Assembly (NCBI GenBank): GCA_016932165.1
Contig: JAFGDK010000047.1
Span: forward strand, 1 to 64,000
Length of the DNA: 64,000 nt
From: Anaerolineales bacterium
GTDB lineage: Bacteria; Chloroflexota; Anaerolineae; Anaerolineales; UBA11579
Reading direction: 5' to 3'
Below, one piece after another: positions 1-64,000 of the stretch. The position numbers and the translations under genes were made by a program. Position 1 is the stretch's first letter. Every line of letters starts with the position of its first letter. The notes beneath the pieces were generated by a model, which saw only the letters and a program-made list of their open reading frames with translations, did no database searches and had not been told where the DNA came from.

Positions 1-128
1 AAGGAATGCTGGCGTTACTTGATTAGGTGGAATCTGCTCTTCATAGCAGGGGCATTTGTGTTTTTAGACTATAATTTATTTCAGGAGCAGTTTATCCATT
101 AAGAATAACGCTTATCAACCTGTTAGGC
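1..128 (+). other. attC-like integron recombination site (left part cut by window start)
   Basis: Ends with GTTAGGC (122-128; fits GTTRRRY). Reverse complement of the right arm (...AAGCGTTATTCTTAATGGATAAACTGCTC) pairs imperfectly with left arm GGCGTTACTTGATTAGGTGGAATCTGCTC (11-39). Left arm resembles the left arm of the site at 762-891. Confidence 0.55.
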
Positions 129-145
129 TGCCCCTAAAAGATGGA

Positions 146-706
146 GTGAACATGATGAATCAACTTACGCAAGATAACAGTAGGTTTTTACTGGCTGCAT
201 TCATTGAAGAAAACGACCTCAATGTTCGACAGGTTTCTAAAGCAATAGGGTGTTCGGAAGCAACTCTTATCCGTATTCTGGCTGTCCGCTCATTACCATC
301 GGATGAAATGATAAAACAAATCGGAATTATGATAGAACTTGGGTTTGTTTCATATTCAAAATTATCGAACTCGCAAAAAGAACGTATATCTGAATCAATC
401 GGTACTGTTGGTGGCGGTATTCTTGGATTTGGCTCAATAACAGCCGCTGTAAGTTCGTTAGGCGCAGTCAGTGGTCTCTCCGCAGCGGGAATAACTTCAG
501 GACTTGGTGCTTTAGGGGCTGTGGTTAGTGGTGGAATGGCAGCAGGAATCATGGTAGCAGCAGCAATTCCTATTGCTGCTGGGGCTGCGGGTTATGCAAT
601 TATTAAAGGCGTGAAATATTTCGCAAGTGAATGGCAACTTAATGTCACAGATATTGATGAACATTGGGAAATCGTTATTATCCCCAAAGATAATCCTCAA
701 AGTTAA
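146..706 (+). CDS. Hypothetical cassette protein: N-terminal HTH-like segment plus long Gly/Ala-rich hydrophobic (glycine-zipper-like) segment
   Basis: Open ORF starting 18 nt after the attC-like core; HTH-like LNVRQVSKAIGCSEATLIRIL; GGGILGFGSITAAVSSLGAVSGLSAAGITSGLGALGAVVSGGMAAGIMVAAAIPIAAGAAGYAI. Confidence 0.7.
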   Translation: MNMMNQLTQDNSRFLLAAFIEENDLNVRQVSKAIGCSEATLIRILAVRSLPSDEMIKQIGIMIELGFVSYSKLSNSQKERISESIGTVGGGILGFGSITAAVSSLGAVSGLSAAGITSGLGALGAVVSGGMAAGIMVAAAIPIAAGAAGYAIIKGVKYFASEWQLNVTDIDEHWEIVIIPKDNPQS

Positions 707-761
707 ATCTGTGAAATTTATTTTTTACGCAGGTGTGATAGTCTAGCAATCCATAAAAGCA

Positions 762-891
762 GTCTAACAAAGCGTGCACTTGACGGGTGGGATTCTGCGG
801 CACTTTCTGGCTTTATCTACACCTGAACAGAATCTTGCTATCGAAGTTTTATCCACGCCCGCCCACCCGCAAGTAACGCAAACCGTTAGAT
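762..891 (+). other. attC-like integron recombination site
   Basis: R'' GTCTAAC (762-768) and R' GTTAGAT (885-891) fit RYYYAAC/GTTRRRY. Imperfect IR TCTAAC..GCGTGCACTTGACGGGTGGG versus rc TCTAAC..GCGTTACTTGCGGGTGGG, with one bulged base and an unpaired centre; total about 130 bp. Confidence 0.65.
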
Positions 892-1004
892 TCTATAACG
901 CGTGAACCTTTCTAAACAGAATTCTGATCTCGATCCGGGCTCACCAATTTTGTATGCCGGGTATGCTTTCCAATTTTCCCCTTTGGCTAAAACTTATAGA
1001 AGAC

Positions 1005-1067
1005 AAAAAATGCTCAAGATCAACTTGAGCATTTATCGATGCCAGAGGTGGGATCTGCTCCGAACCA
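1005..1067 (-). repeat. Direct repeat of tRNA-Leu 3' end plus terminator hairpin (tRNA remnant)
   Basis: TGCTCAAG..CTTGAGCA hairpin (1008-1034) followed by ATGCCAGAGGTGGGA (1039-1053), matching 4428-4475 in the same order and orientation; similarity becomes interrupted after 1053 (CTGCTC insertion, then CGAACCAC). Confidence 0.7.
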
Positions 1068-1191
1068 CTTTTATGAGGGATTTATGGCTCAATTGTAATA
1101 CTTACTCAGAACCTTAGTCTGAAACCTTACGAGCGCCAAGGAATGCATGTGTTACCAATTTATTTCATACTGCTGATAAGTTGGCTCAGGA

Positions 1192-1371
1192 CTACTCAGA
1201 AAGAGACTGCTTTCTAAGAACCAGTATGCCCCAGGTGAAAAAAACCAATTCTACAATAGTGGAAACAATTGTGATGGCGTCCAGAGATCCATTGATGAAA
1301 GCTGGAATCCTGCTGAGGATCAGTAATCCAAACACCACTAAAACTGCCTTGATATACGTTGATTTTTTCAT
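1192..1371 (-). CDS. Small membrane protein (59 aa, two hydrophobic segments)
   Basis: Manual reverse-strand translation: MKKSTYIKAVLVVFGLLILSRIPAFINGSLDAITIVSTIVELVFFTWGILVLRKQSLSE*; lies 10 nt downstream of the MBL gene on the same strand; below the ORF-track cutoff. Confidence 0.5.
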   Translation of the reverse strand: MKKSTYIKAVLVVFGLLILSRIPAFINGSLDAITIVSTIVELVFFTWGILVLRKQSLSE

Positions 1372-1381
1372 AACTCCGCCT

Positions 1382-2557
1382 TCATTTGAGTAGTTCGTGG
1401 ATAGTGTACTGGTCAGAATTGACGGGCAGGCTGATCAGGGTACCATCATTCGCCATTTGTAGATGGCCGTCATAGATTTCCCTGGCATCATGCAGGAATG
1501 GTCGCCTCAGGAAATCTGGTACCGGGGGCAGAACGTGGGTGATGATCAGCACAGGAACTCCGGCTTCTTTTGCAACGGCCGCAGCTTCTTCCGGCTTGAT
1601 ATGAGATTCCTGGATGTCCTCGGTAACGGATGACAGGTTGTTTTCCATGTCTTCCCCGGCATCAGCGATCATTTGTGACATCTTATGATTCAAGGAGTCA
1701 CTGACCATCAAATCAGCACCCATTGCGTGATGAATAAGGCTATCTGAGTAGATCGTATCCCCCGTAATCATGGCGCTCCGGTCTTTGTAATTCACGCGGA
1801 AGCCAACCGCCGGAACCACCGGTGGATGGTCTACGTTGAAGGCAATTACCTGTACATCGCCTGCTTCATATACAACCTCACTGGACATGAGATCGGTACC
1901 GAGGTCAAATGTGTGCGCTACTCCGCCAAATCCTGCAGGGGGCATAACATCTGCACCATGATGGTTGATTCGGTAGCCTCGATCGAGCCGATATGCAGCC
2001 AAAAATCCTGCCACGACTTCTTCCACGCCCGGAGGACCGTAGATATTCAGTGGTTCTTCCACGCCAGTGCCTGTCCAGTGCTGTAACATGAACTCACCCA
2101 AATCACTGATATGGTCGGAATGAAAGTGTGTCAGAAACAGGGCATTGACTGAACTGATACTCAACCCAGTTAGTGCGAGTTGACGCGTACTGCCAGGGCC
2201 CGTATCAAAGACCAGCATCTGATCACCAGCTACCACTACGGCCTGGGGGCCGACACGGTTGGGATCCGGTAGCGGAGCGCCTGTTCCGGTTGTGACGACG
2301 TGCAAGGCATCTTGTTGAAAGTACTCACTGTTGCGGTCTGCATTTACAGCTCTGTTGAAAACCCCTTCGATAGCGGAATCGGGCATGTTATTCCTGTACC
2401 ATAAGCCACCGCCAACGAGGAGGCTGGCAACACCCACACCGGATCCAATCAGGAAATCCCTTCGGGAAATCCCCTTAGGGTGGGTTTCCTCACCGGAATT
2501 CTTTTTGACCTCCGGATTTTCATTCTTTCGATCTAAATTAGACATTATTATCTCCAA
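1382..2557 (-). CDS. MBL-fold metallohydrolase with Tat-type signal
   Basis: RRDFLIGSG twin-arginine motif; FLTHFHSDHISD metal-binding motif; ITGDT; ITH. Confidence 0.85.
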   Translation of the reverse strand: MEIIMSNLDRKNENPEVKKNSGEETHPKGISRRDFLIGSGVGVASLLVGGGLWYRNNMPDSAIEGVFNRAVNADRNSEYFQQDALHVVTTGTGAPLPDPNRVGPQAVVVAGDQMLVFDTGPGSTRQLALTGLSISSVNALFLTHFHSDHISDLGEFMLQHWTGTGVEEPLNIYGPPGVEEVVAGFLAAYRLDRGYRINHHGADVMPPAGFGGVAHTFDLGTDLMSSEVVYEAGDVQVIAFNVDHPPVVPAVGFRVNYKDRSAMITGDTIYSDSLIHHAMGADLMVSDSLNHKMSQMIADAGEDMENNLSSVTEDIQESHIKPEEAAAVAKEAGVPVLIITHVLPPVPDFLRRPFLHDAREIYDGHLQMANDGTLISLPVNSDQYTIHELLK

Positions 2558-2602
2558 TTAGTAATATTTCTGACATGCTGTTTTTCGACAAAGCCCATTA
2601 TC

Positions 2603-3430
2603 TCAGTTCCCCTCAGCAAGCAATCGCAGCAAAGTCTGTGCAGCTTCACCAGAGGAGTTCTGGTTCTGTCCGGTGACGATGTCGCCATCCACCGCCACGT
2701 AGGTCGCAAAGAAATCCCGGAAGGCGGTATCGCTGACATAGTTGGCATTCTGCTTGCGCAATTCTGTTTCCGGATGCAGAGGCGTGATCTCAATGCCAAG
2801 CTCCACAATCTGCTTATCAGTGACACCGGTCATGGTCTTGCCTTCTACCAGCGGCCTGCCGTCGACCTCGGTTGCCATGCGGAAACCGAGAGCGCCATGA
2901 CACACCGAACCCAGCAGAATACCTTCCGCATGGGCTTCTGAGATCTTCTCGCCAAGCACTTCGCTGTAGCCCAGGTCATAGGCTGCACCCCAACCACCTG
3001 CCATCCAGATGATGTCATAGTCGAGGAAATTCACTTCTTCGATACTGAGTGAGTTTTCAGTTTTGTTCTGTGCATCCTCATCGTTCAGGTAACGTTTGTC
3101 TGCATGTGTGGCCATCGGCCAGCGCAAACTGACTGGCTCGAACGGGATTTTGCCCCCTTCTGGGCTGGCAATATCCACCGTCATACCGGCATCCAGGAAC
3201 TCATAATAGGCAATCGTTAGTTCCGATCCATACACACCAGTTGCCTTGCCCGATTCACCCAGGGTATCTTCATTGGTAGCAATGATTAGCGCCTTTTTTC
3301 CCGCCAGATCGTATTCTAATCGATCATAGGTAGGATGAAGGCCAATCGAACTGAGGATCTGAGGCAGCATGATCAAGACCATTGCAATAATGGTTACTAC
3401 AATTCCTGCGATCAATAATGTTCTATTCAT
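2603..3430 (-). CDS. DJ-1/PfpI family protein with N-terminal TM anchor
   Basis: KKALIIATN.., DIIWMAGGWGAAYDL, LLGSVCHGALG nucleophile elbow; hydrophobic N-terminus. Confidence 0.85.
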   Translation of the reverse strand: MNRTLLIAGIVVTIIAMVLIMLPQILSSIGLHPTYDRLEYDLAGKKALIIATNEDTLGESGKATGVYGSELTIAYYEFLDAGMTVDIASPEGGKIPFEPVSLRWPMATHADKRYLNDEDAQNKTENSLSIEEVNFLDYDIIWMAGGWGAAYDLGYSEVLGEKISEAHAEGILLGSVCHGALGFRMATEVDGRPLVEGKTMTGVTDKQIVELGIEITPLHPETELRKQNANYVSDTAFRDFFATYVAVDGDIVTGQNQNSSGEAAQTLLRLLAEGN

Positions 3431-3479
3431 TTATTTATCCTTTCATTTGTTGACTAAATTATGTAACTTTTAGTAAAAT

Positions 3480-3519
3480 TTGTATCAAATAATAATTTAT
3501 GATACAATGTGTATTGTAT
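3480..3519. promoter_or_regulatory. Candidate TetR operators: two inverted repeats in the divergent promoter region
   Basis: TTGTATCA-N12-TGATACAA (3480-3507) and ATACAATgtgtATTGTAT (3502-3519), between divergent genes 2603-3430(-) and 3585-4211(+). Confidence 0.5.
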
Positions 3520-3584
3520 TTAGATTATCATTTATTTCAAGGATCAGTTTCTGGCATTGAAACATATGTAACAGGTGTAATATT

Positions 3585-4211
3585 ATGAGCATTAATCAAA
3601 GTGATTTACGGGTGATAAAAACAAAACGCGGTCTACGAGAAGCGTTTATCCGCTTGCTGTTGGAAAAAGGGTATGATGCGGTTTCAATTCAGGATATTGC
3701 CACTGAGGCAGAAGCAGCCCGGGTGACGTTTTACAGACATTACAAAAACAAAGAGGAACTGCTTGTCGATTGTATCGATGTGATTTATGAAGACATTGCC
3801 AAGCATAGCAAGCAAGTATCCAACGAAGAAGTTCAACAGGGATTTTCCCCGACGCTGGCTTTTTATCAGCAGATCCAGGGCGATGGTGAGATCTATCGGC
3901 TCTTATCTTCAAGTCAGGCCGGACATCTTTTGATGAAGCGATTGACCGAATTGGTTGCAGAAAGGATTCGAGTGCAGTTGGAAGTGCGCTTTTCGACAGA
4001 ACAGTTGTTAGCGCCATTTGATATTATTGCGTTTCATATCGCCAGTGCTCAAATTGGGTTGGCAAACTGGTGGATTGAAAACGCTCAGCCCTATCCCCCA
4101 GAATACATGTCGCAAATCTCATTCTGGCTCAGTTTAGCCGGCAGTGCTCGCGCATTTGGGCTCGAGAAATTCCCAATAGGTCCTCCTGAAATTCCAGAAA
4201 AAATGGGCTAG
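3585..4211 (+). CDS. TetR/AcrR family transcriptional regulator
   Basis: N-terminal HTH KRGLREAFIRLLLEKGYDAVSIQDIATEAEAARVTFYRHYKNKEELL. Confidence 0.9.
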   Translation: MSINQSDLRVIKTKRGLREAFIRLLLEKGYDAVSIQDIATEAEAARVTFYRHYKNKEELLVDCIDVIYEDIAKHSKQVSNEEVQQGFSPTLAFYQQIQGDGEIYRLLSSSQAGHLLMKRLTELVAERIRVQLEVRFSTEQLLAPFDIIAFHIASAQIGLANWWIENAQPYPPEYMSQISFWLSLAGSARAFGLEKFPIGPPEIPEKMG

Positions 4212-4427
4212 AAATTTCTTCACAAAAATCTTGTTTGATTTTGTATAACCGGGGAGAATTGGCGCGGAACAAGGGATGACATCATCTGCTACTCGAACGC
4301 AAAATTTCATCAAGGAAAATTTACAAGTAAGAATCGAACCGCTTTAATGAAAAATGATGCGTTTACTTTCCAAAGTCAAAAGGAAAACCTTTTAGTTTTT
4401 CCCTAGTATCAAACCGCAACATAGATA

Positions 4428-4458
4428 AAAACTGCTCAAGGTCAACTTGAGCAGTTTT
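4428..4458 (-). terminator. Rho-independent-type hairpin downstream of tRNA-Leu
   Basis: AAAACTGCTCAAG-GTCAA-CTTGAGCAGTTTT, perfect 13-bp arms. Confidence 0.8.
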
Positions 4459-4461
4459 GCA

Positions 4462-4545
4462 TGCCAGAGGTGGGAATCGAACCCACAAGTCCTTACGGAC
4501 ACGCGAGTTTGAGTCGCGCGCGTCTGCCAGTTCCGCCACTCTGGC
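4462..4545 (-). tRNA. tRNA-Leu (CAA)
   Basis: Reverse complement GCCAGAGTGGCGGAACTGGCAGACGCG CGCGA-CTCAAAC-TCGCG..long variable arm..GTGGGTTCGATTCCCACCTCTGGCA; anticodon loop CTCAAAC. Confidence 0.93.
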
Positions 4546-4715
4546 TGGGTGGAGAAAGTATAACTGCGGTTGATTGGCAGGTCAAGATGGGGTTTCAGAT
4601 CATTCGTAGCGAATCGTTCTCGCTTGCCAGGCAATCGGAACGATCCCTAAGCAGTTTGCACCCAATTGCCCCCCTCCTTTTCTGATAAAATGGCGCTACC
4701 CAAAAGAGGCTGTTG

Positions 4716-6185
4716 ATGAAGAAAAACAATCGCTGGTTCACGCTCCTGCTCGTGCTGATCTTTGTGGCCGGGGCCGGCATCCGCCTGTACGACCTGACCG
4801 ATGAACCGCTGGAAACCCACATGGCCCGGCAGCTGCGCTCGCTGTTAATCTCCCGCAGTCTCTACCAGGGAGAGGGCATGGGCGGGGAAAGTCTGATCGA
4901 GCCACCGATCATCGAACTGCTTTCCGCCGGGTTCTACCGCATCGCCGGGGCAGAGATTCCCTGGGTGCAGCGGCTGATCTCGATCAGCTTCTGGATGCTG
5001 GGCGCCTGGGCTTTGTTCGACCTTGCCAAAACCATCAGTGGACGCTTCGGCGGCCTCTTCAGCCTGGTGTTCTACCTCTTCATGCCCTTCAGCATCCTTT
5101 ACAGCCGGCTGATGATGCCCGACCCGATGATGACCGCCGGCACTGTGCTGGCGGTGTGGGCATTGCTTCGCTGGGAGCGGCGGCGCACGATCAAATCGGC
5201 GGTGCTGGCCGGGCTGCTCACCGGCTACGCCATCCTGACCAAATCGGTGGCCGGGTTTGTACTCCTGCCCGCCTTTGCCCTCTTTACCCTGCACAGCATG
5301 CCGCTCAAAAAACTGGCGCGCAATAGACAAATCTGGATGATCGTCCTGCTCACCGCCCTGCCCAGCCTGCTGTATTACATCTACGGCATGGTGATCCTGG
5401 GCACACTGGGGGGCCAGTTCCAAGGCCGGTTCTTCCTCAACCTGCTGTCAGACCCGGCCCACTACCTGCGCTGGATCAATGTGATCAAAAATAAGTTTGG
5501 GTTGGGGGTGGCAGCCATCTCGATTATGAGTATCGCCCTGGTCAAAGAGAAGAAATACCAGCAACTATTGGCCGGCTGGTGGCTGGGGTATGTGCTCTAC
5601 GGACTGGTATTCGCCTATCACATCTGGACGCACGATTACTACCAGCTCCCTCTGCTGCCGGTTATCGCCCTCTCGCTGGCCCCGCTGGGGGAATTGATCT
5701 GCCACACCGCGGTTGAAAAAACAGACTCGCGTTGGCTGGGAACTGCCCTGCTGGTGACCGGCCTGCTGGTCTACGCGCTCCCCAATATCTGGAATACCCG
5801 GGTAGAACTTGCCCGCAACGACTACCGCCAGGAAGCCAAAAACTACCTGCCGGTTGAAGAAGCCCTCACAGAGCACCTGGATGAGCCGGTCATCTCCATC
5901 TCAGCAGATTACAACACCCGGCTGGAGTATTTCACCCGGCTGGAGGTGGATAACTGGCCGGTTGGGGCTGATTTTCGCTACAACCAGCTCTCAGGCAAGG
6001 GCTTTGACTTTGACCAGGCCTGGGATCAAACCATCCAACAATACCATTACTTCATTGTGCTCTCTGAAGCTGAACTCAACGCCCAGCCCGACCTTGCGGA
6101 CAAATTAAACCAGGCACCGGTCTTCTACCAGGGCGGCGGGGTGACAATCTATGATCTCACCGCCTTGTCAGCCCTTCAGCCCTGA
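4716..6185 (+). CDS. Glycosyltransferase family 39 / ArnT-like GT-C membrane protein
   Basis: Polytopic; N-terminal loop ...RLYDLTDEPLETHMARQLRS..., YYQLPLLP; ATG at 4716 (TTG at 4713 in ORF track). Confidence 0.7.
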   Translation: MKKNNRWFTLLLVLIFVAGAGIRLYDLTDEPLETHMARQLRSLLISRSLYQGEGMGGESLIEPPIIELLSAGFYRIAGAEIPWVQRLISISFWMLGAWALFDLAKTISGRFGGLFSLVFYLFMPFSILYSRLMMPDPMMTAGTVLAVWALLRWERRRTIKSAVLAGLLTGYAILTKSVAGFVLLPAFALFTLHSMPLKKLARNRQIWMIVLLTALPSLLYYIYGMVILGTLGGQFQGRFFLNLLSDPAHYLRWINVIKNKFGLGVAAISIMSIALVKEKKYQQLLAGWWLGYVLYGLVFAYHIWTHDYYQLPLLPVIALSLAPLGELICHTAVEKTDSRWLGTALLVTGLLVYALPNIWNTRVELARNDYRQEAKNYLPVEEALTEHLDEPVISISADYNTRLEYFTRLEVDNWPVGADFRYNQLSGKGFDFDQAWDQTIQQYHYFIVLSEAELNAQPDLADKLNQAPVFYQGGGVTIYDLTALSALQP

Positions 6186-6807
6186 CCCGATTTTGGACAC
6201 CGCCTCTCGCCTCCCCCGCTCTTTTTATAACCGCCCAACCCCAGTCGTGGCGCAGGAACTGCTGGGAACGCGTCTGGTGCATATGGAACAGGGAGTGCGC
6301 CTCTCCGGCTGGATCTGCGAGACTGAGGCCTACTGCGGAGAAGAAGACCTGGCTTGCCACGCCAAAGCCGGGCGCACGCCGCGCACCGCGGTGATGTACG
6401 GTCCTCCGGGGGTGGCTTACGTCTACTTCACTTACGGCATGCACTGGCTGTTCAATATCGTCACCCGCCCGGCTGGGTTACCGGAGGCTGTGCTGGTGCG
6501 GGCAATCGTCCCGGCAGAGGGATTGGAGATCATCGCCCAACGGCGCGGCAGCCAGCCGCGCAAACGCTGGGCAGACGGTCCAGCCAAACTGACCCAATCG
6601 CTGGGGATTGACCGCCGCCACAATAACCTGGATCTGTGCGCCTCGGATGCAGAAATCTTTATCGCGGCTGGTATTTCTGTGCCGGATGAATGGGTCACTA
6701 TCGGGCCGCGGGTCGGGTTGGGCACCACCCCGGAGCCGTGGCTGAGCAAGCCCTGGCGGTTCTTCATCGAGGATGCTGAGGCCCGCTTGGGCGGTCAAAC
6801 CGGCTGA
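6151..6807 (+). CDS. 3-methyladenine DNA glycosylase (AAG/MPG family)
   Basis: ELLGTRLVHMEQGVRLSGWICETEAYCGEEDLACHAKAGRTPRTAVMYGPPGVAYVYFTYGMHWLFNIV. Confidence 0.9.
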   Translation: MISPPCQPFSPDPILDTASRLPRSFYNRPTPVVAQELLGTRLVHMEQGVRLSGWICETEAYCGEEDLACHAKAGRTPRTAVMYGPPGVAYVYFTYGMHWLFNIVTRPAGLPEAVLVRAIVPAEGLEIIAQRRGSQPRKRWADGPAKLTQSLGIDRRHNNLDLCASDAEIFIAAGISVPDEWVTIGPRVGLGTTPEPWLSKPWRFFIEDAEARLGGQTG

Positions 6808-6852
6808 GATGGGGTAAAATACCCCTCACGAAGAAGAGAGGGTTCTATTATC

Positions 6853-7323
6853 ATGTTCAGAAGAAGAGATGACGCAGACCTGACCCCTGAAACTGCTCCC
6901 GCCCAACCGGAGCGGATTACTTCCGTTTTAGGAGATGGCACCTACTATAAAGGGAAGTTGAGCGGCGAAGGGGGGGTGCGTATCGAAGGGGTTTTTGACG
7001 GCGAGATCAAGCTGGATGGCTTGCTGGTGGTAGGTACCACCGGCCGGGTGACCTGCGAGGATCTGCGCGCCAGGTCGGTGATCGTGGCGGGGACAGTGCG
7101 GGGCGATATCACTGCCAATAAGGTTGAGATCAGGGCCAGCGGCCGGGTGTGGGGCAATGTCACTTCAGTCACCTTTGCCACCGAAGAAGGCGCCTTTTTG
7201 CGCGGTCAGATCCAGATGGAGGACAGCCTGGACCTCGGCCTGGGCGGACCAGAAGTTGAAGAAGCCAGCTCAGCGGGTGCCGAAGCAGCTGGTGATCAGG
7301 AAAGCAAACAGGCTGTAAGTTAG
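6853..7323 (+). CDS. Bactofilin / polymer-forming cytoskeletal protein
   Basis: Repeating beta-helix pattern: GDGTYYKGKLSGEGGVRIEGVFDGEIKLDGLLVVGTTGRVTCEDLRARSVIVAGTVRGDITA. Confidence 0.9.
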   Translation: MFRRRDDADLTPETAPAQPERITSVLGDGTYYKGKLSGEGGVRIEGVFDGEIKLDGLLVVGTTGRVTCEDLRARSVIVAGTVRGDITANKVEIRASGRVWGNVTSVTFATEEGAFLRGQIQMEDSLDLGLGGPEVEEASSAGAEAAGDQESKQAVS

Positions 7324-7358
7324 CGTCCTCTCCAAACAATCGGTACCCAATTTATCGA

Positions 7359-8339
7359 TTACGTTCTATCCAGCAAGTCTTTCAACTCCCGGGTCAGTGC
7401 CAGGGTTTCATTTTCTACGGCTGTGCTTGCGTCTATAGATGTCTGCAGCTGAGTGAGTTTTTCTTCCAACTTTTGGATTGCTGCCAGGATTTCACCGTCT
7501 GTGGTGCCGCCGCCGTTGGGTGGCGGAGGCGGCGGAGGCGGGTCAACCGCGCCGTCCTGGTGGAAGAGGGTATAAAGCTCTTCCTTTTTCATGGCTGTGT
7601 AATTGAGGTCGATGTTTGAGTAGATACCTTCGATCCGGCCCTTGTTGGTGTACTGCCAGGCAAACATCTTGCCAATCATGTCATCGGCGCTGGTGGCATA
7701 CTCATTTGAAAATCCTTTAGGCACACTGGGACTGTGATTCTTGTTCCACGGATCATTGCCGATCAGCAAGAGGTATTCCGGTTCCCATACACTGACCCGT
7801 TCTGCCATCCACTCGGTTGCTTCTTGGGTCAACCATTCATCCGTCCACCATGAACCGGAATACAAGATCACATTGGAAAAGTTTTCCTGGAACAGGGTAA
7901 CCATATCTTTAGCCATCGCTGAAATCGAATTACGTCCTAATCCAGCTGCTTCCAATTGGGTGGCGCTTTGTTCCATATCCAGAATGGCGGTATCCACCTC
8001 TGCCTGGTATTGCTGCGGCAGCAGGCTGACGGCATGTTTGAAATAATCCAGGTTAGCCTGCACGATCGCCGTTTTGTTGCTCAGCGGCAGGGGACGGTCG
8101 AACCGGCAAAAATGGTAGGCCCCCGCCACCAACCCGGTTTCCCTGGTATGGACAAAGTTATCAACAAAACGCGAATCAAAATGACGCTCGGCAGAAAAAT
8201 CGTAGTTGCCATCTTTGTCCGGCAGGTGATAGTTATCCGAGGCTTTGCTGATCACCAGCCGGTGCCCGAGGTTGGCAAAAAGCTGCATGTCAAGATCGCC
8301 TTTATGGTGGGAAACATCTGCGAATTGATAAAGATCCAT
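7359..8339 (-). CDS. GH25-like lysozyme-family protein with polyproline linker and C-terminal coiled coil
   Basis: N-terminal DVSHHKGDLDMQLFANLGHRLVISKASD..; VAGAYHFCRFDRP; FAWQYTNKGRIEGIYSNIDLNY; VDPPPPPPPPNGGG linker. Confidence 0.75.
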   Translation of the reverse strand: MDLYQFADVSHHKGDLDMQLFANLGHRLVISKASDNYHLPDKDGNYDFSAERHFDSRFVDNFVHTRETGLVAGAYHFCRFDRPLPLSNKTAIVQANLDYFKHAVSLLPQQYQAEVDTAILDMEQSATQLEAAGLGRNSISAMAKDMVTLFQENFSNVILYSGSWWTDEWLTQEATEWMAERVSVWEPEYLLLIGNDPWNKNHSPSVPKGFSNEYATSADDMIGKMFAWQYTNKGRIEGIYSNIDLNYTAMKKEELYTLFHQDGAVDPPPPPPPPNGGGTTDGEILAAIQKLEEKLTQLQTSIDASTAVENETLALTRELKDLLDRT

Positions 8340-8511
8340 TTTCTCTTTCCTTGTTTGGTAGGGCTCTGCACAGGCGATCGGGATAGCGGCAACGAGGTGA
8401 AGGGCAGAGGATAATTGAATTCAGACTTAAGGGGATGAGGCGGTGGCGGCTGATGTAGCCATAGTTTACCAGAAAGACCTGGTTTTGTAAGACGCTTTGG
8501 TCGGCAGTCAA

Positions 8512-9438
8512 TCAGCTTTTGAAGCGCGGGTCTCGCTCTAGGGTGAGCTGCAAGCCATCCGTCAGCGAGTGACGCGGGGTAAAGGAAAGTTTTTTCTGCG
8601 CCAGGGAGATATCCGCACACAGGCGGGAGACGCCGGCGTCATTGCGCGGCGTGTAAAGAATCTCGCCTCTGTTGCCGGTCAGTTGCAGCACCTGCTCAGC
8701 GACCTGGCGCACGGTGGTCTCCTCGCCGGAGCCGATATTTATCACTTCCTGGTTGATGTTCGGGGCCGTGGCAGCCGCGATCATCGCCCGCACCACGTCA
8801 GAGACATAAATAAAATCCCGGGTCTGGCGGCCGTCGCCATGGACCACCAAAGTGCCGCCGCGCACAGCCTGGCGCAAAAAAGTAGGGATCAGCGGGGCAT
8901 GAGCAGGCGGGAGATGCTGTCCAGGGCCATAGGCGTTGAATACCCGCAGGATGGCAGTGCCGATGCCCCACAGTGCCCCGATGGTATTGACATAGTATTC
9001 TGCCGCCAGTTTGGATACCGCATAAGGGGAATGCGGCTGGGGATGCACACTCTCGTTGACCGGTTGTTCCTGCTGGTCTCCATACACCGCTCCGGATGAG
9101 ATCAATACCACCCGCCCTACACCCACATCCCGCATCGCCTCCATCAGGCTGACCGTGCCGCCGACATTGACCGCGTTGTATTCACGCGGGTACAGCAATG
9201 ATTCTGCCACCAGCACCCGCGCCGCCAGGTGATAGACGCAGTCCACATCCTGAAGCAGGGTCCACAATTTGGGGCGGTCGCTGACATCCCCGCGGGTGAA
9301 ATGCACATCTTCCATCAGAGCCTGCGGTTCGCCGGTGGAGAGGTCATCCAACCCGCGCACCTGGTGGCCTTCTCTGGCCAGCTGGTTGGCCAGGGCTGAT
9401 CCGAGAAAACCTGCTGCGCCTGTGATCAAAAAGTTCAT
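8512..9438 (-). CDS. NAD-dependent epimerase/dehydratase (UDP-glucose 4-epimerase-like SDR)
   Basis: MNFLITGAAGFLGSALANQL; SSGAVYGDQ; SPYAVSKLAAEYY; TRDFIYVSDVVRA. Confidence 0.88.
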   Translation of the reverse strand: MNFLITGAAGFLGSALANQLAREGHQVRGLDDLSTGEPQALMEDVHFTRGDVSDRPKLWTLLQDVDCVYHLAARVLVAESLLYPREYNAVNVGGTVSLMEAMRDVGVGRVVLISSGAVYGDQQEQPVNESVHPQPHSPYAVSKLAAEYYVNTIGALWGIGTAILRVFNAYGPGQHLPPAHAPLIPTFLRQAVRGGTLVVHGDGRQTRDFIYVSDVVRAMIAAATAPNINQEVINIGSGEETTVRQVAEQVLQLTGNRGEILYTPRNDAGVSRLCADISLAQKKLSFTPRHSLTDGLQLTLERDPRFKS

Positions 9439-9656
9439 GAGGGGTTGCTCTCTTCCTGAAAAGTAGCGAGATTATAGCATGAAAGCTGTTCAGCCTGTAA
9501 CCTCATCCTCGGTCCATTCACCATCAGAGGTGAAGAAAGGCCTAAGGTCAGCCAGAGCCTGACGTTCAGCCGAAGGCTGAACTATTGGCCTTTGCTCGCA
9601 TTCTGCTTCGCAAACGCCACCCTCCACATCGGACTGTATTGCCGAGGATACACTAC

Positions 9657-10037
9657 CTATAGTTCTATCTGTCTGCTGAACTCCTGGATGTTAATCACAT
9701 ACCGCCCATGAGTGCCAGTGCCGATCAGTTTTTCCCCGTCCCAGGCTTCCACCTTCAGCGTGATTTTGGGCCCATCCACGCCCGTCACTTCAGCGGTCAC
9801 CCTGATCTGTGCACCGAGCGGGCTGGGCGCCAGGTGGCGGACATCCACGCGGGTGCCGACGCTGGTATGCGCCGCGTCCAGGTGTTCTTCCAGCATCTCC
9901 ATGGCGGTGATCTCCATGTAGGCAATCATAATCGGAGTCCCCAGCACCCTGACTGTCCCGCTGCCGATGTGATAAGCGGTGTGTTCCTCTTTGACAGTAA
10001 AGGTTTTAATCATGGTCAAGCCTTGTGCAATGCTCAT
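9657..10037 (-). CDS. Thioesterase (hotdog fold, FlK-like)
   Basis: VKEEHTAYHIGSGTVRVLGTPIMIAYMEITAMEMLEEHLDAAHTSVGTRVDVRHLAPSPLG. Confidence 0.8.
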   Translation of the reverse strand: MSIAQGLTMIKTFTVKEEHTAYHIGSGTVRVLGTPIMIAYMEITAMEMLEEHLDAAHTSVGTRVDVRHLAPSPLGAQIRVTAEVTGVDGPKITLKVEAWDGEKLIGTGTHGRYVINIQEFSRQIEL

Positions 10038-10146
10038 ATTCGCTCCTTAATTTATTCCGATAAATTCAATTCACAGCTTATTGTTGTGGCGTTTCTTGCG
10101 TAAACGCTTATTTTAAACGCGCGTGGCAGACCGCTTCAATAATCAA

Positions 10147-11163
10147 TCAAGCCGCTGCCCACCAGTCCTGAGCTTCCATCAAACCCAGTGCACTCAACCG
10201 TTGGCGGATCAAATCCCGCGCCCCGCGTGCGCCCACTGCAGATAACAACACCGGTCGGCTGGCCTGTGACCAGACGCGTTCCAGTTCCTCCGGGGAGATA
10301 ATCGGCAGCCCGCGCCGGGTGCGCCCGATCTTTTTGGGATCTATATCTACAAAATATTCCAACGGCACCCCTGCCCGGAGCAGATGCTTGCTCAACCGCC
10401 GCCCGTGCATGCCTGCCCCCCAGATGATGACCGTGTCTCGATCCGCAAGCGGGCCGACTGCCAGGTAGTGGGCTTTGGCGCGGATGAAATTCTCTAGCGA
10501 GTAGCGGCTGTCGGTGCGGGTCAGCCGGTGGGGATGTTCGCGCCATTCCAGCAGCACCTCGGGGATTTTGGCGAACCGCCACCCAGCCAGGCAGCCGCGC
10601 AGCCAGAGATCATAGTCCTCTGGCCAGCCCTTTTCCTGGTATCCGCCCAGAGCCAGCACAGCAGACTTTCTGAAGGTCACCGAAGGGTGGCAAAGCGGGC
10701 TTTCTACAAACATCTCCCGGCAGATGCTGTCGTGGTCAGGCAGAGAGTTGAGCCACTCGATATACAAACTAAGCCCTTCTCTGTGCTCACCGGCAGGGAA
10801 GCCGGCCACCAGGGAGGAAACCAAGTCTGTTTCGGGGTGGGCTTGCATGAACCCGACTTGCTTCTCCAGCCGGGCGGGGTGCATCCGGTCGTCAGCATCC
10901 ATGCGCGCCACTAGGTCTGACCGGCAGACCGCCAGCCCGGCATTGAGGGCCGGGATGATCCCGGCATGTTCCAGCAGCAACACTCTGAAACGCGGGTCCT
11001 TCTCCGCCCAGCAGCCCAGGATTTCTGGGGTCTGGTCGCTGGACCCATCGTCCACCGCCACCACCTCGAAATCTGTGAGTGTCTGGCTGGCAATCGAACC
11101 CAGGGTTTCTTCCAGGTGAGCGGCCATGTTGTAGCACGGCATTAACACTGAAATATTTGGCAT
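10147..11163 (-). CDS. Glycosyltransferase family 2
   Basis: PNISVLMPCYNMAAHLEETLGSIASQTLTDFEVVAVDDGSSDQT; ARMDADD. Confidence 0.88.
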   Translation of the reverse strand: MPNISVLMPCYNMAAHLEETLGSIASQTLTDFEVVAVDDGSSDQTPEILGCWAEKDPRFRVLLLEHAGIIPALNAGLAVCRSDLVARMDADDRMHPARLEKQVGFMQAHPETDLVSSLVAGFPAGEHREGLSLYIEWLNSLPDHDSICREMFVESPLCHPSVTFRKSAVLALGGYQEKGWPEDYDLWLRGCLAGWRFAKIPEVLLEWREHPHRLTRTDSRYSLENFIRAKAHYLAVGPLADRDTVIIWGAGMHGRRLSKHLLRAGVPLEYFVDIDPKKIGRTRRGLPIISPEELERVWSQASRPVLLSAVGARGARDLIRQRLSALGLMEAQDWWAAA

Positions 11164-11241
11164 GGCTCTATTCTAACCCGAGGTCGGCTGCGAGTGTGTA
11201 CTATAATAGTTTGAGCCTGAAATTAATATTTACCGCTAGAG

Positions 11242-12087
11242 GTGATGATGGAAAATTTAATTGAAAATATCATGACTGTGCTTGAAAATTGGTGGCAGGG
11301 ATTTATTGAGAACCTGCCTGGTCTGATTGCCGGTCTGGTGATCTTCCTGCTCAGCCTCTACCTGGCCAGAGTGTTATCCCGGGCGGTGAGGCGGATGATG
11401 AAACGCCGGGCGGAGGATGAGGAATTGACTGTATTGATCACCCGGCTGGTGCGCTGGTCGGTGATCGTCCTGGGCATCATCCTGGCCCTTGAACAGGCTG
11501 GGAAAGATGTTTCTGCATTCCTCACCGGGTTGGGCATTCTGGGATTTACGGTGGGGTTTGCCCTGCAGGATATCAGTGCCAATCTGGTCTCGGGTATTTT
11601 GCTCCTGTTCGAGCAGCCTTTTGACATCGGCGATTCTATTTCTGTGGCAGATTACTCAGGGACAGTAAGGACAATTAATCTGCGGGCTACCGAAATCCTC
11701 ACCTGGGACGGCTTGCTGGTGCTGATCCCCAACCGGGAGGTGTTCACCAACTCGATTACCAACTACACCCGCATCACCCAGCGGCGGATTGGGTTGAGTG
11801 TGGGTGTGGGCTATGACAGCGACCTGCAGCAGGTGGAGCAGATCGCCATCAAGGCGGTCAAAAAGCTGCCCGGCGTCAAGGAAGACCCGGCGCCCTTCTT
11901 TATGGTGGATAGTTTCGGCGATTCAGCGATCAATGCGACAGTGTATTACTGGTACGATACACAGAATAACGACCTGGCAGAGTTGACCAATAACGGGGCT
12001 GTGGCTGTCAAGCAGGCATTTGACCAGGCCGGGATTGAGATGCCCTATCCGATCCGGAGTGTGCGCCTGGAAAAGATGCCTGAATGA
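11242..12087 (+). CDS. Mechanosensitive ion channel, MscS family
   Basis: FLTGLGILGFTVGFALQDISANLVSGILLLFEQPFDIGDSISVADYSGTVRTINLRATEILTWDG. Confidence 0.93.
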   Translation: MMMENLIENIMTVLENWWQGFIENLPGLIAGLVIFLLSLYLARVLSRAVRRMMKRRAEDEELTVLITRLVRWSVIVLGIILALEQAGKDVSAFLTGLGILGFTVGFALQDISANLVSGILLLFEQPFDIGDSISVADYSGTVRTINLRATEILTWDGLLVLIPNREVFTNSITNYTRITQRRIGLSVGVGYDSDLQQVEQIAIKAVKKLPGVKEDPAPFFMVDSFGDSAINATVYYWYDTQNNDLAELTNNGAVAVKQAFDQAGIEMPYPIRSVRLEKMPE

Positions 12088-12120
12088 AGCAGCCGGATGC
12101 CAAAGGGTATTAATGGAAAA

Positions 12121-12141
12121 TGACGGTGGTCTCCACCGTCA
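12121..12141. terminator. Bidirectional hairpin between convergent genes
   Basis: TGACGGTGG-TCT-CCACCGTCA, 9-bp perfect arms between 11242-12087(+) and 12170-12664(-); no strong T-tract. Confidence 0.5.
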
Positions 12142-12169
12142 CTGTACTCATCAATTGGTTTGCTTCTGA

Positions 12170-12664
12170 TCAATTGGCGCGCAGCACCCGGTCAGGGCCT
12201 TCGTCCACCTCCCAGGGATAGACGATATGCGCATCGGTGCTGGCAGCGAAGTAATCCGGCTGGTTGGTGCCAAACAGGTTGCGGTAGGGGTTGAAGTGCA
12301 GTACGCAGGTATATGGGTTGCCGCCCGCAGCCGAAACCCGGTTCTTTACCGCAGTGATCGTGCGGCCCGAGCCCCAGACATCATCCACCACCAGCACGCG
12401 CCGTCCCGTCAGCATTTCCGCATCCGGGAACTGGATAAATTGCGGCCAGATCAGCAGTTTGGTCTCTTCATTTTGTGACTCAGCAGGAAAGTCCACCGCG
12501 GCAGTCAAAATGTGGGTGATCCCCATGGCCTCTGCCAGCATTCCTCCCGGAATGATTCCTCCGCGGGTGATCATCAACATGGCCTGGAATTCGTAATCGA
12601 ATTGCACCATCAGATGGTCAATCAATTTTTGCACTTCATTCCAGGTGATCAGTTCTCGTCTCAT
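12170..12664 (-). CDS. Phosphoribosyltransferase family protein
   Basis: RRVLVVDDVWGSGRTITAV PRPP loop; MLMITRGGIIPGGMLAE. Confidence 0.88.
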   Translation of the reverse strand: MRRELITWNEVQKLIDHLMVQFDYEFQAMLMITRGGIIPGGMLAEAMGITHILTAAVDFPAESQNEETKLLIWPQFIQFPDAEMLTGRRVLVVDDVWGSGRTITAVKNRVSAAGGNPYTCVLHFNPYRNLFGTNQPDYFAASTDAHIVYPWEVDEGPDRVLRAN

Positions 12665-12891
12665 TCTGCCTCCGGGAGAGGTGGACTGGGCAACTGCCTA
12701 AATCCAAAAATCTCGTAGCTGTCATTATACACGAGTTGTGCAAAAATTCTTGTCTATCAGGGTGTGCAGATTCTGGCCTTGGGTTTCCCTGCAAGTTGGC
12801 TTATTTTCAGAATTCGCTTTGCCCTCAGCAGGCAGCCCTCGATAATTCTCCAGGCAAGTTTTTTCCAACAGTCGAACAACCAATCCTGCCC

Positions 12892-12919
12892 TTGACCGAT
12901 GACATCCAAAGGTTATAAT
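12892..12919 (+). promoter_or_regulatory. Sigma70-type promoter upstream of gmd
   Basis: TTGACC-N16-TATAAT. Confidence 0.7.
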
Positions 12920-12952
12920 TCGGGGACTGAATTTTATAACAGGAGGCTTTAG

Positions 12953-13912
<960 letters not shown>

Positions 13913-13940
13913 TCTTGTCAGAAAGGCACCGGGAGCGGCA

Positions 13941-15920
13941 TTGAATCAAACCAATGATCGGCATATGCTTCGCTGGGGGCTGACGGCACTCTGGTTGGTG
14001 AGTTCAGCTGGAGTCTATTCGTTCTATGTGCATATTGTCGCCGAGGGCTGGTGGTTTGTCTCCCTCAAGCTCCGGCTACTGAACGTTTTCCTTTGGGTTG
14101 TTATTGCACTCCTGACGGTGGTTTGCATCTATGCCTGGGCAGGAAGAACAGACCGCTTATTGAACTGGCTGGAAAGGCTGGTTGAAATGGTTGCAAAGCT
14201 GCGTCTGGGTCTCTGGCCTGTCCTGCTGGCGCTGCTGGCAGTCTTCCCTCTCTCCATGTCAGGGATTTCCGGGCTATATCTGGATGTCATCTGGACCCGG
14301 CAGGCAGTCTTTATCTGGTTGATGGTCATATTGGCAATCGGTGTGGCTGCCATGTGGCAAAAATCTGCCCCAGAATCTGCTCTGATTGCTGCCCTGAGCA
14401 TGTCGGTGGTGTATCATCTCGCCACCTACATCCCGCATGTGACCAATTATCCTTTTTCACTGTGGTGGTCTGAAACCACCCGCTATTATCTGGCCTCCAC
14501 AGCCCTGGGGCAGAAGATTTACGGGCAGGAGCTTCCCTGGATGATGAAGGATCTGACCCGTTATCTGATTCAGGCGGTTCCCTTCCTGATCGAGGACAGC
14601 CCGTTGTGGCTGCACCGTTTATGGCAGGTGAGTCTCCGTTTTACTACCAGCTATCTGGCAGGTTATTTGCTCGCCCGGCGGTTCAATTTCTCCCGCAAGA
14701 TGGAATTGGCACTTTTCAGTGTCTGGGCGGGTCTCTTCCTATTCCAGGGGCCGGTGTTTTACCACCTGATTGTGGTGGTGATGTTGATTTACTGGCTGGC
14801 AGACCCACATAAATTCTGGAAAACGCTGGTCGTGGTGGTGATCGCCTCGATTTACGCTGGTTTCTCCCGTGTGAACTGGGTGCCAATGGCTGCCATCCTG
14901 GCATCGGTGCTGTATTTCTTGGAAGTGCCGGTAAAGGGGAATGGCCTCAAGGCAGTCTTCGGCTATCTGTGGATGCCGGCAGTTTGGTCTGCGGCTGGTT
15001 TGGCTTCCGGATTGGCTGCCCAGCAATACTGGTATGTCAACTCCGGCAACCCGGTGGAGATCTATCAATCTTCCTTTACTTCCTACATGTTGTGGGACCG
15101 GCTGCTGCCAAACCCGTCATATGCCCTGGGTATCCTGCCTGCAATTGTGCTGGTCTCCCTCCCGCTGTTGATTTATCTGGCGATCGGGTTCAAGCATCAG
15201 CGTAGGAATGTGCACAGCATTCGTTTGATTGCGCTTGGTGGCATTTTACTGGTGCTGTTTGCCGGCGGGTTGTTGATCAGCGTCAAGATCGGCGGGGGCA
15301 CAAACCTGCATAACCTCGATATGTACCTGGTGGTGTTGCTGACGATTGGGACGGAGTTGTATATGGGCAGGGCGGTTACCACAGATGCAAAGCCTATCAA
15401 GGTCTCGTCCCCGTTCTGGCTAAAGTTCGCGGCTGCAGCCATCCCGGTACTTTTTATCGCTTCTTTTAGTGGCCTGAGTACGAATACAACTGATCTGCAG
15501 ACAGCCTACAAGGACCTGGCGATGCTGCAGAAATATGTCGACCAGGCGACCACTGATGGCGGTGAGGTATTATTCATCTCCCAGCGCCACTTGCTGGCTT
15601 TTGACCTGATCAAAGATGTCCCCATGGTGCACGAATATGAAAAAATGCTCCTCCAGGAGATGGTGATGGGCCAAAATCAGGCTTACCTGGCTGAATTTGC
15701 CGCCCAAATGAACGGGCAGCGTTTTGCCCTGATTGTCACCGACCCTTTGCCAGAATCTCTAAAAGACCCGCAGAACGTGTCGCTGGCGATGGAAAATAAT
15801 GTGGTTTTCACCGATCTGGTGCCCTTGATCACGTGTGCATATCAGATTGAGGATTCGCTGGTGGATGGTGGTGTGGATATCTACATACCAAGAAAATCGA
15901 CCACCTGCGGGCAGGAATGA
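13941..15920 (+). CDS. Polytopic membrane protein (tandem paralog A), unknown function, possibly GT-C-like
   Basis: Many TM segments; shares HLATYIPHVTNYPFSLWWSETTRYYLAS... and the soluble C-terminus with the next ORF. Confidence 0.7.
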   Translation: MNQTNDRHMLRWGLTALWLVSSAGVYSFYVHIVAEGWWFVSLKLRLLNVFLWVVIALLTVVCIYAWAGRTDRLLNWLERLVEMVAKLRLGLWPVLLALLAVFPLSMSGISGLYLDVIWTRQAVFIWLMVILAIGVAAMWQKSAPESALIAALSMSVVYHLATYIPHVTNYPFSLWWSETTRYYLASTALGQKIYGQELPWMMKDLTRYLIQAVPFLIEDSPLWLHRLWQVSLRFTTSYLAGYLLARRFNFSRKMELALFSVWAGLFLFQGPVFYHLIVVVMLIYWLADPHKFWKTLVVVVIASIYAGFSRVNWVPMAAILASVLYFLEVPVKGNGLKAVFGYLWMPAVWSAAGLASGLAAQQYWYVNSGNPVEIYQSSFTSYMLWDRLLPNPSYALGILPAIVLVSLPLLIYLAIGFKHQRRNVHSIRLIALGGILLVLFAGGLLISVKIGGGTNLHNLDMYLVVLLTIGTELYMGRAVTTDAKPIKVSSPFWLKFAAAAIPVLFIASFSGLSTNTTDLQTAYKDLAMLQKYVDQATTDGGEVLFISQRHLLAFDLIKDVPMVHEYEKMLLQEMVMGQNQAYLAEFAAQMNGQRFALIVTDPLPESLKDPQNVSLAMENNVVFTDLVPLITCAYQIEDSLVDGGVDIYIPRKSTTCGQE

Positions 15921-15926
15921 TCTCTG

Positions 15927-17531
15927 GTGATCGCGGTGGAAGAGATGATGGATAAACTTAAATCACGGCGAATAGAATTGCCCGCCTTGGCGATACTGCT
16001 GGGAGCGGCGGTACTCTATCACCTGTCCACCTATATTCCCCATGTGACGAATTATCCCTTTTCGCTGTGGTGGTCTGAGACCACCCGCTTCTACCTGGGC
16101 TCCACTTTTTTTGATCAGCGGATTTATGGGCAGGATCTTCCATGGGTATTCCGTGACCTGACCAGATATCTGATCCAGGCTGTCCCTTTCCTGATCGAGG
16201 ACAACCCTTTGTGGGTTCACCGTTTATGGCAAGCCGGGCTGCGCTTTTTGAGTGGTTACCTGGTGGGTTTTGTGCTGTCGCGCCGCTTGAAGATTTCCCG
16301 GCCGCTGCTGGCAGGGATGTTTACCGCCTGGACGGGGCTGTATCTCTTCCAGGGGCCGTTGTTCTATAATCTTGCACCGATCGTGATCCTGGTACTCTGG
16401 CTGGTTGACCCCAAAAGGTTTTGGAGGACAATCCTGGTGATATCGGTAGCATCTGTGTATGCCGGACTCTCCCGGATCAACTGGGTGCCGATGGCAGGAC
16501 TGCTGGCTGCATTGCTGTATTTTTTAGAAATCCCTGTGGGAGGCAAGAAACCCAGAGAAGTTCTCATCTATCTGGTCCCGCCAGCGGTGTGGACAGCAGC
16601 CGGTTCGCTGCTTGGATTGGCAGCCCTGCAGCTTTGGCAGCTCAACTCTGGTAATCCCCCGGAGATATTCCACTCTTCTTTCACTTCATATTTGTTGTAT
16701 AAGCGCCTGTTTCCCAACCCCTCATACCCGCTGGGAATTGTGCTGGCTACCCTGATTGTTTCTGCCCCGCTGTTGATTTACCTGTTGCGATCCTTGCACG
16801 CTTGGCGGAAAAAATGGCATATCGTCAGGGTGGCCGCGATTGTGACCATCCTGCTGCTCCTGGGGGCTGGAGGGCTGCTGGTGAGCATCAAAATTGGGGG
16901 CGGCACAAACCTCCATAATATGGATGTCTTTCTTGTGGCCCTCCTGTTGGCAGCCGTTGAGTTGACTTTCGGCCGTGTCGTGGATGAGCAGGGCGAAGTT
17001 ACCCGTGCAGTGGCGCCGCTCTGGTTGAGAGCGTTGATTATCCTGGTTCCGGTTGGTTTTGTGTTCACCTTCACTGGGCGCAATCTCACCCCGCTGGATA
17101 TCACCCGGGCGCAGGAGGATCTGGTGACTTTGCAGGCTTATGTCTCTGAAGCGGCGGCGGGAGGAGATGATGTGCTCTTTGTCTCCCAGCGGCATTTGCT
17201 TACCTTTGGGTTGATCAAAGATATTCCCTTGGTGCATGCCCATGAAAAACTGCTGCTGCAGGAGATGGTCATGTCTAAGAACACTGCCTATCTGGAAGAT
17301 TTTGCCAGGGAGATGGCAGCCCAGCAATATGCTATGATTGTGATCGATCCGCTGCCGGAGTATTGGAAGAACCCGGATAAAGAACCACTGGCCATGGAGA
17401 ACAATGTCGTAAATAGAAACCTGGTCCCGCTGATCTTGTGCGCCTATCAAGAGAAGGATATGCTGTTGGATGGCGGATTGCAGATCCTGGTACCAAAAGA
17501 AGAACCCACCTGCCAGATCTCTGAGGAGTAA
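15927..17531 (+). CDS. Polytopic membrane protein (tandem paralog B), unknown function, possibly GT-C-like
   Basis: Colinear with 13941-15920: HLSTYIPHVTNYPFSLWWSETTRFYLGS; VLFVSQRHLLTFGLIKDIPLVHAHEKLLLQEMVM. Confidence 0.7.
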   Translation: MIAVEEMMDKLKSRRIELPALAILLGAAVLYHLSTYIPHVTNYPFSLWWSETTRFYLGSTFFDQRIYGQDLPWVFRDLTRYLIQAVPFLIEDNPLWVHRLWQAGLRFLSGYLVGFVLSRRLKISRPLLAGMFTAWTGLYLFQGPLFYNLAPIVILVLWLVDPKRFWRTILVISVASVYAGLSRINWVPMAGLLAALLYFLEIPVGGKKPREVLIYLVPPAVWTAAGSLLGLAALQLWQLNSGNPPEIFHSSFTSYLLYKRLFPNPSYPLGIVLATLIVSAPLLIYLLRSLHAWRKKWHIVRVAAIVTILLLLGAGGLLVSIKIGGGTNLHNMDVFLVALLLAAVELTFGRVVDEQGEVTRAVAPLWLRALIILVPVGFVFTFTGRNLTPLDITRAQEDLVTLQAYVSEAAAGGDDVLFVSQRHLLTFGLIKDIPLVHAHEKLLLQEMVMSKNTAYLEDFAREMAAQQYAMIVIDPLPEYWKNPDKEPLAMENNVVNRNLVPLILCAYQEKDMLLDGGLQILVPKEEPTCQISEE

Positions 17532-17536
17532 AGAAT

Positions 17537-18463
17537 ATGCTGATTTCATTTGTGATTCCGTCTCAGGATGAAGAACCAAGCCTGCGCAAGCTGGCGGAAC
17601 AGATCATCGCCCATGCCGAGCCGACCGGGCATGAACTTGAGATCATTTTTATTGATGACGGCAGCACGGATAATTCTCTGGAAGTATTGAAAGGATTGCA
17701 TCAGGAAGATCCACGCATCAAGGTGATCCGGTTCCGGCGTAATTTTGGAAAGGCAGCTGCCCTGATGGCCGGATTTGCCCAGGCAAAAGGCGAGATCATC
17801 TTCACCATGGATGCCGATTTGCAGGATGATCCAGCGGAAATTCCGCGCTTCCTGGCAAAGTTAGAGGAGGGATATGATCTGGTATCCGGCTGGAAGTACC
17901 CCCGATTGGACCCGATCACAAAAACAGCCCCCTCCAAACTGGCGAATTTCACCATCCGCCTGGGGAGCGGGATGAAACTCCACGATTTTAACTGCGGTTA
18001 CAAAGCGATGCGTGCCGAAGTGGCCAAGGAGATCAAACTGTATGGCGATCTGCACCGCTATGTGCCTGTGCTGGCCGATTGGCGTGGTTTCGATGTCACC
18101 GAGATCAAAGTGCGCCACCATCCCCGCCAGTTTGGCCGCTCCAAATATGGATTCAGCCGCTTATCACGCGGCTTATTCGATTTCATCACCGTGATCTTTT
18201 TGATCCGCTTTACCCGCCGGCCGCTGCATTTCTTTGGCTGGCTGGGACTGATCTCTTTGGGGCTTGGTTTCCTGATTGATGGATATCTGAGCATCCTCTG
18301 GCTGATGGGGCACACGATTGGGCACCGCCCATTGCTGACCCTGGGCACCCTGCTGATCATCATCGGCGCGCAATTTTTCTCTCTGGGCTTGCTGGCTGAA
18401 TTATTGTCTCACAGCATCCTGTCACGCGAAGAGGAATATACCATCCGAGAGATCCTGGAATAG
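17537..18463 (+). CDS. Glycosyltransferase family 2 (polyprenyl-phosphate sugar transferase type, C-terminal TMs)
   Basis: ISFVIPSQDEEPSLRKL; IFIDDGSTDNSLEVL; FTMDADLQDDPAEIPRFLAKLEEGYDLVSGW; two C-terminal TMs. Confidence 0.88.
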   Translation: MLISFVIPSQDEEPSLRKLAEQIIAHAEPTGHELEIIFIDDGSTDNSLEVLKGLHQEDPRIKVIRFRRNFGKAAALMAGFAQAKGEIIFTMDADLQDDPAEIPRFLAKLEEGYDLVSGWKYPRLDPITKTAPSKLANFTIRLGSGMKLHDFNCGYKAMRAEVAKEIKLYGDLHRYVPVLADWRGFDVTEIKVRHHPRQFGRSKYGFSRLSRGLFDFITVIFLIRFTRRPLHFFGWLGLISLGLGFLIDGYLSILWLMGHTIGHRPLLTLGTLLIIIGAQFFSLGLLAELLSHSILSREEEYTIREILE

Positions 18464-18509
18464 CTGGTTGCGGCTGGCCGCTTTTCTCCAGCGATTTATA
18501 CTGAAACAT

Positions 18510-20198
18510 ATGATTGAGAAAACTCTGATCCACCCGGTAATTCAACGTGCACATCAAGCGCCAGATGCCGTTGCTCTGATCATGATCCACCAGGATGGCA
18601 GCCAGGACGTGATCACCGCCGCTCAGTTTCATCAAAGGGCCTCAGCCTTTGCCCGTACCCTGCAGCGCATTGGTGTCGGACCGGAGGATCTGGTTGTATT
18701 GGTGTTGAAACACTCGGAAGTGCTGCTGTCCGCCTTCTGGGGAGCGCTGTATCTGGGTGCTATCCCTTCGATCTTCCCATTTTTGACCGAGAAACTTGAC
18801 CCAGACCTGTACATACAGCGGGTGAAGATGCTGGTCACCAATGAGGAGGCCAAAGCAGTGATCACCTTCCCGGAGTTCAAGCAGGAGCTTTCTGCACTGC
18901 TTGCAAATGCAAATTGCTCTGTGATCAGCACCGATGAGGCTGCGGAACCATCCCTGGAGGAGACGGGTGAAGATTTTTGGCATCAGCCCTCAGGTGAGAA
19001 GATCGCCTTCCTCCAGCACAGCAGCGGAACCACCGGCCTGCAGAAGGGTGTGGCGCTATCTCACCGCGCAGTGCTGAACCAGATTGCCTCATACCGCCAG
19101 GCAATTGAACTGGATGAAAATGATGTGATCGTCAGTTGGCTGCCGCTCTATCATGATATGGGCTTGATTGCCGGGTTTGTGATGCCGATCGTCACCGGCG
19201 TGCCGCTGGTGCTGATGTCCCCATTCCACTGGATCCGAGACCCGAAGATCTTGCTCCAGGCGATCGACAAGCACCGGGGTACGCTGTGCTGGCTGCCCAA
19301 TTTTGCCTACAACCATCTTGCCCGGGTGGCCCGGCCATCTGCTCTGGAGGGATTGGACCTCAGTTCCTGGCGGGCAGCGATCAACTGCTCCGAACCGGTC
19401 TATCATCGGAGCCACCAGGTGTTGTTGGAGAAACTTGCGCCTTATGGTTTTGGCGAAGAGGTGCTATCTGTTTCTTATGCCATGGCAGAGAACACCTTTG
19501 CCGTTACCCAGACAAAGGTCGGGCAGCCGCCCCGCCTGGACTGGATCAGGATTACCCCGCTCCAGCAAGACGGCCTGGCAATCCCTGCTGAGGCTGAAGA
19601 AGCTGGTGCGGTGCCGATGGTCAGCTGCGGTGCGCCGATTGGCGGCACCAAGATCGCCATCGTGGATGAAAACCGGACGGAGCTGCCCGAACGGCGCATC
19701 GGTGAAATCCGGCTGCGCTCCAACTGCATGCTCGCTGAGTATTACAAGCGCCCTGAGATCACCGCCGAATCGATTGAAGATGGCTGGTACCACACCGGGG
19801 ATATGGGCTACATTGCCGATGGCGAGTTGTACATCACTGGCAGGAAGAAGGACCTGATCATTGTCGGCGGTAAAAACATCTACCCCCAGGACCTGGAAGC
19901 GATTGCCAACCACATCCCCGGCATCTACCCCGGCCGAGCAGTTGCCTTTGGCTTGATCGATGAGCGGATCGGCTCCGAGGTGGTCATCATGGTGGCAGAG
20001 TTGAAACCTGATCTGGATGGGCGCACTCCGGTAGAGATCGAACGCAGTCTGCGCCAGCAGGTTGTCGCCCAGACAGAGGTGACGCTGGCGGATGTGCGCC
20101 TGGTGGAGGACCGCTGGGTGATCAAAACCTCAAGCGGTAAAATCGGCCGGGCCGATAACCGGGAAAAGTATCTAAAGCAGTTCAGGAATCATGGATAA
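18510..20198 (+). CDS. AMP-dependent synthetase, fatty-acyl-AMP ligase (FAAL)-like
   Basis: AFLQHSSGTTGLQKGVALSHRAV; VSWLPLYHDMGLIAGFVMPI; YHTGDMGYIADGELYITGRKKDLIIVGGKNIYPQDLE; KTSSGKIGR; ATG at 18510 preferred over the ORF-track start. Confidence 0.88.
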   Translation: MIEKTLIHPVIQRAHQAPDAVALIMIHQDGSQDVITAAQFHQRASAFARTLQRIGVGPEDLVVLVLKHSEVLLSAFWGALYLGAIPSIFPFLTEKLDPDLYIQRVKMLVTNEEAKAVITFPEFKQELSALLANANCSVISTDEAAEPSLEETGEDFWHQPSGEKIAFLQHSSGTTGLQKGVALSHRAVLNQIASYRQAIELDENDVIVSWLPLYHDMGLIAGFVMPIVTGVPLVLMSPFHWIRDPKILLQAIDKHRGTLCWLPNFAYNHLARVARPSALEGLDLSSWRAAINCSEPVYHRSHQVLLEKLAPYGFGEEVLSVSYAMAENTFAVTQTKVGQPPRLDWIRITPLQQDGLAIPAEAEEAGAVPMVSCGAPIGGTKIAIVDENRTELPERRIGEIRLRSNCMLAEYYKRPEITAESIEDGWYHTGDMGYIADGELYITGRKKDLIIVGGKNIYPQDLEAIANHIPGIYPGRAVAFGLIDERIGSEVVIMVAELKPDLDGRTPVEIERSLRQQVVAQTEVTLADVRLVEDRWVIKTSSGKIGRADNREKYLKQFRNHG

Positions 20199-21759
20199 GA
20201 TCAGGATCACCCCCGCGAAGGTCTGGGGAATTGCTGTCGCAGTAGTTGTACTTGCCGGCCTTGCGCTTCTGCTCGCCTGGGTGTCGCATGGATGCCAGTC
20301 GGTGATTGGCTGGCACCGTTTTTTGCTTACAGAGGTGATCTCCCTGGCGATCGCCTGGGCGGGTTTTCGTCTGTTAAAAAACGAAGACATTCCCGCCTGG
20401 CTGACCTGGCTGGTGGCCGGCGCGGTGGCCTTGCGTCTGGCAACTGGCATCTTCTGGGCGGCTGCGCTGCCGGTGTGGGGATATCCCAATCAGATCCAGC
20501 AGGCTGGCTATGTGATGTTTGACCCCTTCTTGCGGGATGGGGATGCCTGGGAGCTGGCCCAGTCAGATGAGCCGCTCATTTCCGCTTTCTGGGGCTATTC
20601 CCCTCACGACCAGTACGGTGGGTTGTTGTTCCTCAGCGCGCTGCTCTACCGCACATTGGGCGGTAATATCCACCAACCGCTGCTGGTCGTTGTGGTCACC
20701 AGTATGGCATCTGGGATGGCGGTACTCTTCGCCTGGGGGTTCATCCAGCGGTTGTGGGGATACCAACCCGCTGCCCGTCTGGCAGCCTGGGGGCTGGCGC
20801 TGTACCCTGAGGCAGTTCTGCTGGGCAGTTCACAGATGCGCGGGGCTTTCACGATTTCGTTGGGGGCTGCGCTTGCTTATCTCGTGTTGCGCTTTTATCA
20901 GGAGCGAAAGCGGCTTGACCTGCTGTTGATCGCTTTGCTGGCCGCGGTCACAGCTGCCTTCACCTGGGCATATCTGTTCCAACTGGCGGCCGTGCTTGGT
21001 CTGCTGACCATCGGCCTGCTGCTTGCTGATATTGACCCACAAGCTCAGTCACGGTGGCGCAAAATTGGCTGGGCTGTTCTGGCAGGTGCGCTTCTGCTGA
21101 CAGGCGGCGTTCTTTGGCCTTTCTTATCCTCGATGAACAGCTATCAAACCTACCTCACCGAGAGAGCCTCTGGGTTGGTGCAGGCTGTCCTCGGGCGGCT
21201 TCCTGAGTTTCTGCATATTCCCTTCGTGGTCAGTTATGGGGTTGTCCGTCCCTTGCTGCCCGCCGCACTGATGGAAACCGGCACCGCCCAGCTGTGGCAA
21301 GTGGTTGCGATCTGGCGGGCAATTGGCTGGACAGTGCTGCTCACCCTGCTGGTATATGCCACCCTGACGGTAATCCGCTCCCGGGAATGGCTCACCCCCG
21401 CCGGCATGCTGATGTGGGGCAACTGGCTGATCATTCTGGTGGCCTCCTTCCGCGCTGGGGGAGACCTGTGGGATAACCCTAGATATCGGGCTGGTTTCGT
21501 TGTCTTCCAGATCGCCCTGGTGGTCTGGGCGTTGCTCCAACACCAGTCTAGGAGGACACCCTTGCTGCGGCGTTTGATCGTGGTGGTGGCGCTGATGGAA
21601 ATTGTGATCACCCTCTGGTATGCCAGCCGTTATTCGGAATCATCCCTGCTGGCTGGCAGGGTAGAAACCCGCGTGTTGATTGGGATGGCAATTGGCATGG
21701 CTTACTTGCTGCTGGACTGGTTGTGGGAAGTATGGATGAAGAAAGAGCGAAAACCCTGA
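20191..21759 (+). CDS. Polytopic membrane protein, GT-C-like
   Basis: About 10 hydrophobic segments; DPFLRDGDAWELAQSDEPLISAFWGYSPHDQYGGLLFLSALLYRTLGG; overlaps the upstream stop. Confidence 0.6.
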   Translation: MDKIRITPAKVWGIAVAVVVLAGLALLLAWVSHGCQSVIGWHRFLLTEVISLAIAWAGFRLLKNEDIPAWLTWLVAGAVALRLATGIFWAAALPVWGYPNQIQQAGYVMFDPFLRDGDAWELAQSDEPLISAFWGYSPHDQYGGLLFLSALLYRTLGGNIHQPLLVVVVTSMASGMAVLFAWGFIQRLWGYQPAARLAAWGLALYPEAVLLGSSQMRGAFTISLGAALAYLVLRFYQERKRLDLLLIALLAAVTAAFTWAYLFQLAAVLGLLTIGLLLADIDPQAQSRWRKIGWAVLAGALLLTGGVLWPFLSSMNSYQTYLTERASGLVQAVLGRLPEFLHIPFVVSYGVVRPLLPAALMETGTAQLWQVVAIWRAIGWTVLLTLLVYATLTVIRSREWLTPAGMLMWGNWLIILVASFRAGGDLWDNPRYRAGFVVFQIALVVWALLQHQSRRTPLLRRLIVVVALMEIVITLWYASRYSESSLLAGRVETRVLIGMAIGMAYLLLDWLWEVWMKKERKP

Positions 21760-21772
21760 CTAAAAGTTGCCC

Positions 21773-21800
21773 TTGACCGAACTATTAGCACTGTTATAAT
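21773..21800 (+). promoter_or_regulatory. Sigma70-type promoter upstream of wHTH regulator
   Basis: TTGACC-N16-TATAAT; context nearly identical to 12892-12919. Confidence 0.7.
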
Positions 21801-21827
21801 TCATACATTGAATTTTGGAGCGACCCT

Positions 21828-22331
21828 ATGGAACCCTCGATTGAAGAAGTTAGAGAGCTCAATCTGTTGGAGAGGATCGAAGAAGACCCGGATATCACCC
21901 AGGCCAATCTGGCCGACCAGCTGGGAGTCGCGGTCGGCACCGTCAACTGGCATATTAAACGGCTGGTAGATAAAGGTTACGTCAAGGTGAAGCGTGCTCA
22001 GCGAAAGAAACTGCGCTACATCATCACCCCCAGCGGGATCGCCCTGCGAGCCAGGCTGACGATCAATTACATCGAATGGTCGATGCTGCTGTATCGCAAA
22101 ACTCGCCGGCGAGTAAGTGACTTACTGGCTGAACTGAAAGAGGCTGGCTACAGCGGCGCCCGGATAGAAATTCGGGACCAGGGGCCTGACGATATCAAGG
22201 ATATCTGCCGGCTTACCTGCCTGGAGCACGGGGTGGAAGTGCTGCAGGATAATGATTCAAAACAGGTGCCGGTGCTTGAAGTGAACGGTTCGAAAGTGCA
22301 TTTGCATCTACCTGAAAAAAAGATGAATTAA
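21828..22331 (+). CDS. Winged-HTH regulator resembling EPS-associated MarR-type regulators
   Basis: LLERIEEDPDITQANLADQLGVAVGTVNWHIKRLVDKGYVKVKRAQRKKLRYIITPSGIALRARLT. Confidence 0.8.
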   Translation: MEPSIEEVRELNLLERIEEDPDITQANLADQLGVAVGTVNWHIKRLVDKGYVKVKRAQRKKLRYIITPSGIALRARLTINYIEWSMLLYRKTRRRVSDLLAELKEAGYSGARIEIRDQGPDDIKDICRLTCLEHGVEVLQDNDSKQVPVLEVNGSKVHLHLPEKKMN

Positions 22332-22344
22332 CCCTAAAGGATGA

Positions 22345-23307
<963 letters not shown>

Positions 23308-23340
23308 GGCTCTGTTAGCCTGTGATCAGAAAGCACAGCT

Positions 23341-24198
23341 ATGGATCAAAACCTGAGATCAACAGCGCCTGAACGATCGGAGCGCGTGGTCATGCTGAAG
23401 CCTACCAAAGGCTGGATTTCCCTCAACCTGGGCGATCTGTGGCAGTACCGCGAACTGGTCTACTTCCTCACCTGGCGGGATATTCTCGTGCGCTACAAGC
23501 AGACCTTGTTGGGGGCCGCCTGGGCAATTATCCAGCCGCTGATGCAGATGGTGATCTTCAATTTCCTGTTCGGCAACATGGCTGAGATTTCCACCGGAGA
23601 GGTGCCTCGGACGATCTTTACCTTCTCGGCGCTGCTGCCCTGGAACCTGTTTTCCAAGTCCCTCAGCGATGCCAGTCGCTCGCTGGTCAGCAACCGGGGG
23701 ATGATCACCAAGGTGTATTTCCCCCGGCTGGTGATTCCGCTGGCCTCGATCCTCAGCGGGTTGGTGGATTTCTTGATCGCCTTTGTGATCCTTGCCGGGA
23801 TGATGGTCTATTACCAGGTATCGGTTACCTCAACCATCTGGATCCTGCCGCTGGTGATCCTGTTCACCCTGGTCCTGGCCTTGGGGGTGGGGCTGTGGTT
23901 TTCCGCCTGGAACTTGCATTACCGGGATGTGGGCTATTTCATCCCTTTCCTGACCCAGTTCTGGATGCTGGCTTCGCCGATCGCATACCCGCTGAGTGAG
24001 ATACCGCAGCAGTGGCAAACCCTGTATATGATCAACCCGATGGTCGGGGTGGTGGAGAGCTTCCGCTGGGCACTGGTCGGCGGTGACCCAGTACCCACAC
24101 TGGCCCTGATCCTGACAGGCGGGATTAGCATTGTGGTGCTGGTCAGTGGATTGTTTTACTTCCGCCGCATGGAACGCACCTTTGCGGATACGGTGTAA
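23341..24198 (+). CDS. wzm: Polysaccharide ABC transporter permease (ABC-2 / Wzm type)
   Basis: YRELVYFLTWRDILVRYKQTLLGAAWAIIQPLMQMVIFNFLFG. Confidence 0.9.
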   Translation: MDQNLRSTAPERSERVVMLKPTKGWISLNLGDLWQYRELVYFLTWRDILVRYKQTLLGAAWAIIQPLMQMVIFNFLFGNMAEISTGEVPRTIFTFSALLPWNLFSKSLSDASRSLVSNRGMITKVYFPRLVIPLASILSGLVDFLIAFVILAGMMVYYQVSVTSTIWILPLVILFTLVLALGVGLWFSAWNLHYRDVGYFIPFLTQFWMLASPIAYPLSEIPQQWQTLYMINPMVGVVESFRWALVGGDPVPTLALILTGGISIVVLVSGLFYFRRMERTFADTV

Positions 24199-24207
24199 GG
24201 TGAAACC

Positions 24208-25482
24208 ATGAACAGCAATATCGTGGTAAAAGTTGAAAATCTCGGCAAGCAGTACAAGATCGGTGCGGTTGTGGATCGTTCCCCCACCCTGCGGGATGCG
24301 ATCGTGCGCGCGGTTAGAAGGCCGGTTGAAGTGCTGCGCGGGCAGGCTCTGCCGCGCAAAGAGATCATCTGGGCGCTGCGCAACGTCTCCTTTGAGGTGG
24401 AACGGGGCAAAGTGTTGGGCATCATCGGCCGCAACGGTGCTGGAAAAAGCACCTTGCTGAAGGTCCTCTCCCGCATTACCGAGCCGTCCGAAGGGTATGC
24501 GCGCATCACCGGCCGGGTCGGTTCTCTGCTGGAAGTCGGCACCGGCTTCAACCCTGAGTTGACCGGTCGGGAAAACATCTTCCTCAATGGGGCGATCCTG
24601 GGGATGCGCCGCAGTGAGATTGACCGCAAGTTCGATGAGATCGTGGAGTTCTCAGGCGTGGAGAAATTCATCGAGACGCCGGTAAAACGCTATTCCTCCG
24701 GGATGTATCTGCGGCTGGCCTTTTCGGTGGCTGCTCACCTGGAACCCGAGATTCTGGTGGTGGATGAGGTGCTGGCGGTTGGCGATGCTGAATTCCAGCG
24801 TAGATGCATCGGGAAGATGAGCGAAGTCGCTGGGGAGGGGCGCACTGTGCTGTTTGTCAGTCACAATATGTCGGCTGTCATACGGCTGACGGAAGAATCG
24901 ATTGTGCTGCAAAACGGCCAGATGGTCTACCGAGCCCCTACTCAGGAGGCGGTGGAATTCTATATGTCCTCGGGTTATTCGCAATCCAGCGAGCGCCGCT
25001 GGAGCCTTGATGAAATTCCCGATTCCGCCAAACCCTTTCGCCCGATCGCCCTGCGGGTAAAGGACCCGCGCGGCAATATCGGTGATGTAGTCCGTTCGAT
25101 TGAACCGCTGACTGTGGAAATGGAATACGAACTAGAGGAAGATATCCAGGGTTTGCGGGTGGGGATCTACCTGCTCACCATGCGGGGAGACCTGGTGTTC
25201 GTCTCATTTGATACTGACTCCGGGCCGGAGTATGAGAAATTTGGCACCCGCCCGGCTGGGCGCTATGTCAGCCGCTGCCAGATCCCGGCGGATTTCTTCA
25301 ACGAAGGGCAATATGTAATTGGGATTAACGCGTCCTCTTACCGGGTGAAGCGTTTCTTCCAGGAAGAACATGCCCTCAGTTTTTCAATCGATTCTATGGG
25401 AGCGCCAGGCAAGCAATGGCCGGAAGTCCGCATGGGTTCCGTCCGCCCGCGTCTCAACTGGCAGATTGAGGAACAGTTTTAA
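24208..25482 (+). CDS. wzt: Polysaccharide ABC transporter ATP-binding protein with C-terminal substrate-recognition-type domain (Wzt)
   Basis: Walker A GRNGAGKST; YSSGMYLRLAFSVAAHLEPEILVVDEVLAVGDAEFQRRC; about 150-aa C-terminal extension. Confidence 0.92.
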   Translation: MNSNIVVKVENLGKQYKIGAVVDRSPTLRDAIVRAVRRPVEVLRGQALPRKEIIWALRNVSFEVERGKVLGIIGRNGAGKSTLLKVLSRITEPSEGYARITGRVGSLLEVGTGFNPELTGRENIFLNGAILGMRRSEIDRKFDEIVEFSGVEKFIETPVKRYSSGMYLRLAFSVAAHLEPEILVVDEVLAVGDAEFQRRCIGKMSEVAGEGRTVLFVSHNMSAVIRLTEESIVLQNGQMVYRAPTQEAVEFYMSSGYSQSSERRWSLDEIPDSAKPFRPIALRVKDPRGNIGDVVRSIEPLTVEMEYELEEDIQGLRVGIYLLTMRGDLVFVSFDTDSGPEYEKFGTRPAGRYVSRCQIPADFFNEGQYVIGINASSYRVKRFFQEEHALSFSIDSMGAPGKQWPEVRMGSVRPRLNWQIEEQF

Positions 25483-27077
25483 TGAGTGAATTTAAGCAGC
25501 GGGTGAAGAATCTGGCGGACAACCTGCCCTTCAGCGGTGATCTCGAATGGCGTCTGGTGGGGCGGTCCAGGATGCAGGAGAATGAACGCTTCCGGCAGTT
25601 CCTTGAGAATGTGCAAACCTGGGCAGACGATGCCCGATCGGTGCCGGTCAAATCTGGTGAGAGTAAGAAAGTTCTGCTCTTTGCCATGATCCACCTGTGG
25701 GTGCGCTACGCTGCGGCGCTGAGTCTGCTGCTCAACCGCCTGGGACATAATGTCACCCTGGCATACCTGCCGTATCAAAATTGGTTCGATGAAAGCCCGC
25801 CGCGTGAAGATACCCGCCTGCATTATTACTATCAGGCATGCCTGCAGCCGCTTGCACCGTTGATTTCCCTGCGGACGTTGTATTCCCGCCAGCAAAAACC
25901 TGCACCCGTCCCGGAGGAACTGGCTGCCAGGATCGAGATGATTTCCGAACGTGATTTCCAGTATTCCCGCCAGGTGGAAGAGGTAGATCAAGACGATCCT
26001 CTGTTTATGCTGCGGCGTAAACGCAACCGGTATGCCGCCGGGGAATTCTATCAGCTGCTGCAAGCCGACCGGCCGGATGTGGTCATCGTCCCCAATGGGA
26101 TGATCCTGGAATTCGGCGTTTTATATGAGGTTGCCCGGTATCTTGAGATTCCGGCTGTGACCTATGAGTTTGGCGAGCAAAAAGACAAAATTTGGATCTC
26201 GCAGGACCAGCCAGTGATGTTCCAAAACACCGATGAACTATGGGACAAATATAAAGATCAACCCTTTACGGAGGGGCAGCAAAACCAGATTGAGGAGCTT
26301 TACGCTTCCCGCAAAAATGCCTCGTTGTGGAAGCAGTTCTCCCGCCAATGGCAGGAAGTGCCCTCCGAAGGGGAACGGGAGGTGAAAGCCCGGCTGGGTC
26401 TGGATGAGCGGCCAATCGTGCTGATGGCGGTCAATGTGATCGGAGACAGCCTGACCCTTGGGCGCCAGGTCTACTCTGTGGATATGTCTGAGTGGATCAG
26501 CCGTACGCTGGCTTACTTCAGGGAGAAGCCAGAGGTGCAGTTCATCCTGCGCATCCACCCCGGAGAACGTTATACCGACGGTCCCTCGGTGGAGGACATC
26601 ATCCGCCAGCGGTTCTTGGACGTTCCCGACCACTTCAGGGTGATCTCTGCCAGCGACAAGATCAATACTTACGATCTGGTGACGATTGCCGACCTCGGCC
26701 TGACCTACACCACCACGGTGGGGATGGAAATGGCGATGAGCGGCCTGCCGGTGATCGTCTCAGGCAATACCCATTACCGCGGCAAAGGCTTCACTCTGGA
26801 TCCCGCTTCATGGGAGCAATATTTTGAGATCATCGAGGCCGTGCTGGCTTCTCCAGGAGCGTACCAGTACACCGCAGAAAAACTGAATACAGTCTGGCAT
26901 TATGCCTACTGCTTTTTCTTTGAATACCCCTTCCCCAGCCCGTGGCATTTGCGCGGCATCCTGGAGATGATCCAGGAACAGCCGATTTCCCGGCTGGTCT
27001 CAGAGGAAAGCTTGCAGCAGTATGGCAGCACCTACAGTTTCTTGCTCAACCAGACTGTGGCAAAAAAAGAAAACTGA
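25482..27077 (+). CDS. Capsule-synthesis-like surface polysaccharide protein (paralog of 41914-43557)
   Basis: FILRIHPGE..; INTYDLVTIADLGLTYTTTVGMEMAMSGLPVIVSGNTHYRGKGFT. Confidence 0.65.
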   Translation: MSEFKQRVKNLADNLPFSGDLEWRLVGRSRMQENERFRQFLENVQTWADDARSVPVKSGESKKVLLFAMIHLWVRYAAALSLLLNRLGHNVTLAYLPYQNWFDESPPREDTRLHYYYQACLQPLAPLISLRTLYSRQQKPAPVPEELAARIEMISERDFQYSRQVEEVDQDDPLFMLRRKRNRYAAGEFYQLLQADRPDVVIVPNGMILEFGVLYEVARYLEIPAVTYEFGEQKDKIWISQDQPVMFQNTDELWDKYKDQPFTEGQQNQIEELYASRKNASLWKQFSRQWQEVPSEGEREVKARLGLDERPIVLMAVNVIGDSLTLGRQVYSVDMSEWISRTLAYFREKPEVQFILRIHPGERYTDGPSVEDIIRQRFLDVPDHFRVISASDKINTYDLVTIADLGLTYTTTVGMEMAMSGLPVIVSGNTHYRGKGFTLDPASWEQYFEIIEAVLASPGAYQYTAEKLNTVWHYAYCFFFEYPFPSPWHLRGILEMIQEQPISRLVSEESLQQYGSTYSFLLNQTVAKKEN

Positions 27078-27106
27078 CCAACATATTATTTTATTTGGAG
27101 CAACTT

Positions 27107-28120
27107 ATGGATTGGACAAAATCAACCGTGATGGTAACCGGCGGGACCGGCTCATTTGGCAAAAAATTCATCAAGTCCATGCTGGAAAAGCAGCTTGCTG
27201 AGAAGGTGATCGTTTTCAGCCGCGATGAGCTCAAGCAGCACGAGATGCGCATGGCCGGCTTTGATACCCCCAACCTGCGCTACTTCATCGGCGATGTGCG
27301 CGACCAGGAACGGCTGCGCCGGGCGATGCAAGGCGTGGACGTGGTTGTGCATGCCGCTGCCCTCAAGCAGGTGCCCGCCTGTGAGTACAACCCCAAGGAA
27401 GCGATTAAGACCAATATCAACGGCACCAGCAACGTGGTGGAAGCCGCTTTGGATGCCGGAGTGAAAAAGGTGCTCTCGTTGAGCACCGATAAAGCTGTCA
27501 ACCCGGTCAACCTATACGGGGCGACCAAGTTGGCCGCCGAGAAACTGGCGATCCAATCCAACGCCTATGCCGGCGGTCGCGAGACGCGCATCTCCTGCGT
27601 GCGCTACGGCAATGTGGTCGGCAGCCGGGGCAGCGTGGTACCCATGTTCCTGAAGCAGCGGGAGAGCGGCGCTGGCAAGCTGACTGTCACCGACGAGCGT
27701 ATGACCCGCTTCTGGATCACACTCGACCAGGGGGTGGCCTTTGTGATCCGGTGCATTGAGCAGATGCACGGCGGCGAAGTGTTTGTGCCCAAGATTCCCA
27801 GCACCACGATCGTGGACCTGGCCAGAGCGATTGACCCGGATGCCGAGATCGAATTCATCGGCATCCGCCCCGGCGAGAAGCTGCATGAAGTGCTCATCTC
27901 TGAAGATGAAGCCCGCTCCACGGTGGAACTGGACGATATGTATGTGGTGCAGCCGGCCACAGCCTCCTGGTTCGGCTACGAATGGGAAGGCGCCGGCAAA
28001 AAGCTGGAAGACGGCTTCCGCTATGCTTCCAACACCAATGATGAGTGGCTGACGATTGAGGAGATCAAGGCGATTGTCGCCCCCATCGAGGAAGAATACC
28101 TCAAAGGAACGCTGCTCTGA
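27107..28120 (+). CDS. pseB: UDP-N-acetylglucosamine 4,6-dehydratase (PseB-like SDR)
   Basis: VMVTGGTGSFGKKFIKSML; FSRDELKQHEMR; HAAALKQVPACEYNPKEAIKTNINGTSNVV; STDKAVNPVNLYGATKLAAEKL; ATG at 27107 with upstream GGAG. Confidence 0.9.
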   Translation: MDWTKSTVMVTGGTGSFGKKFIKSMLEKQLAEKVIVFSRDELKQHEMRMAGFDTPNLRYFIGDVRDQERLRRAMQGVDVVVHAAALKQVPACEYNPKEAIKTNINGTSNVVEAALDAGVKKVLSLSTDKAVNPVNLYGATKLAAEKLAIQSNAYAGGRETRISCVRYGNVVGSRGSVVPMFLKQRESGAGKLTVTDERMTRFWITLDQGVAFVIRCIEQMHGGEVFVPKIPSTTIVDLARAIDPDAEIEFIGIRPGEKLHEVLISEDEARSTVELDDMYVVQPATASWFGYEWEGAGKKLEDGFRYASNTNDEWLTIEEIKAIVAPIEEEYLKGTLL

Positions 28121-29034
28121 TGAAAATTTTGATCACTGGTTCCAGCGGGTTGCTGGGTTTGAACCTGGCGCTGGAACTTGCTCCTGATCACACCGTGGTC
28201 GGCGCAGACCGCAACCCGCTTACCTCCCAGCTGCCCTTTGAAGCGGTGGGTGTCGATCTGCTGGATCCCGGTGTGGTGGCGGCTCTGCTGGAGGATGTGC
28301 AGCCGGATGCGGTGATCCACTGCGCCGCAATGGCCGATGTGGATGCTTGTGAAAGCGAACCGCAAGCAGCCCGGCGGATGAACGCCTGGCTGCCGGGCGA
28401 GATTGCTGCCCAATGCGCCCGGTACGGGATTCAACTGGTGCATATCTCCACCGATGCGGTCTTTGACGGCCAGAGTGGCGGCTACACTGAGGAAGACCCG
28501 CCCAATCCGCTGAGCGAATATGCCCGGACTAAGCTGGATGGCGAGGAGGCCGTATTCTCTGCCATGCCGGAAGCCGTGGTCACCCGGATCAATATTTTTG
28601 GCTGGAGCGCAACCGCCAACCGCAGCCTGGCAGAATTTTTCTATTACAACCTGGCCGCAGGCAAACCGCTAAAAGGCTTTACCGATGTGATCTTCTGCCC
28701 GCTGCTGGTCAATCACCTGGCGGCTGTGTTTGCACTAATCTTGGAGAAAAAGCTCAGCGGGTTGTACCACCTGGTCAGCCCGGTGGGATTGAGCAAATAC
28801 CAGTTTGGCGTGCGTATCGCCGAGCTGTTTGGCTTTGATCCGACTGGGATCGAGCCAGTCAAGGTTGCCGATTTTGGGCTCAAAGCGGCTCGTTCCCTGC
28901 GTCTGACGCTGGACACCAGCAAGCTCAGCCAGGCCCTTGGCAGGCCGCTGCCGGATGTGTTTGACGGGCTGGAACGTTTTTATCAGCTCCACCAGCAGGG
29001 CCACCAGGAGAAGTTGAAAGCCATGCTGGGATAA
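28120..29034 (+). CDS. dTDP-4-dehydrorhamnose reductase-like SDR (RfbD family)
   Basis: MKILITGSSGLLGLNLALEL; DAVIHCAAMADVDACESEP; GIQLVHISTDAVFDG. Confidence 0.85.
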   Translation: MKILITGSSGLLGLNLALELAPDHTVVGADRNPLTSQLPFEAVGVDLLDPGVVAALLEDVQPDAVIHCAAMADVDACESEPQAARRMNAWLPGEIAAQCARYGIQLVHISTDAVFDGQSGGYTEEDPPNPLSEYARTKLDGEEAVFSAMPEAVVTRINIFGWSATANRSLAEFFYYNLAAGKPLKGFTDVIFCPLLVNHLAAVFALILEKKLSGLYHLVSPVGLSKYQFGVRIAELFGFDPTGIEPVKVADFGLKAARSLRLTLDTSKLSQALGRPLPDVFDGLERFYQLHQQGHQEKLKAMLG

Positions 29035-29075
29035 TTAGTTCGGCTGAAGGCTGAACGTCAGTCAGGAGAGTAACT

Positions 29076-30143
29076 ATGGAAATCAAGATATTGGATAAAA
29101 CCATCGGGCCAGACCACCCAACCTACTTCATTGCCGATATTGCTGCCAACCACGACGGCGACCTGGAACGCGCCAAACAGCTGATCCGCCTGGCTAAAGA
29201 AGCCGGGGCGGACGCGGCCAAGTTCCAGAACTTCCAAGCCCCCAAGATCGTCTCCGATTACGGTTTCAAGGCCATGGACAGGCAGGTCTCCCACCAGGCA
29301 GAATGGAGCAAGAGCGTTTATGAAGTTTATCAGGCTGCCTCTGTGCCGTTTGAGTGGACGCCGATACTCAAGGATGAATGCGACAAGGCCGGGATTCATT
29401 ACTTCACTTCTCCCTATGACCATAAATCGATTGAGATGGTTGACCCTTACATTCCGGCCTTCAAGGCTGGCTCCGGCCTGATCTCCTGGCCGGAAATGAT
29501 CGTGGAGATGGCCAAAAAAGGAAAGCCAGTGCTGGTATCCACGGGGGCATGCAAATTGGGAGAGGTGGTCAATGCCATGGAAAAAGTAATGGCGGTGACT
29601 GACCAGATTGTGTTGTTCCAGTGCAATACCAATTACACCGCCAGCCCGGATAATTACGACCACCTGCACCTGCGCGTGCTGGAAACCTACAAAGCGATGT
29701 TCCCGGATGTGGTCCTGGGTCTCTCAGACCACACCCACAGCCCGGCTCCGGTGGTCGGTGCGGTGACATTAGGCGCGCGGGTGATCGAGCGGCACTTCAC
29801 CGACAGCAACCAGCGGGAAGGCCCTGACCACAAGTTCGCCCTCAACCCGCACACCTGGGCTGAGATGGTCGAACAGGTGCGCATTCTGGAACGCTCCCTC
29901 GGTTCGCCGCTGAAGCAGGTCGCCGATAATGAAAAAGATACTTACATTGTACAGCGCCGCTGCCTGCGGGCGGGATGTGAGATCAAAGCCGGCGAAGTCT
30001 TCACCGCTGAGATGATCGAAGTCCTCCGCCCGGCTACCCCCGGCGCATTGATGAGCTGGGACCTCGACCAAGTAATCGGAATGAAAGCCCGTACCGATCT
30101 GCCTTTTGGCAAGGAGTTGCGCTGGTCTGATCTGGAGGACTAA
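29076..30143 (+). CDS. N-acetylneuraminate synthase-family nonulosonate synthase (NeuB/PseI/LegI type), copy 1, with SAF-like C-terminus
   Basis: YFIADIAANHDGDLERAKQLIRLAKEAGADAAKFQNF; VLVSTGACKLGEV; LGLSDHTHSPAPVVGAVTLGARVIERHFT; RRCLRAGCEIKAGEVFTAEMI. Confidence 0.9.
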   Translation: MEIKILDKTIGPDHPTYFIADIAANHDGDLERAKQLIRLAKEAGADAAKFQNFQAPKIVSDYGFKAMDRQVSHQAEWSKSVYEVYQAASVPFEWTPILKDECDKAGIHYFTSPYDHKSIEMVDPYIPAFKAGSGLISWPEMIVEMAKKGKPVLVSTGACKLGEVVNAMEKVMAVTDQIVLFQCNTNYTASPDNYDHLHLRVLETYKAMFPDVVLGLSDHTHSPAPVVGAVTLGARVIERHFTDSNQREGPDHKFALNPHTWAEMVEQVRILERSLGSPLKQVADNEKDTYIVQRRCLRAGCEIKAGEVFTAEMIEVLRPATPGALMSWDLDQVIGMKARTDLPFGKELRWSDLED

Positions 30144-30167
30144 GCCTCCCATTGGAAAAACCTGCCG

Positions 30168-31283
30168 ATGCGAATCATTTATTTCTCCCGCGACTATACC
30201 CCGCACGACCACCGCTTCCTGGCTGCTATGGTAGGGAAGGGGATCGAGGTGCATTATCTGCGGCTGGAGCGGCGCGGGCACCAGCAGGAAGACCGCATGC
30301 TGCCCCCCGGGGTGATCCCGGTCTCCTGGGCTGGCGGGCTAGAAGCTTATGACCCGCGCAAACACCGGGCGCTGCTGGCAGATTTGCGCAAGCAGGTGCG
30401 CCGGATCAAGCCTGACCTGATCCACGCCGGTCCGGTGCAGACCGCTGCCTGGCTGGCCGCTCAAGCAGGCTTCCATCCCCTGGTGAGCATGTCGTGGGGC
30501 TCCGATCTGCTGGTGGAGGCTGAATCCAGCAGCCAGATGCGTCGCCTGACCGAGTTCACCCTGGCCAATACGGATGTGCTTATTGGAGACTGCCAGGCGG
30601 TGAAGGAGAAAGCGGTGGAATTTGGTTTCCCCGCAGAGCGGGTGGTGACTTTCCCCTGGGGAGTGGACCTGAAAAAATTCTCCCCCGGTGAGAAGCACAA
30701 CGAAATTCGGGTGCGCGCCGGCTGGCAGGAGGCGTTTGTGGTGCTGCATTTGCGCTCCTGGGAGCCGGTCTACGGTGTGGAGGTCTTTGCCAAAGCTTTC
30801 CGCAAGGCTGCTGAAGAATGCCCGGAACTGCGCCTGTTGATGCCCGGCAACGGCTCGCTGGCGCCCAGGATCCGCCAGATCCTCATGCCGGTGAACGACC
30901 GGGTGCATTTTCTCGGTCAGGTCAGCCATGAGAAGCTGCCAACCTATTACCGCGCTGCTGACCTGTACGTTTCCGCCTCGTACAGCGACGGCTCTTCCGT
31001 CTCGCTGATGGAAGCCCTGGCCTGCGGCCTGCCGGCGCTGGTCTCGGATATCCCTGGCAACCGGGAGTGGATCGCTGAGTCTGAGGCCGGCTGGCTGTTC
31101 CCCGATGGGGATGAGGATGTGCTTGCCCAGGGGCTGATTACTGCGGTGGAGAACCGAAACTCGCTGGGAGAGAACGCGGCAGCCGCCCGTAAGCTGGCCG
31201 AGGCGCGCGCCGATTGGCCGCAGAACGTGAAAAAGCTGATGCAAGCCTATCAGCTGGCGCTTGAAATTGGAGGCCGGCGGTGA
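30168..31283 (+). CDS. Glycosyltransferase family 4 (GT1 superfamily)
   Basis: RVVTFPWGVDLKKFSPGE; VHFLGQVSHEKLPTYYRAADLYVSASYSDGSSVSLMEALACGLPALVSDIPGNREWI. Confidence 0.9.
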   Translation: MRIIYFSRDYTPHDHRFLAAMVGKGIEVHYLRLERRGHQQEDRMLPPGVIPVSWAGGLEAYDPRKHRALLADLRKQVRRIKPDLIHAGPVQTAAWLAAQAGFHPLVSMSWGSDLLVEAESSSQMRRLTEFTLANTDVLIGDCQAVKEKAVEFGFPAERVVTFPWGVDLKKFSPGEKHNEIRVRAGWQEAFVVLHLRSWEPVYGVEVFAKAFRKAAEECPELRLLMPGNGSLAPRIRQILMPVNDRVHFLGQVSHEKLPTYYRAADLYVSASYSDGSSVSLMEALACGLPALVSDIPGNREWIAESEAGWLFPDGDEDVLAQGLITAVENRNSLGENAAAARKLAEARADWPQNVKKLMQAYQLALEIGGRR

Positions 31284-32053
31284 GCAGCAAACCTAAAGTG
31301 GTCGCCATCATCCAGGCGCGTATGGCCGCCAGCCGGCTGCCCGGCAAGGTGCTGAAGGAACTGGGTCACTTAAGCGTGTTGGGCTGGATGATCGCCCGGG
31401 CGCGGCGGGCTGAATTGATTGATGAAGTCGTGATCGCCACCACCACCGATTCCAGCGATGACCCGGTGGCGGCGTACTGTGAACAAAACGGGGTTAAATT
31501 CACACGCGGCAGCATGCAAGACGTGCTGGATCGGTATTATCGGGCTGCAAAGCTGCATGGAGCCGATGTGGTTGTGCGCCTGACGGCGGACTGCCCCTTC
31601 ATCGACCCCGCCATGCTGGATGACAACCTGCGCACCTTCATGGGGGCTGAACCAAAGCTGGATTTCGCCGCCAACCGGCTGCCGCCTCCTTATAAGCGCA
31701 CGATTCCAATTGGGCTGGATGCTGAATTCTGCTGGTTTGAAGGGCTGGAGACCATCTGGCACGAGGCCAAAGAGAAGCACCAGCGTGAGCATGTGATGCC
31801 ATACTTCTATGAGCACCCCGAGCGCTTCAATGTGCTGCATATTATCCACCAGCCCAGTTACGGGCATCTGCGCTGGACGGTGGATACCCCCGAAGACCTG
31901 GCCCTGCTGCGCCAGATTGTAAACCATTTCCCCGGCCGGGATGATTTCTCCTGGAAAGATGTGCTGGCCCTGGTGGAAGCCCACCCGGAACTGGGAGAGA
32001 TCAATGCCGATGTGCGGCACAAAGATTACCGCGAGGTGGATGAGCGCCAATGA
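31280..32053 (+). CDS. Cytidylyltransferase (SpsF/PseF-like)
   Basis: VVAIIQARMAASRLPGKVLKELG; DVVVRLTADCPFIDPAMLD; RWTVDTPEDLALL. Confidence 0.87.
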   Translation: MSSKPKVVAIIQARMAASRLPGKVLKELGHLSVLGWMIARARRAELIDEVVIATTTDSSDDPVAAYCEQNGVKFTRGSMQDVLDRYYRAAKLHGADVVVRLTADCPFIDPAMLDDNLRTFMGAEPKLDFAANRLPPPYKRTIPIGLDAEFCWFEGLETIWHEAKEKHQREHVMPYFYEHPERFNVLHIIHQPSYGHLRWTVDTPEDLALLRQIVNHFPGRDDFSWKDVLALVEAHPELGEINADVRHKDYREVDERQ

Positions 32054-32946
32054 GTACCCTGACGATCTTCACCGCCCCCAAACCCTTTGTGGACGCGCAT
32101 ATCACCATTATCCAGCGCAACGCGCTGCGCTCGTGGCAAATGCTTGGTGCTGATGTGGATGTGATCCTGTACGGCAACGATTCCGGGATAGGCGAGGCTG
32201 CCGCTGAATTTGGGTTTGGGCATGTCCCCGATGTGGCTGCCAATCAGCAAGGCGTGCCTTACCTGAATGATATGCTCGCCCGCACGCGGGCGCTCTCCGC
32301 TTCACCGGTGCTGGCTGTGGTCAATACCGATATCCTCCTCTTCCAGAATTTTGCCGAGAATGCCCGCCTGGCGTTGGAAACCTTGGGGGATTTCATGCTC
32401 GTCGGCCGCCGCTGGGACCTGGATATCACCGAGGAACTCGATTTTGACCCGCAGATCGAATCTCGCCTGAAAATGGATACCCAGACCAGAGGCCAATTGA
32501 AAAGCCCGACTGCCAGCGATTATTTCATCTTCTCCCGCACAGTGCTGAACGAGATTCCCAACTTCACCATCGGACGGGCCGGCTGGGACAGCTGGATGAT
32601 CTACCACGCCCTGCAGCAGCCCTGGCCGGTCTTGGATGCCACCCGCGAGATCTTTATCGTCCACCAAAACCACGATTACAGCCATCTTCCCAACGGGCAG
32701 CCGCATTACAGGCACCCAGAAAGTGAGCGGAATGTCGCTTTAGGCGGCGGAGACCGCAATATGTACGACCAGACTGACCTGCGCCTCTCATGGATGGGGG
32801 GGAAGGTGGTCCCCAAGCCGCTTACCTGGTACCGGTTGATCCGCTCTCTGGAACACCGCCTGCACCCCGGGGAGAAACCAGGTAGGATCAGAGGGCGGTT
32901 ATTTGGGATGGTGAAAAATTACCGCCAGGGGTTGAGATATGACTAG
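32050..32946 (+). CDS. Hypothetical glycosyltransferase-like protein
   Basis: TLTIFTAPKPFVDAHITIIQRNALRSWQMLG; VLAVVNTDILLF; FTIGRAGWDSWMIYHALQ; location in GT block. Confidence 0.55.
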   Translation: MSTLTIFTAPKPFVDAHITIIQRNALRSWQMLGADVDVILYGNDSGIGEAAAEFGFGHVPDVAANQQGVPYLNDMLARTRALSASPVLAVVNTDILLFQNFAENARLALETLGDFMLVGRRWDLDITEELDFDPQIESRLKMDTQTRGQLKSPTASDYFIFSRTVLNEIPNFTIGRAGWDSWMIYHALQQPWPVLDATREIFIVHQNHDYSHLPNGQPHYRHPESERNVALGGGDRNMYDQTDLRLSWMGGKVVPKPLTWYRLIRSLEHRLHPGEKPGRIRGRLFGMVKNYRQGLRYD

Positions 32947-33934
32947 ATTTGGTGTCAGTCCGACCAGGAACAAGCTCTCAACATACCGTCCGGCCAAGGT
33001 GACCGCCGCGGTGCTGGTCTATATCCCCCAGCGCGAGGGTTATTACCGCCACCGGCTGGATGTGCTCAAGCTGTGCCTGGAGAGCCTGATGCGGACCTCA
33101 GCAGGTGAAGCCGACCTGCTGGTATTCGATAACGGCAGTGCGCCCGAGGTGGTGGAATACCTGCTATCCCTGCAGCGGGACGGGAAAATTGATATTCTGA
33201 TGCTTTCAGGGCGCAATCTGGGCAAGATCGGTGCGCTTCAATTGATGTTCAATGCTGCTCCAGGCGAGTTTATCGCCTATTGCGATGATGATATCCTCTT
33301 CTATCCCGGCTGGCTGCAGGCCAGCTGGGATGTGATCGAAGCCTTCCCCCAGGTGGGCATGGTCAGCGGGCTGCCGGTGCGGGACGCCGCCCGGCATGGG
33401 GTCGAGTCTAATAACGCCTTTGCCAGGAGCAAACCAGATGGTTTAAAAATCACCTTTGAACGCTGGATCGAGGATGACTGGGACCTGGATTGGGCCGAGA
33501 GTACCGGGCGGAACCTGGAAGAACATCGTGCCGCCTTCAAAGACTTCCAGGATCCGTTATGGGAGATGAATGGCGTGAAAGCCTTCCCGGCTGCCAACCA
33601 CTTCCAATTCGTAGCCCCCCGCAAGGTGATGGTCAGGGCGATGCCAGAGGAATGGTCTGGCAAGTTAATGGGCAAAATGGTGGAGATGGATGAAGCCATT
33701 GATGCCCAGGGCGGCCTGCGGCTGTCAACCGCCGGGCGGTATGTGCGCCATATCGGTAATGTGGTCTCCCCTCGCCTGGCAATGGAGATCGCGGCATTGG
33801 GCCTCGATCTGGATGTCACCGATGTGACCCGCCGCCAAAAGCCCCACTGGCTGCTGCGCATCCCCCGGATGTGGCACTTATTGGAAAGAATTTACAGCAA
33901 GTTGTTTGATATTCTGTATCAAGTGGAACGATGA
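32939..33934 (+). CDS. Glycosyltransferase family 2
   Basis: DLLVFDNGSAPEVVEYLL; FIAYCDDDILFYPGWLQ. Confidence 0.8.
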   Translation: MTRFGVSPTRNKLSTYRPAKVTAAVLVYIPQREGYYRHRLDVLKLCLESLMRTSAGEADLLVFDNGSAPEVVEYLLSLQRDGKIDILMLSGRNLGKIGALQLMFNAAPGEFIAYCDDDILFYPGWLQASWDVIEAFPQVGMVSGLPVRDAARHGVESNNAFARSKPDGLKITFERWIEDDWDLDWAESTGRNLEEHRAAFKDFQDPLWEMNGVKAFPAANHFQFVAPRKVMVRAMPEEWSGKLMGKMVEMDEAIDAQGGLRLSTAGRYVRHIGNVVSPRLAMEIAALGLDLDVTDVTRRQKPHWLLRIPRMWHLLERIYSKLFDILYQVER

Positions 33935-34917
33935 TGACTGAATACTTCAAAGACCGGCCGATTTTTATCTGCGGGCATCCCAAATCGGGGACCAGCCTGC
34001 TGAGGAACCTGCTGGATAACCACCCGCAGCTGGCGGTCTATCCGGAGGAGAGCCGCTTCTTCCGCAATTTCCTGCCCAAAGCCGAAGGGATGTCTGTGGA
34101 GCAGTTGATCGAACTGGGTGAGAACGAGTTGATCCACATCTTTGCATGGACTCGGGAGAACCCGCCCGCGCACCAGGCCGGCTTCCCTGATCGGGATTAC
34201 AGCTTCATTTCGTATGATGCGGTAAAGGATAGATTTAGGGATTTGCTGCGGACTGAAGGCCTCCGGCATCACGGGGATGTGCTGTGGACTGCGGTGCAGT
34301 CCTTCGCGGAGTCGGTTGGTTCGCAGCCAGAGGCGCTGGCCGGCTGGGTGGAGAAAACCCCGAATAATGAATATTTCGCCGATCGAATCTTTGCCTGGTG
34401 GCCGCAAGCGAAATGCATCCATATCGTGCGAGACCCGAGAGACAATTACGCCTCTTACCAGCGGAAACAGGAGAGCTGGTCTCCAGGAAAGTTTTCAGCG
34501 CATTGGAACCGGTCTGTTTCCGCCGGATTCCGGAATCAAGCCCAGTACGGAGAGGAGCGGTATTGGGTTCTCCGCTATGAAGACCTGGTCAATCGGCCAG
34601 AGGAGATCCTGCCGGAGATGTGCGGCTTCCTTGGAATCAATGACGATGAAATTCTGCGCAGGCCTACCCGGGCAGGCGACCTGTGGGCTGGCAACTCGAT
34701 GTTTGAGGATCAATTTAATGAAATCAGCCCGGCGGCGGTGGGCCGCTGGAAAGAAACCTTGACTGCGAGAGAGGCTGGTATCATCCAGGCAGCAACCCGG
34801 AAGTATCGGCGGCAGATAGGTTACCGGGATGAGATCTCGATAAATCTCAGGAACAGGCTGGCAGGATGGTATTGGCGGCTGAAAGGTTTGATCTATGACA
34901 TCCGCCACCCGAGGTAG
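33931..34917 (+). CDS. Sulfotransferase family protein 1
   Basis: PIFICGHPKSGTSLLRNLLDNHPQLAVYPEESRFF (5'-PSB loop); IHIVRDPRDNYASY (3'-PB). Confidence 0.88.
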   Translation: MMTEYFKDRPIFICGHPKSGTSLLRNLLDNHPQLAVYPEESRFFRNFLPKAEGMSVEQLIELGENELIHIFAWTRENPPAHQAGFPDRDYSFISYDAVKDRFRDLLRTEGLRHHGDVLWTAVQSFAESVGSQPEALAGWVEKTPNNEYFADRIFAWWPQAKCIHIVRDPRDNYASYQRKQESWSPGKFSAHWNRSVSAGFRNQAQYGEERYWVLRYEDLVNRPEEILPEMCGFLGINDDEILRRPTRAGDLWAGNSMFEDQFNEISPAAVGRWKETLTAREAGIIQAATRKYRRQIGYRDEISINLRNRLAGWYWRLKGLIYDIRHPR

Positions 34918-34937
34918 CGGGTGACAGGACAGCGATT

Positions 34938-35978
34938 GTGAAAAATTTGAACCTAATTGGAAGACGAATTAAATTGGTCATGCAGGTCGCCCGTTACGGC
35001 CGTCTGGAGAAGGCAGAGCCGCCGGATTTGGCGCAGGTCCGCCCGGAAGAGCTTGCTGAGATCAAGACGTTTTTCCCAATGGATAAATTCTTTATATTGG
35101 GTTTTGCCCGTTCGGGGACAACTCTATTGACCCGGCTGATCCGTCTGCACCCGGAAGTCCACTGTAATTACCAGGCGCATTTCTTCACCCGCCCGCCGCT
35201 GTTGAGCGGGATGGCGGCTGATCCCGCTGTCCGAGAATGGCTAGCCCGGCCCAGCAACCGCTGGAACAGGGGTGGAGATTTATCTACAATCGCACTGCGG
35301 GCCATGGCGGATTATATCCTCGAACGGGATGCCCGCCGGGAGGGTGCCCGGATCGTGGGTGATAAAAGCCCGAATGTACTGATGAACAGCCGGGCGATTA
35401 TGCAAATGAGTCTGTTTTATCCCGAGGCAAAAGTGGTGGTTATCATCCGGGATGGCCGGGATGCCCTGGTTTCTCAACGCTTCCAGAATTTCATCAATTC
35501 TCCTCATCGCCTTTCAGCGGAGAACCTGCGCATCAGGGATGAATTTGCAGCTGATCCAGCACCTTTTTTGTCCGGGACGCGTTCAATTTTCACTGAAAAA
35601 CGTATCCGGGATATGTCTGGTGACTGGGCTGCCAATGTGACCGAAACATCCCGGGAGGGGAGGGCGGTCTACGGTGATCGTTTTTACAGCTTGAAATATG
35701 AAGACTTGCTCAACCAGCCATATGAGACGATTTCAAAAGTATGGGAATTCCTGGGGGCAGACCCGGCAGGGCTGGATCGAGCGATTGCCCAGGAGATGGA
35801 GTACAACCCCGATGCCGATTATCAAAAAGAAGTTGCAGCTGATCTGGTGAAGCCGCTGGAGAAGGGCAAACACGGTTCATGGCGAGAGCTGTTCACCTCC
35901 CGAGACCGTCAAATCTTCAAGGAAATTGCCGGGCAGGCCCTGATCGGCTGCGGCTATGAAAAGGATCTGGAGTGGTAG
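34938..35978 (+). CDS. Sulfotransferase family protein 2
   Basis: FFILGFARSGTTLLTRLIRLHPEVHC; VVVIIRDGRDALVS; YSLKYEDLLNQP. Confidence 0.88.
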   Translation: MKNLNLIGRRIKLVMQVARYGRLEKAEPPDLAQVRPEELAEIKTFFPMDKFFILGFARSGTTLLTRLIRLHPEVHCNYQAHFFTRPPLLSGMAADPAVREWLARPSNRWNRGGDLSTIALRAMADYILERDARREGARIVGDKSPNVLMNSRAIMQMSLFYPEAKVVVIIRDGRDALVSQRFQNFINSPHRLSAENLRIRDEFAADPAPFLSGTRSIFTEKRIRDMSGDWAANVTETSREGRAVYGDRFYSLKYEDLLNQPYETISKVWEFLGADPAGLDRAIAQEMEYNPDADYQKEVAADLVKPLEKGKHGSWRELFTSRDRQIFKEIAGQALIGCGYEKDLEW

Positions 35979-35981
35979 GCA

Positions 35982-36989
35982 ATGAGTGATCGCAGGATGA
36001 AATTTATGATCGCGGGATTAGGATCGATTGGCCGCCGTCACCTGCGCCACCTTAAAGCCCTGGGGCAGGATAACCTGCTGCTGTACCGCACGCACCGCAG
36101 CACCCTGCCGGATGATGAATTGGCGGGTATCCCGGTGGAGACTGATCTGCAGGCTGCTTTGGCGCATAAGCCTGACGCGGTGATCGTCTCCAATCCGACC
36201 GCCTTGCACCTGGATGTCGCCATCCCGGCGGCTGAAGCCGGCTGTCATATTCTGCTGGAGAAACCGGTTTCTCACTCCCTGGAGGGATTGGACAAGCTGA
36301 AGAGAGCGGCACAGAAAAGCGGCGTCCGCATCCTGGTGGGCTTCCAGTTCCGCTACCACCCTGGTCTGCGCCGGATTGCAGAGCTCCTGCAAACAGAGTT
36401 GGTGGGACGGCCAGTCTCATTCCGCGCCCACTGGGGGGAATACCTGCCGGCCTGGCATCCCTGGGAAGATTACCGCGCCAGCTACAGCGCCCGCCGGGAC
36501 CTGGGCGGCGGGGTGATCCTCACCCTGACCCACCCGCTGGATTATCTGCACTGGTTGTTGGGTGCGGTGCAGGAAGTATGGTCATTTGCTGGGCAGTACA
36601 CTGATCTTGAACTGGATGTGGTTGATACGGCCGAAATCGGGCTGCGCTTTGGTTCTGGCGTGGTCGGCAGCGTACACTTGAACTACACCCAGCGCCCGCC
36701 CCGGCACCAGCTGGAGATAGTGTGCACGGAGGGCACCTTGCGTTGGGATAACGCCGGAACGGCGCTGGAAGTCTACCGCGCCGAAACCACTTTCTGGGAG
36801 CAGCACCCCCTGCCGGTGGGCTTCCAGCGCGATGATCTATTCAGCGCCCAGATGAAGCATTTTTTACAGGTGGTGGAGGGAACGGCAGCGCCATTCTGTA
36901 CGCTGGATGACGGCATCGCTGCCCTGGAACTGGCTCTGGCGGCACATCAGTCAGCGGAAGAAAAGAGGCTGGTTTTGCTGGGGAAGTGA
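35982..36989 (+). CDS. Gfo/Idh/MocA family oxidoreductase
   Basis: FMIAGLGSIGRRHLRHL; CHILLEKPVSHSLEGLDKL; GGVILTLTHPLDYLHWLLG. Confidence 0.92.
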   Translation: MSDRRMKFMIAGLGSIGRRHLRHLKALGQDNLLLYRTHRSTLPDDELAGIPVETDLQAALAHKPDAVIVSNPTALHLDVAIPAAEAGCHILLEKPVSHSLEGLDKLKRAAQKSGVRILVGFQFRYHPGLRRIAELLQTELVGRPVSFRAHWGEYLPAWHPWEDYRASYSARRDLGGGVILTLTHPLDYLHWLLGAVQEVWSFAGQYTDLELDVVDTAEIGLRFGSGVVGSVHLNYTQRPPRHQLEIVCTEGTLRWDNAGTALEVYRAETTFWEQHPLPVGFQRDDLFSAQMKHFLQVVEGTAAPFCTLDDGIAALELALAAHQSAEEKRLVLLGK

Positions 36990-37110
36990 AGATATGCCGA
37001 AGAGAAACCCACCTGCCTCTTACAGGCACTTCGTGGTATCATGTGGGGCTGGGATTGAGCCTATCTCGATCTCCAATCTAGCGAATAAAACTGCATCAAA
37101 AACTGTTTGA

Positions 37111-38859
<1,749 letters not shown>

Positions 38860-38867
38860 TAAATTAC

Positions 38868-38904
38868 TGGGGCGGGTGTCGGGTGCAAGCCCTTGCCCGC
38901 CCCA
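38868..38904. other. GC-rich intergenic hairpin
   Basis: TGGGGCGGG...CCCGCCCCA, 9-bp perfect arms enclosing GGGTGCAAGCCC, between sat/cysC and the next SDR. Confidence 0.55.
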
Positions 38905-38918
38905 AATAGGATATTGAC

Positions 38919-39743
38919 ATGAATACGTTGCCAGAAATGTTCAGCTTGAGGGATCGGGCGGCGGTGGTCACCGGCGGATCAGGCCTGCTGGGGCGGCAGT
39001 TCTGCCTGACCCTGTCCGAGGCCGGCGCTGCGGTGGCAGTTGTGGATATCAACGCTGAAAAGGCTGAATCAGTTGCCGCTGAGATCATGGAGCAGGGCGG
39101 TAAAGCCCTTGCCATCCCCACCAATATTGCCGACTCTGATTCTGTGTCCGCCATGACCGCCAGAACGTTGAAATCGTTTGGACGGCTGGATATTCTGGTC
39201 AACAGCGCCGCGCTTGACCCCAAATTTGACCCTGACAGCGTTGGCAGCCAGGGGGCGAATGCCTTTGAGACTTTCCCGCTGGATGGCTGGCAGCAGGCTT
39301 TGGATGTCAACCTGACCGGCATGTTCCTGTGCTCGCAGGCCGCGGTCAAGCCGATGCTGGAGCAGCGCAAAGGTGTGATCATCAACCTGTGTTCCACTTA
39401 TGGCCTCGTTGGGCCAGACCAAAGACTCTACCAGCGGAAAGGCGAGCCGCCCAAGTACAAGCCGGTAACTTATACGGTGACCAAATCGGGCGTGATCGGG
39501 ATGACCAAATATCTGGCAACTTATTACGGCACCCGCAACATTAGGGTCAATGCCCTTACCCCCGGTGGGGTGTACAATAACCACGACCCGGAATTTACCA
39601 TGGCTTATTCATACCGCACCGCCATGGGGCGCATGGCAGAACAGCACGAGATGAACGGCGCCTTGCTGTTTCTGGCCTCAGATGCATCCAGCTATATGAC
39701 CGGCAGCAACCTGATTGTGGACGGCGGCTGGACGGCCTGGTAA
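38919..39743 (+). CDS. SDR family oxidoreductase (PtmA-like context)
   Basis: AAVVTGGSGLLGRQFCLTLSEAGAAVAVVDIN; Y..TKSGVIGMTKYLA; NLIVDGGWTAW. Confidence 0.88.
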   Translation: MNTLPEMFSLRDRAAVVTGGSGLLGRQFCLTLSEAGAAVAVVDINAEKAESVAAEIMEQGGKALAIPTNIADSDSVSAMTARTLKSFGRLDILVNSAALDPKFDPDSVGSQGANAFETFPLDGWQQALDVNLTGMFLCSQAAVKPMLEQRKGVIINLCSTYGLVGPDQRLYQRKGEPPKYKPVTYTVTKSGVIGMTKYLATYYGTRNIRVNALTPGGVYNNHDPEFTMAYSYRTAMGRMAEQHEMNGALLFLASDASSYMTGSNLIVDGGWTAW

Positions 39744-39760
39744 CAGAGGAGTCGGACCTG

Positions 39761-41008
39761 ATGGCTGAGATCAGAGTAGGCGAAATATTGGCAGTGATTC
39801 CCGCCCGAGGCGGCTCTAAAAGCATCCCGCGGAAGAATATTCTGCCGTTTGCCGGTTATCCGCTGCTGGCCTACAGCATCGCGGCTGCCTTGCAGTCTGA
39901 TCTGGTGACGCGCACGATTGTCTCCACTGATGATGAGGAGATTGCTGCCGTGGCGCAAGAATTTGGGGCCGAGGCGCCTTTCATCCGCCCGGCAGAATTT
40001 GCCCAGGATACCACCCCCGATTTACCGGTGTTTGTGCATGCCCTGGCGTGGTTCCGACAAGCGGAAGGTTACCTCCCCGAGATGGTGGTGCAGCTCCGTC
40101 CGACCACCCCGGTGCGCCCGCCCGGCTGCGTCGATCAAGGTATCCGTCTGCTGCAGGCGCGCCCGGATGCAGATTCCCTGCGGGCAGTGGTTCCCTCCGG
40201 GCAAAATCCGCATAAGATGTGGCGCATCAACCAGCAGGGTGAGATGTCTGCCCTGCTGACATTGAAACACATCTCGGAGCCGTACAATGCGCCCCGCCAG
40301 CAGCTGCCGCCTACCTACTGGCAGACCGGCCACCTGGATATTATCCGCCCGTCAACCCTGCTGGAGAAAAACTCGATGACCGGCGATGTGATCCTCCCGC
40401 TGGTAATGGACCCGCGCTACACCGTGGATATTGATACCCCCAATGACTGGAGCCAGGCAGAATGGCTGATCCGCTATGGCGGGCTGGAAGTGGTGCGGCC
40501 GCAAAAGCGCGCCTTCGGCTTGCCGGAAAGGCTGGACCTGGTGGTCTTCGACTTTGATGGCGTGTTCACCGATAACCGCGTCTGGGTGGACCAGAACGGG
40601 ATAGAGCAGATCGCCGCCAGCCGTGAGGATGGCATGGGTATTTCCCTGCTGAAGAACGCCGGGGTTGAGTCCATCGTGCTCTCTACTGAGACCAATCCGG
40701 TGGTGACCGCCCGCTGCAAGAAAATGGAACTTCCCGTTTATCAGGGTGTGGAAGCCAAAGGGCAAGTGCTGAAAAACCTGCTGGCTGAGAGAGGTGTATC
40801 AGGGGAGAATGTGATCTACCTCGGTAATGATGTCAATGACCTGCCGTGCTTCCGGCTGGTTGGCTGTGCTGCGGTCGTGGCGGACGCCCACCCCGATGTG
40901 CTGCCGTATGCTGATCTGGTGTTAAGTAAACCCGGCGGCTTCGGCGCGGTGCGGGAATTGTGTGATTTGATTCTGGAAAATTACTCGTTGAAGGAGAATG
41001 CGAAATGA
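39761..41008 (+). CDS. Acylneuraminate cytidylyltransferase fused to KdsC-like HAD phosphatase
   Basis: N-terminus LAVIPARGGSKSIPRKNILPFAGYPLLAYSI; C-terminus LDLVVFDFDGVFTDNRVWVDQNG..EQIAASREDGMGISLLKNAGVESIVLSTE..YLGNDVNDLPC. Confidence 0.92.
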   Translation: MAEIRVGEILAVIPARGGSKSIPRKNILPFAGYPLLAYSIAAALQSDLVTRTIVSTDDEEIAAVAQEFGAEAPFIRPAEFAQDTTPDLPVFVHALAWFRQAEGYLPEMVVQLRPTTPVRPPGCVDQGIRLLQARPDADSLRAVVPSGQNPHKMWRINQQGEMSALLTLKHISEPYNAPRQQLPPTYWQTGHLDIIRPSTLLEKNSMTGDVILPLVMDPRYTVDIDTPNDWSQAEWLIRYGGLEVVRPQKRAFGLPERLDLVVFDFDGVFTDNRVWVDQNGIEQIAASREDGMGISLLKNAGVESIVLSTETNPVVTARCKKMELPVYQGVEAKGQVLKNLLAERGVSGENVIYLGNDVNDLPCFRLVGCAAVVADAHPDVLPYADLVLSKPGGFGAVRELCDLILENYSLKENAK

Positions 41009-41901
41009 AGCGCGAAGTCAAGATTGGAAATACCTTGGTTGGAGATGGACATCCCACATTTATTGTCGCTGAGGTCGGGATCAATCACAACGGCGACCTG
41101 GAGATTGCCAAACAACTGATCGATGTGGCCAAGTGGGCTGGCGTGGATGCAGTGAAATTCCAGAAGCGAACTCCTGAGTTGTGTGTGCCGGAAGAGCAGA
41201 AAAGCAAAATGCGTGAGACCCCCTGGGGCTATATCTCCTACCTGGATTACCGCACCAAAGTGGAATTTGGCATCGATGACTACCAGGAGATTGACCGCTA
41301 CTGCAAAGAAAAGGGGTTGATCTGGTTTGCCTCTCCCTGGGATGAAAAATCGGTGGACTTCCTGGAAGACTTTTCTCCGGTGTGTTATAAGGTGGCGTCG
41401 GCATCGCTGACTGACCGGATTTTGCTGGAAGCCATCAAGGAAACCGGCCGTCCGGTGATCCTCTCGACTGGAATGTCTACGGTGGATGAGATTCAAAAAG
41501 CGGTGGACTTCTTAGGAACCGACAACCTGATCATCACCCACACCACCAGCGCCTACCCCTGTGAGCCGGATGAACTGAACCTGAAAATGATCCGGACCTT
41601 GCAAGAGATGTTCCCCACTGTGCCGGTGGGTTATTCTGGGCATGAAGTTGGTTTGGTACCTTCAGCTGTGGCAGTTGCAATGGGCGCTTGCATGGTCGAA
41701 AGGCATATCACCCTCGACCGGGCCTTGTGGGGCAGTGACCAGGCTGCCTCGGTTGAACCAGGCGGGTTAAATAAGCTGGTTAAGTACATTCGCACCACCG
41801 AGGCCGCCCTGGGTACCGGGGAAAAAGTGATCTACGAAAGTGAGATCCCTTCCCTCTCCAAGCTGCGCCGCAGCAATTGGCGTTCGCCCCGAGGAAAATA
41901 G
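41005..41901 (+). CDS. N-acetylneuraminate synthase-family nonulosonate synthase, copy 2
   Basis: PTFIVAEVGINHNGDLEIAKQLIDVAKWAGVDAVKFQKRTPE; VILSTGMSTVDEIQKAV; VGYSGHEVGLVPSAVAVAMGACMVERHITLDRALWGSDQAASVEPGGL. Confidence 0.93.
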   Translation: MKREVKIGNTLVGDGHPTFIVAEVGINHNGDLEIAKQLIDVAKWAGVDAVKFQKRTPELCVPEEQKSKMRETPWGYISYLDYRTKVEFGIDDYQEIDRYCKEKGLIWFASPWDEKSVDFLEDFSPVCYKVASASLTDRILLEAIKETGRPVILSTGMSTVDEIQKAVDFLGTDNLIITHTTSAYPCEPDELNLKMIRTLQEMFPTVPVGYSGHEVGLVPSAVAVAMGACMVERHITLDRALWGSDQAASVEPGGLNKLVKYIRTTEAALGTGEKVIYESEIPSLSKLRRSNWRSPRGK

Positions 41902-41913
41902 AGGAAACCAGGG

Positions 41914-43557
41914 ATGAGCCGAATCTCTGAATTGATTAAAAAAATCCGGGAGGAATATCGCCTGCGCCGGGACAAGCTGGTGAATATTGACCGGTTTGGT
42001 GCGATAGCCAAAGAGATTGAGAGCGGTGAATCCGCGCTAAGCCAGGATGCCGGTACGGTAGTGGTCTTCAATGCCAGCACCCGGCTGGCAAATTTCAGCC
42101 TGAATGCGGCTTTCTCACTGCTCTCTTCCTGGGGGCTGCGCCTGTCTGGTTGGCGGGTGATCCATTTTGTCTGCCAGGGCGGGATGAGCCGATGTGTATT
42201 GGGCTCATCCGAGAATCACCCTTATATCCAGCCGCCCTGCAAGTTGTGCGCGGCATTTTCACATCATCTCTATAGCGGTAGTGAGATAGCGGGATTTGAA
42301 TACAAACGCGACGAAGACCTTAGCAATGCCCTGGTTGGAAAATCAGTTGCAGAGATGATGAATTTCGTCTTTGAAGACCTGCCGCTGGGTGAAATTGTGC
42401 TCCCCTCCCTCCGTTGGCGCATGAGGCGCCATCATCTTGAGGAAGATGAAACCACCCTGCTTCTCTTCCGGGAATTCATCCTCTCAACCTATCACGTTGG
42501 CAAGGAATTTGCAGCCCTCGCCGACCGGGAAAAACCCGATCTGGTGCTGGTTTTTAATGGGCAGATGTTCCCCGAAGCGATCGTCCGTTATTTAGCCCGG
42601 CAGCGAGGTATCAAGGTGATCTCGCACGAAACCGGCTACCAGCCGTATACCGCCTTCTTTACCACCGAGGATGCCACAGCGCGCAAAATTTACCTCACCG
42701 AGGAAGAGAAGACCCTGACCGAAGAAGAAAATCGGCGTCTGGATGCATACCTGGAAAAACGATTCCAGGGAAGCTTCAGCATGGCAGGGGTAAAATTCTG
42801 GCAGAATATGGAAGGCTTTCCGGCAAGCATTGAAGAAAAATTAAAAACCTACGAACAGGTGGTGCCGATTTTCACCAATGTGATCTTTGATACCAGCCAG
42901 GCACACGCCAACACGGCTTTTGAGCATATGTTTGCCTGGTTGGATGCGATCCTGGAAGTGGTCAGGGCGCACCCCGAGACCTTATTTGTGCTGCGCGCCC
43001 ACCCTGATGAACTGCGGCCAAACTCAACCAAGAAAAGCAAAGAAACCGTGCAGGATTGGGTGGAAGAAACCGGGGCCGCCGACTTGCCTAATCTGATCTT
43101 CATACCGCCGCTGCAATTTGTCAGCTCCTACGATCTGATCAGACAGTCTAAATTTGTGCTGGCCTACAACTCCTCCATTGCTCTGGAAGCTGTCCTCCTG
43201 GGAAAATTATCTGTCTGTGCTGGCTGGGCTTGGTACTCAGAATATCCCGTTGTGATCTCTCCCCAAAATGCCCAGGAATTCACCCAAAAAACAGCGGAAC
43301 TGTTGGCGGCCGAACAGGTAGAACTGCCGGAACAATTCCTCCAAGTGGCGCGTGCCCTGGTCTATTACCAGAACTTCCGCGTATCAATTCCTTTCGATCG
43401 TTATTTAGGGTCGCATACTCTTCCGGGGTTTGTGCGCTTGAAATCTTTTGATGTCGCCGAACTGAATGAGCAGGATGATCCCGCAGTACAATCTCTGCTT
43501 GCCGGTATTCGGAGTGATCTGCCGGTAATCAAGCTGGAGCGTAACTATGGCAACTGA
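41914..43557 (+). CDS. Capsule-synthesis-like surface polysaccharide protein (paralog of 25482-27077)
   Basis: FVLRAHPDELRPNS; QFVSSYDLIRQSKFVLAYNSSIALEAVLLGKLSVCAGWAWYS. Confidence 0.65.
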   Translation: MSRISELIKKIREEYRLRRDKLVNIDRFGAIAKEIESGESALSQDAGTVVVFNASTRLANFSLNAAFSLLSSWGLRLSGWRVIHFVCQGGMSRCVLGSSENHPYIQPPCKLCAAFSHHLYSGSEIAGFEYKRDEDLSNALVGKSVAEMMNFVFEDLPLGEIVLPSLRWRMRRHHLEEDETTLLLFREFILSTYHVGKEFAALADREKPDLVLVFNGQMFPEAIVRYLARQRGIKVISHETGYQPYTAFFTTEDATARKIYLTEEEKTLTEEENRRLDAYLEKRFQGSFSMAGVKFWQNMEGFPASIEEKLKTYEQVVPIFTNVIFDTSQAHANTAFEHMFAWLDAILEVVRAHPETLFVLRAHPDELRPNSTKKSKETVQDWVEETGAADLPNLIFIPPLQFVSSYDLIRQSKFVLAYNSSIALEAVLLGKLSVCAGWAWYSEYPVVISPQNAQEFTQKTAELLAAEQVELPEQFLQVARALVYYQNFRVSIPFDRYLGSHTLPGFVRLKSFDVAELNEQDDPAVQSLLAGIRSDLPVIKLERNYGN

Positions 43558-44446
43558 TGATAGGCTGGAAATCCTCTCGGTCTCACTGCTTGAGAATAAA
43601 ACTCTGGTTAATGAAATGAAGCAAATTGCCGCCCAAATGCGGGTGGAATTTGGCTGGCATTATCTACTTGATCTGGTCTGGATTATTGAGTGCCTCGATC
43701 TGGAGTCGCTGGCCAATGTTCTGGATGCTGGCGCGGGTAGAGGGGTGATCCAGTTTTTCCTGGCTTCCAAAGGAATTAACGTGGTCAGCGTCGACCGGGT
43801 CAGCCGGGCATATTTGCCGCTCCATTTCAGAAAGTATTGTCAGATCGAAGGATTTACTCCGGAGGACCTGGCATCTCCAGCCAAAACACTTTTCCGCTTG
43901 GCAAAACGGGAAGGAAATCTTGACCGCAAAGTGCGGGAGTTTGTTCGCGACCTGGTATTCTTCCCAGCGGGCAAGTCGATTGCGCCGGGCAGCGGCAAAG
44001 TGCTCATCTACCAGCAAGATCTGAAGAACCTCAAAAAGATTGAAGACAATTCCATGGATGCCGTTGTAGCGGTCTCTGCATTGGAGCATAACCTCCCAGA
44101 AGATTTGCCACAAGTGGTGGCCGAGTTGATGCGGGTGCTGAAGCCTGGCGGCAGGCTGGTCGCCACCCTGTCCACCAGCGGCAGCCAGGACCAGTACCAC
44201 CAGCCTTCATCTGGTTGGACCTACTGCGAAGCCAGCTTAAAAGCTCACTTTGGGCTGGACGCTGATGTGATCTCAAATTATGACCAGTTACCGGCACTTT
44301 TCGAGGACCTAAGGCATTCAACTGAACTCAAAGAAGGTCTGGCAAAGTTTTACTTCCAACGCGGTGAAGGAGGGATGCCCTGGGGTGTCTGGGACCCGCA
44401 GTACGTACCGGTGGGGGTCTGCAAAGTAAAGCCGCTGGCTGGTTAG
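43547..44446 (+). CDS. Class I SAM-dependent methyltransferase
   Basis: ANVLDAGAGRGVIQFFLASKGINVVSVDRV; MDAVVAVSALEHNLPEDLPQVVAELMRVLKPGGRLVATL. Confidence 0.88.
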   Translation: MATDDRLEILSVSLLENKTLVNEMKQIAAQMRVEFGWHYLLDLVWIIECLDLESLANVLDAGAGRGVIQFFLASKGINVVSVDRVSRAYLPLHFRKYCQIEGFTPEDLASPAKTLFRLAKREGNLDRKVREFVRDLVFFPAGKSIAPGSGKVLIYQQDLKNLKKIEDNSMDAVVAVSALEHNLPEDLPQVVAELMRVLKPGGRLVATLSTSGSQDQYHQPSSGWTYCEASLKAHFGLDADVISNYDQLPALFEDLRHSTELKEGLAKFYFQRGEGGMPWGVWDPQYVPVGVCKVKPLAG

Positions 44447-44462
44447 CAGGAGGAAGATAGTC

Positions 44463-44708
44463 ATGGAAACCCAAAAAACCTTATCAGAGCAAGTGCAGGC
44501 CGTGCTGCAGGAGGCGCTGCGCGTTGGAGCTGGAGAGATCGGCCCGCAAACACAATTCGGCGACCTGCCGCAGTGGGATTCGATGGGGCACATGGAAGTG
44601 ATGGTCGCCCTGGAGAAGGCTTTTGGCGTGGAGATCACCGCTGATACGATCACCGAACTGGTCAGCATCCCGGCGATTTGTTCTTATATCGAGGCCCGCC
44701 ATGAGTGA
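44463..44708 (+). CDS. Acyl/aminoacyl carrier protein
   Basis: 81 aa; QWDSMGHMEVMVALEKAFGVEI contains the phosphopantetheine DS(M/L) motif. Confidence 0.9.
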   Translation: METQKTLSEQVQAVLQEALRVGAGEIGPQTQFGDLPQWDSMGHMEVMVALEKAFGVEITADTITELVSIPAICSYIEARHE

Positions 44709-45888
44709 GCAACTTGAGATCACCCCGGTTGTTACTATCCCCGACCATCTCGTCGGGCAGATCAGGTCAAAACTGGCCTATGTGGACGAGTTGATTGCCC
44801 AGGCGGAGATCAGCGAGGACGGCAGTCTGATCACGCTTGCCCTGCACCGCAAGGCCAGTGAGGACAAGAAGGCCAATATCGCAGGAAAAATTCAGCACGT
44901 GGTAGAGGAAATGGCCCGCGGTGCTATCCAGCCCAAAGTGGAGGTTCTGGAAGACCATTCCGCCAGGCCGACTTATTATGACCGTGATCCGATGGAAGTG
45001 CTGCGAGCCAGCGCCGAGGTTTATGAAGAGGAGACGGGTGTCTTCGTGTTCGGACCGCTGGTCACCCGGCTGATGGATTTCTTTGAAAGCCGCTTTTTGA
45101 TGCTGGCGGACGAATTTGAGGCCAAACCCTACCGCTTTCCCACCCTAATCTCTGCAAAAATGCTCGACCGGGTGGACTATTTCAGCGCCTTCCCGCATTC
45201 CCTGACCTTCGCCACTCACCTGCGCGAAGACCTGGATGTGATCAACCATTTTGCCCATGAAGCGCATTATACAGAGGATGGGCTGAATGCCCCGGCAGAG
45301 AGCTTTTCCAGATTTAAGATGCTCAATTCCCCGGCAGTTTGCTACCACCTGTACTTCTCCCTGGCCGATCACCCGCTGCCGGACGGCAAACTGATCGCCA
45401 CTGCAGTGGGGCACTGCTTCCGCTACGAATCCACCAACCTGACTTCGATGGAACGCCTGTGGAACTTCACCATGCGCGAGGTGATCTTCGTCGGACCTAA
45501 GGATTTTGTACTGGAAAACCGGGAAAAATCCCGCCAGTTGATGGAGAAGATCTTCGAAGATATCGGCCTGGTGTACCACGTGGAGACCGCCAATGATCCC
45601 TTCTTTGTCGGCGAGTTCCGCAAGCAGGTTGCCTTCCAGACTGCCTTCCAATTGAAATACGAGATCAGAGCCAAGCTGCCTTTCAAGAACAGCACCCTGG
45701 CGGTGGGCTCCTACAACTACCACCAGGATTTCTTTGGCCGGCACCTGGGTATCACCCTGCCGGATGGCGGGCCGATCCACACCGGGTGCACCGCTTTCGG
45801 CCTGGAGCGGATCGTGTATGCCTTCCTGTCCCAGTTCGGATTTGACCAAAGCAAATGGCCTCAGGTAGTCAGGGATTGGATCAAATGA
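44701..45888 (+). CDS. Class II aaRS-like protein, predicted amino acid:[carrier protein] ligase
   Basis: Class II motif 2 GHCFRYESTNLTSMERLWNFTMREVIFVG and motif 3 TGCTAFGLERIVYAFL; candidate Zn ligands C/E/C in NSPAVCYHLY, FRYES, TGCTAFG; start overlaps the ACP stop (ATGAGTGA). Confidence 0.78.
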   Translation: MSEQLEITPVVTIPDHLVGQIRSKLAYVDELIAQAEISEDGSLITLALHRKASEDKKANIAGKIQHVVEEMARGAIQPKVEVLEDHSARPTYYDRDPMEVLRASAEVYEEETGVFVFGPLVTRLMDFFESRFLMLADEFEAKPYRFPTLISAKMLDRVDYFSAFPHSLTFATHLREDLDVINHFAHEAHYTEDGLNAPAESFSRFKMLNSPAVCYHLYFSLADHPLPDGKLIATAVGHCFRYESTNLTSMERLWNFTMREVIFVGPKDFVLENREKSRQLMEKIFEDIGLVYHVETANDPFFVGEFRKQVAFQTAFQLKYEIRAKLPFKNSTLAVGSYNYHQDFFGRHLGITLPDGGPIHTGCTAFGLERIVYAFLSQFGFDQSKWPQVVRDWIK

Positions 45889-46397
45889 ACGCCGCGATTG
45901 AGGTCAGCTACCGGGTAGGAACCGAAGCGGATTTCCCGGTGATCAAGGGCTTTTACGAAAAACTGGATACCTTCTTCCGCGAGATCGACCTGGGACTGCC
46001 CCAACCTGAAGATGTCGGCCAGGCCTGGCTGGATTCTTTCTCCCGGCTGTACGGCAAATTTGCCCTGGTGCACATTGCCGAGATTGAAGGTCAGGTTGTC
46101 GGTTTCATGCTTTCTCGGATCAAGCGCGTGCCCCCGTATTGGGGCGGCGTGATGGTCGGCACTCTCAGCGATATGTGGATCGAAGATAAAGGCCGTCGGC
46201 TGGGCATCGGGCGCAAGCTCTCCGAGCTGGCCCTGGACTGGCTGCGCATGCAGGGCGTGCACTCCATCGAGATCCAGGTGCTGGCCCAGAATGACCCCAG
46301 CTGGAAGCTGTATGAAAGTATGGGCTTCAAGCTCGAACTGCGCCAGGCCCGATTGCTGTGGGACGATTACGATAGATATAAAGATGCAAGAGGTTAG
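45885..46397 (+). CDS. GNAT family N-acyltransferase
   Basis: MWIEDKGRRLGIGRKLSELALDWLRMQGVHSIEIQVLAQNDPSWKLYESMGFK; ATGA overlap with the upstream gene. Confidence 0.88.
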   Translation: MNAAIEVSYRVGTEADFPVIKGFYEKLDTFFREIDLGLPQPEDVGQAWLDSFSRLYGKFALVHIAEIEGQVVGFMLSRIKRVPPYWGGVMVGTLSDMWIEDKGRRLGIGRKLSELALDWLRMQGVHSIEIQVLAQNDPSWKLYESMGFKLELRQARLLWDDYDRYKDARG

Positions 46398-47160
46398 CCG
46401 CCAGCAAGTGATGGATAGTTTGAAGGCAGCGGGCATTTCCAGAGGCGATGGCCTGCTGGTGCACTCTGCCTTGCAATTCTTGGGGCGTCCATCTGACGGG
46501 GTGGGCATGTACCTGGAAGCGCTGGATGAGGTCATTAGGTTCTTCAATTCAGAGGGGCGGGTGGCTGTGCCGACTTTCAATTTCAGCTTTGCCCGCGGCC
46601 AGGACTACAACCCGGCGACTGCCCCTTCGATTGGGATGGGTGCTTTCTCTGAATTGGTGCGACTGGATCCCCGCTCCCACCGCACCACCCATCCGATGCA
46701 GTCCTTTGCCCTGATCGGCGCCCGGGCGGAGGAACTGGCCTCCCTGGATACACCCTCTGCTTTCGATGATGGTTCAGCGGTTGATAAGATGCTGGAAATG
46801 GATGACAAGTTGCTGCTCCTGGGGGCCAATATCCAGGCGGTTTCCGCCCTGCATTACAGCGAGCAGCGCACCGGCGTGCCCTACCGCTATTGGAAAGATT
46901 TTCACGGGAATATTCTCCGCAATGGAGAATGGCAGCCAGTCTGCTACCGCATGTACGTGCGGGATATGCAGATTGACGCCAAACTGGAGATCTTTGAAAT
47001 TGAATCTGTAATGAAACAGCGCGGCCTGTGGCGGGAAGTCCCCCTCAATTACGGCAAGATTGCCACCTGCCGCCTGCGTGACTTTGTAGATATAACCACT
47101 GAGCTGCTCAAGGCAGACCCCTGGCGCTTTGTGACCAACAAACCGGAGGAGGCCGGATGA
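46384..47160 (+). CDS. AAC(3)-like (aminoglycoside 3-N-acetyltransferase fold) family protein
   Basis: GDGLLVHSALQFLGRPSDGVGMYLEALDEVI; VAVPTFNFSF; RTTHPMQSFALIGARAEEL; KLLLLGANIQAVSALHYSEQRTGVPYRYWKDFHG; ATG at 46384. Confidence 0.85.
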   Translation: MQEVSRQQVMDSLKAAGISRGDGLLVHSALQFLGRPSDGVGMYLEALDEVIRFFNSEGRVAVPTFNFSFARGQDYNPATAPSIGMGAFSELVRLDPRSHRTTHPMQSFALIGARAEELASLDTPSAFDDGSAVDKMLEMDDKLLLLGANIQAVSALHYSEQRTGVPYRYWKDFHGNILRNGEWQPVCYRMYVRDMQIDAKLEIFEIESVMKQRGLWREVPLNYGKIATCRLRDFVDITTELLKADPWRFVTNKPEEAG

Positions 47161-48479
47161 GCACGATGATGGGACTGATTGACGAGCTGTGGTACTTGGC
47201 GCGCGAGCTGGTCTCAGATGAATATGACCAGGCGCTGCAACGGCTGGCAGAAGAAGCGCCGATGACGATCCACAAATACCCCTCCGGGATGCCGGCCTGG
47301 ACGTGGACTGTGCCGGAGAAATGGACTTGCCACGAAGCTTATCTGGAGACACTCGACGGGCGCCGAATGATCGACCGGGCCGATCATCCCTTGCACGTGG
47401 TTTCCTATTCGCTGCCCTTTGAGGGTGTGGTGGGGCGGGAAGAACTGCTGGAGCATCTGCATGTTCACCCATATGATCCCGACCTGATCCCCTTTGTTTT
47501 TAAGTATTACCAGCGTGAGTGGGGCCTGTGCCTGACGCAGAAACAGCGCGGCGCCCTGGACGAAGACCAATACCGGGTGGTGATCCGCACCAGCTTTGAG
47601 CCGGGCACCCTCAAGGTGGGAGAAGTGATCGTGCCAGGCGAGGTGGAAGACAGCTTCATACTGGCCGCCCATTTGTGCCACCCGGCGCAGGTCAATGACG
47701 ACCTCAGCGGCGTGGTCGTTGGGCTGGATGTGATGCGCCGCCTGCTGGAGAGGAAAAAGCCGCATTACACCTACCGGTTTTTGATCCTGCCGGAAACGAT
47801 CGGCTCGGTTGCTTATCTCAGCCAGCACGAAGACCTGATCCCGAAGATGGTGGGCGGGCTGTTCCTGGAAATGTTGGGCAACGATTCCGGTCTGGCGCTG
47901 CAGCAGTCCTTTATGCCGGAGAGCCAGTCCGACCAGGCGCTGACCGCCGCCTTGCGAGGCGTGGATCCGCAGGGGTTCGTCGGCCCATACCGTACGATTA
48001 TCAACAACGACGAACGTCAGTTCAACGCCCCAGGGGTGCGCGTGCCGATGCTCTCCCTCTCGCGGGTTGAACATCCGCAGTTGCTCGAGTCGATGTACCG
48101 CCCTTACCCGGAATACCACTCCAGCGCCGATACCCCAGCGATTGTCTCCCAGGCGCGGCTGGAGGCTGCCCGGGATACCGTGCTGGCGATGGTTTTGGCC
48201 TTTGATCAGAATGCGTATGTGGTCAATCACTTCAAAGGCGAGGTGTTCGCCTCAGGGTATGGCATCTGGATCGATTACCGCGATAACCCGGAGGGCCACC
48301 GCAGCCTGTTCCAGATCATGGAGCGCTGCGACGGCACCCACACCGTGGCCGAGATCGCTAACCAGCTGGGAATCCCCTTCCAGGCAGTCTGGGAGATCAT
48401 TGCCCAATTCTCAGAGAAAGACCTGGTCAGCTTAAGCCGTACCCGGCAGCCGACTGATCCACACACGAGGAAACTGTGA
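47157..48479 (+). CDS. DUF4910/aminopeptidase-like protein with C-terminal wHTH-like tail
   Basis: VIVPGEVEDSFILAAHLCHPAQVNDDLSGVVVGLDVMRRLL; GLFLEMLGNDSGLALQQS; C-terminal HTVAEIANQLGIPFQAVWEIIAQFSEKDLV. Confidence 0.8.
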   Translation: MSTMMGLIDELWYLARELVSDEYDQALQRLAEEAPMTIHKYPSGMPAWTWTVPEKWTCHEAYLETLDGRRMIDRADHPLHVVSYSLPFEGVVGREELLEHLHVHPYDPDLIPFVFKYYQREWGLCLTQKQRGALDEDQYRVVIRTSFEPGTLKVGEVIVPGEVEDSFILAAHLCHPAQVNDDLSGVVVGLDVMRRLLERKKPHYTYRFLILPETIGSVAYLSQHEDLIPKMVGGLFLEMLGNDSGLALQQSFMPESQSDQALTAALRGVDPQGFVGPYRTIINNDERQFNAPGVRVPMLSLSRVEHPQLLESMYRPYPEYHSSADTPAIVSQARLEAARDTVLAMVLAFDQNAYVVNHFKGEVFASGYGIWIDYRDNPEGHRSLFQIMERCDGTHTVAEIANQLGIPFQAVWEIIAQFSEKDLVSLSRTRQPTDPHTRKL

Positions 48480-49327
48480 AGAAGCCGATCAAAGACACCG
48501 CCCGGATTGTGCGCTGGCGGCTGCGCCGGATGACCGACCGCCAGGCTGACCTGCGGGTTGATTTGCCTGCCCTTTTCGCTAATTCTTTCCCCAAGTCGGG
48601 CACCCATTTGCTCACCCAGGTGTTAGCCGGATTCACCCGGCTAGGCCCGTTCATCGACACCCGTCTGCCGGCAATCACGATGTTCAAGGGGCGCACCGGC
48701 GCGGCATTTTCAATGAAGACCCTGCTCCGCCAGATCAACCGGCTGGGTCCGGGAGATATCGGCTACGGCCACCTGCACGCCGATCCGCTGATTGTTGAGG
48801 CCTTGTGCAGACCGGGGATGGCAGCGTACTTCATCTTGCGAGACCCGCGCGATGTGGTTGTCTCGCATGCCTATTATGTCACTGGGGGGAATGCCAAACA
48901 TTCCCTGCGCGGCTACTATAACCAGCTGGAGAGTTACGAGGAACGGCTTAAGATCAGCATCACCGGCCTGCAGCTGGGGGAAATCTACTTCCCTGATGTG
49001 ACCGATAGATTTGAGCCATATCTTGGCTGGTTTAACCGTCCAGAGATCCTCACCCTGCACTTTGAGGATTTTCTCACCCGGCGAGAAGAAAGCCTCCACC
49101 GGGTGCTGGATCATGCCATTGCCCGCGGCTTTGCCTATCATGGGGATCGGGATGAAGCCGTTGAGAAGTTGGCTGCTGTGATAGACCCCAATAGTTCTCC
49201 CACTTTCCGCAGTGGAAAAGCAGGCGGATGGCAGGATAAATTTACCCAGGAACACATCGATCTCTTCAAAAAAATCGCCGGCGACCTGTTGATCCGTCTG
49301 GGCTACGAACAGGATCTGGACTGGTGA
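48476..49327 (+). CDS. Sulfotransferase family protein 3
   Basis: LFANSFPKSGTHLLTQVLAG; AYFILRDPRDVVVSHAYYVTG. Confidence 0.87.
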   Translation: MKKPIKDTARIVRWRLRRMTDRQADLRVDLPALFANSFPKSGTHLLTQVLAGFTRLGPFIDTRLPAITMFKGRTGAAFSMKTLLRQINRLGPGDIGYGHLHADPLIVEALCRPGMAAYFILRDPRDVVVSHAYYVTGGNAKHSLRGYYNQLESYEERLKISITGLQLGEIYFPDVTDRFEPYLGWFNRPEILTLHFEDFLTRREESLHRVLDHAIARGFAYHGDRDEAVEKLAAVIDPNSSPTFRSGKAGGWQDKFTQEHIDLFKKIAGDLLIRLGYEQDLDW

Positions 49328-50268
49328 TGGAGAAACCGCGCTCCTGCTCGGTGGTCATCCGTGCTTTCAACGAGGCCGATCATATCGGCAGGCTGCTGAA
49401 CGGCATCCGGCAGCAGTCCCTGCCGGTGGTGGAGGTCATCCTGGTGGATTCGGGCTCCACCGACAGCACCGTGCAGATTGCCAGGGAATTTGGAGTTAAG
49501 CTGGTCAATATCAGGCCAAAGGAGTTCTCCTTTGGCCGCTCGCTGAACCGGGGGATTGCTGCTGCTTCGCACGATTTCATCGCCATGATCAGTGCCCATT
49601 GCTACCCAGTCTACTCCGACTGGCTGGAAAAACTGATCGAACCGCTGGCAGACCCCGGGGTTGCGATCAGCTATGGCAAACAGCGCGGCGGCGAAACCAA
49701 CCAGTATTCCGAACACCAGTGGTTCAAGCAGTACTTCCCGGACTATTCCCTCCCCAGCCAGGGGCACGCATACTGCCATAACGCCAATGCCGCCATCCGC
49801 AAGAGCTTGTGGGAGCAGCACCCTTATAATGAGCAGCTTACCGGTCTGGAAGACCTCGGCTGGGGCAGCTGGGCCTTCGAGCAGGGATACAAGATTGCCT
49901 ACTCCGCTGAGGCAGAGATCATCCACCTGCATGATGAAAAACCGGCCCAGGTGTATAACCGTTACCGCCGGGAAGCGATCGCCATGAAGCAGATATTGCC
50001 GGAGAGCACCTTCAGCCTGTGGAACTTCTTCCGGCTGGCATCCAGCACGGTGTCCTCCGATCTGCTCCAGGCCCGGCGGGACGGTGTGCTGGGAAATCAT
50101 TGGGCCAGCATCTTCTGGTTCCGGATTTTGCAATACTGGGGCACCTACCGCGGCTACCGCCACTCCGGGGATGTCGATTTTACGATGATCCAGCAGTTCT
50201 ATTATCCGCCGGGGATCTTATCGGAGAAGAAACCGGCAGAACGGAATGTGGAGCGGATTGACTATTAA
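49327..50268 (+). CDS. Glycosyltransferase family 2
   Basis: CSVVIRAFNEADHIGRLLNGIRQQSLPVVEVILVDSGSTDSTVQIA; ATG at 49327. Confidence 0.9.
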   Translation: MEKPRSCSVVIRAFNEADHIGRLLNGIRQQSLPVVEVILVDSGSTDSTVQIAREFGVKLVNIRPKEFSFGRSLNRGIAAASHDFIAMISAHCYPVYSDWLEKLIEPLADPGVAISYGKQRGGETNQYSEHQWFKQYFPDYSLPSQGHAYCHNANAAIRKSLWEQHPYNEQLTGLEDLGWGSWAFEQGYKIAYSAEAEIIHLHDEKPAQVYNRYRREAIAMKQILPESTFSLWNFFRLASSTVSSDLLQARRDGVLGNHWASIFWFRILQYWGTYRGYRHSGDVDFTMIQQFYYPPGILSEKKPAERNVERIDY

Positions 50269-50477
50269 GCAAGTGGTTTCAATTATTGGTCAAGAAAGTC
50301 CTCAGATTGCATGCTCATCAGTCTTTCGTAGTGTTCGAAACAGCAATCACAATCCCCTCCTCCGGCTCCGCAGGGATCGGGTTGGCGGGTACTCTGACAA
50401 ACCTTAGTACGACCGTTTTGGATCATCTACATCCATATCACCCGCGGTACAATCAGGAGTGATTGAGGTAGAGCAAT

Positions 50478-51161
50478 ATGGCAGAAAATCAACCCAAAAT
50501 TGTAGCCCTGGTACCCATGCGGCATGATTCGGAGCGCGTGCCGGGCAAGAATTACCGCCTGATGGCCGGCAAGCCGATGTATGCCCATATCATCGAGACG
50601 CTGCTCTCCTGCCCGGAGATCGACCGGGTGGTGGTGGACACCGACAGCCCCACGATCATGGCGGGTCTGCGGCAGAATTACCCCGCCGTAATGGTGATCG
50701 AGCGCCCGGAGGAACTGCGCGGCGGGATGATCCCGATGAATGCGATCCTGCTGCACGATACCGCCCAGGTGGAGGCCGACTACTACCTGCAAACGCACAG
50801 CACCAACCCGCTGCTGAAGGCGGGGACGATCTCCGCGGCGATTCAGACCTTTCTGGGCCAGCGGGATAAATACGATTCACTTTTTTCAGTCACCCGCTGG
50901 CAGACCAGGCTTTACTGGGAGACTGGCGCGGCGGTCAATCACAACCCGGATGAGCTGCTGCGCACCCAGGACCTGTCACCGGTCTACGAGGAGAACTCGT
51001 GCATTTACCTGTTCACCCGCCAGAACCTGGCGCGGCGCAACCACCGGATCGGCGACGTCCCTCGGATGTTTGAGATTGATGCTGCCGAGGCGCTGGACAT
51101 CGATGAAGAACTGGATTTCACCATCGTCGATCTGCTGCTGCAGCAGCGCAGCAAAGAGTAG
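50478..51161 (+). CDS. Acylneuraminate cytidylyltransferase (CMP-nonulosonate synthetase type), third copy
   Basis: KIVALVPMRHDSERVPGKNYRLMAGKPMYAHIIETL; EENSCIYLFTRQNL. Confidence 0.9.
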   Translation: MAENQPKIVALVPMRHDSERVPGKNYRLMAGKPMYAHIIETLLSCPEIDRVVVDTDSPTIMAGLRQNYPAVMVIERPEELRGGMIPMNAILLHDTAQVEADYYLQTHSTNPLLKAGTISAAIQTFLGQRDKYDSLFSVTRWQTRLYWETGAAVNHNPDELLRTQDLSPVYEENSCIYLFTRQNLARRNHRIGDVPRMFEIDAAEALDIDEELDFTIVDLLLQQRSKE

Positions 51162-51175
51162 AAAGGATCAACTGT

Positions 51176-52153
51176 ATGACCGAAAAATTACGCGTGCTTT
51201 TCTCCGCCCCTTACATGATCCCGTCCATTGACCGCTTCCGCCCGGTGTTGGAATATTACGGATTGGAAATCATCCAAGCCTCGGTGGTAGAGCGGCTGGA
51301 AGAGGAAGAAATCTTGGTATATGCCGGGCAGTTTGACGGCACGATCTGTGGGGACGACCGCTATTCCGAGCGGGTCATCAAGGCCTGCCTGCCGCGGCTG
51401 AAAGTGATCTCTAAATGGGGCACGGGAATCGATTCGATTGATAAGGAAACCGCTGACCGCCTGAGTGTGATGGTAGTGAATACGCCGAATGCCTTTACTC
51501 TGCCGGTGGCAGACAGCGTGATGGGCTATCTGCTGGCTTTTGCCCGTCAACTTCCCTGGATGGATGCGGCGATCAAATCGGGTAGCTGGCAGAAAATACC
51601 TGGGCGATCACTCAGCGAGTGCACCCTGGGGGTGATCGGGGTTGGAAATATCGGCAAAGCGGTCATCCGCCGGGCGCGAGCATTTGGTATGGAAATCCTA
51701 GGGAACGATATCATTGAGATTCGGCCCGATTTTGTACGCGAAATGGGGGTAGAAATGACCTCGCGCGACGATCTGCTTGCCCGGGCGGATTTTGTCAGCG
51801 TGAATTGTGATCTCAACCCCACCAGCGTGCATCTGATCAATGCGGAGACACTCTCCAAAATGAAGTCCTCCGCCGTGCTGATCAACGCGGCCCGCGGCCC
51901 GATTGTAAAGGAAGCCGATCTGGTTGCCGCCCTGCAGAATGGGGAGATCGCCGGAGCAGCCTTGGATGTGTTTGAATTCGAACCGCTGCCGGCTGACAGT
52001 CCGTTGAAGCAGATGGACAATGTCATGCTGGCCCCGCACAACTCCAACTCAAGCCCGATGGCCTGGGAACGGGTGCACTGGAACACGATCCGCAATTTAC
52101 TGATCGGGCTGGGTATCCCTGTGGATGATTTCTCAAAGGACAAATTCGAATAG
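51176..52153 (+). CDS. D-isomer-specific 2-hydroxyacid dehydrogenase (phosphoglycerate dehydrogenase-like)
   Basis: TLGVIGVGNIGKAVIRRARAFGMEILGND; LINAARGPIVKEADLVAALQNGEIAGAALDVFEFEPL. Confidence 0.92.
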   Translation: MTEKLRVLFSAPYMIPSIDRFRPVLEYYGLEIIQASVVERLEEEEILVYAGQFDGTICGDDRYSERVIKACLPRLKVISKWGTGIDSIDKETADRLSVMVVNTPNAFTLPVADSVMGYLLAFARQLPWMDAAIKSGSWQKIPGRSLSECTLGVIGVGNIGKAVIRRARAFGMEILGNDIIEIRPDFVREMGVEMTSRDDLLARADFVSVNCDLNPTSVHLINAETLSKMKSSAVLINAARGPIVKEADLVAALQNGEIAGAALDVFEFEPLPADSPLKQMDNVMLAPHNSNSSPMAWERVHWNTIRNLLIGLGIPVDDFSKDKFE

Positions 52154-52165
52154 AGGAGCAATTGG

Positions 52166-52924
52166 ATGACTGACCAAAGAATTGTGCTGGTGACCGGCGC
52201 CAATGGCGGGATTGGGCGCGCCACTGTGCTGGAATTCGCAAAGCGGGGCTGGCTGGTGATCGGGGTGGACCGGAAGCTGCTGGATTTTGATTTCCCCGAG
52301 GATGGCCTGTTTGTGCAGACCGATATTGCCAAACCGGAGAATGTGGCCGAACTGTTCAGCCAGGTGGCACACATGTACGGACGTCTGGATGCGTTGGTCA
52401 ACAACGCCGCCATCCAGATCGCCAAACCGCTGGTCGAGACCACCCTGGAGGAATGGGACCAACTGATGGATGTCAACCTGCGGGCGATCTTCTACAGCGT
52501 TAAGCAGGCCTATCCGCTGCTGAAGAAGAGCAAAGGGGCAGTGGTGAATGTATCCTCGGTGCATGCAGTAGCCACCTCAGCAGATATCGCCAGCTATGCG
52601 GCCAGCAAGGGGGCGGTGATGGCCCTGACCCGGGCGATGGCGATCGAGTTCGCCCCGGACGATGTGCGCGTGAATGCGATCCTCCCCGGGGCAGTCGATA
52701 CCCCCATGCTGGAAGCCGGGCTTTCCCGCGGGCATGTCTCCGGCGGCACGCTGGAAGACCGCAAAGCTGAACTGGCCAGCAAGACGGTCATCGGGCGGGT
52801 GGGAAAGCCTTCGGAGATTGCCACGGCGATCGTCTTCCTGGCAGATAACGAACAATCTTCGTTCATGACCGGGCACCCCATGCTGGTGGATGGCGGGGCG
52901 ACGATCCGCCTGAGCACAGAATAA
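52166..52924 (+). CDS. SDR family oxidoreductase
   Basis: VLVTGANGGIGRATVLEFAKRGW; NNAAIQ; SYAASKGAVMALTRAMAIEFA. Confidence 0.92.
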   Translation: MTDQRIVLVTGANGGIGRATVLEFAKRGWLVIGVDRKLLDFDFPEDGLFVQTDIAKPENVAELFSQVAHMYGRLDALVNNAAIQIAKPLVETTLEEWDQLMDVNLRAIFYSVKQAYPLLKKSKGAVVNVSSVHAVATSADIASYAASKGAVMALTRAMAIEFAPDDVRVNAILPGAVDTPMLEAGLSRGHVSGGTLEDRKAELASKTVIGRVGKPSEIATAIVFLADNEQSSFMTGHPMLVDGGATIRLSTE

Positions 52925-52927
52925 GAC

Positions 52928-53734
52928 ATGCGAAACGCAGCCAAACAATGGGTGCCGCAGCCCGTCTGGGATGCCGCCCGAAAGCTCTATTTTGCCGGTA
53001 AACATGCCAAAGCATGGCCCCGGGCCACGTTTCACCCCTGGCGGAGATTTTCGATCCAGCAGTTGGGGGCATATCAAGATAAGCACAAAGGCGAACGCTG
53101 CGTGATCATCGGCAACGGCCCCAGCCTGAAGCACACCGATGTCTCCAAAATCAAAGATGAATATACCTTTGGCATGAACCGGATCTACCTGGCCTTCCCT
53201 GAGTGGGGATTTGAGACCAGCTACTTCGTCTCGATCAACGACCTGGTCATCGAGCAGTGCGCCGGCGAGATCCGCGCCCTGAGGATGCCTAAGTTCCTCT
53301 CCTGGCACTCGCACCCCCACATCGCCCCCGCCGCAGACCTGATGTTCCTGTACACCACCTACTACGATCCCAAGTTCGCCACAGACGTGCGCGGCCGGCT
53401 GTGGGAGGGCGCCACGGTGACCTATGTCGCCATGCAATTGGCTTACTACATGGGCTTTGAAGAGGTAGTGCTGATCGGGGTGGACCACTCCTTCAAGCAG
53501 AAGGGCGAGCCGAACAAGACGGTTATCTCCGAGGGGGATGACGAATCACACTTTGACCCCAAATACTTCGGCAAGGGATTCCGCTGGCAGCTGCCCGACC
53601 TGGAGACCTCGGAACTGGCTTACAGGCGGGCGCGGCAGGTTTACGAGGCTGCCGGCCGCCGGATTGTGGATGCGACCGTTGGGGGCAAGTTGGATGTCTT
53701 TCCTAAAGTGGAGTTTGATAGCTACTTTGGGTGA
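52928..53734 (+). CDS. DUF115 / MptE-like protein, candidate nonulosonate-related glycosyltransferase
   Basis: ERCVIIGNGPSLKHTDVSKIKDEYTFGMNRIYL; AYYMGFEEVVLIGVDHSF; A.RIVDATVGGKLDVFPKV. Confidence 0.75.
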   Translation: MRNAAKQWVPQPVWDAARKLYFAGKHAKAWPRATFHPWRRFSIQQLGAYQDKHKGERCVIIGNGPSLKHTDVSKIKDEYTFGMNRIYLAFPEWGFETSYFVSINDLVIEQCAGEIRALRMPKFLSWHSHPHIAPAADLMFLYTTYYDPKFATDVRGRLWEGATVTYVAMQLAYYMGFEEVVLIGVDHSFKQKGEPNKTVISEGDDESHFDPKYFGKGFRWQLPDLETSELAYRRARQVYEAAGRRIVDATVGGKLDVFPKVEFDSYFG

Positions 53735-53948
53735 GGACAGTGATGGATGATCTGGCACCGAGTGATTAGGGGGTTGCGGTGCGGTAAATTGTAACAAAAC
53801 CTCAGATTCAAATCCACATTACAACTCTGAGGGATGACAACCAGACAAAATAGTTTTTCAATGCGTTGAATATGGATCGAAGGATTATTTATTTTGGTTA
53901 GGCAATAATTCTTGGGATCGCCAATGTTTAAGGTGCAAGCATCTAAAA

Positions 53949-53993
53949 AGTTCCGATAGCGGAGATCGTCGGAACTCTGCCAGGTTTTTTTGT
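53949..53993 (+). terminator. Hairpin followed by T-run in 0.7-kb intergenic region
   Basis: AGTTCCGA-N12-TCGGAACT (53949-53976), then CTGCCAGGTTTTTTT. Confidence 0.45.
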
Positions 53994-54190
53994 AACAGCA
54001 ATTTACGTCTTTTTAGTTCCCATTTACTTTTTGTTAGGTTTGACTGGGCTTGAATAAACCAAAAATCTGCAGCCCAACCGGGATGTTAGCGCGCATCTGG
54101 TGGGTTGCGCGCTGACCTCTGTTTTTGGACCAGCCAGCGCGATAGTGGACGTGCTCTCAGGATAACCCCATCCCGTCTGCTGCGCAGACA

Positions 54191-54300
54191 CCCTTCCCCT
54201 TGAAAAAGGGAAGGGTAAAAACGATCTAGTGATTCATGGTAAACTAATCGTCCTCCCCTTTTTGTGAAGGGGGAGGATGCCAACATAGTCGGCAGGAGGG
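54191..54300. repeat. Two adjacent imperfect C/T-A/G hairpins (REP-like intergenic repeat)
   Basis: CCCTTCCCCTTgaaAAAGGGAAGGG and TCCTCCCCTTtttgtgAAGGGGGAGGA within 90 bp. Confidence 0.5.
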
Positions 54301-54448
54301 GGTATGCTCAAACCTGCGGTTTGATTCAGGAGTTTGACCTGCATCCAAACCACAGGTTAGCGACCTCCTCATTCCTCGTTGCCTCGGTGACTGATCACTA
54401 ATAAAACTATCAAACTACCAAACTACTATTTCCATTATAATTCCCCCG

Positions 54449-56383
54449 ATGTCTGAGCAATTTCCGCTGGTCACCATTGTGACCCCCTCCTACAACCAGG
54501 CTGACTACCTGGAGCAGACCCTCCTCTCCGTGCTGGGGCAGGGGTATCCCAACCTGGAATACCTGGTGGTGGACGGCGGCTCCACCGATGGCAGCGTGGA
54601 GATCATCCGCAAATACCAGAACCAGCTTGCTTGGTGGGTCAGCGAGAAGGATGAGGGCCAGGCCGATGCGATCAACAAGGGCTTCCGCCGGGCGGCAGGC
54701 AAATACATCGCCTGGCTCAATTCTGACGATATCTACCTCCCGGGGACGATCGCCAAAGCGGTGCAGACCCTGGAAGCAAACCCGGACGCCGGGCTGGTTT
54801 ATGCCAACTTGCTCTCGATCAATGCCCGCGGCGAGCATGTCAACACAATCCGCTACCGCCCGTTTGCGCTGGAAGATCTGCTGGCCTTCTTCATCATCGG
54901 GCAGCCGACCGTGTTCATGCGTCGCGCCGTGTTGGAAGAAGCTGGCTATCTCTCCAGGGACTATCACTATCTGCTGGACCACCACCTGTGGCTGCGGATC
55001 GCCGCGATTGCCAGGCTGCGCTATGTCCCCGAACTGTGGGCGGCGGCCCGTTACCACCCTGGTGCCAAGAATATGGCCCAAGCAGAGAAATTCGGCCGAG
55101 AGGCGTTCAAAATCCTGGAATGGGCCAGCACCCAGCCCAAGATGGCTGATGTGATTGCAGGCGGCCATGACCGCATCATGGGCGGCGCGCACCGCTTTGA
55201 CGCCCACTACCTGCTTGATGCAGCCCAGCCGCTTAAAGCCCTGAAGGCTTACCGCCAGGTGTGGAAATACTACCCTGAGTTTGCCCTGCGCCGCCTCAAC
55301 CGGATCGTGTTCTCGTTTGCCAGCCTTGCCGGCCTGGGCGGGCTGCGTAGGTTGATCTACCGGCGCTATCTGATCGCCCCTGGGAAGGCCGAATCCGGGC
55401 ATGCGGCTGCGTCGGCTGTTGTGGCCGTACCCGAGCCGCGGCGTAAAAAGCCTAATGACCTGCTGCCCCCCATCCTGGTGACGGGGGTACACCGCTCCTC
55501 CACCACCTGGGTCGGTAAAATGCTGGCCGCCAATAAGGACTATGCTTACGTCAGCGAACCGCTGAATGTGCTCCACCGCCGCGGAGTGATGCGCAAGCCA
55601 GTGCAGCACTGGTATACCTATATTTGTGATGAGAATGAAGATTTGCTGCTCTCCAGCTTCTACGAGACGATGCAATTGCGCTATCACACCTGGCTGGAAC
55701 TGGGCGACTTGCGTTCCTTGAAGGATGCCGGCCGGTTAATGCGGGACTGGATGAATTTCACTATCGGACGCAAGCGCGGGCGTCAGGTGCTGCTCAAAGA
55801 CCCTTTTGCGCTCTTCTCGGCAGAATGGTTTTCCCGGCGGCTGGGCTGCGAGGTGGTCATCGCCGTACGCCACCCGGCTGCGTTTGTCAGCAGCCTCAAG
55901 CGGCTGAACTGGCCGTTCCAATTTGAGGACCTGCTCGCCCAGCCGCTGCTGATGAGCGATTGGCTGGAACCCTTCCGCAGCGAGATGATCCAAGCAGAGA
56001 AAAACCCGGAGGATATCATCGGCCAGGCCAGCCTGCTGTGGCGGATGATCTACCATGTGGTCTGGGAGTTCCAGCAAAACAACCCGCATTTCCATATTGT
56101 CCGCCACGAGGACCTTTCGCTGAACCCATTACAGGAATTCCAGTCCCTCTACCGGGCGATGGGGGTGCCGTTTACCCGGGGGGTAGCGGAAACGATCCAC
56201 AAATCCACCAATCCCGGTAACCCCACCGAGTTGCCGCTCGAATCGATCCACTCCGTCAACCTGGACAGCAAAACCAATATCAAGAACTGGCAAAACCGGT
56301 TGAAGCCAGAAGAGATCGACCGGGTGCGGGAACTGACTGAGGAGATCTCTCAGCGATACTACCGGGACCAGGATTGGATATGA
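54449..56383 (+). CDS. Fusion: N-terminal GT2 glycosyltransferase plus C-terminal sulfotransferase domain
   Basis: N-terminus VTIVTPSYNQADYLEQTLLSVLGQGYPNLEYLVVDGGSTDGS, WLNSDD; C-terminus PPILVTGVHRSSTTWVGKMLAANKDYAYVSEPLNVL, VVIAVRHPAAFVSS, HFHIVRHEDLSLNP. Confidence 0.9.
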   Translation: MSEQFPLVTIVTPSYNQADYLEQTLLSVLGQGYPNLEYLVVDGGSTDGSVEIIRKYQNQLAWWVSEKDEGQADAINKGFRRAAGKYIAWLNSDDIYLPGTIAKAVQTLEANPDAGLVYANLLSINARGEHVNTIRYRPFALEDLLAFFIIGQPTVFMRRAVLEEAGYLSRDYHYLLDHHLWLRIAAIARLRYVPELWAAARYHPGAKNMAQAEKFGREAFKILEWASTQPKMADVIAGGHDRIMGGAHRFDAHYLLDAAQPLKALKAYRQVWKYYPEFALRRLNRIVFSFASLAGLGGLRRLIYRRYLIAPGKAESGHAAASAVVAVPEPRRKKPNDLLPPILVTGVHRSSTTWVGKMLAANKDYAYVSEPLNVLHRRGVMRKPVQHWYTYICDENEDLLLSSFYETMQLRYHTWLELGDLRSLKDAGRLMRDWMNFTIGRKRGRQVLLKDPFALFSAEWFSRRLGCEVVIAVRHPAAFVSSLKRLNWPFQFEDLLAQPLLMSDWLEPFRSEMIQAEKNPEDIIGQASLLWRMIYHVVWEFQQNNPHFHIVRHEDLSLNPLQEFQSLYRAMGVPFTRGVAETIHKSTNPGNPTELPLESIHSVNLDSKTNIKNWQNRLKPEEIDRVRELTEEISQRYYRDQDWI

Positions 56384-57192
56384 AAATGACAGATACACAG
56401 CCGCTGGTTTCAATTGTGACCCCCTCCTACAACCAGTCTAGATTTCTCCAGGCCGCCATGGATTCGGTGCTGGGGCAGAGCTACCCAAACATTGAATACA
56501 TCGTTATCGACGGCGGCTCAAGCGATGAAAGTCCGGCGATGATCGCTGCCAGGGGAGACCAACTGGCTTACTGGGTCTCCGAATCGGATAAGGGCCAGAC
56601 TAACGCGATCAACAAAGGCTTTGACCGGGCCAAAGGCGAGATCCTTGCCTGGCTGAACTCGGATGACACCTACGAGCCGCATGCGGTGGCCCAGGCGGTA
56701 GAATATCTCTCGGCCCACCCCCAGGTCGGGCTGGTGTACGGCGAAGCCAATTTTATTGATGAACACGGGCGCGTGATCGGGCGCTTCCCGGCGGCCCAAA
56801 CCGATCATGCCCGGCTGCGGCAAGGATACGTGCATATCCCCCAGCAGGCTGCCTTCTGGCGCGCCGATCTCTGGCGGCGGGTGGGTCCGCTGGATGAGAA
56901 TTTGTATTTCGCCATGGACTATGATCTCTGGCTCAAGCTGACCGCGGTCAGCGAGGCGCGCTACCTGCCCGGTAGGGTGTGGGCCAACTTCCGGCTGCAT
57001 GGCGATTCGAAGACAATTGCTGAAGACGAACGCGGTTGGGATGAGATGGTGCAAATCCATTACCGGGATGGCGGCAGCCGTCTCTCAATTATTACGATAA
57101 AATATGTTTTCAGAAAACTGCTCGCCCCGCTGGTCACCTGGCGGCGGCGAAGCAGGGTGAGGCAGGCAAGGGAGTATGGCACAGATGAATAA
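56380..57192 (+). CDS. Glycosyltransferase family 2 (paralog of the preceding GT2 domain)
   Basis: VSIVTPSYNQSRFLQAAMDSVLGQSYPNIEYIVIDGGSSDESPAMI; LAWLNSDDTYEPHAVAQ. Confidence 0.9.
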   Translation: MKMTDTQPLVSIVTPSYNQSRFLQAAMDSVLGQSYPNIEYIVIDGGSSDESPAMIAARGDQLAYWVSESDKGQTNAINKGFDRAKGEILAWLNSDDTYEPHAVAQAVEYLSAHPQVGLVYGEANFIDEHGRVIGRFPAAQTDHARLRQGYVHIPQQAAFWRADLWRRVGPLDENLYFAMDYDLWLKLTAVSEARYLPGRVWANFRLHGDSKTIAEDERGWDEMVQIHYRDGGSRLSIITIKYVFRKLLAPLVTWRRRSRVRQAREYGTDE

Positions 57193-57952
57193 AGCTGTGA
57201 AAGATTTGGTCTATATTGATACGCACGATTCCCTGATGCGGGTATTGCAATCCTGGCGGTTGTGGGTGGCAGGCGCGTTGGCCGGTGCGCTGATTGCCGC
57301 GGGGGTATTTGCGGTCTTCCCGCCGCCATACCGTGCCAGGGCTGTGGTGGTGGTGGATCTAAATATTGAAGATGTTTATGATATCCCGCCCGAACGCCAA
57401 TTCTATTTCATTGGACGGGAAACGCGCAAGTTGCAGGCCCTCGCCTGGAGTGATGAGACGATACAGCTTGTTGCAGACCAGGTTGGCGGCGTTAGTGTGC
57501 GTGAGCTGCGAGATGAAACCCTGACCCTCAGCCAGCCAGAGGACGGCAGCTGGTATTTCTTTGCCGATCACAAAGATGCCGGCCGGGCAGAAGAGATTGC
57601 CGGCGCCTGGGCCAAGACCTTTTACCAGCAGGTGCTGGATGGGGTTGAAATCTCCGAATACCTGGTGGTGATGCGTGAGGAAATCCCCAAGATTTTTGAG
57701 CAGTATCAAGGGATCAATGGTGGAGAGGCAAGCTATCTGGTTGAAAAAATGTATCCACAGATGGCTGATTCAAAAGGGATTTCCCCCTACACAGAAGTCA
57801 GCCTGTCACAAGTAGATCAACTCCAGGTCGTACGCAAGGTGCCGATGTCGGTTTATATCTTGGCTGGAGCATTGATCGGCGCCTGCGGGCTGGCCCTGGC
57901 GGCATTATCAATCCTGAGAGCAGAGGAGCAAGATGTCTTCCTGGCTGACTGA
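57176..57952 (+). CDS. Wzz-like polysaccharide co-polymerase / chain-length determinant family
   Basis: N-terminal TM WRLWVAGALAGALIAAGVFAVFPPPYRARAVVVVDL and C-terminal TM VPMSVYILAGALIGACGLALAAL. Confidence 0.72.
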   Translation: MAQMNKAVKDLVYIDTHDSLMRVLQSWRLWVAGALAGALIAAGVFAVFPPPYRARAVVVVDLNIEDVYDIPPERQFYFIGRETRKLQALAWSDETIQLVADQVGGVSVRELRDETLTLSQPEDGSWYFFADHKDAGRAEEIAGAWAKTFYQQVLDGVEISEYLVVMREEIPKIFEQYQGINGGEASYLVEKMYPQMADSKGISPYTEVSLSQVDQLQVVRKVPMSVYILAGALIGACGLALAALSILRAEEQDVFLAD

Positions 57953-59396
57953 AAAACGCCTTGAAAACTGGATGCATGTCCTGTGGGGGCTGATGTTGTT
58001 CACCATGCCGGTGACCAGTTTCCGCTGGCTGCCCGATGTGATGGGCAAGACGCATGTGCGTCCATTGGCCTTCTATCCCATGGCGCTGGCCGTTGTCGTG
58101 CTGGCAGTCTACTTGTGGAAGACCAAATCCTTCCGCTGGCCGGCCCAGACTGCGCCGCTGGTGGGCTTTTTATTGGTGGCGCTCGTTTCCACTTTGATTG
58201 GGGGTTTCTATGCCCCGCCAGATTTACGCGGCAAAGCTTATTGGGCCTGGGCACTGCGGGCGTGGATCTCTTTGGGGATCGGGATGGGCTTTTTCTGGGT
58301 CTCCGTGTATCTCTCCCGGTCGGAAGACTTCCTGCGTAAGTCACTGCCCTGGTTATATGCCGGGCTGGGGATCACGATCGTATGGGGTGTTTTGCAGGCC
58401 ATTGCCCTGAATACTTCCCTGGTCGATCTGGAACTGATCAATAAAATTCAGCTGAGCTTCTCCATCCGGGGGTTGACCAGACCGCGCATTTCGGGTTTTG
58501 CCTATGAACCTTCCTGGCTGGCGGATCAGATCACCATTTTTTACTTCCCCTGGCTGTTTGCTTCTCTGGTCACCCGGGTGCGGATCACAAAATACCGCTG
58601 GCTGGAACCTGCGCTGGCACTGGGAGCCATCGGAATACTGCTGCTCTCCTACTCCCGCAGCGGGGTGATTGGGCTGGTCTTCTCTGTTGCCGTGGCCTTA
58701 CTGACGGTGGGACGCGGACTGCTCGTGAGCATCTGGTCGTGGTTCTGGGGTCCATTCGTCTCGCCTGAGATCCCCGGCCGGTGGAACCGGGTACTGATCC
58801 TGCTTCTGGTGATCCTGGCGCTGGTCTCTGCATTTCTGTGGCTGGATAGATTCCAGTACTTTGCAAATCTGTGGGAGGCCAGTCTGAGCAACGGTCTGGT
58901 TGACTATGTGCGTGCCATCGCAGCTGCCCCACGGGTGGCTTACATCCAGGCTGGGATGAATATTTTTAACCTGCATCCCTGGTTTGGGGTTGGATTGGGT
59001 GGCAGCAGCTTCTATCTCTTCGATCATTTGCCCTCCTGGGCGCTGACCGATCCCTACGAGATCGCCATGCAGTTCAGCCCGACCTCAAATGAAATCCCCA
59101 ATGTGCGCAACCTGATCATCCGGCTGCTCTCAGAGACTGGCATCGTGGGATTTTGTTTCTATCTGGCTTTTAATATCTCTGTCCTGGGCAGTATCCGCAA
59201 GATGTTTCTCTCGCGCAAAAAGCTGATGGTATTTGCCTCCGTGGCTGGTCTGACCGCCTGGCCGGCGATCATCCTGCGACAGTTTACACTCTCAACCCTG
59301 ACGGCACCCGTGATCTGGGTTACGTTGGGGATGGTGGTGGGATACGCCCATCACGTGATTGATTCCCCTGGGAACACTGAAAAAACAAAGGAGTAA
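57933..59396 (+). CDS. O-antigen ligase/polymerase (Wzy/WaaL) family membrane protein
   Basis: Polytopic; LSYSRSGVIGLVFSVAVALL; large periplasmic loop with HPWFGVGLGGSSFYLFDHLPSW; IIRLLSETGIVGF. Confidence 0.82.
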   Translation: MSSWLTEKRLENWMHVLWGLMLFTMPVTSFRWLPDVMGKTHVRPLAFYPMALAVVVLAVYLWKTKSFRWPAQTAPLVGFLLVALVSTLIGGFYAPPDLRGKAYWAWALRAWISLGIGMGFFWVSVYLSRSEDFLRKSLPWLYAGLGITIVWGVLQAIALNTSLVDLELINKIQLSFSIRGLTRPRISGFAYEPSWLADQITIFYFPWLFASLVTRVRITKYRWLEPALALGAIGILLLSYSRSGVIGLVFSVAVALLTVGRGLLVSIWSWFWGPFVSPEIPGRWNRVLILLLVILALVSAFLWLDRFQYFANLWEASLSNGLVDYVRAIAAAPRVAYIQAGMNIFNLHPWFGVGLGGSSFYLFDHLPSWALTDPYEIAMQFSPTSNEIPNVRNLIIRLLSETGIVGFCFYLAFNISVLGSIRKMFLSRKKLMVFASVAGLTAWPAIILRQFTLSTLTAPVIWVTLGMVVGYAHHVIDSPGNTEKTKE

Positions 59397-59398
59397 AC

Positions 59399-61435
59399 AT
59401 GTCAGACCGCTCAGCCAGAACGATCGGGATCGTGATCGGTGGAATATTGATATTGTGCCTGTGCTGCGTTGCAGTGGCGGCCAGCAGCGCATTTGCGCTC
59501 AGAGATTCTTTTAAGAACGGAGATATCTTTGCTGAGTATGGCGATTTTGAGCTCTCCACCGACCCGACACCCACTGCCCAAATCCTGGAAGAATGGCAGA
59601 CCTCAGAAGAAGGTAAGCCGCTTGCAGAACAAACCCTGGAAACCCTTGAAAATGCCATGGTGCCGGAGAATGATCCTGCAGACCTTGCCACGCGTCTGGG
59701 GGGGATTGAAGATGTGCCGGAACTGGTGCCAGACCCGGACGCCCCGCATGAAGTCGGCGAGACGATGAACTTCTGGATCACCAACACCGCCACCAATATC
59801 AGCAGCCAGCAGCCGGCCGTGCTGCGCTACGTCACCGAGCATGCCTACTTCTGGGTGGGTGAGGGAATCTCCTACGATGAGGATGATCTGGCAGAGCTGG
59901 CAGACAGCTTTGAAAACCACATCTATCCGACCACACGCGAATTCTTCGGCAGTGAATGGAACCCTGGGATCGACGGCGATGAACATATTTATATCCTGTA
60001 TGTGACCAACGTCGGCTTCAGCACGGCGGGATATTTCTCCTCGGCCGATTCGGTGCACCCGCTGGCGCATGAATATTCCAACGCCCACGAGGTCTTCGTG
60101 TTCAATGCCGATAATTCCCCGCTGTCTGACGAATACACCTACGGCGTGCTGGCCCATGAGTTCCAGCATATGATCCACTGGTACCGTGACCGGAACGAAT
60201 CTTCCTGGATCAATGAAGGTTTCTCCGAAGTCTCCACCCTGCTGAACGGGTTTGACCCCGGCGGTTTTGATTTTATGTACACCGGCAACCCCGACCTTCA
60301 GCTGAACGACTGGCCGAACGACTCTGCCGCCACTACCCCGCATTATGGCGCATCCTTCCTGTTTATGACCTATTTCCTGGACAGAATGGGCAAGGAGGTC
60401 AGCCAGGCGCTTGTCAAACATCCTGAGAACGGGATGAAGAGCATTGACCTACTGCTGGAAGAGATCGATGCCCGCGATCCGCTGACCAATGCATCCATGC
60501 GGGCGGATGACCTGGTGATCGACTGGGCGCTGACCAATTATTTACTGGATGAGAAGGTGATGGATGGGCGTTTTGTGTACCGCAATTACAGCAATGCCCC
60601 GCGCACCTATGAGACTGAAACCCTGTACGACTGTGAGCCCGGTTTGCAGCCGCGCACTGTACACCAATACGGGGTGGACTATATCCGCATCACCTGCCCG
60701 GGCAGCCACACCCTGCGTTTTGAAGGCGCACAGAAGACCACCCTGCTGCCTGAGCCGGCCTACTCCGGCGACTTCAGCTTCTGGAGCAACAAAGGTGATG
60801 AATCGGATATGACTCTCACCCGCCAGTTTGATTTCCGCGGGCTGGAAGGGCCGATCACTTTCTCCTTCCGCACCTGGTATGACATCGAAGAGGACTACGA
60901 TTACATCTACCTGTTGGCTTCCACAGACGGGAACGCCTGGGAGATTTTGCAAACACCCTCCGGGACGGATGAAGACCCCAGCGGCAACAGCTTTGGCTGG
61001 GGCTACAATGGCCTCTCCGGCGGGGACGGCAGCTGGATCCAGGAAGAGGTGGACCTCTCCCAGTTTGCCGGGCAGCAGGTCTGGCTGCGGTTTGAATATG
61101 TCACCGATGCGGCGGTGAACGGCGAGGGCATGCTGTTGGATGATTTCGCCATCACTGCGATCGGATACTTCAACGACCTGGAGGAAGACGAGGGCGGCTG
61201 GCAGGGCGCCGGGTTTGTGCGCGTGCCCAACTTGCTGCCGCAGACCTTCCGCCTGGCGCTGGTGCAGGGCGAGGGATGGAATGCCAGAGTGGAGTACCTG
61301 ACCCTGGAGGCGGACAACTCGCTGGAACTCCCGCTGGAGATTGCCGGCAGCAGCGATGAGGTCACCCTGGTGGTGATCGGGACGACGCGCTACACCCGCC
61401 AGCTGGCGCCCTACCAGTTTGATTTTTTGCCGTAG
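59399..61435 (+). CDS. Secreted/anchored zinc metalloprotease, immune inhibitor A-like (M6-type)
   Basis: N-terminal TM/signal; GVLAHEFQHMIHWYRDRNESSWINEGFSE; C-terminal beta-rich FSFRTWYDIEEDYDYIYLLASTDG..WLRFEYVTDAAVNGEGMLLDDFAI. Confidence 0.87.
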   Translation: MSDRSARTIGIVIGGILILCLCCVAVAASSAFALRDSFKNGDIFAEYGDFELSTDPTPTAQILEEWQTSEEGKPLAEQTLETLENAMVPENDPADLATRLGGIEDVPELVPDPDAPHEVGETMNFWITNTATNISSQQPAVLRYVTEHAYFWVGEGISYDEDDLAELADSFENHIYPTTREFFGSEWNPGIDGDEHIYILYVTNVGFSTAGYFSSADSVHPLAHEYSNAHEVFVFNADNSPLSDEYTYGVLAHEFQHMIHWYRDRNESSWINEGFSEVSTLLNGFDPGGFDFMYTGNPDLQLNDWPNDSAATTPHYGASFLFMTYFLDRMGKEVSQALVKHPENGMKSIDLLLEEIDARDPLTNASMRADDLVIDWALTNYLLDEKVMDGRFVYRNYSNAPRTYETETLYDCEPGLQPRTVHQYGVDYIRITCPGSHTLRFEGAQKTTLLPEPAYSGDFSFWSNKGDESDMTLTRQFDFRGLEGPITFSFRTWYDIEEDYDYIYLLASTDGNAWEILQTPSGTDEDPSGNSFGWGYNGLSGGDGSWIQEEVDLSQFAGQQVWLRFEYVTDAAVNGEGMLLDDFAITAIGYFNDLEEDEGGWQGAGFVRVPNLLPQTFRLALVQGEGWNARVEYLTLEADNSLELPLEIAGSSDEVTLVVIGTTRYTRQLAPYQFDFLP

Positions 61436-61484
61436 GATCGGGCAGGCACAGGTAAATTCAACCTGTTTCTACAGTAAGAATTAA

Positions 61485-61516
61485 AAAACTCACCGGTTTG
61501 ATTTCCGGTGAGTTTT
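61485..61516. terminator. Bidirectional terminator hairpin
   Basis: AAAACTCACCGG-TTTGATTT-CCGGTGAGTTTT, 12-bp perfect arms between convergent genes. Confidence 0.85.
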
Positions 61517-61539
61517 GCTTTTGAAAATTATCTTCTTTC

Positions 61540-62175
61540 TCAGTCCAGGAAGTAGGTCATGGTCTGCAGGTGCACGGAGGGGTCAATGTACTGCACCCGC
61601 ACACCCGGCGGCACCACCAGATTGACCGGGGCATAGTTGAGGATCGCCTCTACCCCGGCTTCTACCAGCTGGTCGACCACTTCCTGGGCGACACTGGCGG
61701 GGACAGCCAGCATGGCTATCTTGATGCCTGCCTTCCGGATCTTTTCCTGCATCTGAGCGATGTCCATGACAACAATATCCTTGTAGGAGGTGCCGACCTT
61801 ATCTGGATCATTGTCAAAGATCTGGGCGATCTTAAAGCCACGGTCGTGGAATCCGCCATAGTTAACCAGGGCGTGGCCCACATCTCCGGCTCCGACCACC
61901 GCTACTTCCCAGACCCGGTCCACTTTGAGGATTTCCTGGATTTTGGCTACGAGGAACTCAATATCGTAGCCGGTGCCCTGTTTGCCAAACTCGCCAAACT
62001 GGGAGAGGTCCTTGCGGATCTGGGCCGCCGAGATGCCCAGACGCTCGCCCAACTCCTGTGAAGAAGTCACCTGGCGGCCCTGTTCCAATAAGCGGGTCAG
62101 GGCGCGCAGGTAAACCGGTAAACGGCCGATGACGATTTCGGGGATTGGGTTTCGTGTCATCTGATTTCGCTCCAT
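61540..62175 (-). CDS. rex: Redox-sensing transcriptional repressor Rex
   Basis: PEIVIGRLPVYLRALTRLLEQGRQVTSSQELGERLGISAAQIRKDLSQFGEFGKQGTGYDIEFL; VAVVGAGDVGHALVNYGGF. Confidence 0.97.
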   Translation of the reverse strand: MERNQMTRNPIPEIVIGRLPVYLRALTRLLEQGRQVTSSQELGERLGISAAQIRKDLSQFGEFGKQGTGYDIEFLVAKIQEILKVDRVWEVAVVGAGDVGHALVNYGGFHDRGFKIAQIFDNDPDKVGTSYKDIVVMDIAQMQEKIRKAGIKIAMLAVPASVAQEVVDQLVEAGVEAILNYAPVNLVVPPGVRVQYIDPSVHLQTMTYFLD

Positions 62176-62217
62176 TTTAAGTCGTGAGGTTAGTTCAATT
62201 TACCACGAAAACCTGAT

Positions 62218-62235
62218 TTGTGCAACAAAACACAA
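62218..62235. promoter_or_regulatory. Candidate Rex operator
   Basis: TTGTG-CAACAAAA-CACAA (TTGTG-N8-CACAA), 42 nt upstream of the rex start. Confidence 0.7.
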
Positions 62236-62346
62236 TCGTGGTACGAGTTTTGTACAGGTGGGGTACAAACAAGGGTTTGAACAGAGTGAAATGATTGCAT
62301 GCTCTCCCAACCTCACCCCCATTTGTGCGTGATATAATACCTCGCT

Positions 62347-63612
62347 ATGTTCATCGATGAGATTTCGATTACGGTATCCTCCGGCAAAGGCGGGGACGGC
62401 GCGGTGCACTTCCGGCGTGAGAAATATGTACCGCGCGGCGGCCCGGACGGCGGGGACGGCGGCCGCGGCGGGGATGTGATCCTCGAAGTCACCCGCCACC
62501 TGAACACCCTATTCCCCTTCCAGCACAAGCGCATTTTCCGGGCGGAGGACGGCAAGCCCGGCGGGAGGAGCAATATGACCGGTAAATCCGCCGAGGATCT
62601 GATCATCCAGGTACCAGCCGGGACGATTGTGTATGATGACCAGTCCGGCACAGTGATCGGTGATCTGGTGCATGAAGGCCAGCGGCTGACTGTCTGCAAG
62701 GGTGGGCGCGGCGGGCGCGGCAACGCTCGTTTTGCCACTGCCCGCAATCAGGCTCCCCGCATTGGGGAGCGCGGCGAGCCAGGGGAAGAGCGCGTCATCC
62801 GCCTGGAGCTGAAGTTGATCGCTGACATTGGGATTGTGGGTGTGCCCAATGCGGGCAAATCCACCTTGCTCTCGGCGGTGACCAATGCCCAGCCCAAGAT
62901 TGCTGATTATCCCTTCACCACCCTGCAGCCCAACCTGGGTGTCGCCCAACTGGATGGAGACAATACCCTGGTGCTGGCTGATATCCCCGGCCTGATCGAG
63001 GGGGCCCACACCGGCCTTGGCTTGGGACACGACTTTTTGCGCCACGTGCAGCGCACTCGCGTGCTGATCCACCTGCTGGACGGCCTCTCCGAGGACCCGC
63101 TGGCCGACTATGCCCAGATCAATTCGGAACTGGCCCTGTTTGACGAGGACCTGGGCAAAAAGCCCCAGGTGGTGGCCTTCAACAAAGCAGACCTGCCTTT
63201 TGTAAAAGAACTGTGGCCCGAGTACGAGCTGCAGTTCCGGGACTACGGCCTGGAGCAGCCAATGCTGATCTCAGCGGTCAGTGGGGAGAACGTGCGCCAA
63301 TTGCTCTACAAAGCCGCCCAGGTGCTGGCTGAGACGCCCGAACCGCCGCCGGTGGCTGAGATGCCGGTCTACCGCCATGAGACCAACCCGGAAGAATTTG
63401 AGATCAGCCGAGAGGATGACGGCGGCTACCGCGTCTCCGGTGCGGCGATCGAGCGTGCTGCGGCGATGACTTACTGGCAGTACGACCAGTCCGTGCGCCG
63501 CTTCCAGCGCATCCTTGAAGCGCTGGGGATCGATGAAGCCTTGCGCGAGGCTGGCGTCGAACAGGGAACACCGGTGTATATTGGCGGCTATGAACTCGAG
63601 TGGGAGGACTGA
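62347..63612 (+). CDS. obgE: GTPase ObgE/CgtA
   Basis: MFIDEISITVSSGKGGDGAVHFRREKYVPRGGPDGGDGGRGGDVIL; GVPNAGKSTLL; FNKADL; C-terminal OCT-like domain. Confidence 0.97.
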   Translation: MFIDEISITVSSGKGGDGAVHFRREKYVPRGGPDGGDGGRGGDVILEVTRHLNTLFPFQHKRIFRAEDGKPGGRSNMTGKSAEDLIIQVPAGTIVYDDQSGTVIGDLVHEGQRLTVCKGGRGGRGNARFATARNQAPRIGERGEPGEERVIRLELKLIADIGIVGVPNAGKSTLLSAVTNAQPKIADYPFTTLQPNLGVAQLDGDNTLVLADIPGLIEGAHTGLGLGHDFLRHVQRTRVLIHLLDGLSEDPLADYAQINSELALFDEDLGKKPQVVAFNKADLPFVKELWPEYELQFRDYGLEQPMLISAVSGENVRQLLYKAAQVLAETPEPPPVAEMPVYRHETNPEEFEISREDDGGYRVSGAAIERAAAMTYWQYDQSVRRFQRILEALGIDEALREAGVEQGTPVYIGGYELEWED

Positions 63613-63616
63613 TCCC

Positions 63617-64000
63617 TTGCCCAGGCGCATCGGCATCTTCGGTGGCACCTTCGACCCCCCGCATTTCGGGCACCTGATCCTGGCAGCGGAAGCCCAGTAC
63701 CAACTTAAGCTGGATATCCTACTGTTCGTCCTCACCCCAGATCCACCGCATAAACAAGGCCAGTCCCACACCAACCTGGATGACCGGATCGCCATGCTGG
63801 CTGCTGCCATCGAAGGTCACCCCGGATTTGTGCTTTCCCGCGTGGATATTGACCGCCCTGGGCCGCATTTCACTGTGGAGACCCTTCACCTGCTGCGGGA
63901 GGAGTTTCCGGAAGACACGCTGATCTACCTGATGGGTGGTGATTCGCTGGAAGGCCTGCTGGTGGACTGGCACCGCCCGGATGAATTCGTGGCTGCCTGC
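63617..64000 (+). CDS. nadD: Nicotinate-nucleotide adenylyltransferase, truncated by window end
   Basis: Manual translation from TTG 63617: LPRRIGIFGGTFDPPHFGHLILAAEAQYQL...; start codon uncertain. Confidence 0.88.
   Translation, partial: MPRRIGIFGGTFDPPHFGHLILAAEAQYQLKLDILLFVLTPDPPHKQGQSHTNLDDRIAMLAAAIEGHPGFVLSRVDIDRPGPHFTVETLHLLREEFPEDTLIYLMGGDSLEGLLVDWHRPDEFVAAC

Follow-up and report, generated by a model that had tools for sequence, protein, structure and literature searches.

We analysed a window of 64,000 nucleotides, corresponding to positions 1 to 64,000 (forward strand) of contig JAFGDK010000047.1 in the assembly GCA_016932165.1 of an Anaerolineales bacterium (Chloroflexota). On the plus strand, a block of five consecutively overlapping genes (44463-48479) encodes a carrier protein (ACP), a class II aaRS-like ligase, a GNAT enzyme, an AAC(3)-family protein and a DUF4910 protein.

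44463..44708, +: ACP (81 aa); PF00550 PP-binding, E 1e-9; phosphopantetheine motif WDSMGHME
44701..45888, +: class II aaRS-like amino acid:[carrier protein] ligase (395 aa); PF00587 tRNA-synt_2b above gathering
45885..46397, +: GNAT N-acetyltransferase (170 aa); PF00583, E 4e-14
46384..47160, +: AAC(3)-family acyltransferase (258 aa); PF02522, E 3e-31
47157..48479, +: DUF4910/DUF2172 and HTH_47-like M28-related protein (440 aa); PF16254, E 3e-63

The surrounding glycan locus comprises the following genes.

35982..36989, +: Gfo/Idh/MocA oxidoreductase; PF01408; order conserved in relatives
37135..38859, +: bifunctional sulfate adenylyltransferase/APS kinase; NF004040, 854 bits, above cut-off
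38919..39743, +: SDR oxidoreductase of the nonulosonate block; PF13561; order conserved in relatives
39761..41008, +: CMP-nonulosonate cytidylyltransferase fused to a KdsC-like HAD phosphatase; PF02348, PseF 160 bits, KdsC 116 bits
41005..41901, +: NeuB-family nonulosonate synthase; PF03102, E 6e-79
41914..43557, +: capsule-synthesis/glycosyltransferase-like protein; PF05159, NF046086; order conserved in relatives
43547..44446, +: SAM methyltransferase directly upstream of the ACP; PF08241
48476..49327, +: sulfotransferase (283 aa) downstream of DUF4910; PF00685, E 5e-10
49324..50268, +: GT2 glycosyltransferase; PF00535
50478..51161, +: second CTP-transferase family protein; PF02348
52928..53734, +: MptE-like protein; PF01973, E 1e-12

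The overlaps measure 8 nt between the ACP and ligase genes and 14 nt between the GNAT and AAC(3) genes, and the ligase/GNAT and AAC(3)/DUF4910 pairs each share ATGA. Five overlapping genes had been claimed in an earlier reading of this DNA (the original prediction), and all five ORFs were confirmed on the plus strand with family matches; the motifs quoted there, WDSMGHMEV, FRYE..RLWNFTMREVIFVG and GCTAFGLER, were all found in the translations. Furthermore, the stop codon of the DUF4910 gene overlaps the start of the sulfotransferase gene at 48476 by 4 nt (GTGA), indicating that the coupled block extends beyond 48479, where it had been taken to end.

The sulfate adenylyltransferase/APS kinase is the probable PAPS source for the sulfotransferases, and the MptE-like protein belongs to a family (PF01973) which we take to include the DUF115/Maf glycosyltransferases. 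The methyltransferase gene upstream of the ACP was found in a subset of relatives, and the contig of the window encodes no sugar aminotransferase of the DegT type. The genome contains two phosphopantetheinyl-transferase genes, one of them on this contig, and encodes an ordinary SerRS elsewhere.

The ligase and its carrier protein

The ligase matched the NCBIfam amino acid--[ACP] ligase model NF005479 (E 8e-46) with 156.4 bits against a cut-off of 357, indicating that it belongs to a related clade and is not a member of that equivalog. The ligase tree placed it in a large clade outside the Bll0957 clade. Comparison with Bll0957 (3mey) gave E 7e-37 by phmmer and E 3e-59 by profile search (hmmsearch), and the top PDB match of its AlphaFold2 model (pLDDT 92) in Foldseek was 4h2s, a glycine:[carrier protein] ligase-carrier protein complex (TM(target) 0.86, 3.0 A, 31% identity). 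The predicted Zn ligands C214, E260 and C363, aligned with the SerRS/Bll0957 positions, were invariant in 35 homologues from many phyla, as were D299, Q313, K319, E321, S337, N339 and H341. The 4h2s match, the profile score and the conserved core residues thus support the proposed homology with Bll0957-type amino acid:[carrier protein] ligases, and the Cys, Glu and Cys of the Zn site, which the original prediction had singled out for checking, are all intact.

The SerRS-like core expected for this enzyme was found as well, but the protein is not a simple core, since it keeps an extra N-terminal domain (residues about 1-95; beta-alpha-beta-beta-alpha-beta) that aligns in part with SerRS. Profile positions 40-79 of the ligase align with the end of the N-terminal domain of type-2 SerRS, and the latter domain begins with about 100 residues that are unmatched in the ligase. 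Given this partial likeness, the ligase may have some RNA role.

Conservation of D39 and S40 in the ACP is 95% or more across 57 homologues, and the ACP beside the ligase carries a DS(M/L) phosphopantetheine motif. Of 87 loci, 69 have an ACP-like gene near that of the ligase, and the two adjoin in all 40 Chloroflexota loci where the contig leaves room. Loading of the ACP by a fatty acyl-AMP ligase had been named as a possible refutation; no acyl-AMP ligase was found near the ligase in glycan-type relatives, and among the loci as a whole only two Streptomyces clusters and L095 have one there.

Conservation of the block and its partner enzymes

The gene order of the block is conserved in about 45 Chloroflexota loci. 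Among the 45 ligase loci of this phylum, counting for each gene those whose contigs leave room, AAC(3) and DUF4910 were found near the ligase in 41/41 and 36/36, respectively. A GNAT gene immediately follows that of the ligase in 40/45, as well as in eight loci of other phyla; its absence from the other five suggests that the GNAT step is optional or separate. The block lies mostly within a nonulosonate and sulfate locus, with a NeuB-family synthase, a CMP-nonulosonate cytidylyltransferase and a sulfotransferase each near it in 29 of 33 loci, so that the proposed association with nonulosonate genes was borne out. In a co-occurrence survey of 151 genomes, 29 of which have the ligase, DUF4910 scored above cut-off in 27 of the 29 versus 63 of the 151 overall (Fisher p 2e-10), and AAC(3) was beside the ligase in 25 of the 29. 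This co-occurrence and the gene order conserved in about 45 loci exclude a chance grouping.

The nearest folds of the GNAT protein are polyamine and aminoglycoside N-acetyltransferases, and we propose that it may cap the aminoacyl amine. The AAC(3) protein conserves H103, H157 and E160 and reaches 109 bits with PF02522 (cut-off 25). Its scores are far below the NCBIfam cut-offs for resistance genes, so that by this test it is not a resistance enzyme; we propose that it may transfer the (N-acyl)aminoacyl group.

The last protein of the block has a DUF4910, DUF2172 and HTH_47 architecture, with PF16254 and PF09940 above cut-off and PF16221 just below. Its closest structure is 3k9t (E 2e-61), and alignment to this structure indicated that the single-Zn H-D-H ligands of CA_C2195 are kept. 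The M28 catalytic Asp and Glu are absent, the equivalents of CA_C2195 S191 and P225 being Ala and Pro; CA_C2195 likewise lacks this pair (PMC4000134). Peptidase family M28, defined by a catalytic Asp and Glu and two Zn sites, was accordingly rejected as an assignment. AAC(3)-DUF4910 pairs were also found in 27 loci of ligase-less genomes, so that AAC(3) may work on its own, with acetyl-CoA as donor. The two are fused in L134, and in L137, L140 and L141 the pair lies between NeuB and a cytidylyltransferase, in a region where neither ligase nor ACP was recognised. Judged by gene neighbourhood, DUF4910 follows AAC(3), not the ligase. The suggestion that it is a trimming or editing hydrolase is therefore doubtful, as it lacks the M28 catalytic pair and tracks AAC(3).

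In other phyla, a DltB-like MBOAT lies within 3.5 kb of the ligase in 18 of 35 loci, versus 0 of 45 in Chloroflexota, and was never found together with AAC(3) in either set. Five MBOATs exceed the Pfam cut-off, and the best NCBIfam match of six tested was DltB (TIGR04091; E 7e-13 to 3e-56, below the equivalog cut-off). This partner occurs in Acidobacteria, Verrucomicrobia, Paenibacillus and Rhodospirillales; L064 and L069 also have an AlgX- or DUF1574-like gene, comparable to DltD in Dlt. On the ligase tree, the acyltransferase partner changes five times across four types. AAC(3) is also beside an ACP-ligase pair in two unrelated lineages (L070 and L083), and loci without AAC(3) usually have another acyltransferase. 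Homologous ligases further occur in Streptomyces PKS/NRPS-like and Bacillus plasmid clusters. Independent support for the predicted aminoacyl transfer from a carrier protein to a glycan comes from the DltB-like partners of these other phyla.

Proposed pathway and alternatives

We consider it probable that the block acts as a cassette for aminoacyl transfer to a surface glycan, with an aaRS-derived ligase in place of DltA and AAC(3) in place of DltB. Sequence, structure and gene context show what the ligase and ACP are, that they are paired and conserved, that DltB-like partners exist and that AAC(3) is coupled to DUF4910; the catalytic steps, amino acid, acceptor sugar and DUF4910 chemistry we infer as follows. 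Using ATP, the ligase would activate an amino acid (probably small, such as Gly or Ala) as the aminoacyl-AMP and move it onto the phosphopantetheine thiol of the adjoining ACP. In most members, but not all, GNAT would acetylate the loaded amino acid on its free amine, and an acyltransferase would then transfer the (N-acetyl)aminoacyl group onto a sugar. The acyltransferase of Anaerolineales would be the cytoplasmic AAC(3), its target an amino group on the nonulosonate or on some other activated sugar that the locus produces; in Acidobacteria, Verrucomicrobia, Paenibacillus and Rhodospirillales, the DltB-like MBOAT would play the equivalent role at the membrane. DUF4910 and AAC(3) would share the acceptor, whose N-acyl group DUF4910 would most likely expose or exchange. 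Glycans acylated with amino acids or peptides do exist, examples being Leg5GluNMe7Ac in C. botulinum and the taurinyl-Ala-Gly that C. difficile flagellin bears on Fuc3N (PMC5207245).

Rather unlikely is an operon of two units, with ligase, ACP and GNAT making (N-acetyl)aminoacyl-ACP for another acceptor, and AAC(3) N-acetylating the nonulosonate with acetyl-CoA after DUF4910. The AAC(3)-DUF4910 pairs of ligase-less genomes, the fusions and the three pairs beside NeuB fit such a division, as do ligase-ACP-GNAT sets lacking AAC(3) in Acidobacteria and Verrucomicrobia. However, the Chloroflexota ligase never occurs without AAC(3) or DUF4910 where contigs reach, AAC(3) adjoins ACP-ligase in the unrelated L070 and L083, and another acyltransferase is usual where AAC(3) is absent. 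We regard it as improbable that GNAT caps, AAC(3) transfers and DUF4910 removes the cap as a deprotecting hydrolase. Cap-removing enzymes are known from butirosin (BtrG) and vicenistatin (VinJ) biosynthesis, and such a role would suit the gene order, the translational coupling, the M28-like fold with its Zn ligands, and the BtrH-like gene beside a homologous ACP-ligase pair in B. wiedmannii (L018), but DUF4910 accompanies AAC(3) without ligase or GNAT and, as CA_C2195 (PMC4000134), lacks the catalytic Asp and Glu.

It is very unlikely that the block makes a small secreted metabolite, as the Streptomyces and Bacillus clusters with homologous ligases might suggest, since the Chloroflexota block is inside a conserved nonulosonate, sulfation and glycosyltransferase locus and L028 has an O-antigen-ligase-like gene just upstream. 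The slightest chance of all is given to a ligase that charges tRNA, alone or besides the ACP, with aminoacyl-tRNA as the GNAT donor in a Fem/MurM-like reaction. GNAT and Fem enzymes share a fold, and part of the ligase's N-terminal domain is homologous to the tRNA-binding domain of type-2 SerRS; against this, about 100 residues of that domain are unmatched, the carrier-protein gene is kept beside the ligase across phyla, the closest structure is a ligase-carrier complex, the genome has an ordinary SerRS, and DltB-type partners take carrier-protein thioesters.

Extending the aminoacyl-transfer reading to several phyla, we suggest more tentatively, and at somewhat less than an even chance, that aaRS-derived ligases with dedicated carrier proteins serve surface glycans as a general module for donating aminoacyl groups. 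This second Dlt-like chemistry would have evolved independently, would be coupled interchangeably to DltB-like (membrane), AAC(3) (cytoplasmic) or hexapeptide acyltransferases, and would often include an N-acetyl cap. This way of decorating surface glycans with amino acids would be widespread and apparently undescribed. To our knowledge, no clear physiological role has been assigned to amino acid:[carrier protein] ligases since their first description; conserved gene order ties this clade to glycan acyltransferases in many phyla, notably to DltB homologues, and thereby offers a concrete, testable pathway, which, if true, would be the first defined for the superfamily. It would link a tRNA-synthetase fold to cell-surface chemistry, provide a second route beside Dlt to alter surface charge, and predict aminoacylated sulfated nonulosonate glycans in Anaerolineales. 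Anaerolineales are known to form filaments in wastewater sludge. Sialylated and sulfated EPS has been reported in granular sludge, not assigned there to Anaerolineales (PMC10483923).

Comparison with known systems

The original prediction knew of no description of this combination; the literature searched likewise gave none of the whole, but part of it was noted in 2014, namely a nonulosonate locus in which DUF4910 occurs with an ACP, an acetyltransferase and an ATP-grasp ligase (PMC4000134). Like those CA_C2195 loci, the window combines DUF4910, a NeuB-type synthase, an ACP and an aminosugar acetyltransferase in a surface-glycan locus, whereas its loading unit is an aaRS-like ligase with GNAT instead of the ATP-grasp aminoacyl ligase listed there, and its locus is sulfated (PMC4000134).

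The ligase shares its catalytic core, Zn ligands and nearby carrier-protein gene with Bll0957/Atu2573-type enzymes, but forms a separate clade under the NCBIfam cut-off with an N-terminal domain of about 95 residues, and classical Bll0957-type members neighbour acyl-CoA dehydrogenase and DUF1839 genes, not glycan acyltransferases. With type-2 (methanogen-type) SerRS it has in common the core, the Zn site and the end of the N-terminal domain; it differs in missing most of the tRNA-binding domain, in its adjoining ACP gene and in coexisting with an ordinary SerRS. The butirosin (BtrI/BtrJ/BtrH) and vicenistatin (VinN/VinM/VinK/VinJ) sets similarly load an amino acid onto an ACP, cap it and use a dedicated transferase to deliver it to an amine or aglycone, but they rely on other ligase families and make soluble antibiotics, not a surface glycan.

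The Dlt system (DltABCD) carries out D-alanylation of teichoic acids, likewise with a carrier protein and an aminoacyl-loading ligase, and many relatives of the block add a DltB-like MBOAT (TIGR04091), sometimes with an AlgX/SGNH-like protein. In contrast to DltA, an ANL enzyme that was absent near the ligase in glycan-type loci, the ligase is class II aaRS-derived; GNAT is often added, and the transferase in the window is AAC(3), not an MBOAT. The best reading is that the ligase-ACP system works like Dlt but is not Dlt.

The carrier-protein ligase and its gene block

All five overlapping plus-strand genes claimed for this part of the window, which lies on contig C53 of a 3.13 Mb Chloroflexota draft genome (G000) with Anaerolineales MAGs as its closest named relatives, were indeed present.

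Gene block and surroundings (window coordinates)
37135: PAPS synthase, upstream of the block (NF004040, well over cut-off)
Upstream of the block: SDR, NeuA-KdsC fusion and NeuB
44463-48479, plus strand: ACP, class II aaRS-like ligase, GNAT, AAC(3) and DUF4910, five genes with overlapping ends
Start 48476: sulfotransferase, overlapping the stop of the DUF4910 gene
Downstream of the block: glycosyltransferases, a second cytidylyltransferase and an MptE-like (PF01973) protein

The ligase matched the glycine:[carrier protein] ligase Bll0957 (PDB 3mey) with E values of 7e-37 in a sequence search and 3e-59 by profile, and its confident AlphaFold2 model (mean pLDDT 92.3) found its best PDB match in 4h2s, a glycine:[carrier protein] ligase with bound carrier protein (TM(target) 0.86, rmsd 3.0). 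C214, E260 and C363, which correspond in the alignment to the Zn-binding positions in type-2 SerRS and Bll0957, were invariant among 35 ligase sequences with identity down to 32%, as were D299, F301, F302, Q313, K319, E321, S337, N339 and H341. The kinship to Bll0957 expected in the original prediction was borne out, with the Zn ligands in place. Since the residues aligned with SerRS N435/S437 and W396 are common to Bll0957 and in part to one SerRS, they are not diagnostic of the amino acid. The N-terminus carries about 95 extra residues, modeled as a beta-alpha-beta-beta-alpha-beta fold, and profile positions 40-79 match the final stretch of the type-2 SerRS N-terminal domain, a stretch missing from Bll0957.

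In the ligase tree, the window sequence falls in a Chloroflexota clade (100/96), nearest to Rhodospirillales/Magnetococcales and then to Acidobacteria/Verrucomicrobia. The Bll0957 type is placed elsewhere in the larger-family tree, with long branches and weak support (90/56), and we therefore make no claim on its ancestry relative to the larger family. The ligase belongs to a clade related to the amino acid:[carrier protein] ligase family, but scores under that family's cut-off. No relatives were found in the viral contigs searched. Long "fused" ligase ORFs at loci L017, L019 and L086 were rejected as apparent upstream read-through, the annotated genes of L017 and L019 being separate.

The source genome also encodes an ordinary SerRS and two ACPS-family genes; a phosphopantetheinyl transferase (ACPS) gene lies on the same contig past the window end (G000:C53:70094-70381, minus strand). 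An ANL (AMP-binding)-related protein is encoded at 18468-20198, in another gene group 24 kb upstream; as the Chloroflexota relatives show no equivalent gene in the vicinity of the ligase, it is not likely to be the ACP-charging enzyme. A second nonulosonate set, at 26942-30143, comprises a PseB-type UDP-GlcNAc 4,6-dehydratase (TIGR03589 over cut-off) and a second NeuB with a SAF domain.

Conserved neighborhood and putative route in Chloroflexota

We then surveyed 45 Chloroflexota loci from a genome scan, counting for each gene only the loci whose contig reaches far enough. The ligase was accompanied by ACP (40/40), AAC(3) (41/41), DUF4910 (36/36) and GNAT (40/45), as well as by sulfotransferase (29/33) and PAPS synthase (18/23); the block was kept with NeuB and NeuA-KdsC in 29/33 loci, in agreement with the predicted neighborhood. 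Within the order, 29 of 151 genomes contain the ligase. DUF4910 exceeded its cut-off in 27 of these 29, versus 63 of all 151, and lay close to the ligase on the same strand in 24, with AAC(3) close by in 25.

AAC(3)-DUF4910 pairs also occur at 27 loci of ligase-less genomes, where the two are even naturally fused into one 715-residue protein (L134:6797-8944, minus strand), with the same single open frame in G248:C14 and G255:C38. AAC(3) is therefore the constant partner of DUF4910, and ligase-ACP-GNAT an add-on. The DUF4910 protein retains the Zn ligands of CA_C2195 (PDB 3k9t) without the M28 Asp/Glu, which makes ordinary peptidase action unlikely and the predicted trimming or editing hydrolase doubtful. 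The authors describing the C. acetobutylicum protein proposed transacylation or an unusual amidase reaction (PMC4000134), either of which may apply here.

Across the ligase contexts, the shared elements are a ligase, a carrier protein and some acyltransferase, and an aminoacyl-S-ACP would be the donor. GNAT is the commonest fourth partner, found in both AAC(3) and MBOAT contexts, and would most simply N-acetylate the carried amino acid; its absence from 5/45 Chloroflexota loci indicates a dispensable step. Its closest structures are polyamine and aminoglycoside acetyltransferases, a fold that is not diagnostic of the substrate. Since AAC(3) is a cytoplasmic N-acyltransferase, the acceptor in Anaerolineales is expected to be an activated sugar in soluble form. 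The window's contig showed no sugar aminotransferase of the DegT type, the three strong matches in this genome being on other contigs. The free amine may therefore have to come from an N-acetyl group, a step that DUF4910 might carry out.

Acyltransferase partners in other phyla

Outside Chloroflexota, the same ligase occurs with other acyltransferase partners, a result beyond the original prediction.

Ligase architectures outside Chloroflexota (L-numbers denote loci)
Acidobacteria L071, L075, L076, L079: MBOAT-ACP-ligase-GNAT
Verrucomicrobia L073: ACP-ligase-GNAT-MBOAT
Akkermansia-labelled MAGs L074, L077: ACP-ligase-MBOAT
Paenibacillus: FG-GAP protein-ACP-ligase-U309-MBOAT
Tumebacillus L101: ACP-ligase-GNAT-U309-MBOAT
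Rhodospirillaceae L064, L066: ACP-AlgX-like-MBOAT-ligase
Zixibacteria, Krumholzibacteria, GN15, two Proteobacteria: ligase, GNAT-like protein and hexapeptide acyltransferase (third group)

DltB was the top NCBIfam match for all six ligase-associated MBOATs tested (6/6); in the Dlt pathway, DltB accepts D-alanine from a carrier protein. MBOAT and AAC(3) were never seen together near the ligase among the loci surveyed. AAC(3) recurs with ACP-ligase in Phycisphaerae L070 and the proteobacterial contig L083, where the order is AAC(3)-ACP-ligase-formyltransferase (L083:1-3083) and the cap is possibly N-formyl instead of N-acetyl. An MBOAT-ACP fusion in L079 was discarded, as the 500-residue ORF matches PP-binding only, C-terminally, and the reading frame in which the MBOAT match begins is a different one.

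The Paenibacillus/Tumebacillus ligase-MBOAT cassette adjoins an FG-GAP repeat protein of about 1050-1110 residues, perhaps a surface target or receptor (L088, L094, L096, L099, L100, L102, L103 and L101), and its U309 protein (about 310 residues) gave only a weak GDSL match. In Rhodospirillaceae, an asparagine-synthase-like gene lies beside or near the set (L064:7206-13161 and L066). At L085, L087, L089, L090, L091, L093 and L098, the ligase is followed by a GNAT-like protein of about 335 residues and a hexapeptide acyltransferase, mostly with a divergent ACP-like ORF upstream.

Comparison with known systems

The C. acetobutylicum DUF4910 protein has been listed with a nonulosonate synthase, ACP, acetyltransferase and ATP-grasp aminoacyl ligase, a set for which amino-sugar transacylation was suggested (PMC4000134), and flagellar glycans with amino-acid or peptide acyl groups are documented (PMC5207245, PMC2674064). 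Our literature search, with many papers and most subscription papers outside its reach, found none joining ligase, ACP and glycan acyltransferase, nor any describing the aaRS-like ligase in nonulosonate/DUF4910-type loci or beside DltB-like proteins. Classical Bll0957-type genes lie in ACP-acyl-CoA dehydrogenase-ligase-DUF1839 loci, unlike the glycan-acyltransferase loci of the window clade. Related ligases also occur in PKS/NRPS-like clusters of actinobacteria and, in B. wiedmannii, in a plasmid cluster that includes a BtrH-like gene (L017, L019, L018, L145); natural-product pathways thus seem to use the same loading chemistry. In the Dlt system, the counterpart of the ligase/carrier/acyltransferase set is DltA, DltC and DltB. 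Two tests of Dlt membership place the present system outside it, yet the two would work likewise.
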